This document shows positions 1 through 37,209 of a DNA stretch of 37,209 bases, piece by piece. The stretch is from Clostridiales bacterium DTU074. GTDB lineage: Bacteria > Bacillota > Clostridia > Caldicoprobacterales > Caldicoprobacteraceae. The stretch covers positions 1 through 37,209 of the forward strand of contig LFSE01000113.1 in assembly GCA_001513075.1 (NCBI GenBank), in the 5' to 3' direction. Positions within the stretch are counted from its first letter, which is position 1. Each line of letters starts with the position of its first letter. The notes under the pieces were generated by a model. That model saw nothing but the letters and a program-made list of their open reading frames with translations, was not told where the DNA came from and did no database searches. Both the position numbers and the translations under genes were made by a program.

Positions 1-153
1 ACAGAGGAGATACTCTTTTCTTTTATTTGTTTGTTTTTTCCCAGAGTAATTTTACACTAACGGTGATAATGCTGACTTCCTCAGGAAGTTATTTCAGCAT
101 GTTAACAAAACAACCCTCATTCCACTCATACATATCATTTTGGTTATACTGAT
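1..153. other. Intergenic edge with stem-loop
   Basis: No coding sequence is visible here. Positions 69-100 can fold into a bipartite stem: ATGCTG (69-74) pairs with CAGCAT (95-100), and ACTTCC (75-80) pairs with GGAAGT (84-89), with a five-base bulge. It lies just downstream of the minus-strand DUF362 gene. It lacks a good U-tract on either strand, so a terminator role is only possible. Confidence 0.35.
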
Positions 154-1308
154 TTATTTAAACAGCCTGAAAAACCAATTCCTTCTTATCACCACGGCCT
201 TATGGGGGCACAGCTCCTGACAGCAGTAACATCGAATGCAGCCGTTCAGATCAATTTTAGGCTTACCCTCTGCCATGCTTATAATCTTTGGGGGACAGTA
301 TCTGGCACAGTCCCCGCAGCCCACACACTTATCGTACATGACCACCGGGTAAGGCCTCAAATATACCTTTAAAAACTCAGCAATTCGGTTATTGCTCTCC
401 AAAGCCCTGATCAGAAAGCCAACCTGACGGGAGTTAGGCAGTTTAAAATCGCGTATATACAATTGTTCAAATGAATCCCCTACAAGCTCCATATCATCCA
501 AACGGCTGCTGCAAAGACCCCGAGCTTCAGCGCTTTTTATCGTACATATCCTTTCAAGCGGAAGGCCCACCAACGAAGCGGATACCACATCCAAAGCATA
601 GGGATTTGGGCTTATAAGCAGCGCTCCAATATGCCTGACATCCCCAGCAGACGGCCCATTGCCCTCCATACCGACTATTCCGTCCATTACCGAAAGTACG
701 GGTTTTACATATTCGCATATATCAATAAGCAGATCTGAAAAATCGTTGAGATGTTTCATCCTAAGGTGATACTCGGCTTTGGTCATACCGGGAATAACAC
801 CGAATAAATTCTTTACGGCTCCGGTAAACAGGGTGAGTTCGTGGGTTTTCAATTTGGCCACCGATATTACGGCATCAACATCCTGCAGTATCTTTATTAC
901 GGTCATCCTCTTAGCCATCTTGCCGTCCGGGTTGCTTACCTCCATAACGCCGGTATCGTAATTTAACAGCGCACCGGTGCGCCTATGTACATCTTCCATG
1001 CCGCATACCCTGTATATGCCCTTCAAAACCCTGTCGGTATACAGCCCGCCCGGGCTATCGGCAATAATCGGTATGGCACCGGCCGATTGTATTGTCTTTA
1101 CAAGGGCTTCAACCACTGCCGGATGCACCGTAATGCCTTCCTCAGGCCGTCTGCGGGACAACAGATTACATTTAAGCAAAACCTTCATCCCCGGTTTTAT
1201 GTATCTGCCGATTCCTCCCAGCAGCTCCAAACACCTGTTTACCGCTCCATCCACAACATCGTTCTGATAGCTATCGCATTTGACCAGCGCTACCGGTCCA
1301 TATTGCAT
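154..1308 (-). CDS. DUF362 domain protein with C-terminal 2x[4Fe-4S] ferredoxin module
   Basis: The product is about 384 aa. The first ~300 residues match the DUF362 family (early phrase LLKCNLLSRRRPEEGITVHP), which has no settled enzymatic role. The C-terminus carries two bacterial ferredoxin motifs, with cysteines near residues 328/331/334/338 and 357/360/363/367, plus an extra Cys at about 362. No signal peptide is seen, so a cytoplasmic iron-sulfur electron-transfer or redox role is inferred. The start at 1308 is chosen because GGAGGTG sits seven bases upstream of it; the longer start at 1341 has no ribosome site and would overlap the rhomboid gene. It is the last gene of the manA operon, 16 bp after the rhomboid stop. 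DUF362 proteins with ferredoxin tails are common in anaerobes; the substrate is unknown. Confidence 0.85.
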   Translation of the reverse strand: MQYGPVALVKCDSYQNDVVDGAVNRCLELLGGIGRYIKPGMKVLLKCNLLSRRRPEEGITVHPAVVEALVKTIQSAGAIPIIADSPGGLYTDRVLKGIYRVCGMEDVHRRTGALLNYDTGVMEVSNPDGKMAKRMTVIKILQDVDAVISVAKLKTHELTLFTGAVKNLFGVIPGMTKAEYHLRMKHLNDFSDLLIDICEYVKPVLSVMDGIVGMEGNGPSAGDVRHIGALLISPNPYALDVVSASLVGLPLERICTIKSAEARGLCSSRLDDMELVGDSFEQLYIRDFKLPNSRQVGFLIRALESNNRIAEFLKVYLRPYPVVMYDKCVGCGDCARYCPPKIISMAEGKPKIDLNGCIRCYCCQELCPHKAVVIRRNWFFRLFK

Positions 1309-1324
1309 CCCCCACACCTCCAGT

Positions 1325-2161
1325 TTATTGTTGCAAACCATTCCGGTATTCCATCAACATATAATTGCTGCTCTCTATATACATCACCGGGGCATACTTG
1401 CGCTGACCGTACCATATACCCACAGCAAAACATGCTATCACCAGCAACCATGTTACAGCTTTTCTCATGGTTAACCTGCGCTCATCCTGGAGCCCTACCG
1501 CATTGGCAGCCAGGAAACCTCCGATTAACCCCCCTATATGACCCCAGTTGTCTATACCCGGCTGTATAAAGCCAAAGAGCAGATTCACGCCAATAACAAT
1601 ATAAAGCCCCGGACCAAAAATTCGCTTGTACAGGCCTCCTTTTCTTCGTAGAAGGTACAAAAGCGAACCCATTAAGCCAAAGATAGCCCCGGAAGCACCG
1701 GCTGCGGGATTTGGGCTGAATAAATAGCTTAATAAACTACCCATAAGGCCGGCAATCATATATATCAATACAAATCGAATCTTTCCAAACAGTTTTTCCA
1801 CTACCGAACCGTATATGTATAGGGCATATGAATTAAAAAAAAGATGCGTTATGCCGATATGCAAAAACATGGCGGTAAATAGGCGCCAATACTCTCCCCG
1901 TACAATTAAATGGTTAATCTTGGCCCCAAAATATAACAGCTGATAATATAAATCCAGGCCAAACACGGTGCCAACAAAACTCATAATCAGCCATATTCCG
2001 ATGTTAAGCGCCAATATCCCGTAGGTGATATAGGGCATATCCGGGTTCAGACGGAAATTTCTCTTTTTACGCCGATAATATGTTCCTCCGGCATCCCATT
2101 CCTCTATTACCTCGTATTCACCCTCTATTATCTCCGGCCTGCGGCCCCATTCATCTCTCAC
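1325..2161 (-). CDS. Rhomboid family intramembrane serine protease
   Basis: This 278-aa polytopic membrane protein has the rhomboid hallmarks: HIGITHLFFN at 101-110 (conserved His and Asn in the second membrane segment), catalytic GASG with Ser157, and the partner His208 in WGHIGG. About six hydrophobic segments follow a charged ~40-residue cytoplasmic N-terminus rich in Glu and Arg. Rhomboids cleave transmembrane segments of substrate proteins inside the bilayer; the substrate here is not known. The start is GTG with AGGAGG five bases upstream. It follows the aminotransferase gene by 30 bp and precedes the DUF362 gene in the same operon. The catalytic dyad is complete, so it should be an active protease. 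Confidence 0.92.
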   Translation of the reverse strand: MRDEWGRRPEIIEGEYEVIEEWDAGGTYYRRKKRNFRLNPDMPYITYGILALNIGIWLIMSFVGTVFGLDLYYQLLYFGAKINHLIVRGEYWRLFTAMFLHIGITHLFFNSYALYIYGSVVEKLFGKIRFVLIYMIAGLMGSLLSYLFSPNPAAGASGAIFGLMGSLLYLLRRKGGLYKRIFGPGLYIVIGVNLLFGFIQPGIDNWGHIGGLIGGFLAANAVGLQDERRLTMRKAVTWLLVIACFAVGIWYGQRKYAPVMYIESSNYMLMEYRNGLQQ

Positions 2162-2191
2162 GATATCCTCCTTGACCCATCAATTATGTTT

Positions 2192-3367
2192 TCATAGTTT
2201 TTTCAGGAAGTTGCCGATACGCCTTATAGCCTCATTAATATTTTCAATGGAATAGGCATAGGAACACCTGACAAAACCCTCACCGCTAGAACCAAATGCC
2301 GTCCCGGGAACAACCGCCACCTTCTGATCCATGAGAAGCTTTTCACAAAACTCCTCCGAAGTCATTCCGGTTTTTTTAATGGAGGGAAAAACGTAAAACG
2401 CCCCCATAGGTTCAAAGCAATCCAATCCTATCTCTCTGAATCCATTCACCATTACCTTTCGCCGCCTGTTGTATTGGCGCACCATGTACTCCACCGAAGC
2501 AAAGTCGTCTTCCAATCCGCTGTTAAGGGCCTCGAGGGCTGCTACCTGGGCCATTATGGAAGCACACAGGGTGGTATATTGATGAATCTTAACCATAGCG
2601 CCAATCAAATCCGAATGGCCGGCAGCATAACCCAAACGCCAGCCCGTCATGGCAAAGGCCTTTGAAAATCCGTTTATCAGGACGGTACGTTCTTTCATAT
2701 CAGGAATACTTGTTATACTCACATGCTTCTGCTCATAGGTAAGTTCGGCATATATCTCGTCAGAAATAATGATTATATCGGTGTCCCGTAACACCTCCGC
2801 TATTGCCTCCAAATCCTCTCTGGTCATAATTCCACCAGTGGGATTATTGGGATAAGGCAGGATCAACGCCTTGGTCTTTGGAGTAATGCTTTTCTTTAAT
2901 TGCTCGGGCATGATACGGAAGCCATCCTCAACCCTGCATTCAATTGCCACAGCCTTGCCACCGCAGAATCGTACACATGGCATGTAGGCAACATATGAAG
3001 GATCGGGTATTAAAACTTCATCCTCCGGATCCAGAATGGCTCTTAAAGCCAAATCTATGGCTTCGCTGGCTCCTACCGTAACAATGATTTCATTTTCCGG
3101 CTTATAGTCAACCCCAAACCGCCGGCTTAAATAAGTGCTTATCGCCTTTCTGAGCTCAAGCATTCCCCAATTGGACGTATAGTAAGTCATTCCTTTCTCC
3201 AGAGAGTATATGCACGCCTCACGCACATTCCAGGGGGTAACAAAATCCGGCTCCCCCACCCCCAACGATATAACGCCTTCCATTTCACTGGCTATGTCAA
3301 AAAACTTTCTGATTCCGGAAGGTGGTACATCCTTAACCCTGGCTGCTATTTTATTTTTCAAGTTCAT
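2192..3367 (-). CDS. Class I/II pyridoxal-phosphate aminotransferase
   Basis: The product is 391 aa, the usual length of fold-type I aspartate/aromatic aminotransferases (PatA-like subgroup). Visible cofactor residues are NNPTGG near 174-179, SDEIY at 202-206 (Asp203 and Tyr206 contact PLP), the Schiff-base Lys236 in FSKAFAMTGWRLGY, and the C-terminal RCSYAYS stretch with the substrate-carboxylate arginine. It transfers amino groups between an amino acid and a 2-oxo acid in the cytoplasm; substrate choice cannot be read from sequence. Its ATG overlaps the stop of the Lrp-family gene by four bases (ATGA), so the two are translationally coupled and the regulator probably responds to related amino acids. 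Lrp plus aminotransferase pairs are common in Firmicutes. Confidence 0.93.
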   Translation of the reverse strand: MNLKNKIAARVKDVPPSGIRKFFDIASEMEGVISLGVGEPDFVTPWNVREACIYSLEKGMTYYTSNWGMLELRKAISTYLSRRFGVDYKPENEIIVTVGASEAIDLALRAILDPEDEVLIPDPSYVAYMPCVRFCGGKAVAIECRVEDGFRIMPEQLKKSITPKTKALILPYPNNPTGGIMTREDLEAIAEVLRDTDIIIISDEIYAELTYEQKHVSITSIPDMKERTVLINGFSKAFAMTGWRLGYAAGHSDLIGAMVKIHQYTTLCASIMAQVAALEALNSGLEDDFASVEYMVRQYNRRRKVMVNGFREIGLDCFEPMGAFYVFPSIKKTGMTSEEFCEKLLMDQKVAVVPGTAFGSSGEGFVRCSYAYSIENINEAIRRIGNFLKKL

Positions 3368-3846
3368 GGCACTATCACCTGCCTGTAATCCTTCTCATCA
3401 CCTTCCAGTATAACTCCGTCTGTTTTATATTTCTTCAGGACGAAATGGGTTGTCGTGCTGACCACTGAATCCAACACCGCCAGCTTTTCAGCTACGAAAA
3501 AAGCCACCTCCTTCATCGAACGTCCCTCTACCATTACAGCCAGATCAAAATCTCCCGACATAAGATACACCGACTTAACCTCAGGGAATTTATAGATCCT
3601 CTCTGCAATCGCGTCAAAACCCAAATCTCTCTGTGGTGTTACCTTTACCTCAATAAATGCCGTGACATATTCCCTTTGGACCTTGTCCCAGTTGACTATT
3701 GTATTGTATTTGACGATAGCCTTCTTTTCCTCCAGTTCCTTTATCTTCTGCCTTACATCATCCACATCGGCATCCAGCATCACGGCAATTTCCTCTGGCG
3801 TTCTTCTGCTGTCCTCACTTAATATCTCAAGAATGGCATCGTTCAT
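3364..3846 (-). CDS. Lrp/AsnC family transcriptional regulator
   Basis: The product is about 160 aa. An N-terminal winged helix-turn-helix (roughly residues 1-60, RRTPEEIAVMLDADVDDVRQ) is followed by an AsnC/RAM ligand-binding domain (about 65-145) with the characteristic VYLMSGDFDLAVMVEG stretch. Lrp/AsnC proteins form dimers to octamers and sense amino acids. The ATG at 3846 is preferred because AAAGGAG lies nine bases upstream; the ATG at 3855 abuts that Shine-Dalgarno directly. It is coupled by a four-base overlap to the aminotransferase gene and follows the rRNA methyltransferase gene by about 30 bp. No separate promoter was found, so it is probably read from the manA promoter. Confidence 0.92.
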   Translation of the reverse strand: MNDAILEILSEDSRRTPEEIAVMLDADVDDVRQKIKELEEKKAIVKYNTIVNWDKVQREYVTAFIEVKVTPQRDLGFDAIAERIYKFPEVKSVYLMSGDFDLAVMVEGRSMKEVAFFVAEKLAVLDSVVSTTTHFVLKKYKTDGVILEGDEKDYRQVIVP

Positions 3847-3875
3847 CTGGTTCATCTCCTTTCATTTAAAAAATA

Positions 3876-5276
3876 CTAATAGGGCTTATCGCCGTCAGCA
3901 TAATCGGGCAGTATGCGACGCAAACCTTTGGGATAATGGTTCTTCATTAACCCATCCGAAAGTCTGGCCCAGCCCAGAGAATATCCATCAACAGTAACCA
4001 GTACCCAGCCCTTACCCTTAAAGCCATTGAGAGTTTGGCCATTGATATACCGTCGTACCTCCGGCGAATTGGCGGGCAGATCGACGCTTTGAAATACCTG
4101 CTGCTTTTTCAGAGCCAGAGCCAGGGCATGGCTGGGAATAAATCTTCCCTTTCTTATTTCTCCCAGGTTGAAACCCGGCCGGAAAACCCTGAGGTCTCCC
4201 AAATCCGGAAGGGATTCGGATATCCAGTACAGTTGGTTCCTATGAAGATATAATGGCCCTTCCACTTCCTGACAAATGTTTTCTTTTACAAAACTTTCGT
4301 ACTCGGGACATCCCTTTCTAAGTCCCCAACGCTTATAAAACAAGGGCAGGGACCTGATCTTGCCGTTCGGCTTTCTTTCAAACACAGCTATAAAATGTCC
4401 CTCCCCCTTTATTCTATGGGGCCATATGCGAAAGGTCTTTGCAAGTTCAGGATTGCGCTCTGTCCATTCCGGCAGCCCCCTGTCAAACCAATCAAAACCG
4501 CCTGTCTCAACCAGATAAAAGTCCTGGTGCTGTTTTAAGAACCAGTCCACTACTTCCTCATTTTCCTCTGGGGAAATGGTACATGTTGAGTACACCATTT
4601 TGCCACCAGGCGCCAGCATCCGGGCCGCTTCCTTCAGAATGTCCTTCTGCCTCCGGCTGCATCTGTCCGGAAGGGTAGCCGACCACATGGAACGCACCTC
4701 CGGGTTTTTTCTGAACATTCCCTCCCCGGAACAGGGGGCATCCACCAGAATGCGGTCAAAATAGCTGTCAAAAACCATAGCAAGCCTATCGGGGGTTTCC
4801 CGGGTAATGACAACATTCTTTACCCCCATTCTTTCCAGGTTCTCTCCCAATACCCGAACTCTTGCGGCGTCAATTTCATTGGCAATGAGAAAACCCTTGT
4901 TTTTCAGGTCGGCTGCCAGTTGAAAAGCCTTACCGCCGGGAGCGGCACATAGATCCAGCACCTTATGACCCGGTTTAACCTGAAGAAGCCTGGCCGGCGC
5001 CATGGCGCTGGGCTCCTGTATATAATACAGACCGGCATCATAGTACGGATGCTTTCCCGGCCGGTCCTCATATCCGTAGTAAAAACCGCCTTCCGCCCAC
5101 GGCACGGGGGTCAGGGAAAAGGGAACCATTGTAAAAAAATCCTTTACATCAATTTTTAAAGTATTAACCATCAGGCCCTGGTTTGGCGGTTCCCTATAAA
5201 TTTCAATAAAGTCGGAATACTGTTCCTTCAATAAACCCTTCATCTTATCCAAAAAGGCTTGGGGCAAATCCCTCAA
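3876..5276 (-). CDS. RsmF-like rRNA m5C methyltransferase (NOL1/NOP2/Sun family)
   Basis: The 466-aa protein has an SAM-dependent Rossmann methyltransferase core with LDLCAAPGGKAFQLA (SAM binding), VDAPCSGEGMFRKNPE and YSTCTISPEENEEV, the two catalytic-cysteine motifs of RNA m5C methyltransferases. An N-terminal RsmF-type domain precedes the core. About 150 C-terminal residues resemble the RsmF/PUA-like RNA-binding tail (RYINGQTLNGFKGKGWVLVTVDG). It should methylate a cytidine of 16S rRNA; which one is not determinable here. The start is TTG with GGAGG seven bases upstream, overlapping the manA stop codon by four bases, so the two genes are translationally coupled. It is the second gene of the manA operon. 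Confidence 0.92.
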   Translation of the reverse strand: MRDLPQAFLDKMKGLLKEQYSDFIEIYREPPNQGLMVNTLKIDVKDFFTMVPFSLTPVPWAEGGFYYGYEDRPGKHPYYDAGLYYIQEPSAMAPARLLQVKPGHKVLDLCAAPGGKAFQLAADLKNKGFLIANEIDAARVRVLGENLERMGVKNVVITRETPDRLAMVFDSYFDRILVDAPCSGEGMFRKNPEVRSMWSATLPDRCSRRQKDILKEAARMLAPGGKMVYSTCTISPEENEEVVDWFLKQHQDFYLVETGGFDWFDRGLPEWTERNPELAKTFRIWPHRIKGEGHFIAVFERKPNGKIRSLPLFYKRWGLRKGCPEYESFVKENICQEVEGPLYLHRNQLYWISESLPDLGDLRVFRPGFNLGEIRKGRFIPSHALALALKKQQVFQSVDLPANSPEVRRYINGQTLNGFKGKGWVLVTVDGYSLGWARLSDGLMKNHYPKGLRRILPDYADGDKPY

Positions 5277-6349
5277 TTTTCTGCCTCCTGCTCAAACAAA
5301 CCTCCAATTACCCTCAGCTGTTCCAAAGTATATCCTTTTGCCATAAGGGGGGCTATCACATCTTTCTCCCTATCCGGAACATAGGCCTTTATAACTGTGC
5401 AGTTCCCCTTTATGTTGTATTCTCCAAGGCATGCCGGTATAAGCAAGGAATCCCCGGGCTTTAATGCCTGCCTTCCTTCCCCGTATTCAATCTCCCCATA
5501 CCCATTCACAATAGTCAGAGTAAAAAACTTGGAGCCATCGGCAATTCCCTTAATCATACCGTGGCATTCAATCTTTTCCATGGCAAAATGGCGGCACGCC
5601 ACATAATATGTACGACTGCCCCCTTCTTCTTCAACGGACAGTCCGGCCAATTTCCCCAGGGAATTTCTTCCGGCAAAATCTATGACATCAAGAGCTTTAT
5701 CGATATGAAGCTCCCTCGGTTTGCCATCATCCCCCAGGCGATTCCAGTCATACACCCGGTACGTCATGTCGGAATTCTGCTGTATCTCGCATATCATAAT
5801 ACCGGAGCCTATCGCATGCACCGTCCCTGCGGGAATATACAGCACATCTCCCGGTTCAACTTCAATACTGTTAAGACACTTTTCCAGCTGCCCCTGCTTT
5901 AGTGCCTTTTCAAAATCATCCCTGCTTGTACCGGGCAACACCCCGTAGATCAGCCTGGATCCGGGCTTTGCATGTATGATATACCACATCTCGGTTTTGC
6001 CCATCTGGCCATCCTCATGCAATGCAGCATAGGCATCCGATGGATGTACCTGTACCGACAGATCCTGGGCGGCATCCAGTATTTTTATCAGCAGCGGGAA
6101 TCTGGTCCCGTACCTTCTATATACATCATTACCCAATATTGCGCTTGTATAGGTTTCAATCAGCTGCTGCAGAGTCTGTCCTTTCAGACTGCCGTTGGCC
6201 ACAACACTGTTTCCGTTTTCATGGCATGCTATATCCCAGCTTTCGCCAATCCTGTCGGAAGGCAAATGCCGGCCAAACTTATCTTCCATGGTCCTCCCGC
6301 CCCATATCTTTTCCTTCAATATGGGTTCAAACAACAATGGATACAACAT
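5273..6349 (-). CDS. manA: Mannose-6-phosphate isomerase, class I
   Basis: The 358-aa protein is the short Firmicutes-type phosphomannose isomerase that interconverts mannose-6-phosphate and fructose-6-phosphate. It opens with the family signature LLFEPILKEKIWGG. Zinc ligands are visible: SVQVHPSD (Gln100, His102), KTEMWY (Glu120) and GTVHAIGSG further on, in a cupin fold. The ATG at 6349 is chosen because GGAGG lies eight bases upstream; the start at 6367 has no ribosome site. It heads a six-gene operon with a TTGAAA-17-TATATT promoter at 6436-6464. Its companions are informational and amino-acid genes, so the grouping looks opportunistic rather than a mannose pathway. Confidence 0.94.
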   Translation of the reverse strand: MLYPLLFEPILKEKIWGGRTMEDKFGRHLPSDRIGESWDIACHENGNSVVANGSLKGQTLQQLIETYTSAILGNDVYRRYGTRFPLLIKILDAAQDLSVQVHPSDAYAALHEDGQMGKTEMWYIIHAKPGSRLIYGVLPGTSRDDFEKALKQGQLEKCLNSIEVEPGDVLYIPAGTVHAIGSGIMICEIQQNSDMTYRVYDWNRLGDDGKPRELHIDKALDVIDFAGRNSLGKLAGLSVEEEGGSRTYYVACRHFAMEKIECHGMIKGIADGSKFFTLTIVNGYGEIEYGEGRQALKPGDSLLIPACLGEYNIKGNCTVIKAYVPDREKDVIAPLMAKGYTLEQLRVIGGLFEQEAEN

Positions 6350-6435
6350 ACTTATCTCCTCCGTCATATGCTGTTTATGCTGCAGTATCAGTATCGTCTG
6401 TCGAATCTGGCAAAAAGTTATCGCTCATACTACTC

Positions 6436-6464
6436 AATATACTATTTTTTGTTGCCGGTTTCAA
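6436..6464 (-). promoter_or_regulatory. Sigma-A type promoter of the manA operon
   Basis: Minus strand: -35 TTGAAA (6459-6464), 17-bp spacer, -10 TATATT (6436-6441). It lies about 87 bp upstream of the manA ATG and just downstream of the VanW-gene terminator, which suits a new transcription unit. Confidence 0.65.
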
Positions 6465-6489
6465 GAAAAAAGATACAAGCTGACCTTAC

Positions 6490-6514
6490 AAAAACTCCCG
6501 GCTTTTGCCGGGAG
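6490..6514 (-). terminator. Intrinsic terminator of the VanW-family gene
   Basis: A perfect 8-bp GC-rich stem, CTCCCGGC (6495-6502) and GCCGGGAG (6507-6514), with a TTTT loop (plus-strand reading). On the minus strand the stem is followed at once by TTTTT. It sits about 60 bp after the VanW gene stop. Confidence 0.9.
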
Positions 6515-6573
6515 TACATTCATCTCCTTAACTATCTTCATGCTGTTTATTCTGATTCTTATTAGGCTTCATC

Positions 6574-8142
6574 TTAGGCTTCATCGGTGGATTCGGTATC
6601 GGATTGCTCCTCCCCACTGTTGTTACTACCATTGTTGTTACTACCATTGCTATTTCCCTGATTATTTGACGGTTGTTCATTGGGCTTGGTATCGCCGGTC
6701 TTGCCGTTATTATTTGACGGCTGTTCTTCTTCGGGAGGTTTGGGAGGCCCCACTCTCTTCAGTCCCACAATTCTGGGGTAATTGCTGTAAGCCTCCTTAA
6801 CCCTTTTAATTTCTTTCCCGTCTTTATAGTATACCCGATATGTCTGCACCTTGATGCCCGGCCTTGACGGATACTCAATCACTTCTTCACCGGGTGCAAG
6901 GGTATTATCCTGTACCACCTTTTCTGCGGGCTTGGAGGTTTGTTCCAGAATTACCGAAATAACATCTATCTTATCATATTCAGTTGGAGCTTTCCCATAT
7001 ACTTCCACATAAAGTCTGCCGTTTTTGATATACCGATCAAAAAACACAGGTGTATCCTTATTATTCCTTATTTTGATATCAAGCACGGGATAGCTTACCG
7101 TTGCATCCTGCCCTACCTTTGCATATACCGACGGCCAGGAATGATGGTATCTTTCAATTATCTCAAGATCCGCCCGAATGGCAGCCCCGTATAATGTAGT
7201 AGACGTCTGACAATTTCCTCCCCCCGGCTCATCCACCAGCTTCTTACCTTCTTTTATTACCGGTGCATCCTTATAGCCCTGGGCCTTATCCCTTGGGCCA
7301 GTTGCTTCATTTAATGAAAAAATTTCGCCAGGATCCAGTCGCAAACCGTCATAACTCTTCGAAGAGAGGATTATATTATGAGTCCTTGCAGCCGAACTGG
7401 TTAAGGGAGTAGAATAAACTGCAATCTTGCTGGTCCACGTCTTGACTTCTTCCAGCGTATATTTGGGTTGAATGAGCTGTACCGGTATTTCGTAGGGACT
7501 AAAATCTCGGGCATCCACTTTTTCCTTCAAATCAGCTAAGGCCTCGTCAACCAGCATCCCTTTCCCGATAACCTCTTCGGTAAATGAAAATTTCTCTTCT
7601 TCATCTGGATGAAACTCGATCTGAGCATCCACAGGCTCCAGATTTATCTGCCGGGCAATGGCCTCAAGCTCGTCCTGTAAGAGGGAAACATCATAGGTTA
7701 GAACCGTAGTAAAATAATAACCCGTTTTACTAGCTTCATATATCTGCCTTAGCCGTTCAATAATGTTGCCCTGCCTTCCCACCTGATAAGCCTGATTAAC
7801 GACCTCTTCTATGTTAATCTTGGCACCGATGGCCTCATATCCATATTCCCATACCAGATCCTCATGACGCAAAACAATATTGATGGCTTCCAGTTCGGGC
7901 TGTCTCAACGCTTTTATGGCATTTAACCCTTCATCATATGTCATGCCTTCAAGATCAATATTGTCGACGGTAACCCCGGCATAGAACGTTTCTAAATTCA
8001 GGATATGGTATCCGTAAATAAAAGCGCCTAAAGCAGCTAATATCAGAAAGGTAAAAAATACAACCAGGAAGGCTGTGCCAACCTTACCCGCTCTTCTCTT
8101 TTTAGAAACAGCTGCCCTTTTTGATTGAGTTCGTGATTGCAT
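6574..8142 (-). CDS. VanW family protein with PG-binding and G5 domains
   Basis: The product is about 522 aa. A basic N-terminus and one membrane segment (VGTAFLVVFFTFLILAALGA) suggest a membrane-anchored surface protein. Then come YoaR-like putative peptidoglycan-binding repeats (about 50-210), the VanW core with LDPGEIFSLNEATGPR and the hallmark GGGNCQTSTTLYGAAI, a G5-like domain (about 400-470, ending in the RIVGLKRVG stretch), and a low-complexity Asn/Ser/Gly/Glu tail. VanW proteins are found beside some vancomycin-resistance clusters but are generally cell-wall proteins of unknown chemistry; nothing here indicates glycopeptide resistance. The ATG at 8142 has GGAGG seven bases upstream; the ORF start at 8163 does not. 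It is flanked by stem-loops on both sides and is probably monocistronic. Confidence 0.9.
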   Translation of the reverse strand: MQSRTQSKRAAVSKKRRAGKVGTAFLVVFFTFLILAALGAFIYGYHILNLETFYAGVTVDNIDLEGMTYDEGLNAIKALRQPELEAINIVLRHEDLVWEYGYEAIGAKINIEEVVNQAYQVGRQGNIIERLRQIYEASKTGYYFTTVLTYDVSLLQDELEAIARQINLEPVDAQIEFHPDEEEKFSFTEEVIGKGMLVDEALADLKEKVDARDFSPYEIPVQLIQPKYTLEEVKTWTSKIAVYSTPLTSSAARTHNIILSSKSYDGLRLDPGEIFSLNEATGPRDKAQGYKDAPVIKEGKKLVDEPGGGNCQTSTTLYGAAIRADLEIIERYHHSWPSVYAKVGQDATVSYPVLDIKIRNNKDTPVFFDRYIKNGRLYVEVYGKAPTEYDKIDVISVILEQTSKPAEKVVQDNTLAPGEEVIEYPSRPGIKVQTYRVYYKDGKEIKRVKEAYSNYPRIVGLKRVGPPKPPEEEQPSNNNGKTGDTKPNEQPSNNQGNSNGSNNNGSNNSGEEQSDTESTDEA

Positions 8143-8274
8143 AGGTAATCCTCCAGCTATCAAATCAAAATATTACATAATTGGCAGTAATACCACTTTA
8201 TTTATAGTAGAGCAGTTGAACAAAAAAGTAAATATATCAATCAATAAAATAATAAAAGCTTAATATCCTGAAGC

Positions 8275-8323
8275 AAAAACGTAAATAATAGTAACAATTT
8301 ATTAAATATTGTATTACGTTTTT
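8275..8323 (-). terminator. AT-rich stem-loop after the PRC-barrel gene
   Basis: Inverted arms AAAAACGTAA (8275-8284) and TTACGTTTTT (8314-8323) flank an AT-rich loop that can pair further internally. On the minus strand it ends in TTTTTG about 45 bp after the PRC-barrel stop. The stem has little GC, so terminator strength is uncertain. Confidence 0.45.
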
Positions 8324-8366
8324 CCATAATTATGTATTTATATCAAATTATCTTTAGCCACTCCAA

Positions 8367-9089
8367 TCAGTTCGGCTCTACGTTCATGGTAAGCTCAACC
8401 AGCTTGCCCCCGGCCTTTACCCTGTCAATCACTTCATCGGTAACAATCTCCCCTTTATCGGCAAGCAGCTGTCCCGACTCACTTAGAATCCGCTTTTTCA
8501 CCCTTTTCCCCAGCAAAAAGCGCCTCTGCTTTAGCTCAAACATTCTTGAAGGCCCTGGTTCATCGTCATGCTCCTCGTAAATGCCTTGTTCATCCGGCTT
8601 ATCATCTGTCGTGAAATTTTCCCGGAGGGCATCCCCAGATATGATGATAACACCCTTCCCATAGGTTAAAATATCGGAAGCATTTATGGTGATAGAATGC
8701 TCCTTACCGCTTAATTCGCACATCGAGATGCTTCCGTCCTGTTCACAAACAGAACATTCCTTTACCTCGCCGATGTATTCTCCCTTTTGTGTATAAACTT
8801 TGGAGCCAATAATCTTTACATCACGCTTTATTAAATCCAATGCATCCTGGGCTTGGATGAAGGGGACGATATTTTCCTGGCTTTCTACTGTAATCACATC
8901 GGTACCGATCCCCATAACCTTTTCAAAAGGCAATAATTTCGCACCCAAATACCACTGTCCGTCATCTACTATCAAATACTTTATCCTTCCGTTGGCCGGA
9001 TCAAACAGCACGTCCTTTATATGACCGTACTCCAGACCTTCCTTGACACAGATCAGCGATAATCCGATAATCTCTCGTATACTTTTCAT
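8367..9089 (-). CDS. PRC-barrel domain protein (YrrD-like)
   Basis: The product is about 240 aa with two PRC-barrel-like halves. The first covers about residues 1-80 (IIGLSLICVKEGLEYGHIKDVLFD). The second begins near residue 90 (IIGSKVYTQKGEYIGEVKE). A basic/acidic C-terminal extension follows. PRC barrels are small beta-barrels of the RimM and photosynthetic reaction-centre H-subunit type that mediate protein or RNA contacts; the B. subtilis YrrD type has no defined function. No membrane segment is visible. The start at 9089 is chosen because AGGGGGG lies five bases upstream; the longer ORF start would overlap rex. It follows rex by 40 bp and is probably cotranscribed with it. Confidence 0.8.
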   Translation of the reverse strand: MKSIREIIGLSLICVKEGLEYGHIKDVLFDPANGRIKYLIVDDGQWYLGAKLLPFEKVMGIGTDVITVESQENIVPFIQAQDALDLIKRDVKIIGSKVYTQKGEYIGEVKECSVCEQDGSISMCELSGKEHSITINASDILTYGKGVIIISGDALRENFTTDDKPDEQGIYEEHDDEPGPSRMFELKQRRFLLGKRVKKRILSESGQLLADKGEIVTDEVIDRVKAGGKLVELTMNVEPN

Positions 9090-9129
9090 ATAGACCCCCC
9101 TGCGGTATATTGTGGCTGATATACATACC

Positions 9130-9765
9130 TTACGAATTGTTGGCCATTCTGTAGCATAGAATATATAGGCTGTCACTCAAGTGTACATTTTCTACCACCA
9201 CATCATCAGGCAAAACCACATCTATCGGAGCAAAGTTCCAAATATTTTTTATGCCGCAATCCACCAGTAGCTCGGCCACTTCCTGAGCCTTTTCCTTAGG
9301 TGTACATATTATTCCAATGTCAATCCGGTTGTTTGCCATAAAGCTTTTCATGGTATCTATGTCAAGAATATCAATGCCGCGGATTGACATACCCACCAGC
9401 CTGGGGTTTATATCAAACAATGCCTTAATGAAAAAGCCTTCCTTTTCAAACCCGCTGTAGTTTGCCAGCGCCTGCCCTAAATTCCCTGCACCTACCACCA
9501 CCATATTATACTGCCTGTCAAGCCCTATTATCTTCTTAAGCTCTCCACATAGCTCCGGAACATTATACCCATATCCCTGTTGCCCAAAACCTCCAAAACA
9601 GTTAAAATCCTGACGTATTTGAGAGGCAGTTAACCCCATTTTTTGTCCCAATTCATTGGAAGACACCCTTTGAACACCGTTTTTTTTCATTTCGGTTATA
9701 TAACGATAATATTTGGGTAAACGACGAATGACAGCTTCGGACACCCTGCTCCTGCGTTTTGCCAT
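9130..9765 (-). CDS. rex: Redox-sensing transcriptional repressor Rex
   Basis: This 211-aa protein matches Rex in length and layout: an N-terminal winged helix (residues ~1-80, with SQIRQDFNCFGGFGQQGYGY) and a Rossmann NAD(H)-binding domain with GAGNLGQAL. Rex dimers bind DNA when the NADH/NAD+ ratio is low and are released by NADH, controlling fermentation and redox genes. The ATG has AAAGGAGGT seven to eight bases upstream. A near-consensus promoter (9812-9840) and a likely Rex operator (9782-9799) precede it, so autorepression is likely. The PRC-barrel gene follows. Confidence 0.96.
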   Translation of the reverse strand: MAKRRSRVSEAVIRRLPKYYRYITEMKKNGVQRVSSNELGQKMGLTASQIRQDFNCFGGFGQQGYGYNVPELCGELKKIIGLDRQYNMVVVGAGNLGQALANYSGFEKEGFFIKALFDINPRLVGMSIRGIDILDIDTMKSFMANNRIDIGIICTPKEKAQEVAELLVDCGIKNIWNFAPIDVVLPDDVVVENVHLSDSLYILCYRMANNS

Positions 9766-9781
9766 TCAATAACCTCCTTTA

Positions 9782-9799
9782 ACGTTTATTTTTTAACAA
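9782..9799 (-). promoter_or_regulatory. Putative Rex operator (autoregulatory)
   Basis: The 18-bp ACGTTTATTTTTTAACAA (plus strand) matches 11 of 14 defined positions of the clostridial Rex consensus TTGTTAANNNNTTAACAA, with one perfect half-site. It lies 13-30 bp downstream of the rex -10 box and just upstream of the Shine-Dalgarno, a position suited to repression. Confidence 0.6.
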
Positions 9800-9811
9800 T
9801 GTTGCACTTCT

Positions 9812-9840
9812 ATGATATCATCAATCTATCCTATAGTCAA
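9812..9840 (-). promoter_or_regulatory. rex promoter
   Basis: Minus strand: -35 TTGACT (9835-9840), 17-bp spacer, -10 TATCAT (9812-9817). It is about 50 bp upstream of the rex ATG. Confidence 0.7.
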
Positions 9841-9883
9841 CAAATAATCCAATATTTAACATTAATACCTTGTCACATTTATT

Positions 9884-9919
9884 AAAAAAGCAATGGGGAT
9901 AAAACCCCCTTGCTTTTTT
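9884..9919. terminator. Bidirectional intrinsic terminator after aconitase
   Basis: AAAAAAGCAA and a G4 run (9884-9898) pair with C4-5 and TTGCTTTTTT (9905-9919). The GC core is flanked by an A6 run on one side and a T6 run on the other, so it can terminate in either direction. Its main client is the minus-strand aconitase gene, which ends about 185 bp upstream. Confidence 0.8.
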
Positions 9920-10104
9920 ATATAAGACGAATATTCATTTTAGCCATGGCAATGTACCAATAAGCTTATATTCTTAACTGCCCAATCCTCCTTAAAATAT
10001 AAAAGGTTGGTCGTATATCACGATGTCAGGCCGCTGCCGCATCCGAGCCCATTCATCCTTACTATCTATACAATACCCCATACCCGCTTTGATTAACATA
10101 AATA

Positions 10105-12030
10105 CTATGAATTTTTTCGGGTATAATTAAGCAGTCCGCCTGCCAGGATGATCTCCTTTAAGCGGGGAGAGAGGGCAAGCTTGACATTATATTCCCTATT
10201 CTTTGTAATATTTTTAACAATTAATACATCACCCTGTCTTATCTGCTTAACCGCATCCTCAATTACCAGAGCATCCCCCATGTCAATATCATCGTAATCC
10301 TTTTCATCAGCAAAGGTCAACGGCAATATGCCGGAATTGATAAGGTTTGCCATATGGATTCGTGCAAAGGACTTTGCAATAACCCCTTTTATCCCCAGAT
10401 ACAAAGGCACCAATGCCGCATGTTCCCTGCTGGAACCCTGGCCGTAGTTATGCCCGCCTACCAAAAAGCCACCGCCTGCGCTCTTTGCACGGGCCGGAAA
10501 ATCTTTATCCACCAGTGTCAGGCAGTAATCCGCCAGATACGGTATGTTGGAGCGGTACGGAAGCAGTTTGGCACCCGACGGCATTATATGATCGGTGGTA
10601 ATGTTATCTCCCATCTTAAGCAGCACCGTACCCTCAACCCTCTCGGGCAATTCCTTATTGACCGGGAAGGGCTTTATGTTCGGACCGCGGACTACTTCCA
10701 CAGAGGCTCCATCCTCAGCCGGCGGAATGATCAGATTATCGTTGATTTCAAAGGTTTCCGGCAACTCAACAACCGGATACTCTCCCAGAGTTCTGGGATC
10801 GGTCAGTACTCCTGTTAAAGCTGAAGCGGCTGCAACTTCAGGACTTACCAAATACACCTTGGCACTGGGAGTACCGCTTCGCCCGTAAAAATTGCGGTTG
10901 AAGGTGCGCAGCGAAACGGCATTGGAGGCCGGAGCCTGTCCCATTCCAATACAAGGCCCGCAGGCACATTCCAGGATGCGGGCACCCGCAGCTATCAAAT
11001 CAGCCAATGCTCCGTTTCTCGCCAGCATTGAATATACCTGCTTGGAACCCGGAGATATTACAAGGCTTACATCCGGGTGTACCGTTTTACCTTCTAGAAT
11101 TCTGGCCACCCTCATGAGATCCAGATAGGATGAATTGGTACAGCTGCCCACAGCCACCTGATCCACCTTAATCGGGCCTACATTTCTCACGGTATCCACA
11201 TTGTCGGGGCTGTGGGGCTGGGCCACCATGGGCTCCAGCTTGCCTAAGTCAATCACAATCTCTTCATCATAGTAAGCATCATCATCGGCTGTAAGAGGCA
11301 CCCATTCATCTTCACGCATCTGGGCTTTCATAAAGGCCCGGGTCACTTCATCGCTGGGAAAAATGGAGGTGGTTGCTCCCAGTTCGGCACCCATATTGGT
11401 TATGGTAGCCCTTTCGGGTACCGTCAGGGTAGAAACGCCCTCGCCGGCATACTCAATTATCTTCCCTACTCCGCCCTTAACGGTCATTATTCTTAAAAGC
11501 TCGAGAATTACATCTTTTGCCGTCACCCAGGGATTGAGCTTACCCTTAAGCACAACCCTGCACACCTTGGGCATGGTCAGATAATATGGGCCTCCACCCA
11601 TTGCTACAGCCACATCCAGTCCACCGGCTCCAATAGCCAGCATTCCTATTCCGCCCGCTGTTGGAGTATGGCTGTCGGAACCTAGCAATGTCCAGCCCGG
11701 CCTTGCAAAACGCTCCAGATGAACCTGATGGCAGATTCCGTTGCCCGGTTTGGAGAAATAAATACCGTACTTTGACGTCACGGTCTGTATATATTTATGA
11801 TCATCGGCATTCTCAAAACCCGTCTGAAGGGTATTGTGATCTACGTATGCCACCGACTTTTTTGTTCTAACCCGCGGAATTCCCATGGCCTCAAACTGAA
11901 GGTAAGCCATTGTACCGGTTGAATCCTGAGTCAGGGTCTGATCGATTGAAATGGCAATCTCCTCACCATGCTGCATCCTGCCGGATACAAGATGGTTTTC
12001 TATTATTTTTTGTACTATGTTCTTTCCCAA
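10105..12030 (-). CDS. Aconitate hydratase (short clostridial type)
   Basis: This 641-aa enzyme interconverts citrate and isocitrate. It belongs to the shorter aconitase subfamily rather than the ~890-aa AcnA or AcnB. It contains LLGSDSHTPTAGGIGMLAIGAGG, the [4Fe-4S] ligand cysteines in GSCTNSS and ECACGPCIGMGQ, and the C-terminal swivel domain with GHNYGQGSSREHAALVP. The start is TTG with AAGGGGG seven bases upstream. A consensus promoter (TTGACA-17-TACAAT) lies at 12102-12130 and a terminator at 9884-9919, so it is monocistronic. No other TCA-cycle gene is in the window. A 3-isopropylmalate dehydratase identity is unlikely, since the swivel domain is fused and no leu genes are nearby. Confidence 0.93.
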   Translation of the reverse strand: MGKNIVQKIIENHLVSGRMQHGEEIAISIDQTLTQDSTGTMAYLQFEAMGIPRVRTKKSVAYVDHNTLQTGFENADDHKYIQTVTSKYGIYFSKPGNGICHQVHLERFARPGWTLLGSDSHTPTAGGIGMLAIGAGGLDVAVAMGGGPYYLTMPKVCRVVLKGKLNPWVTAKDVILELLRIMTVKGGVGKIIEYAGEGVSTLTVPERATITNMGAELGATTSIFPSDEVTRAFMKAQMREDEWVPLTADDDAYYDEEIVIDLGKLEPMVAQPHSPDNVDTVRNVGPIKVDQVAVGSCTNSSYLDLMRVARILEGKTVHPDVSLVISPGSKQVYSMLARNGALADLIAAGARILECACGPCIGMGQAPASNAVSLRTFNRNFYGRSGTPSAKVYLVSPEVAAASALTGVLTDPRTLGEYPVVELPETFEINDNLIIPPAEDGASVEVVRGPNIKPFPVNKELPERVEGTVLLKMGDNITTDHIMPSGAKLLPYRSNIPYLADYCLTLVDKDFPARAKSAGGGFLVGGHNYGQGSSREHAALVPLYLGIKGVIAKSFARIHMANLINSGILPLTFADEKDYDDIDMGDALVIEDAVKQIRQGDVLIVKNITKNREYNVKLALSPRLKEIILAGGLLNYTRKNS

Positions 12031-12101
12031 TTTTTATCCCCCTTCGTTGCGAGATTGTCAAAAATGCAATCCGCTTAAGCTTTTCATGCATTGTTAAGAT
12101 A

Positions 12102-12130
12102 ATTGTATATAATTATGCAATATGTGTCAA
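12102..12130 (-). promoter_or_regulatory. Aconitase promoter
   Basis: Minus strand: -35 TTGACA (12125-12130), 17-bp spacer, -10 TACAAT (12102-12107). A TTAACAA heptamer, equal to a Rex half-site, begins four bases after the -10 (12091-12097), but its partner half is absent. Confidence 0.8.
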
Positions 12131-12241
12131 TGAATTTAAAGAGCGTCCGGCATTCTTCTTATGATTGGGATATGCATATTATATACCCGCAGCCGCAGAA
12201 AAATAAACGGAGTAAGAGACGTTTGGACTGCAAAAACCGAT

Positions 12242-12286
12242 ATTTTGCCAGTTTATTTTGCCAGTTTTGCAAAATGATGCTATAAT
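12242..12286 (+). promoter_or_regulatory. Chemotaxis gene promoter with tandem 13-bp repeat
   Basis: -35 TTGCCA (12258-12263), 17-bp spacer, extended -10 TGCTATAAT (core 12281-12286). ATTTTGCCAGTTT occurs twice head-to-tail at 12242-12254 and 12255-12267, so the -35 element is duplicated. It lies 33 bp upstream of the gene's ATG. Confidence 0.75.
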
Positions 12287-12319
12287 AATGAGAAAAAATG
12301 GCATGTAAGGAGGATGGGC

Positions 12320-13591
12320 ATGAAGCCTTTCAGGCGATTAAAGCAGCAAATCATAAGATTTAGTGCCAACAGACCATACGTATTTGCACTGTTAATTGCT
12401 ATTATATTGAGCATACTGGAAAAGCTGTTTATACCTGCCATCGGAATAATGCCCTTCATCATTTTGCTGATTTTAAATACTGCAGCTCTTGAATTTGCGG
12501 TATACATACTGAAAAAAATAATACAAACGAGAATCGAATCAATGGCATACATAATGGAACGCATAAAAAACAGGGATTTAAGCCTGATCCCGGAGATTTC
12601 GGAACATGAAGGTCCAAACTCCGTATCCGACAGTTTTAACAATATGATATCCGAGCTGAGATCCATCATATCCGCCTTAAAAAGCATAACAAATCAACTG
12701 GTTGATACGGCCATGCTCTTAAATACCGATACCGAGGCAGTAAATCGCTCCATCGATGATATATCCGCCACAATGAATGAAGTTGCCCATGGCGCATCCG
12801 AACAGGCGGCTGAAGCTGAACGGGGAGTTAACCTAATCACCAATTTGTCACAGCAAATTCAACTGGTATTTGAAAATACCAATAGGGTGGTAGAGGACTC
12901 AAAAAATATGCAAATCCTTAATCAGCGTGGACTTGAAGCCGTAAGAACATTGAGGGAATCCAATGAACAGAGTCAGAGCGCAGCTGCAAAGGTTATGGAG
13001 TTTATAACCACTTCGGCAGAACGATCAAAAAGCATCAGTGAATTTGTCAATACTATAAACAATATATCTGAGCAAACCAATTTGCTTGCTCTCAATGCAG
13101 CAATTGAAGCTGCAAGAGCCGGAGAAGCAGGTCGGGGTTTCGCTGTGGTGGCCGATGAGGTAAGAAAACTGGCCGATGCTTCCAGGAATGCCGCTGAACA
13201 GGTAGAGAAAATTATGGCCCAAATAATTGAAGATGCTGACAAGGCAACAAGCATCATCAATTCGGTCAATGCCGTTATGGAAAACCAGGTGAAAGCTGTG
13301 GAAAATACCAACGATGCCTTCTACACAATAGCACAGGGAATCGAAAATATAATCGAGCGTATAGACAACATAAGCCAGTCCATTGCAGTAATGGAAGATG
13401 ATAAAAACAACGTGATAGATGCCATTCAGAATATCTCATCCGTCTCTCAGCAAGCTGCTGCAGCCAGCCAGGAAGTGGCCGCCAGCACCTTAGAGCAGAA
13501 GAGCATAATTGAGCAATTAGCCTCGTACTCCAGAACCCTCAATGAACTTTCAATCCAACTGAGACAATACGTTAACGCATATAAAATATGA
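12320..13591 (+). CDS. Methyl-accepting chemotaxis protein without a sensor ectodomain
   Basis: The product is about 423 aa. Two hydrophobic segments near residues 20-75 ([13 protein letters not shown] and [20 protein letters not shown]) are separated by only a few residues, so no periplasmic-type ligand domain exists. A short HAMP-like linker and a long alpha-helical coiled coil follow. The highly conserved hairpin tip [20 protein letters not shown], then [18 protein letters not shown], binds CheA/CheW. Terminal helices carry Glu/Gln-rich methylation-type sequence. It probably senses an intracellular or membrane-associated cue. The ATG at 12320 has AGGAGG six bases upstream; the ATG at 12314 abuts it. 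Its promoter is sigma-A-like rather than flagellar sigma-28. No other che genes are in the window. Confidence 0.93.
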
Positions 13592-13624
13592 AAGGGGTAT
13601 CCCTCTATACACCAGATACCCCTT
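13592..13624. terminator. Stem-loop between convergent genes
   Basis: A perfect 10-bp stem, AAGGGGTATC (13592-13601) and GATACCCCTT (13615-13624), with a 13-nt loop. It lies between the plus-strand chemotaxis gene and the minus-strand ABC ATPase gene, a place for a shared terminator. U-tracts are weak on both sides. Confidence 0.55.
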
Positions 13625-13634
13625 ATATATGCGT

Positions 13635-14582
13635 TCACATAACATTGGAATCAGCTGTTTTCCCTTCAGAATTCAAAACTTTATCCGGATTCATCAGCAC
13701 AATCCTATCTCCATCCATCTCCACTATTACCCTGTTCTGCTCACTCAAGCCCAAGGCATCGATATATTCTTTGGGGATCTGAAGTCGGCCCGCTTTATCT
13801 ATTACTGCCAGTTCCATATGAGTTTCCTCGCTGACCGTTCCTATGTCATTGCTTATCTCGGCCAATTTCTCAGCATAGGATATTCTACGTACAAATTCGC
13901 TGCTGGTTCTGCCGTCCCGGATAGCCACCACTCTGTCCACCTTGCTGGCTATTTGCCTATCATGGGTGACGATTATGATGGTCACACCCAAAGCTTCATT
14001 TATATCCCTAAAAACATCCAGTATGGTTGCTGCCGTTTTGGTATCAACCGCGCCAGTAGGCTCATCAGCCAAAATCAGCTTGGGGTTGTTTGCTAATGCA
14101 ATTGCAATTGCCACACGCTGCTGCTCCCCGCCTGACAATTGTTCCAATCTGTTATTCTTCCTTGGAGCCAGACCTACCATGTCCAGCAGCTCCAATGCCC
14201 GCTGCCGTTTAGCTCTGCCGGTCAAAAACATGGGAAGCTCCACATTTTCAAGGGCAGTCAGGTATGGAATAAGGTTCCTGGCATTGTTTTGCCATACAAA
14301 GCCTACCGTTTCCCTCTTGTATTTGACCAGTTCCTTATCGGTAAGCTTTAATAAATCCTTACCATCCACGAAAACCTTCCCGGCTGAAGGACGATCCAGG
14401 CCGCCCAATATGTTAAGCAGTGTCGATTTACCACTTCCGCTGTTTCCAATGATGGCCATCAGCTCTCCCTTTTCGACTGTAAGATCCAACCCCTGCAATG
14501 CTACTACCTCAATATCAGCGGCCTTATATATTTTAACCAGATTATCACACACTACCATATATTCAACATCATTATTGCTCAT
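13635..14582 (-). CDS. ABC transporter ATPase fused to a C-terminal SpoVT/AbrB-like domain
   Basis: The product is 315 aa. Residues 1-230 form a MacB/LolD/FtsE-type ABC ATPase: Walker A GNSGSGKST (46-54), Q-loop FVWQNN, signature LSGGEQQ (149-155), Walker B LILADEPTG, H-loop VTHD. After a linker, residues ~256-300 (VIDKAGRLQIPKEYIDALGL then VIVEMDGDRIVL) match the swapped-hairpin AbrB/SpoVT DNA-binding fold. The start overlaps the upstream ATPase gene by 11 bp, so the two are coupled. Such ATPases normally drive FtsX/MacB-like permeases for peptide or lipoprotein export, but none is adjacent. The AbrB part may regulate transcription or dimerise the ATPase; this is inference. Confidence 0.9.
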   Translation of the reverse strand: MSNNDVEYMVVCDNLVKIYKAADIEVVALQGLDLTVEKGELMAIIGNSGSGKSTLLNILGGLDRPSAGKVFVDGKDLLKLTDKELVKYKRETVGFVWQNNARNLIPYLTALENVELPMFLTGRAKRQRALELLDMVGLAPRKNNRLEQLSGGEQQRVAIAIALANNPKLILADEPTGAVDTKTAATILDVFRDINEALGVTIIIVTHDRQIASKVDRVVAIRDGRTSSEFVRRISYAEKLAEISNDIGTVSEETHMELAVIDKAGRLQIPKEYIDALGLSEQNRVIVEMDGDRIVLMNPDKVLNSEGKTADSNVM

Positions 14583-15255
14583 CTACAATCTCACCGTCCT
14601 CAAGAGTATATACATGATCCGCTATTTCCACCATGCTCGGATCATGAGTTGACATAACTACGGTAAGGCCTTCCTTTTCTACCAGGTTCTTAAACACCTT
14701 TACAACCTGCAGGCCTGTATTGGTATCCAGTTCGGCAGTGGGCTCATCAGCAAACACCACTCTCGGACGATGGGCAATGGCTCTTGCTATTGCCACCCTC
14801 TGCTGTTCACCGCCGGACAATTCACTGGGCCTATGGTGCATCCTCTTGCTAAGACCTACAAAGGCAAGGCATTCCTCAGCCCTCTTCCTTCTTTCGCCGG
14901 AATTATAACCGGCTACCCTTAATGCAAACTCAACGTTTTCATATGCGGACATCATTGAAATAAGGGCTATCGACTGGAAAACAAAGCCCATTTCCTTCTG
15001 CCGCAGCACATCCCGCCTGGCTTCCGACATCTGGGTTATTTCATTTCCGTTAAAATAGATCTTTCCGCTGGTAGGCTTATCCAAAGCTCCAAGGAGATTT
15101 ATAAGGGTCGTCTTTCCCGAACCCGACCGCCCCCTCAATATGGTTAGGGTACCTGCTTTGATCGAAATGCTGACATTTTTCAATGCATATATCGTTTCCC
15201 TGCCTGAAGGAAAACATCGAGTTACACCCTCTGTTCTGATTATGACAGGTTTCAT
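14572..15255 (-). CDS. ABC transporter ATPase, MacB/LolD type
   Basis: This 227-aa stand-alone nucleotide-binding subunit has Walker A GRSGSGKTT (42-50), Q-loop FVFQS, signature LSGGEQQ, Walker B VVFADEPTAELD and switch His in STHDP. This subfamily energises export or lipoprotein-extraction permeases, or FtsX-type mechanotransmission. It is the first gene of a two-ATPase unit, overlapping the next by 11 bp. The Shine-Dalgarno (AAAGAG) is weak. No permease lies on either side: upstream is a terminator and a sugar operon, downstream a convergent chemotaxis gene. A heterodimer with its neighbour is likely; the substrate is unknown. Confidence 0.92.
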   Translation of the reverse strand: MKPVIIRTEGVTRCFPSGRETIYALKNVSISIKAGTLTILRGRSGSGKTTLINLLGALDKPTSGKIYFNGNEITQMSEARRDVLRQKEMGFVFQSIALISMMSAYENVEFALRVAGYNSGERRKRAEECLAFVGLSKRMHHRPSELSGGEQQRVAIARAIAHRPRVVFADEPTAELDTNTGLQVVKVFKNLVEKEGLTVVMSTHDPSMVEIADHVYTLEDGEIVDEQ

Positions 15256-15380
15256 TTAATCATTCACTCTTTCTTACTATAATTGATATACATATATTTT
15301 ATAGATATACGACATTTAATAGCGTAATTCCTGCTAAAATAGAATATTTATTTCAATGATAATTATAGCACATATATAAA

Positions 15381-15424
15381 CAAAACAAAAAGCCTGAGCC
15401 ATGCTATATGAATGGCCCAGGCTT
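15381..15424 (-). terminator. Terminator of the glycyl-radical sugar operon
   Basis: AAGCCTGAGCCAT (15390-15402) pairs with ATGGCCCAGGCTT (15412-15424), 12 of 13 positions, loop 9 nt. On the minus strand it is followed by TTTTGTTTTG. It lies about 65 bp after the last operon gene and insulates the downstream ABC ATPases. Confidence 0.88.
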
Positions 15425-15490
15425 CTATTGTACGGGTTTTATCCCGAAAAAGATTACTCTTCAGAGCTGCACCAGGGTTTTTGCTTTTTA

Positions 15491-16474
15491 TTACTTAAAC
15501 TCCACTTCTCTCTTTTCCTTATGGGCAATATAGGAAGCCTCCAGCAATTCTGTTAACTTTGTGCCTTCCTCCAGATCATACCTTATTGGGGTCCCCAATG
15601 TTATTGCATCAACCCATTGTTTTAGCGGCGGATCCAGGGGCTTGGGCAGATCCTGGGGAGAAACCCAGCCTTTAAATTTCTCAGGCATTTTTTCGGATAT
15701 CAGCTTAACATCCCTGCCTATTGCTATAAGGGTGCCTTCTGTCCCGTATATTTCCAGTGAGCCGGGTGTCCTATATGTAACTAAACTTGTTTCAACAATT
15801 GCAACGGCTTTGTTCTTAAACTCTATGGCACACACAGCATTGTCTTCCACGGCTCTGCCGGTAAAGTAGTTATACATGGATGTTATCCTTGCTGGCTTGC
15901 CCAAAAACCAACTTGCTAGGTACATCGGATGGCATCCCAGATCCATCATGGCGCCGCCGCCGGCCATCTTCTCATCATACCAGTAGTCGGGAAGCCAATC
16001 CCTCAAAGACCCATCATGTCCGTTTCTGATCCTTACCAGAGTAATATCTCCAAGGATTCCCTCATCAATTAACTTCTTGGCATAGAGATTCTGAGGAGCC
16101 GTTCGGGCAGGGAAGGAGATGCAGAACTTAACGCCTGCCTTCCTAACCGCCTCGGAAATCCTGTTACATTCCTCGACAGTCAATGCCATTGCTTTTTCGG
16201 TGAAGATGTGCTTGCCGGCATTGGCTGCAGCCACCATAACATCGGCATGCATGCTGGTCGGCGCATCCACAACGACACCGTCCACATCATCTCTTTTCAG
16301 CAGGGTATCCAAATCTTCCTCGAAATCTGCCTTTAAGTCCTCAGCCCATTTTCTTCCTCGCTCTGGCTCTTCATCCCATACAGCAGTAATCTGTACATTA
16401 TCCAAACCCTGTAAAAACTTTGCATAGCCCTCTGCATGTACATGCCATTTGCTTAGCATTGCTACTCGTAACAT
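15491..16474 (-). CDS. Gfo/Idh/MocA family oxidoreductase, divergent
   Basis: The product is 327 aa with an N-terminal Rossmann fold (~1-120) and a C-terminal alpha/beta substrate domain. The catalytic region is FTEKAMAL (Lys94; Ala replaces the usual Pro of EKP) and MDLGCHPMYLASWFLG (Asp178, His182). The usual GxGxxG dinucleotide loop is absent: the N-terminus reads LRVAMLSKWHVHAEGY. Family members oxidise or reduce sugar hydroxyl/keto groups with NAD(P). Whether this one still binds the cofactor classically is uncertain. The ATG has GAGGAGG seven bases upstream. It is the last gene of the operon, 73 bp after the glycyl radical enzyme gene, and may act on its product or substrate. Confidence 0.88.
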   Translation of the reverse strand: MLRVAMLSKWHVHAEGYAKFLQGLDNVQITAVWDEEPERGRKWAEDLKADFEEDLDTLLKRDDVDGVVVDAPTSMHADVMVAAANAGKHIFTEKAMALTVEECNRISEAVRKAGVKFCISFPARTAPQNLYAKKLIDEGILGDITLVRIRNGHDGSLRDWLPDYWYDEKMAGGGAMMDLGCHPMYLASWFLGKPARITSMYNYFTGRAVEDNAVCAIEFKNKAVAIVETSLVTYRTPGSLEIYGTEGTLIAIGRDVKLISEKMPEKFKGWVSPQDLPKPLDPPLKQWVDAITLGTPIRYDLEEGTKLTELLEASYIAHKEKREVEFK

Positions 16475-16547
16475 TTTAAATCCTCCTCTTTAATAATTAT
16501 TGTCGTCGGTTTAATTCATATAATCACCAGCTCTGAAGAGTAAATGT

Positions 16548-18746
16548 TTATGCGGTTAAAATTCTGTCCACAACCAATTTCCTGAATTCGGGTGTCAACA
16601 GACAGAAGTAAGCCGTAAAGCCCGTTACCCTGACAACGAGATCCGGATATTTGGAAGGATCTTTATTTGCTTCCAATATCTGATCTTTGTCGATAATATT
16701 TATATTTAGCAATGTAGCTCCGTTGTCCATAATCGTCATTATATAGTCCGATATTTTTTGTATGGCCTCATCATCCTTGGCAATGCCTGGGTCTAACTCC
16801 AACTGTATCGGCGCGGTGTTACCATAACCCGGCTGAACTGCGCATATTATATTGGACATGGCGGTTACGGCTCCGTCCTTTCTAAACTGGGGATGGGGAT
16901 TACAGCCATGGTTAATTGGTTCGTACGCCTTTCTTCCATTAGGAGTTGCACCAACAACTTTGCCCAGCTGTATGGTGTTGGACCAGGAAAACCATCCTGG
17001 TATAAACTTATAGGGGTAATATTGCTCCATGGAGTTTACATCATCGGTAAATGCCTCTGATATCCTCACACCCCATTTATCCCCCAATGAGTTCCCGCCA
17101 CCATATCTTTCGCTTGCAGCCAGCATAAGGCGGATATATTCTCCTTCAACACCTTCAAAATTGTTTTTCAGCGTTTCATAAAGCTTTTGCCAGCTGATTC
17201 GTTTTTCCCTTTCTACCCGCTGCTCCAGTGCGGCAAAGGAATCGGCCACTGTTGCAATCCCGGTTCCATCAATACACATATTATAGTACTGAGCACCGCC
17301 GTCCACCATATCACGGCCTTTTTCAACAGGGCCATGGCATATAAGGTTCAAAACAAGTTCAGGCTGGTTTTTAACCTGATTCTTCAGATGAAAATCAATC
17401 CCGGCTGCCGTAATCTCAACCGCTTTTCTTTGATGTTTTCTATAATAGTCCCACAAAGTTTCAACCGTAGGATTTTTCTCCTTTTCCATCATTTCGTCAA
17501 GGGCGATTTCGAATATCTTAGCGCAATTGATCTTTACGCAATCATTTAAAGTATATTCCAAACCGGGAAGGCTCATCCAATGACAGCCTACCGCCACACG
17601 CTGCCTGGCAATTTCAAGGGGATATCCCTTTCTCATAAAACCTTCGCATAAGGCTTTGTCTCCCGAAAACCTCGGCCAACCCTTTTTGTTCTTAAAAAGA
17701 TAGTAAACTGCCTTGTTGATGAACCTTTTATCGGTTTTCTCATGCACCCTGACCGTAATATTACAGGACGAATTGAGCCAATCCGCAGCTTCAAGTATCA
17801 GATAGGAAAAATATGTGGTCATATCATTTCCATGCTCATCCAAACCGCCTATCTGGTAATAATGAGGGTCATTCAAGAGAAGGCATGCAATATAGTATTT
17901 AGCTTCATCCTCACCGCTTATCCTGCCCGCAGAAAGATCCGCTTCATAATACGGTCTCAATAATTCATCCAGCTGTCCGCCGGCACCGTCCCTATTATAC
18001 GTTCTGCTGGCCATGTTAAACCAGCAAATCCATTGGCAGGCTTCCCTTAAAGTTCGCGGCGGCTCGGTTATTATCCATTCATTTACTTTTAACATTTGCT
18101 GTAGGTTTTCTTTAAGATCCGGATGTTTCTCCTGTTCTATAGCCTCCTTGGTTACCTCGATCGTGTTTGCGATCCATTGTTGTATGCCTTTTACCACCAT
18201 TACCTCAGCATCATAGAATTCATCATGTCCCAGATTTTTTAAGCGGTATTCTTCAAGTTTCCTTAAAATGCCACCCCATCCCAAGGAAAGGCCTATACGA
18301 TAGTCCCCGCCAAAATGTGAGTCAGCCCCAATACCGGATACAATACCGTATTTTTCAATGCCCGGCTTTAAATGATCGTAGTTCAGTTCGGGTTTCCATC
18401 GTTTTCTCCCCTTCAGCCAGGGCATGCAGAACATCCAGCGACAGGTAAATGCATCAACGGGATCTATAAAAATCGGATGCGTAGCCATCAGCTTGTGGAA
18501 ATTTTTACTCCAACCTTCATATCCATACCAAGAGCCATCGGGATGGTTGGGAATGCATTCCCAAGTATATTCTTCGGGTGGTAAGATTGAACCATAGTCA
18601 TCTCCGTCCTGGTATGGTCTTATCCCCATTTTTTCTTTAGTTTGCTCCAGCTTACGCTCGCGCAGTATACGAACGCGTTCGCGGTAGTCCAGTTGGGTAT
18701 CGGGATCGATCCTGTTAACAAGTACCATTTTATATAAGGTAGACAT
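16548..18746 (-). CDS. Glycyl radical enzyme (pyruvate formate-lyase-like), unknown substrate
   Basis: This 732-aa protein has the GRE layout. A PFL-like ten-stranded barrel domain includes GGQLDELLRPYYEAD (~257-270). The cysteine loop AVGCHWMSLPGLEYTLND carries the thiyl Cys388. TPNGRKAYEPINHG (601-614) follows, and the C-terminal glycyl radical loop RVTGFTAYF has Gly709 (consensus RVxG[FY]). In characterised eliminases and decarboxylases (glycerol dehydratase, CutC, IslA, HpdB) the Cys is followed by x-Glu; PFL has Cys-Cys. Here it is Cys-His-Trp, so no characterised reaction can be assigned. It requires the adjacent activating enzyme and is oxygen-sensitive. Neighbours are sugar transport and dehydrogenase genes, with no microcompartment shell genes, suggesting radical chemistry on a sugar or sugar acid. 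The Shine-Dalgarno (AAAGGATG) is about 11 bases from the ATG. Confidence 0.92.
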   Translation of the reverse strand: MSTLYKMVLVNRIDPDTQLDYRERVRILRERKLEQTKEKMGIRPYQDGDDYGSILPPEEYTWECIPNHPDGSWYGYEGWSKNFHKLMATHPIFIDPVDAFTCRWMFCMPWLKGRKRWKPELNYDHLKPGIEKYGIVSGIGADSHFGGDYRIGLSLGWGGILRKLEEYRLKNLGHDEFYDAEVMVVKGIQQWIANTIEVTKEAIEQEKHPDLKENLQQMLKVNEWIITEPPRTLREACQWICWFNMASRTYNRDGAGGQLDELLRPYYEADLSAGRISGEDEAKYYIACLLLNDPHYYQIGGLDEHGNDMTTYFSYLILEAADWLNSSCNITVRVHEKTDKRFINKAVYYLFKNKKGWPRFSGDKALCEGFMRKGYPLEIARQRVAVGCHWMSLPGLEYTLNDCVKINCAKIFEIALDEMMEKEKNPTVETLWDYYRKHQRKAVEITAAGIDFHLKNQVKNQPELVLNLICHGPVEKGRDMVDGGAQYYNMCIDGTGIATVADSFAALEQRVEREKRISWQKLYETLKNNFEGVEGEYIRLMLAASERYGGGNSLGDKWGVRISEAFTDDVNSMEQYYPYKFIPGWFSWSNTIQLGKVVGATPNGRKAYEPINHGCNPHPQFRKDGAVTAMSNIICAVQPGYGNTAPIQLELDPGIAKDDEAIQKISDYIMTIMDNGATLLNINIIDKDQILEANKDPSKYPDLVVRVTGFTAYFCLLTPEFRKLVVDRILTA

Positions 18747-18803
18747 GATTTAATATCATCCTTTCAGTAAAAAACGATCATCCTCTTTATTACAACAATA
18801 TTG

Positions 18804-19703
18804 CTAACCAATCCTCACTGCCAATCCGATTTCCCGCACTTCCCTTGCCAATGCCTCAATCCGTTCTTCTTTTAAAGGCCTAACTCCCTTAAATGCATTA
18901 CTCAAGCCCAAACCGTTATATTTGCTCTCCCCAAGAGGATTAAAATTCAACAGCTCGTAATACATAAGTCCCTTTGCACCTTTTAGCAGATTCGCTATTT
19001 CGCATATTGTTTCCTGGTTATCATTTACTCCGGGAATAATCGGAGTTCTCGCTATAATGGGCTTATCCAGTTCAATCAGCCGCTCCACATTCTGCAATAT
19101 TTTCCTGTTGGATACACCGGTCCATTTCTTGTGGAGCTGTTCATCCACCAATTTAATATCGAACATGATAAGATCAAGCAGCGGCAACATTTCTTCCATC
19201 AGTTTCCAGTCGTAATTCATATTGGTTTCCACTGCCGTTGAAATCCCCAAAGCCTTTGCTGTAGTCAGGATGGAGGCAAGAAACTCCGCCTGGCAAAAAG
19301 CCTCACCACCGGATACGGTAATGCCGCCACCCGAATGCTCATAATAGCTCTTATCCTGAATTACTTCATCCATTATCTCCTCAGCAGTCATAATACGGCC
19401 CGAAATGGTGATTGCACCTGAAAAGCAGACATCCGCACATCGGCCGCAGACAACACACAGGCTGCGATCGAATATTATACTACCATCAATAATCCTTCGT
19501 GCCTGATTCGTACATACCTCCACGCATTTTCCGCACCCTATGCATTTTTCCGGATATAGTATAAGCTCCGGTTTGGCTGATATGGTTTCAGGATTGTGAC
19601 ACCAAGCGCATCGCATGTTGCATCCTTTCAAAAATATCGTCGTCCTTATCCCCGGTCCGTCGTGCAGTGAAAAGCGCTGGATATCTGTTACAATGCCTTG
19701 CAT
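18804..19703 (-). CDS. Glycyl radical enzyme activating enzyme (radical SAM)
   Basis: The product is about 299 aa. A PFL-activase type radical SAM core carries KGCNMRCAWC (Cys28/32/35 bind the SAM-cleaving [4Fe-4S]; the spacing is CX3CX2C). An inserted double ferredoxin cluster domain follows, with cysteines at 54/57/60/64 and 83/86/89/93. This insert is typical of activases for non-PFL GREs such as glycerol dehydratase, CutC and HpdB. GGGITVSGGE is the SAM-contact motif. It abstracts hydrogen from the GRE glycine (predicted Gly709 of the next gene). The start at 19703 is chosen because AGGAGG lies six bases upstream; the ORF start at 19745 has no ribosome site. It precedes the GRE gene by 57 bp. 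Confidence 0.95.
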   Translation of the reverse strand: MQGIVTDIQRFSLHDGPGIRTTIFLKGCNMRCAWCHNPETISAKPELILYPEKCIGCGKCVEVCTNQARRIIDGSIIFDRSLCVVCGRCADVCFSGAITISGRIMTAEEIMDEVIQDKSYYEHSGGGITVSGGEAFCQAEFLASILTTAKALGISTAVETNMNYDWKLMEEMLPLLDLIMFDIKLVDEQLHKKWTGVSNRKILQNVERLIELDKPIIARTPIIPGVNDNQETICEIANLLKGAKGLMYYELLNFNPLGESKYNGLGLSNAFKGVRPLKEERIEALAREVREIGLAVRIG

Positions 19704-19956
19704 ATATATCCTCCTAAATGCATATATTGGCCCCCTACATAACATTGAAAAATTCTATAGAGGCCTGAACCGCTTCCTGTATACCAAACTCCCGGCAAGG
19801 AGTGTTCAGGCCTCATGTAGTTATGCCGCCGGTTCAGTAAGGCCGGAGCATATATTCAAATAGTAAGGCCAAATACTTTTTTGTAAATTCAAATCCTGTC
19901 CGAGGCCCCTCGGCTCCATCTGTTTTGTATATATTCTGAAATTTGATCAACATACA
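19704..19956 (-). other. Structured intercistronic region (possible RNA element)
   Basis: This 253-bp spacer inside the operon has several GC-rich stems. GAGGCCTGAAC (19760-19770) pairs with GTTCAGGCCTC (19804-19814), a perfect 11 bp; ACTCC/GGAGT (19788-19792 and 19799-19803) nests inside. CCGAGGCCCCTCGG (19900-19913) is another hairpin. There is a further CCGG-based stem near 19830-19846, and GGCCTTACT occurs twice on the minus strand. No U-tract immediately follows the big stem. It may be a processing/stability element, attenuator or small RNA; it matches no riboswitch I recognise. Confidence 0.5.
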
Positions 19957-21051
19957 TTAGAATTCGGGTATCTCTATCTCGACCTCTCTTTTTAGTTTTG
20001 CAGATCTGTAAATTCCGTCAATTATTGCCTGGTTGTATATGATTTCCTCGCCCGGTATCGGAGCAGGCCGACCTTCCTTAATTGCATCGCAAAAATCACG
20101 AACCTTTGCTGCAAAAACATCGACTTTCTGAGGACTTGAATAGGCATCAAATGGATGGGACGGTAATATATAGCTATCAACTTGCATTCCGTTTACATCG
20201 GTAAATAGCATAACGCGAGATGGCTTGTTTGCATAATCAAAGCTGTTGATGATCTTTATTCCGCCCTCCGTTCCCAGCCAAAGGGTATCGCCGAGGGAAT
20301 CGGCGTGCATTGCCCATGCCTGCTTAAATACGAAGGTTATGTCCCCTTCCAGCCTAATAAAGGCAACGGAAAAATCATCCACATTGAATTTTTCAGGTTC
20401 CGGCCAATATTTGGGATTTTTGCCGAAATAATCGGTAGCAACCGCCGATACCGTTAACGGTTTGGGATAGCCTACCGCATGGAGGCACTCATCGATGGAA
20501 TAGCAGCCGATGTCCCCAAGACATCCAAATCCTGCCTTATCGCCTTCTATAAAAGTACCCCCGGGTATACCCCTTCTTCGTCCGCCTCCACTTTGTATGT
20601 AATAAACCTTTCCGATAGTTCCGGAGCGAATGATCTCATCTACCTTCTGCCGCATATAGCTATACCTGGGCTGAAATCCTATGGTAAGAATTTTGTTGGC
20701 TTTTTTGGCCGCTTTCACCATATCAACCGCTTCCTGTAACGTAAATGACATGGGCTTTTCGCACTGAACATGCAGTCCGGCTTCCAAAGCCATAATGGCG
20801 CATTCAGCATGGGTGGTGTTGTAAGTGCATATGGTTACTCCATCCATTTCAACGTTTTTTATCAGTTCTTCTGCACTTTCAAAAGCCTGAGCGTTTGGCA
20901 GATCCCATTTTTCAAAAAATGCCTTTGCCTTTCCCGGTACTATATCGGCGCCTCCGACAATTTCTACGTCATCAAATTGCTTATAAGCAGCCATGTGAGC
21001 ATGAGCTATGCCGCCCGTCCCGATGATTCCTATGCGCAGTTTTCTTTCCAT
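19957..21051 (-). CDS. Gfo/Idh/MocA family sugar dehydrogenase
   Basis: The 364-aa protein has a classical NAD(P)-binding loop, GIIGTGGIAHAHM (~8-20), the EKP motif with Lys99 (CEKPMSF), and the catalytic region GDIGCYSIDECLHAVG with Asp180, Tyr184 and Asp187. Tyr replaces the more common His, as in the glucose-fructose oxidoreductase and dihydrodiol/xylose dehydrogenase branches. It should oxidise or reduce a hydroxyl of a sugar or cyclitol in the cytoplasm. AGGAGG lies eight bases before the ATG. It sits between the GH42-like gene and the activase gene, so it could form the keto-sugar that feeds, or results from, the glycyl radical step. The substrate is not predictable. Confidence 0.92.
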   Translation of the reverse strand: MERKLRIGIIGTGGIAHAHMAAYKQFDDVEIVGGADIVPGKAKAFFEKWDLPNAQAFESAEELIKNVEMDGVTICTYNTTHAECAIMALEAGLHVQCEKPMSFTLQEAVDMVKAAKKANKILTIGFQPRYSYMRQKVDEIIRSGTIGKVYYIQSGGGRRRGIPGGTFIEGDKAGFGCLGDIGCYSIDECLHAVGYPKPLTVSAVATDYFGKNPKYWPEPEKFNVDDFSVAFIRLEGDITFVFKQAWAMHADSLGDTLWLGTEGGIKIINSFDYANKPSRVMLFTDVNGMQVDSYILPSHPFDAYSSPQKVDVFAAKVRDFCDAIKEGRPAPIPGEEIIYNQAIIDGIYRSAKLKREVEIEIPEF

Positions 21052-21187
21052 AAACCATTCCTCCTTATATATTTGATACAGGCTTAAACAGTGAATTATA
21101 TCACCGCTAAACCCGTAAACCTTATACCATCCGGGTAACAGCAGACACTTTTGTTTTCATATCCCGACGGTTTACCAACCTACCGGT

Positions 21188-23383
21188 TTATTCACCCGTC
21201 AAAATGATCCTTATTCCATCGGGATTATTGTCATAGAAAACCACAACAGTATTGCTTGCGTCATCCCACTCGTGTTTAATATCAACCACCTGATTATCAC
21301 AATAAGCCTTTACGCAGGTCACTTTTTCGGTTGAATAGATTCGCGCAACGCCGGGAACTCTCTCCGGCCCCTTGGCCATAAAATCTATTGTTAATTTACC
21401 GCTTCCGCATTCTTTATCATTGCGCGTGACCTTCAGCTCATCTATTCTTGAAGAAGCGGCGATCAATTTGGGGGCAGTACTGGCTGACAGGCTGTTTAAA
21501 TCATACAGGAAGGCTAATTCTCCTGCTTTTATCTCCACACCGTTTCGGATAGTGAGCTTTGCATCAAAAAGATCCACATAGCTTCCTTCCAATATAACCG
21601 GCTGTTCATCCACCGATTCGTCCATCACTGCCACAATAGTATACGGTCCGCGATGGAGAATAAAATGATTTTTGGGCTTCCACTCAAGCTCGGGATACCC
21701 CGACATTTTCAGTACATTCTTCACGACATCCCTCAAATCCTGCGCTTTATGCCTGTCATAGGCACATTCAACGGGATTTACATTAAGATATGCTAATATT
21801 CCCTTCCCTACCCGCTTGATAAGGCTTTCGCCATTTTCCATAGCTTTGATTTCATCGGATTTAACACCCAGGCATTCGAAAAGGTGTTCCCTTGGTGAGA
21901 CATATTTGCGTCGGCCTTCGGTCCACCAATTTCTGATGTTGTGGTAAGGATCCGAGTCATCGCCCACATAGATCAGAATTCCTCCGTCCAATACCCACTG
22001 GGCAATGGCATTATGAATGTAGGGTGATTCGGGCTTCATAAATTCGTAGCTCAATAACAACACGCGATAATCGTTCAGATAATCCGGGAAACGCGCAATA
22101 TTGTCCAACTGCACCGGTCTTACTGCAACGCCGTGTTTTAGCAACGGAAGGGCCAAACCGTAGAACTCGTTCCATTCCACTAGTTTTTTCCTCAGATCCG
22201 GCTCATTGACACCGTCAGCTCCTAAATCCATATAAAATCTCTGGAACATGCCGGAATCAGCCAGCAATAAGCCTACTTCCAGATTGTCGCGACCCCAGAC
22301 CGTTTTATCCTGCTCCATATCGCGAAGTGTATTCATAATCGTTAACAGAACACATGCATAATCGGAAGGAATACCTTCCCGTCCGGTCCCGTCCTGTTTA
22401 GGATATTCCCGGTTGAATATGCGGTTGGGCCACGGCGCTACTTCGTATCTTGATACCTTGGGATGGAACAAGGAAGCCACCACGGTTTTAAAATAATTTG
22501 TCCTGTAATCCTCCCATGTATGATTGGGATTGTCCTCTATCGGGTCATGGAGAAACCACATACGCCGATCTGAACCCCGGGTCAGCTCCTGCATTATGCC
22601 GTATTCCAGAAAAGCCGTCTCAAAAGTCCTTTCTTTTCTTACACCTTCGTATACATTGGGAGTTCTGGAAGTGCCGGTCCAGATCTGTGCTATATAACCG
22701 TCAACTCCCGGTATGTCCAGCAATCTTGATTCGGGGCTAACAATCCTCCATTGGGTATAGTTAATCAGGCTGTGAGTTGGAACATAAAAGCGCAGATCCC
22801 TTTGATACTTTACCTTAGCATACTCTTTTAAAGAACCGCATAGCCTGTCAAGACATCGGGCATATAGATAGGCTTTTAATTTGGAAGCCCTGTATTGATT
22901 GTCGGGAGATTCATGAGGAGGCCTCCACGGCTCTTTATAATAGATTTCCCATTCCCGCTTAAACGCCTCGGAATAACCCCCGTCCGCCCAGAATTCCGGC
23001 TCTTCCAGGTGTATGGCTTCCACACCCGTGTCCACGGCCACCTTTATCTTTTCTATAAGATATTCTGCAAAGGATATTGTAGGCACCATATAGGGGACGT
23101 CCTTGCCATGCAGGATGTATGAGCCATCTCTTCGCTTTTGTGCCTCATCCCAGTGGTTCCGTCCGTCAAATTCACCGTACAGATAATCCTGATACTGGCC
23201 CCAGGCAATACCGGTCATAAGATGAACTCTATATCCCCTCTCCCGCCATTTTTCAATCCGTTGAGGCATGGTTTCATCCACGCCGTATACCATTACAAAA
23301 TCGGTCTGCAAGTCAATGGATGGATTATAGGGTGCTCGCTCCTGGAAACCGGTAAGTTCACGTTCTCTTCCTTTCACTTTCAT
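21188..23383 (-). CDS. GH42-like putative glycoside hydrolase, unknown specificity
   Basis: This 731-aa protein has no signal peptide or membrane segment, so it acts on imported substrate. The N-terminal ~400 residues look like a TIM barrel, with an acidic strand-end EAIHLEEPEFWADGGY (Glu127, Glu128, Glu130) that could hold a catalytic acid. The next ~200 residues (DYRVLLLSYEFMKPESPYIH, then WVLDGGILIYVGDD) resemble the glutaminase-like trimerisation domain of GH42 enzymes. The C-terminus is beta-rich. The A/B/C order and length are like GH42, but I cannot place it in a named family. It follows the binding-protein gene by about 230 bp and precedes the dehydrogenase gene. Shine-Dalgarno AAGGAG is only three bases from the ATG; a GTG two codons downstream is an alternative. 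Confidence 0.7.
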   Translation of the reverse strand: MKVKGRERELTGFQERAPYNPSIDLQTDFVMVYGVDETMPQRIEKWRERGYRVHLMTGIAWGQYQDYLYGEFDGRNHWDEAQKRRDGSYILHGKDVPYMVPTISFAEYLIEKIKVAVDTGVEAIHLEEPEFWADGGYSEAFKREWEIYYKEPWRPPHESPDNQYRASKLKAYLYARCLDRLCGSLKEYAKVKYQRDLRFYVPTHSLINYTQWRIVSPESRLLDIPGVDGYIAQIWTGTSRTPNVYEGVRKERTFETAFLEYGIMQELTRGSDRRMWFLHDPIEDNPNHTWEDYRTNYFKTVVASLFHPKVSRYEVAPWPNRIFNREYPKQDGTGREGIPSDYACVLLTIMNTLRDMEQDKTVWGRDNLEVGLLLADSGMFQRFYMDLGADGVNEPDLRKKLVEWNEFYGLALPLLKHGVAVRPVQLDNIARFPDYLNDYRVLLLSYEFMKPESPYIHNAIAQWVLDGGILIYVGDDSDPYHNIRNWWTEGRRKYVSPREHLFECLGVKSDEIKAMENGESLIKRVGKGILAYLNVNPVECAYDRHKAQDLRDVVKNVLKMSGYPELEWKPKNHFILHRGPYTIVAVMDESVDEQPVILEGSYVDLFDAKLTIRNGVEIKAGELAFLYDLNSLSASTAPKLIAASSRIDELKVTRNDKECGSGKLTIDFMAKGPERVPGVARIYSTEKVTCVKAYCDNQVVDIKHEWDDASNTVVVFYDNNPDGIRIILTGE

Positions 23384-23536
23384 TCACTCCTTTGCCGCTC
23401 CCGCTTTGCTGACACTTATTGAACAATATCAGACTACAATACTATTATGTGCATCAACAAAAAAAGCATGTTATTTTTTGAAATTAAAATATATCATACA
23501 GAAGCAATAAATTACAGCTAAACATATGATAATATA

Positions 23537-23570
23537 CTAAGGGCTACGTGGTCGCCCAGGTAGCCCTTAG
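23537..23570 (-). terminator. Intercistronic stem-loop after the binding-protein gene
   Basis: A perfect 11-bp stem, CTAAGGGCTAC (23537-23547) and GTAGCCCTTAG (23560-23570), with a 12-nt loop, 40 bp after the binding-protein stop. The following minus-strand sequence TATATTATC is a poor U-tract. Partial termination or 3' mRNA protection is likelier than full termination, since the downstream genes have no clear promoter. Confidence 0.6.
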
Positions 23571-23610
23571 TGTTTATCATCTGTGTCAGTATAGTTTTAT
23601 AAGAGCAAGA

Positions 23611-25338
23611 TTACCAGCCAACGTCATCGCGCTCTGCGGCCTTCTCCGCTACCCACTGTGTGAGCTCTTCAAGCCCGGCTTGTCTGTATTTTTCACGTAT
23701 ATCGTTGAGTATCTTCAATGCTTCTTCGTCGGTTGATGCGAAGCAAGCCTTGCGGAATTCTTGCTCGTAATCAAGAGTGGACACTGCATCCCTGTACTCA
23801 TTATACTTGGGCCAATCCCGCTCAAGGTAGTTTGCACTTACCTTGTCAATAAACACAATGGGTACCTTCGCAATATACTCATCCTGCCACTTATCAAATA
23901 TGGTCTTGTCCTCCTCAGGTGTTGGCCATAGGCTCTTCCTGGAGTCAGCACCTATAAAGTTCCCGAGGTATCCGATTCCGGCATCCCTTGCGGCAGTCGG
24001 ATCTTCATCCATCTTTTGCTTCCATTCGGGAATCCATTTAGGCCTGCCATTTTCCATGGTGTAGTGCTCGCCTTCGATACCCCATGAAGCCAGCAGCCAA
24101 CCCTCTTCGCTGTTACAGAAGTTGATAAAGCGCAATACAGCTTCGGCTTTGTCGGTTGTAGCACTCAGGAACATTACCGGGAAGCCGGAACGCCCCTTCT
24201 TCTCAACCTGTGTAGCAATATTCCCGCTCTTGTTCTTGAATGGACCTAACAATTCGTACTTCATCTCAGGATTGGTCTGATACAACGTCTGCCTAAAATG
24301 ACCCATTCCGCTTTGAGCACCGAATACCGCTATCTTACCAACAGCCATCTTTTCCTTGGCCATGGTGTCGGTATTGCTGAATGCTTCAGGATCAAACAGA
24401 CCTTCCTTAATAAGCTTTCTCATGAACATGAGCTTCTCTTCTTCATCCTTGGAGAATATCCAGTGGATGATCTTGCCATCTTCCTCACGGTACGATGATA
24501 TATTATAATCGGACCAGGACTTCAGAAACTCACTGTAAGACCAACCATTGTGCCAGGTACCGGCAGGAATCACCGGTTTTCCGTTGATGTCAGTAAAGTT
24601 TCCATTCTTAATCTTGACCAGAAGGTCGTACAGCTTCTCTGAGCTGTCGATTTCCTCAGGTTTTACACCTAATTCTTTCAGAATATCTCCTCTGGCATAT
24701 ACGCCATAAGCCCAGTTAGTCACGTCTTCCGGATTGTCTCCCGGTGTTTGCTGAGGAATCAGATAAATATTGCCCTCGTAATCAGGATGGAACAGGTCAA
24801 ATTCTTTAAAGTCTCTTGCAACGCCAATTTCGTATAGTTTCTCAATGTTGGGATACTTGCCGCTCTCCAGGTAGTCATTCAGTGCGAGCAGCATTCCTTC
24901 GGTAGCCGCCTTCTTTATGACTGCACCTTCTCCGCCTGTCGTACTCCAGTAAGGAGCATTTACAAAATCAGGCATTACGCCGGAAGCAAACATGGTGTTC
25001 AGCTTCTCGGTCTCACTGGTGGTGATAAACTCGGCTTTAAGGGTAACGCCGGTCCTCTCCCTAATCCTTTGAGCCACCGGATTGTTCACCATATCCTGAG
25101 GGAATCCTCCGGCTCCCCCGTTCCAGCAATGGAGGAAAGTAACTTCAACTTCTTCAATCGGCTCCTCAGCTGGTGTCTCTTCTTCATCAGCGCCTTCGCT
25201 CTCAGTGCCGCTTGGTTCTTCCTCCTTTACTTCGTCTGGTTTCGTCTCCTTTTGAGCACCGCAGCCTGCTACAACTGAAACAAACAACAGAAGTGCCACC
25301 AAAAGGGAGAACAGCTTCACCCATTGGGTTTTGTTCAT
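23611..25338 (-). CDS. Extracellular solute-binding lipoprotein of a sugar ABC transporter (LplA type)
   Basis: The product is about 575 aa. A lipoprotein signal peptide (basic MNKTQWVK, hydrophobic LFSLLVALLLFVSVV, lipobox VVAGC with Cys26) is followed by an acidic Glu/Pro/Thr linker, then a large two-lobe binding domain starting VTFLHCWNGGAGG. The length and divergence match the LplA/YtcQ class that serves oligosaccharides or uronate-rich glycans with two permeases and a shared ATPase. The ATG at 25338 has GAGGAGG seven bases upstream; an in-frame TTG at 25356 is less likely. It follows the permease genes, with a small stem-loop between. No ATPase gene is in the operon, so a housekeeping MsmX-like ATPase is presumably used. 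Confidence 0.93.
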   Translation of the reverse strand: MNKTQWVKLFSLLVALLLFVSVVAGCGAQKETKPDEVKEEEPSGTESEGADEEETPAEEPIEEVEVTFLHCWNGGAGGFPQDMVNNPVAQRIRERTGVTLKAEFITTSETEKLNTMFASGVMPDFVNAPYWSTTGGEGAVIKKAATEGMLLALNDYLESGKYPNIEKLYEIGVARDFKEFDLFHPDYEGNIYLIPQQTPGDNPEDVTNWAYGVYARGDILKELGVKPEEIDSSEKLYDLLVKIKNGNFTDINGKPVIPAGTWHNGWSYSEFLKSWSDYNISSYREEDGKIIHWIFSKDEEEKLMFMRKLIKEGLFDPEAFSNTDTMAKEKMAVGKIAVFGAQSGMGHFRQTLYQTNPEMKYELLGPFKNKSGNIATQVEKKGRSGFPVMFLSATTDKAEAVLRFINFCNSEEGWLLASWGIEGEHYTMENGRPKWIPEWKQKMDEDPTAARDAGIGYLGNFIGADSRKSLWPTPEEDKTIFDKWQDEYIAKVPIVFIDKVSANYLERDWPKYNEYRDAVSTLDYEQEFRKACFASTDEEALKILNDIREKYRQAGLEELTQWVAEKAAERDDVGW

Positions 25339-25377
25339 TTTTTTTCCTCCTCTCAAGGATATTAATTGTTTTATTTT

Positions 25378-25394
25378 AAAGGCTAAAAGCCTTT
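25378..25394 (-). other. Small stem-loop between permease and binding-protein genes
   Basis: AAAGGCT (25378-25384) pairs with AGCCTTT (25388-25394) around an AAA loop (plus-strand reading). On the minus strand no U-tract follows. It lies 40 bp before the binding-protein ATG. Intercistronic hairpins at such places often raise binding-protein mRNA relative to permease mRNA. Confidence 0.4.
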
Positions 25395-25441
25395 TTAGCG
25401 CAATCTGTGTTTAACATTATTATAGTGATTATACTGGCTGG

Positions 25442-26362
25442 CTATTCCTTTAATGACCCAAGCATAACCCCTTGAACAAAGTACCTCTGCAGAAATGGAT
25501 ATATGAATATAATGGGAGTAACTATGATAACAAGAAATGACATCCTCAAAGACTCCGGCGTAATACCGGTCTGTCTTATCCTCTCCAATTCAATATTTAC
25601 CTGCAGTATTTGTGACCCTGAATCAGAGGTGGTGCTACTCTCAAAGGTTGCCTCTGCTATCAGTTTGCGAAGAAGGGTGGAAGCAGGTATCAGATTCTGA
25701 TCCTGTATAAAGAACTCACCTGTAAACCAGTCATTCCAGCAACCTACTCCTACAAACAATGCTATGGTAGCCAACACTGGCATCGACAGAGGCAGCATTA
25801 TCCTCCAGAATATGGTGTTTTCACTTGCACCATCGATCCTTGCAGACTCGGACAAACTATCGGGTATTCCGGTAAAATAAGTCCTTACGATGACAGCATT
25901 GAAAAAGCTATATAGGGACGGAATTATTAAAACCCAATAAGAGTTCATAAGTCCCAACTGCCTATACAAAACGTAGGTGGGGATCAATCCCCCACTGAAT
26001 AGGGTAGTAAAGAAGAAGAAAAAGACAATATATTTTCTCCCAGGTAGCCCCTTTCTGGCAAGGCCGTAAGCCAACATGGCCGTCAGCAGGACTGACAATA
26101 CAGTAACCAGCAAAGTTCTGGATACCGAGATTAAAAATGAACTGGTAATCAACGGATGCTGAAAGGCCTTCTCGTAGTTACGCAGCGTGAACTCCCTTGG
26201 CCAGAGGTATATTCCTCCCTTCATGGCGTCGTATCCATCGTTAAAGGACAGAACCAATATATATATAAATGGATACAGAGTAGAGATACAAAACAATATA
26301 AGAATGGTATAATTTATGATCATGTATATTCTATCAGCCAGCGTTAGTTTCTTTACACTCAT
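25442..26362 (-). CDS. Carbohydrate ABC transporter permease (LplC type)
   Basis: The 306-aa protein has about six membrane segments and the binding-protein-dependent permease EAA-type loop (SESARIDGASENTIFWRIMLPLS, around residues 170-195) that docks the ATPase. The N-terminal LADRIYMIINYTILILFC and the C-terminal RYFVQGVMLGSLKE are typical of the LplC/YtcP class. It forms a heterodimeric channel with the upstream permease. The ATG has GGAGG eight bases upstream. It lies 31 bp downstream of the partner permease gene. The substrate is set by the binding protein and is unknown. Confidence 0.94.
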   Translation of the reverse strand: MSVKKLTLADRIYMIINYTILILFCISTLYPFIYILVLSFNDGYDAMKGGIYLWPREFTLRNYEKAFQHPLITSSFLISVSRTLLVTVLSVLLTAMLAYGLARKGLPGRKYIVFFFFFTTLFSGGLIPTYVLYRQLGLMNSYWVLIIPSLYSFFNAVIVRTYFTGIPDSLSESARIDGASENTIFWRIMLPLSMPVLATIALFVGVGCWNDWFTGEFFIQDQNLIPASTLLRKLIAEATFESSTTSDSGSQILQVNIELERIRQTGITPESLRMSFLVIIVTPIIFIYPFLQRYFVQGVMLGSLKE

Positions 26363-26393
26363 TTACAACGCCTCCAACTTAAAATACTCCAAA

Positions 26394-27365
26394 TCACCAG
26401 AGTGAAATTTCGGTATATTTTCGGGAAATATTATTAACAGTTACAATTAAAATCATTGATATAACGGACTTAAACAAGCCTATAGCTGTAGCATACGAAA
26501 ACTGGCCCTGACGAATTCCCTTCTTCAATACATAGGTATCCAATATTTCGGAAACATGCAACGTGCTCGGAGTTTGCATCAGATATATCTGATCAAAACC
26601 AGCGTTCAATATGCCGCTGAGCGACAAAATCAGGAGTATACCGATGGTGGGAGCCAGACAGGGTAGGGTGATCTTGAATATCTTACTCCAACGGCCGGCA
26701 CCATCTATCTCTGCCGCTTCGTATAATGTGGGATCAATATTTGTCAATGCGGCAAGGTATATGATTGAACCCCAGCCTACTCCTTTCCAAATATCGCTTA
26801 TTACTACAAGGGGATAGAAGAGAGAGGGCATTCCCATGAAGAATATAGGTTCCATCCCAAGCTGCATTCTTAAATCATTCACAAACCCAGCATTTGGAGA
26901 CAGTATCTTCTGTAACAGCGTTACTACTACTACCCACGAAACGAAGTGAGGGAGGTAGGAAATGGTCTGTACCACCCGTTTAAATTTAGTATGCACCACT
27001 TCGTTAAGCATAAGGGCCAGTACTATAGGAGCCGGGAAACCAAATAGCAGCTTTAATACGCTGATTGACAACGTGTTCCTTATGGTTTCATAAAAGCTGG
27101 AATCAGCAAGAAAAGCTTTAAAATACTTTAACCCGGCCCATGGACTCCCTAATATACCCAAATTATACTTGAAATCCTTAAAGGCCAGAAGAACACCGTA
27201 CATAGGATAATATGCAAAGATCAGATACCATATAATTGCAGGAAGTATAAACAAATACACGTGCCTGAAATACCATATCCTTTGAATGGCCTTCTTTCTA
27301 TTCCGTGCGGCCACAGGAGGGGATTCGGCAACTCCGCTAACATTGTTCTTTACCTTTCCCATCAT
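26394..27365 (-). CDS. Carbohydrate ABC transporter permease (LplB type)
   Basis: The 323-aa protein has six predicted membrane segments. Characteristic LplB phrases are YYPMYGVLLAFKDFKYNLGI early, SYLPHFVSWVVV in the middle, and the EAA loop LYEAAEIDGAGRWSKIFKIT for ATPase contact. The N-terminus is a soluble basic stretch. It is the first gene of the transporter/glycyl-radical operon and pairs with the downstream LplC-type permease. AGGAGGG lies ten bases before the ATG, with a second ATG directly after it as an alternative start. The promoter lies at 27555-27583, leaving an untranslated leader of about 180 nt. Confidence 0.94.
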   Translation of the reverse strand: MMGKVKNNVSGVAESPPVAARNRKKAIQRIWYFRHVYLFILPAIIWYLIFAYYPMYGVLLAFKDFKYNLGILGSPWAGLKYFKAFLADSSFYETIRNTLSISVLKLLFGFPAPIVLALMLNEVVHTKFKRVVQTISYLPHFVSWVVVVTLLQKILSPNAGFVNDLRMQLGMEPIFFMGMPSLFYPLVVISDIWKGVGWGSIIYLAALTNIDPTLYEAAEIDGAGRWSKIFKITLPCLAPTIGILLILSLSGILNAGFDQIYLMQTPSTLHVSEILDTYVLKKGIRQGQFSYATAIGLFKSVISMILIVTVNNISRKYTEISLW

Positions 27366-27488
27366 ACTATATTAACCCTCCTATATCAATTAATTTCAAC
27401 TTTTCAAACAATACTCCAGCCGCAAGCCTAAAACCAGATAAACATTACTCTAACTTCAGAATGTTTATAAAGCTTTACTGAAACTTGC

Positions 27489-27502
27489 TGGGAACGTTTT
27501 AT
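27489..27502. promoter_or_regulatory. Possible CcpA cre-like site
   Basis: TGGGAACGTTTTAT (plus strand) keeps the TG, central ARCG and W-rich positions of the Firmicutes cre consensus WTGNNARCGNWWWCAW but lacks the terminal CA. It lies about 50 bp downstream of the operon transcription start, a roadblock position for catabolite repression. Confidence 0.35.
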
Positions 27503-27554
27503 ATCTAAATCATATATATTTTTTCAAATGTTATAGCCCTCATCTGATGAGTTG

Positions 27555-27583
27555 AGTATATCATACGTATTTTTCTTTGTCAA
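27555..27583 (-). promoter_or_regulatory. Promoter of the transporter/glycyl-radical operon with operator half-site
   Basis: Minus strand: -35 TTGACA (27578-27583), 17-bp spacer, -10 TATACT (27555-27560). The -10 sits in TGATATACT, the same octamer-plus-T that begins the palindromic operators in front of the regulator gene; the second half of the palindrome is not conserved here. Confidence 0.82.
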
Positions 27584-27724
27584 TATAATTTTTTTGCTCC
27601 ATTTTTGACATATTCTTAACATATTTTTTCTGGTATCCCTCTCCTTTAGTTATACTATGTTATGGAAGATATACATAATATAACCAACTCTTAGATATAT
27701 CTTAATGTGCATTACACCAAATTT

Positions 27725-28858
27725 TCATGAACCGGCATATCTGCATATATCCGTCGATTCCTTAACAATCAATTTAACAGGTATTGTTATCTTTTTTATT
27801 TGCGTTCTTTTATCATTCTCAAGCATTTCAATAACAATCTCAGCTGCAGTTTTGCCGATCATATAAAAATCCTGCTCTACCGTGGTCAGCATAATGCCCA
27901 CATGCTCCAGCACATCAAGATTGTCAAAGCCTATCAAAGATATCTCCTTGGGAATCTTAACCCCCATCCCCATAAATGCCTTTTGTACTGTTACGGCTAC
28001 ATAGTCGTTTTCTGCAATTACAGCCGTTACCTTTTTCTTCAATAATTTTTCAAGCACCGACTTTATGTAGTCCGTTTTTTCGACTTCGTTTTTCAAATAT
28101 CTTATTTTAGAGGCCAAGCCCAATACAATGTGATCCTCGTTTATTTGAAGCCCATGCTCTATCAGGGCCGAACAATAGCCAAAAAATCGTTGTCGAACCG
28201 TACTGATGGACTCAATATCAGCAGTTGCAACAAAGGCAATATTTTTATGCCCCAATTCAACAAGATGGGTAACTGCCTGATATGCCCCGTCAAAGTTATC
28301 ACAGGTGACATAACTTACGGGTATGGACTCATAATGCTTATCTATGGTAACAATGGGATAACCGGTGATGTGCATTGTATATAACAGATCAAAATTGGCC
28401 CTGGATATGGGATAGTAAATAATCCCGCTTATTCCGTTTTTTGGAAGATTAATTAGCAGCTCCCTTTCATGTTTCACATCTTCTGTAATGTGGAAGGTCA
28501 GATAGTAACCCTTTTGGTTGATGGCATCAGTTGCACCCTTAACATAATCCATGTTTCTGCCCTGCATACTTGTAGCTGGTATAATCATGGATATTACATT
28601 CTTTGTTCCAGGCTCATTTACTTTCTTCTGGTATAGTCCCAATACAAAGCTACCCTGACCCCTCTTCCTGTATATAAGCCCTGCTCTTTCCAACTCTTCC
28701 AAAGCTCTCTTTGCTGTGATCCTGCTTACACCGAATATCTCTGCCATCTCCATCTCGGTAGGAAGCTGATCGTCAGGTAATAGCTCTTTATTGATTATCT
28801 TTTGCCTATAATGCTCAAATATCTGCATATATAACGGTTTCTTTTCCTCGTTTGCCAT
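27725..28858 (-). CDS. GntR/LacI chimeric transcriptional regulator (AraR-like)
   Basis: The product is 377 aa. A GntR winged helix at residues ~5-75 (LPTEMEMAEIFGVSRITAKR, then RKRGQGSFV) is joined to a LacI/periplasmic-binding-protein effector domain (~85-375; HLVELGHKNIAFVA, LIGFDNLDVLEHVGIMLTTV). This arrangement defines the AraR-like family, sugar-responsive repressors released by mono- or disaccharides. The ATG has GAGGAG five bases upstream. It lies directly upstream of, and in the same direction as, the sugar operon. Two 18-bp palindromes in its own promoter region suggest autoregulation and control of the operon. The inducer is unknown. Confidence 0.93.
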   Translation of the reverse strand: MANEEKKPLYMQIFEHYRQKIINKELLPDDQLPTEMEMAEIFGVSRITAKRALEELERAGLIYRKRGQGSFVLGLYQKKVNEPGTKNVISMIIPATSMQGRNMDYVKGATDAINQKGYYLTFHITEDVKHERELLINLPKNGISGIIYYPISRANFDLLYTMHITGYPIVTIDKHYESIPVSYVTCDNFDGAYQAVTHLVELGHKNIAFVATADIESISTVRQRFFGYCSALIEHGLQINEDHIVLGLASKIRYLKNEVEKTDYIKSVLEKLLKKKVTAVIAENDYVAVTVQKAFMGMGVKIPKEISLIGFDNLDVLEHVGIMLTTVEQDFYMIGKTAAEIVIEMLENDKRTQIKKITIPVKLIVKESTDICRYAGS

Positions 28859-28945
28859 CGGGTCTCCTCTTCCTCAAATAAATATAGCAATCATTGCCTA
28901 ATTTTCCCAGATGTTCATTATTCATTATATCATATCATTAATATT

Positions 28946-28963
28946 GATATAAATTAGTATATC
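28946..28963. promoter_or_regulatory. Palindromic operator copy 1 (regulator leader)
   Basis: GATATAAATTAGTATATC: perfect 6-bp arms GATATA/TATATC around six bases. It is embedded in a 29-bp direct repeat (28943-28971), and the second copy (29010-29038) starts 67 bp away. It lies between the regulator promoter and its start codon. Confidence 0.65.
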
Positions 28964-29012
28964 ATGGATTGAAGCAATACTTCTTTAGACGTTGAGAACT
29001 CTCTTTTGTATT

Positions 29013-29030
29013 GATATATGTTAGTATATC
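29013..29030. promoter_or_regulatory. Palindromic operator copy 2 (overlaps regulator -10)
   Basis: GATATATGTTAGTATATC has the same perfect arms as copy 1. Its TATATC arm covers the -10 box of the regulator promoter, so binding would block transcription. Flanking ATT and ATTG bases are shared with copy 1. Confidence 0.7.
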
Positions 29031-29051
29031 ACCGATTGTTGAATATGTCAA
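29023..29051 (-). promoter_or_regulatory. Promoter of the AraR-like regulator gene
   Basis: Minus strand: -35 TTGACA (29046-29051), 17-bp spacer, -10 TATACT (29023-29028). The layout is identical to the transporter promoter. The leader to the ATG is about 160 nt. Confidence 0.8.
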
Positions 29052-29558
29052 CTCAATTTGAATGCAAGCCTTTTATTTCTAAATTGCAATAATAAATGCA
29101 ACACTTTTTTTCACAGGAAAGTATGATATAGATAACTGTTATTTATATAATAACTAAAACAGTATAAGATTTCATCCCAATGAAGATTTCACGCAAAATC
29201 GATATATAATGACTCCAAATAGAAAATATGGGATGAAAACAAGAGAAAGGATTTCAACATCCGTGAATTATAAGGGGATAGCTTCACATCGATAAGAATC
29301 AGATTAAATGGCCCAAAGCAATAAGCTAGCTGTAACACAAGCGGGTCGTATAATGCGTACAAATCTTTGATATATCAAAGATTTACTTCCATCGCATACA
29401 ACTATACTATGTTCCTTACCCAAGACGCGTAACCTAACTCTTCCTTCATTATCTTTATTGGAGCAAGCAGCATCATTAAAGCCATCTCAGAGAAATGCTA
29501 TCCGCAAAAAATTAAACATCCATCGGGATAAATGCCGGGGAAACAGAACTTCAACGTA
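29052..29558. other. Gene-free region with palindromes
   Basis: About 500 bp without a convincing gene. It contains a perfect 24-bp palindrome at 29361-29384 (half AAATCTTTGATA) and a long-spaced inverted repeat, TTTCATCCCA (29170-29179) with TGGGATGAAA (29229-29238). Short open frames are present but none has supportable homology. It may be remnant sequence of a lost gene or small mobile element. Confidence 0.45.
29361..29384. repeat. Perfect 24-bp palindrome
   Basis: Every position is self-complementary: AAATCTTTGATA followed by its exact reverse complement, with no spacer. It could be a regulator-binding site, a cruciform-prone sequence or an end of a small element. Confidence 0.6.
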
Positions 29559-29606
29559 TAAAAAGCAGTGTATGACGCCGGTATTCGGCACATATCATAC
29601 ACTGCT
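29559..29606 (-). terminator. guaA terminator
   Basis: AGCAGTGTATGA (29564-29575) pairs with TCATACACTGCT (29595-29606), with an inner GCCG/CGGC stem. On the minus strand it is followed by TTTTATACG. It lies 35 bp after the guaA stop. Confidence 0.85.
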
Positions 29607-29640
29607 GTATTTATTGCAAACTGCCTTAATCTGTGCCCCA

Positions 29641-31176
29641 TTATTCCCATTCAATTGTAGCCGGAGGTTTGCTGGTTATATCATATACAACCCTGTTTAC
29701 ACCTTTAACCTCGTTAACAATCCTGCCGGAGACCTTTTCCAACACATCATACGGTATTCTTGCCCAGTTTGCCGTCATGTAATCGGTTGTCATAACCGCC
29801 CTTAATGCAATCACGTGATCGTAAGTCCTCTCATCCCCCATAACCCCTACAGATCTGAGGGAAGTGAGCACGGCAAAATACTGGCTTATATCGTTTGCAA
29901 GCTTTGCCTTTGCTATCTCTTCTCTGAATATATGATCGGCCTCCCTGACGATATCCAGCTTTTCTCTTGTAATCTCGCCTATGACCCTGACTGCCAACCC
30001 CGGCCCGGGAAAGGGCTGTCTTGATATAATCTCTTCCGGAAGATTGAGCTCACTGCCCACTTTCCTGACTTCATCCTTAAACAGGTTCCTCAGGGGTTCT
30101 ATAATGCCTTTAAATTCAATGTTGAGAGGCAAGCCGCCAACATTGTGATGGCTCTTAATAACGGCCGAATCACCTACACCGCTTTCAACCACGTCCGGAT
30201 ATATGGTTCCCTGAACCAGGTAATCAATTTCGCCGAGCTTTCTCGCCTGCTCTTCAAATACCCGGATGAATTCCTCACCGATTATCTTTCGTTTCCTTTC
30301 AGGATCGGTCACCCCTGCAAGCCTTCCAAGAAACCTGTCGCCTGCATGCACCCTTATAAAATTCATATTGAATTTATCCCTAAATACACTTTCAACCTGC
30401 TCTGTCTCATTTTTTCTAAGAAGTCCATGATCCACAAATATGCAGGTAAGCCTGTCCCCTATAGCCTTATGTACTAGCACGGCAGCAACCGAGGAATCCA
30501 CACCACCGGAAAGGGCACAGAGTGCTTCCCCATTCCCCACCCTGCGGCGGATTTCTTCAACCGTGTTTTCTATAAAGGATGACATCTTCCAATCCCCTGA
30601 ACAGCTGCATATATTATATAGGAAGTTTTCCAACATAATCCTTCCACTGGAAGTATGTTCCACCTCAGGATGAAACTGTACGCTGTAAAGCTTTCTTCTC
30701 TCATCCTCCATTGCCGCTATTGCACAGTTGTCCGAACTAGCCGTTACTCTAAACCCCTCGGGCACCTTGCTTACACAATAGGTATGGCTCATCCAGGAGG
30801 AGATAACCGGCTCAATGCCGTGGAAAAGCTTGCTGGCCGGATCCAGCCTTACCTCGGTCCTGCCGTACTCTCTATGTTTTGCCCCGGCCACTTCCCCGCC
30901 CAGCATAACACTCATAAGCTGCATGCCGTAACATATGCCTAAAATTGGTATGCCAAGTTCGAACAGTTCTCTATCACAAACCGGAGCCCCTTCTTCATTA
31001 ACCGATGCAGGTCCACCTGTCAATATGATGCCTTTGGGATTCAGGCTCTTTATCCTATTTATGGAAACATTATAGGGGAGTATTTCACAATAGACTTCGG
31101 CTTCCCTTACCCGTCGGGCAATAAGCTGTTTATACTGTCCTCCGAAATCAAGGATCAACACCAATTGGTTTTTCAA
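29641..31176 (-). CDS. guaA: GMP synthase (glutamine-hydrolysing)
   Basis: The 511-aa protein is full-length for GuaA, which converts XMP to GMP with ATP and glutamine. The N-terminal class I glutaminase has the nucleophile in GICYGMQL (Cys82) and the FHPE His/Glu pair. The central ATP-pyrophosphatase carries the PP-loop ALSGGVDSS. The C-terminal dimerisation domain ends with the usual [10 protein letters not shown] prefer the TTG at 31176, eight bases after GAGAGGGG; a TTG at 31182 is only two bases from it. It has its own extended -10 promoter (31237-31245) and terminator, so it is monocistronic. Confidence 0.97.
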
Positions 31177-31236
31177 TGTCAAAACCCCTCTCGCATTTCT
31201 ATTTATATTTTAAGCATCATACTCTTTAGGCATTCA

Positions 31237-31245
31237 ATTATACCA
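31237..31245 (-). promoter_or_regulatory. Extended -10 promoter of guaA
   Basis: Minus strand TGGTATAAT (extended TGn plus perfect TATAAT); no good -35 at 17 bp. It is about 60 bp upstream of the guaA start. No purine riboswitch motif was recognised between it and the start. Confidence 0.5.
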
Positions 31246-31260
31246 CAAATATTATCCCTA

Positions 31261-32022
31261 TTATCTCCTCACCGGTATTCCGCAGCTCTCAAGATAATCC
31301 TTAACCTGGGCAATTGTAAGCTCACCAAAGTGGAAAAGAGAGGCGGCCAATACCGCATCGGCTCCTCCGTCCAGTATAACTTCGGAGAAGTGATCCAGCC
31401 GTCCTGCGCCCCCGGATGCGATGACCGGAATATTAACGGCCTGGGTTACAGCTCTTGTCAGAGCTATATCGTATCCGTTTTTAGTACCATCCATATCCAT
31501 GCTGGTGAGCAGTATTTCCCCTGCCCCCCTTTTCTGCACCTCCATTGCCCACTCAACGGCATCCAGTCCGGTATTAATTCTTCCGCCATTGATATAGACA
31601 TCCCAGCCGTCTCCATCCCGACGATGCTTTGCGTCTATGGCAACCACAACGCACTGGCTGCCAAACCGCAATGCAGCTTCCTCAATAAGATCGGGATTCC
31701 GTACGGCGGCCGAATTAATGGAGATCTTGTCAGCCCCTGCCATTAATATATCGCGAAAATCCTCCAAAGTTCGTATTCCGCCTCCCACCGTCAGGGGTAT
31801 AAAGACCTGCTCGGCGGTCCTTGCCACAACATCGATCATAATGTTTCGTGCTTGAGCCGATGCGGTTATATCCAGAAATACCAGCTCATCGGCCCCGGCA
31901 TCATTGTAAGTTCTGGCTGCTTCAACCGGATCCCCCGCATCCCGAAGATTTACAAACTTTATACCTTTGACCACTCTCCCGGATTCAACATCCAAACACG
32001 GGATAATGCGCTTTGTAAGCAT
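31261..32022 (-). CDS. hisF: Imidazole glycerol phosphate synthase cyclase subunit
   Basis: This 253-aa (beta/alpha)8 barrel has the normal HisF length. It forms IGP and AICAR from PRFAR using ammonia from HisH. The catalytic Asp11 (IIPCLDV) and Asp130 (VVVAIDAKH) are at their canonical positions. Both phosphate-binding halves are visible (LTVGGGIRT and [13 protein letters not shown]). The ATG at 32022 is chosen because AGGAGG lies six bases upstream; the ORF start at 32064 has none. No hisH or other his gene is adjacent; it sits between guaA and purL. AICAR links histidine and purine synthesis, which may make the placement meaningful, or it may be a displaced or second copy. Confidence 0.95.
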
Positions 32023-32119
32023 ATTTCTCCTCCTTGCAATCAGGTTGCTACCAACTGACGACAAAAGATAGCAGTGTCAGATATTCACGGAAATTTCAAT
32101 TTGAGCATGGCATGAATAA

Positions 32120-32167
32120 ACAAAATTGAGCCGTCCCGGAATCTTATAAACAGAGCCGGGGCTGGCT
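32120..32167 (-). terminator. Terminator-like stem after purL
   Basis: AGCC plus CCCGG (32129-32139) pair with CCGGG plus GGCT (32156-32167) around a small internal loop. On the minus strand TCAATTTTGTTTATT follows. It lies just after the purL stop and before the hisF leader. Confidence 0.65.
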
Positions 32168-32173
32168 TCGTAT

Positions 32174-35100
32174 TTACAGGAAATATTCAATTCCGGCCTC
32201 AAACAACTTCTGATCCTTATCTCCAGGTATGTTTTTTGCAACATTGGTACCTATTCTCTCCGAATGCCCCATCTTGCCCAATACCCTGCCGTCAGGGCTG
32301 GTAATTCCTTCGATGGCCATAAATGAGCCGTTCGGATTAAATTCAATATCATATGTCGGCTGCCCGTTTAAATCCACATATTGGGTGGCAATCTGTCCGT
32401 TTCTGGCCATCTCCTCAATCAGCTTATCAGAAGCAATAAATCTGCCTTCTCCGTGGGACACGGCAATGGTGTGAATATCACCCGGTTTTACTTTTGAAAA
32501 CCATGGTGAAAGGTTGGACACCACCTTTGTACGGACCATTTTGGAAACATGGCGTCCTATGGTGTTAAATGTGAGGGTCGGACTATCCCCGGTCATATCC
32601 CTGATTTCGCCGTAGGGCACCAGACCAAGTTTGATAAGGGCCTGAAAGCCGTTACATATTCCCAGCATAAGTCCGTCCCTAACTTTCAAAAACTCCATTA
32701 CCGCCTCCTTTATAAAGGAATTTCTAAATGTGGTGGCTATGAATTTGCCTGAGCCATTGGGCTCATCTCCTCCGCTGAAGCCGCCGGGAAGAACTATAAT
32801 CTGGGCACTTTTTATCTTTTTGATCATCATTTCTATGGATTCATCAATATCCCTTTGAGTAAGATTCTTGACAATGAAAACATCAACGATTCCTCCGGCT
32901 CTTTCAAATGCCTTCTCTGTTTCATATTCGCAGTTGGTACCCGGAAATACGGGTATAAACACTCTGGGCTTGGCCATTCTCACAACCCTTGATTTGCGCT
33001 TACCCCCTCCTGTATAAAGCCCCAACGCCGGACTGCCTTTTGTATGCATATCACCGGAAGGCTTGGTAGGGAACACCTCTTCAAGCGGCTTTATCCAGCT
33101 GTGTAAAGCCTCCTGCAACTTTATGCTAACGCCGCTTACAACTATTTCAGGCTTGGAGTGGGTACGTCCCAGCAGACGGTACTCAAGACCACTGAACAGC
33201 ACTGCTGGATCTTCATTCTCAGGAATCTCAAGTATAATGGAACCGTATTCGGGCATGAACAGCATGGCCGGATCCTTTATATCTTCAAACACAAAGCCGA
33301 TCATGTTACCAAAGCACATTTTACTTACTGCTTCGGCAATACCCCCAAACTTTACAGTTGAAGAGGCCAGTACCTTTCCGGCTTTTATCAAGGAATTGAT
33401 CCTGGTATAGTTTTCATCCAACTGCTCAAAATCGGGCAGGCCATTCTCGTCCCTGTTCAGGGGAAGCAACACGGCATGGCTTCCCGGCTGTTTAAACTCG
33501 GTGGAAACAACATGGTTCACATTCAAAACATTCACCGCAAAGGCGACCAGTGTTGGCGGTACATCCAGATCCTTAAAAGTTCCCGACATGCTGTCCTTGC
33601 CGCCAACAGAGGGGATCCCAAGCTTTGTCTGGGCATAATATGCACCCAGCAGGGCTGCCAGGGGTTTCCCCCACCTGGCCGGATCCTCGCCCAGCTTCTC
33701 AAAATACTCCTGCAGCGTAAGCCTTATGTTTCTGTGATCTCCGCCGATGGCGCATACCTTCGAAACCGCCTCAACAATCGCATATACAGCCCCATGGAAC
33801 GGGCTCCATTTGGATAACACCGGATTATATCCGAAGGCCATGACGGTACCGGTAGAGGTGTCGCCTTTCATTACCGGTATCTTGGCCACCATAGCCTCGG
33901 CTGGACTCAGCTGATATTTCCCACCAAAAGGCATAAGTACAGTCCCGGCACCCACTGTACTGTCGAACCTTTCCACCAACCCCTTCTGGCTGCAGACATT
34001 TAAGCGTTCAAGATTATTTAGCCATGCCTTCTTTATATCCTCACCGCACATTGATACTTCCTGAGGCAGCTTCTCAAAGAAATATTCCGCCTCATCCGGG
34101 ACTGTTACAACGGCACTGCTTTTTCTCTTGACTCCGCTGGTGTTTATAAACTCCCTGCTTATATCAACTATATACTTTCCCCGCCATCTTATTCTGACCC
34201 TGGGCTCCCGGGTAACATGCGCAACCGGAGTGGCCTCCAGGTTCTCTTCAGCAGCCGCAGCAATAAATTTCTCCACATTGTCAGGCGAGACCAAAACTGC
34301 CATTCTTTCCTGGGATTCGGATATTGCCAACTCGGTTCCGTCGAGCCCCTCGTATTTTTTTGGCACAGCGTCCAGATCTATTTCAAGGCCGTCAGCCAGC
34401 TCTCCAATGGCCACAACCACGCCGCCTGCACCAAAATCATTGCATTTTTTAATAAGCCGGCTTACCTCAGGTTTTCTGAACAGCCTCTGGATCTTCCTCT
34501 CTGTCGGAGGATTACCCTTTTGCACCTCAGCTCCAGATTTAACCAGCGACTCCTCGTCATGCTCCTTTGAAGAACCGGTGGCTCCACCGCAGCCGTCACG
34601 GCCGGTCCTTCCTCCCAACAGAATGACCACATCGCCCGGTTCCGGCTTACCCCTTACCACGTTACGCGCTGGAGCCGCACCAATAACTGCCCCCAACTCC
34701 ATTCGCTTCGCCACGTATCCTTCATCATATATCTCGACAACCTGTCCAGTAGCAAGGCCCACCTGATTACCATAGGAACTGTACCCCTGGGCGGCAGTCG
34801 TAGTTATCTTGCGCTGAGGAAGCTTGCCGGGCAGGGTTTTGTCAACCGGCGTCCTAGGATCACCGCTGCCGGTAATCCTCATTGCCTGGTACACATATGC
34901 CCTGCCGGATAAGGGATCCCTTATCGCTCCTCCCAGACAGGTGGCTGCACCGCCGAACGGCTCTATCTCGGTAGGATGATTGTGGGTTTCGTTTTTGAAC
35001 ATAACAAGCCATTCCTCATTTTTGCCATCCACGTCCACATTCACAACGATGCTGCTGGCATTAACCTCATCCGACTCCTCCAAATCGTCCAGCATTCCCT

Positions 35101-35968
35101 TTCTCTTAAGTTCCTTCATGGCAATGGTGGCAATATCCATCAGACAAACATCCCTATTCCGTTCATCATCCCCATATACAAATTTTCTGGATTTGATATA
35201 GCCGTCAAATGCTCTTTTAATTGGTCGACTATACTTTCCATCCCCAATTTCGACTTTCTCTATACTTGTCAGAAATGTGGTATGCCGGCAGTGATCCGAC
35301 CAATAGGTATCCAGCATACGGAGTTCGGTTATGGTAGGATCCCGCTTCTCAGTATTTTTGAAGTAAGCCTGACAGAATTCCATATCATCAATGGACATTG
35401 CAAAGCCTCTTGCATCAATTAATCCAATCAGTTCATCTCTTGTCAAGAGAGTAAAACCTTCTACGACCTCCACATCCTTCGGAGGTTCGGTTTCCATCTC
35501 CAGGGATTCGGGTTTATCAAACGAGGCTTCCCTTATTTCGATGGGATTTATTAAATAGCCCTTGATTCTCTGAATATCCTCCTGTGAAACATCCCCGCTT
35601 AAAACGATAACGTTGGCCGTACGGCATAAAGGTTTCTCGCCTCTGGTTAACAGCTGTATACATTGGGCAGCCGAATCAGCCCGCTGATCGTATTGTCCCG
35701 GCAGATATTCAATGGCAAAGGCGGTTTCATTATCCTTTAAGGCAAACTCCTCATCATATACGATATCCACCGGCGGCTCAGAAAAAATTGTGTCCCTGCA
35801 CGCCCTGTACTCATCATCCGTAATTCCCTCAACATCATATCTGTTTAATATCCTCACGTATTCAAGACCCTTTATACCAAGATTGTACTTCAAATCCCTG
35901 TAAAGGGCCTGAGCTTCGATATCAAAGCCGCTCTTTTTTTCAACATATATTCGCTTTACATTGTTCAT
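32174..35968 (-). CDS. purL: Phosphoribosylformylglycinamidine synthase, single-chain
   Basis: The 1264-aa protein is the large single-chain FGAM synthase: a PurS-like N-terminus (~1-150), two tandem PurM/PurL-type ATPase halves (with TYWSDHCRHTTF, HNHPTEIEPFGGAATCLGG and GGKDSMSG), and a C-terminal class I glutaminase from about residue 1000. The glutaminase triad is Cys1105 (MLGICNGFQ) with His1235 and Glu1237 (GHSER). It makes FGAM from FGAR, glutamine and ATP. The ATG at 35968 follows AGGGTG and AAAGGGG; a GTG two codons earlier is possible, and the longest start (36022) has no ribosome site. Many Gram-positives split this enzyme into PurS, PurQ and PurL; the fused form occurs in clostridia. 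It is alone, away from other pur genes. Confidence 0.96.
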   Translation of the reverse strand: MNNVKRIYVEKKSGFDIEAQALYRDLKYNLGIKGLEYVRILNRYDVEGITDDEYRACRDTIFSEPPVDIVYDEEFALKDNETAFAIEYLPGQYDQRADSAAQCIQLLTRGEKPLCRTANVIVLSGDVSQEDIQRIKGYLINPIEIREASFDKPESLEMETEPPKDVEVVEGFTLLTRDELIGLIDARGFAMSIDDMEFCQAYFKNTEKRDPTITELRMLDTYWSDHCRHTTFLTSIEKVEIGDGKYSRPIKRAFDGYIKSRKFVYGDDERNRDVCLMDIATIAMKELKRKGMLDDLEESDEVNASSIVVNVDVDGKNEEWLVMFKNETHNHPTEIEPFGGAATCLGGAIRDPLSGRAYVYQAMRITGSGDPRTPVDKTLPGKLPQRKITTTAAQGYSSYGNQVGLATGQVVEIYDEGYVAKRMELGAVIGAAPARNVVRGKPEPGDVVILLGGRTGRDGCGGATGSSKEHDEESLVKSGAEVQKGNPPTERKIQRLFRKPEVSRLIKKCNDFGAGGVVVAIGELADGLEIDLDAVPKKYEGLDGTELAISESQERMAVLVSPDNVEKFIAAAAEENLEATPVAHVTREPRVRIRWRGKYIVDISREFINTSGVKRKSSAVVTVPDEAEYFFEKLPQEVSMCGEDIKKAWLNNLERLNVCSQKGLVERFDSTVGAGTVLMPFGGKYQLSPAEAMVAKIPVMKGDTSTGTVMAFGYNPVLSKWSPFHGAVYAIVEAVSKVCAIGGDHRNIRLTLQEYFEKLGEDPARWGKPLAALLGAYYAQTKLGIPSVGGKDSMSGTFKDLDVPPTLVAFAVNVLNVNHVVSTEFKQPGSHAVLLPLNRDENGLPDFEQLDENYTRINSLIKAGKVLASSTVKFGGIAEAVSKMCFGNMIGFVFEDIKDPAMLFMPEYGSIILEIPENEDPAVLFSGLEYRLLGRTHSKPEIVVSGVSIKLQEALHSWIKPLEEVFPTKPSGDMHTKGSPALGLYTGGGKRKSRVVRMAKPRVFIPVFPGTNCEYETEKAFERAGGIVDVFIVKNLTQRDIDESIEMMIKKIKSAQIIVLPGGFSGGDEPNGSGKFIATTFRNSFIKEAVMEFLKVRDGLMLGICNGFQALIKLGLVPYGEIRDMTGDSPTLTFNTIGRHVSKMVRTKVVSNLSPWFSKVKPGDIHTIAVSHGEGRFIASDKLIEEMARNGQIATQYVDLNGQPTYDIEFNPNGSFMAIEGITSPDGRVLGKMGHSERIGTNVAKNIPGDKDQKLFEAGIEYFL

Positions 35969-36372
35969 GTTCACCCTGCCCCTTTGACCAATATTTCGAA
36001 TATTACTATTAAAGAATAGCATAAAAGTTCGCTTAATTAAATACTTTTTTGATATTTTTTATAAAAAAATTCGGTAATAGGCAGCAATGCCCGTTGTTCT
36101 GCACCAATATCGCCCAAAGCCATATCCAGCTGTACTAATAATCAGTCATTTTTCATAAGTATTATATTTCCTTATATATATAATAATAGATTATTAACTA
36201 ATGAAAACAGAAAAATTTTAATATTATTACATTTTTTTACTTTATGAGCATAAAATATCATGCTATAATGTATTGACCAAAGTATGCCATAGCAAATTCT
36301 GTACTATCAATGGAATTTTTAGGTAAAGTATTAATTAATAGGATCATATTTTTATTCCCGGAGGTAGGTTAA
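35969..36372. other. Divergent intergenic region purL / gatC
   Basis: A 404-bp AT-rich region. On the plus strand it carries the gatC extended -10 (36261-36269). On the minus strand a TATAAT occurs about 200 bp before purL, without a clear -35. An A/T-run stretch (about 36040-36075) follows a short imperfect stem in the purL leader. I looked for a G-box purine riboswitch and did not find its conserved loops. Confidence 0.5.
36261..36269 (+). promoter_or_regulatory. Extended -10 promoter of gatCA
   Basis: TGCTATAAT, an extended -10 with a perfect TATAAT, about 100 bp upstream of the gatC ATG. The -35 region (TTTATG at 17 bp) is weak, which fits an extended -10 promoter. Confidence 0.55.
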
Positions 36373-36672
36373 ATGGCAATAACAAAGGAGATCATCGATT
36401 ATATAGCCAAGTTGGCAAGGCTTAAGCTCAACGAAGGCGAACAGGATAGCATGGCCCGTGAAATAGGCCGGATAATCGCTTATTTCGATAAATTAAAGGA
36501 AGTCGACACATCAGATATAGATGCCATGGAGTTTTTGTCTACGGATGAGAATGCGGTGGAAAACAGTTTGAGGGATGATATTGTCGGCAAATCCTATGAC
36601 AGGAATAAACTTCTGCATCCTGAAGAAAAGGAAGGTTCGGAATATTTCACTGTGCCAAGAGTGGTGGAATAG
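36373..36672 (+). CDS. gatC: Asp/Glu-tRNA(Asn/Gln) amidotransferase subunit C
   Basis: This 99-aa protein matches GatC length and motifs: the opening ITKEIIDYIAKLARLKLNE, then IIAYFDKLKEVDTSDIDA and the C-terminal SEYFTVPRVVE. GatC is an extended belt that holds GatA and GatB together in the enzyme that amidates misacylated Glu-tRNA(Gln) or Asp-tRNA(Asn). GGAGG lies eight bases before the ATG. gatA follows after 30 bp, as in the usual gatCAB operon. Confidence 0.96.
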   Translation: MAITKEIIDYIAKLARLKLNEGEQDSMAREIGRIIAYFDKLKEVDTSDIDAMEFLSTDENAVENSLRDDIVGKSYDRNKLLHPEEKEGSEYFTVPRVVE

Positions 36673-36702
36673 ATATTTTTATGTAAAAACGGAGGGAATC
36701 CT

Positions 36703-37209
36703 GTGCAGCTTCATGAATATACCATAAGTGAATTAAGCAGTCTTATATCCAAAAAGGAAATCAGCATACCCGAACTGACCGAACACATGCTGAACAGAAT
36801 AGAAAAACTTGAACCCAGGCTGGGGTGTTACATAAGCATTACCGAACATCAGGCCATGAAACAGGCAGCCAAGGCCCAGAGCATGCTGGATGAAGGTAAG
36901 CCAGTCTCCCCGTTAACGGGAATTCCCATGGCTATTAAAGACAACATATGCACACAAGGCATACCCACCACCTGCGGCTCCAGAATGCTGAGCAATTTTG
37001 TTCCGCCATACAATGCCTATGTGGTGAAAAAGCTGTATGATAGCGGAGCTGTGCTTCTGGGCAAGCTCAATATGGACGAGTTTGCCATGGGGAGTTCCAC
37101 AGAAAGCTCTTACTTTAAGAAGACGAGAAATCCCTGGGATACAGAAAGGGTGCCTGGAGGATCAAGCGGTGGATCGGCGGCGGCGGTTGTTGCAGGTGAA
37201 GCCATATAC
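36703..37209 (+). CDS. gatA: Glutamyl-tRNA(Gln) amidotransferase subunit A (partial, 3' end outside window)
   Basis: Only the first 169 residues are present; the frame is open to the window end. The start is GTG with GGAGGG six bases upstream, encoding VQLHEYTISELSSLISKKE. It belongs to the amidase-signature family: catalytic Lys79 (GIPMAIKDN) and Ser154 in the Gly/Ser-rich loop PGGSSGGSAAAVVAG are at the same numbers as in S. aureus GatA. The nucleophile Ser178 lies beyond the window. GatA releases ammonia from glutamine for transamidation. It is cotranscribed with gatC; gatB presumably follows. Confidence 0.95.
   Translation, partial: MQLHEYTISELSSLISKKEISIPELTEHMLNRIEKLEPRLGCYISITEHQAMKQAAKAQSMLDEGKPVSPLTGIPMAIKDNICTQGIPTTCGSRMLSNFVPPYNAYVVKKLYDSGAVLLGKLNMDEFAMGSSTESSYFKKTRNPWDTERVPGGSSGGSAAAVVAGEAIY

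Follow-up and report, generated by a model that had tools for sequence, protein, structure and literature searches.

The Cys-x-Glu (CXE) motif of the thiyl-cysteine loop is treated as the mark of glycyl radical enzyme (GRE) eliminases. The window analysed here, i.e. the whole stretch of 37,209 nucleotides of contig LFSE01000113.1 from Clostridiales bacterium DTU074, holds a GRE gene in which tryptophan occupies the place of this glutamate, and the locus raises the question whether such a protein can be an active enzyme and, if so, on what substrate and by which chemistry it would act. The gene is a minus-strand open reading frame for 732 aa that begins with ATG and is free of internal stops (Table 1). 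Its translation agrees with what an earlier note had read from the sequence: Cys388-His389-Trp390 stands in place of Cys-x-Glu, the RVTGF radical loop with Gly709 is intact, and the residue before Cys388 is Gly387, so that the double cysteine of PFL is missing. Residue numbers count from the ATG at 18746; the annotated start is perhaps six residues early because most homologues begin near residue 7-10, and with Met7 as the actual start the numbers would shift by about 6.

Table 1. Features of the window that bear on the C-x-W enzyme and its operon.
Feature	Position	Strand	Basis
C-x-W family glycyl radical enzyme, 732 aa	16548..18746	-	PF02901, PF01228; AF2 model; fold match
Cys388-His389-Trp390: thiyl Cys, H/N/S-variable residue, invariant Trp at the CXE Glu position	17577..17585	-	Translation, alignments
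Gly709, radical site in RVTGF	16620..16622	-	Translation; invariant in alignments A1, A2
His144, equivalent of glycerol dehydratase His164 / HypD His160	18315..18317	-	Alignments; invariant 57/57
Lys405 (clade: K/R) at the HypD Tyr450 position	17532..17534	-	Alignments
Radical SAM GRE activase, ferredoxin-type domains	18804..19745	-	Pfam, NCBIfam; homologues within 4 kb of GRE in 69/82 loci
Gfo/Idh/MocA sugar dehydrogenase, last gene of run	15491..16474	-	Pfam/NCBIfam; close homologues adjoin GREs in L062, L048
Gfo/Idh/MocA sugar dehydrogenase	19957..21051	-	Pfam/NCBIfam; 71% identical homologue 3' of GRE in L048
731-aa protein co-travelling with GRE	21188..23383	-	No Pfam or PDB match
Extracellular sugar-type solute-binding protein	23611..25356	-	PF01547
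ABC permease, LplC type	25442..26362	-	PF00528; 74% identical copy at G023 GRE locus
ABC permease, LplB type	26394..27365	-	PF00528; 83% identical copy at G023 GRE locus
Promoter-like site TTGACA-17-TATACT before permease gene	27555..27583	-	Consensus match 11/12 only
GntR-type HTH + Peripla_BP_3 sugar-binding regulator	27725..28858	-	Pfam; 70% identical regulator at G002 CNW GRE locus

Both GRE domains score above their Pfam cut-offs (PF02901, 336.4 bits; PF01228, 49.2 bits), and the cysteine loop aligns without gaps to PflD and glycerol dehydratase (..VGC-VE-LSIPG.. versus ..VGC-HW-MSLPG..), bearing out the kinship with dehydratase-type GREs that had been proposed from its flanks. Compared with the PDB, the AF2 model (pLDDT 90.1, pTM 0.91) is closest to PflD 8yjo (Z 36.0, 2.6 A over 674 residues), followed by Streptococcus PflD in a structure with 1,5-anhydromannitol-6-phosphate (Z 35.5), and it matches glycerol dehydratase at Z 35.2; CutC also superposes on the model, X-succinate synthases match it at Z 28-32, and PFL folds lie further away (Z 27-30). 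The PflD/YbiW 1,5-anhydrohexitol-6-phosphate GREs (8yjo, 8id0, 8id7), whose ligand is a ring sugar alcohol, are also the closest in sequence (8yjo, E 6e-53) and have the His144 and Asp402 positions in common with the C-x-W protein, but they differ in having CVE with its glutamate and Met at the position of Lys405, and identity is about 23%.

In spite of this likeness in fold, the protein reaches no NCBIfam equivalog cut-off: it scores 259 vs 678 bits with the glycerol dehydratase/PFL2-3 model (TIGR01774), 230.5 vs 1109 bits with the PflD-type model (PRK09983), 194 vs 1100 bits with HypD (NF043068), 165 vs 1050 bits with CutC and 71 vs 994 bits with PFL (TIGR01255). The same models are matched by all 12 members of alignment A1, which are spread over the family. 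Identity with any named NCBIfam GRE, including HypD, CutC, the DHPS dehydratases and the indoleacetate and hydroxyphenylacetate decarboxylases, was rejected because the scores lie below every cut-off, and C-x-W proteins risk being labelled 'formate C-acetyltransferase' or 'glycerol dehydratase', names that the scores do not support.

A PFL-like enzyme could be imagined that cleaves a C-C bond of a keto-sugar delivered by the Gfo/Idh dehydrogenases, which are frequent neighbours of these genes; moreover, position 681 is Asn in the family and Gln in the other GREs sampled, and PFL has Asn at the equivalent position. Given the missing double cysteine, the low score of the PFL model, PFL folds at Z 27-30 versus Z 36 for PflD, and an operon in the window in which no CoA-handling genes were noticed, we regard C-C cleavage as very improbable.

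Is the tryptophan a peculiarity of one gene? When 85,000 species genomes were scanned from pattern seeds, 416 relatives emerged, of which 80 loci were kept, and C-[H/N/S]-W is found in 76 of the 76 family copies read from these loci and the window (H in 44, N in 26 and S in 6); one of the two scan patterns included the motif itself, so that this set is partly selected, although the CSW members do not match that pattern. Whole-protein and profile searches are free of this bias, and each readable clade match that they returned is C[HN]W. The whole-protein search, covering 99 related genomes, delineates a discrete group at 40-70% identity, all readable members of which are C-H-W or C-N-W, before identity drops to about 30%, and the profile search, covering 398 genomes of the phylum, separates the clade at 1017-1294 bits from all others at 320 bits or less. 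Trp occupies position 390 in every clade member aligned (57/57) and in 0/24 aligned GREs from outside the clade (E 21, Q 2, V 1). Among 67 aligned GRE rows, duplicates counted, C-x-E occurs in 40, C-x-W in 19, all of them in the clade, C-x-Q in 3, C-x-V in 3 and C-x-S in 1. In a maximum-likelihood tree, built by a quick method and carrying program flags on several long branches, the 57 C-x-W sequences lie behind one branch (SH-aLRT 100, stem of 2.73 changes per column). Their hosts are Clostridia, Bacteroidota, Planctomycetota, Verrucomicrobiota/Lentisphaerota and Spirochaetota, and the alignments hold tens of positions that are invariant in the family over these several phyla.

These data rule out that CHW is a one-off mutation or a sequencing error, and we conclude that the C-x-W GREs almost certainly form a separate family of oxygen-sensitive radical enzymes, which is widespread among anaerobic bacteria and apparently uncharacterised: in the open-access literature, no description was found of this clade, either as a sugar-operon GRE family or as a CXE-less one. 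Because the substitution spans the whole clade, the core point of the earlier note is stronger than first stated. Of the CHW motif as such, however, the tryptophan is conserved among homologues whereas position 389 varies freely within the clade, and the emphasis that had been placed on His389 is dropped. As Asn or Ser can replace it, His389 is unlikely to be catalytic and was rejected as a new catalytic base.

The CXE Glu is conserved in GRE eliminases and has been found to be essential in IslA (PMC8473560) and in HypD (PMC7077986). Its loss could therefore mean that the C-x-W proteins are degenerate, non-catalytic GREs. Such degeneration would sit badly with the retention of the cysteine, the glycine loop and the activase, with the tens of positions kept invariant over several phyla and with the location of the genes in catabolic operons, and we consider it the least credible of the explanations, being extremely improbable. 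Cys388 and Gly709 are invariant in the clade (alignments A1 and A2), and the radical SAM activase gene lies 57 bp upstream of the GRE gene in the window (PFLE_PFLC TIGR02494, 338.6 bits, cut-off 174), in keeping with the earlier suggestion that the protein can be activated. To judge from these sequence features, the C-x-W protein is very likely to be an active GRE.

Since the usual catalytic Glu is swapped for Trp in every member read, the chemistry is probably unlike that of the known relatives; the altered acid-base chemistry or different substrate suggested by the earlier note is thus a sensible reading of the clade-wide exchange. Pocket residues are assigned here from alignments only, and HypD numbering was fixed exactly by means of a HypD orthologue (L022, 1175 bits to 6vxc). 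Trans-4-hydroxy-L-proline dehydratase HypD (6vxc) has the fold in common with the C-x-W protein and differs from it at the essential Glu436, here Trp, and at Tyr450, which aligns with Lys405 and is K or R throughout the clade. HypD His160, an essential residue 2.5 A from the CXE Glu (PMC7077986), aligns with the invariant His144, which is a better catalytic candidate than His389. B12-independent glycerol dehydratase (1r8w) and 1,2-propanediol dehydratase resemble the protein in fold (Z about 35), in the length of the Cys loop and in having equivalents of His164 and Asp447, and they differ in the CVE Glu, here Trp, and in the GHS strand segment around glycerol dehydratase His281/Ser282, which is three residues shorter in the C-x-W family. 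Isethionate sulfite-lyase IslA (7kq3) has the GRE fold and an active-site tryptophan of its own, Trp374, at another position; it keeps Cys-Ile-Glu470, which it needs for activity (PMC8473560), whereas the C-x-W GRE is without the Glu. Y250, D293, Y296, Q298, R383, H613, Q648, N681, T708 and R722 are fixed throughout the clade and differ in other GREs, and further clade-specific aromatic or polar residues that are invariant or nearly so include N401 and K/R405. The value of Lys405 as a uniquely diagnostic residue is weakened by the occurrence of K or R there in a few CXE GREs.

The invariant residues also allow a different reading, in which the enzyme is an ordinary GRE eliminase with a moved base, Glu397 or Asp293 taking over from the CXE Glu in a standard ketyl-radical dehydration. 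Both residues are invariant in 57/57 clade members, Glu397 lies nine residues after the Cys, Asp293 tentatively corresponds to the position of HypD Asp339, which together with Asp278 is an essential acid/base residue of HypD (PMC7077986), and the protein has the fold and the Cys-loop register of an eliminase. In other GREs, however, position 397 holds Ser, Thr, Gln or Glu, and most of these enzymes also keep the CXE Glu, so that Glu397 is no obvious replacement base; the register of Asp293, placed by alignment, is uncertain across a length difference. We therefore hold a moved base to be rather unlikely.

On what might such an enzyme act? In the window, the GRE gene is part of a co-directional run that encodes a regulator, two ABC permeases, a solute-binding protein, the 731-aa protein, a Gfo/Idh dehydrogenase, the activase, the GRE and a second Gfo/Idh dehydrogenase; the promoter-like site before the permease gene is a possible start of the operon. 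Among 391 Clostridia-class genomes, the sole other copy of the 731-aa protein is in G023, where it (64% identity) and the same transporter (83% and 74%) flank a C-N-W GRE that adjoins genes for a carbohydrate kinase, PfkB, a class II aldolase, a zinc alcohol dehydrogenase and an aldo/keto reductase. The predicted structure of the 731-aa protein has a pLDDT of 40, too low for use; the protein is possibly an undescribed glycoside-active enzyme.

The association with sugar genes extends beyond these two operons. A sugar dehydrogenase, isomerase, cupin or sugar transporter is encoded near the GRE in 64/82 loci, many of those without sugar-type neighbours being short contigs, and sugar isomerases and epimerases are common among the neighbours. 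Two loci from different organisms, L061 and L158 (ROK regulator too), consist only of a monosaccharide-type ABC importer, an activase and a GRE. The small cupin matches PDB 3d0j and gives no functional clue because 3d0j is an uncharacterised protein.

Several loci, spread over different phyla, point to mannosides. The own genome of the window encodes a paralogous C-N-W GRE (G000:C48, L116, 7644-9800, 41% identity); 49 bp downstream of the paralogue lies a complete GH38 alpha-mannosidase gene (4581-7595), and four further loci (L125, L037, L068, L070) have GH38 no more than 4 kb from the GRE. GH92 occurs within 4 kb in four Bacteroidota loci, two of which carry SusC/SusD-like genes as assigned by reading open reading frames; GH130 is encoded near the GRE in L113, L123/L052 and L159, an MGH1-like protein in L059 and in L063, in the latter slightly below the Pfam cut-off, and 20 loci encode a divergent ManA-like protein. 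These counts are neighbourhood evidence obtained by searching only for candidate families with simple ORF calls and no enrichment control, and a recognisable mannosidase is lacking from the window's own operon. The window also encodes a mannose-6-phosphate isomerase of type I (ManA, 5273-6367); the gene lies about 9 kb away from the GRE operon and appears to be separate from it.

Other loci contain rhamnose genes, GH106, GH28, a NagA-like amidohydrolase or TRAP transporters. In Puteibacter caeruleilacunae (L071, 825-7886), an inositol operon lies directly upstream of an AraC-activase-GRE-cupin-RhaT unit, with IolD, MMSDH/IolA-type and IolG models matched above cut-off and an IolE-like protein below; myo-inositol was rejected as a general substrate because no other locus has homologues of the iolD or iolA of L071. 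Given these varied neighbourhoods, the substrate may differ between subclades. Combining the operon in the window with the other loci, we suggest that the substrate is likely to be a carbohydrate and probably an unphosphorylated sugar or glycoside. Manno-configured sugars or mannosides are the leading candidates, and the chance that the substrate is manno-configured we put just short of even.

Combining the pocket assignments with the gene neighbourhoods, we propose the following scheme. The neighbouring radical SAM activase would place a radical on Gly709, the parts required being present; by homology, the radical would pass to Cys388, and the thiyl would take a hydrogen atom from a C-H group that neighbours a hydroxyl in the bound sugar. 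Trp390 would probably serve as a hydrophobic platform under the sugar ring rather than as a base, His144, the HypD-type partner of the missing Glu, would be left as the likely acid/base, and Asp402 and Lys/Arg405 would bind hydroxyls or an acidic group. The substrate radical would most likely lose a C-O substituent, as water or alcohol, and then regain a hydrogen atom. We put forward the C-[HNS]-W proteins as a so far uncharacterised family of GREs in carbohydrate catabolism in which C-O cleavage proceeds with Trp390 as platform and His144 as acid/base, a proposal that may equally well be right or wrong; elimination, as opposed to epimerisation or C-C cleavage, is likewise evenly poised.

The same abstraction step could also belong to a radical epimerase or isomerase of sugars: with the Glu gone, the substrate radical would not be pushed to a ketyl, the leaving group would stay, and hydrogen would be returned to the other face or to another carbon. 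The base that drives elimination is indeed missing, the operons of importer, activase and GRE without dedicated downstream enzymes (L061, L158) fit a one-step conversion to an ordinary sugar, and sugar isomerases and epimerases are frequent neighbours. Against this, a second hydrogen donor conserved throughout the clade was not found, Cys288 being invariant in A2 whereas the deeper branches of A1 do not consistently keep it; GREs are not known to epimerise, and non-radical epimerases handle free sugars easily. We consider such an epimerase or isomerase distinctly unlikely. A bolder formulation, in which the Trp platform replaces the base in a reaction of the intact sugar that would be new to GREs, either epimerisation or isomerisation of a manno-sugar or cleavage of a glycoside with loss of its C1 substituent, is on balance unlikely. 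A clade of this breadth, with Trp always in place of the Glu and its genes in sugar operons, would imply a so far overlooked radical reaction by which carbohydrates are degraded anaerobically, in animal gut microbiomes as well.

The C-x-W clade constitutes a natural experiment on the roles of the CXE Glu and of the His that pairs with it. A second CXE-less group is formed by C-V-V GREs outside the clade (L021, L142, L154), which have Glu at the HypD His160/His144 position, so that both residues can change together; to judge from the alignments, the Glu may have been exchanged between the Cys loop and the His144 position in this group, unlike in the C-x-W family, which keeps His at 144. C-x-Q GREs (CNQ, CSQ, CVQ) are encoded at L003 (G000:C71), which belongs to the window's own genome, and at L031 and L137. 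A natural departure from the canonical GRE catalytic residues is also seen in the aminoacyl radical enzymes, Ala/Ser/Thr variants found largely in MAGs, which change the radical Gly (PMC11528403), whereas the C-x-W family keeps Gly709 and changes the Cys-loop base. A GRE homologue at L148 (G700:C12:139578-141455), in which Thr replaces the radical Gly (RVATYS) and the Cys loop reads C-N-S, resembles the threonyl radical enzymes described there (PMC11528403). Finally, one contig (L084) carries both a C-x-W GRE at 9449-11662 and a C-V-E GRE at 1147-3291, with an activase gene near each.
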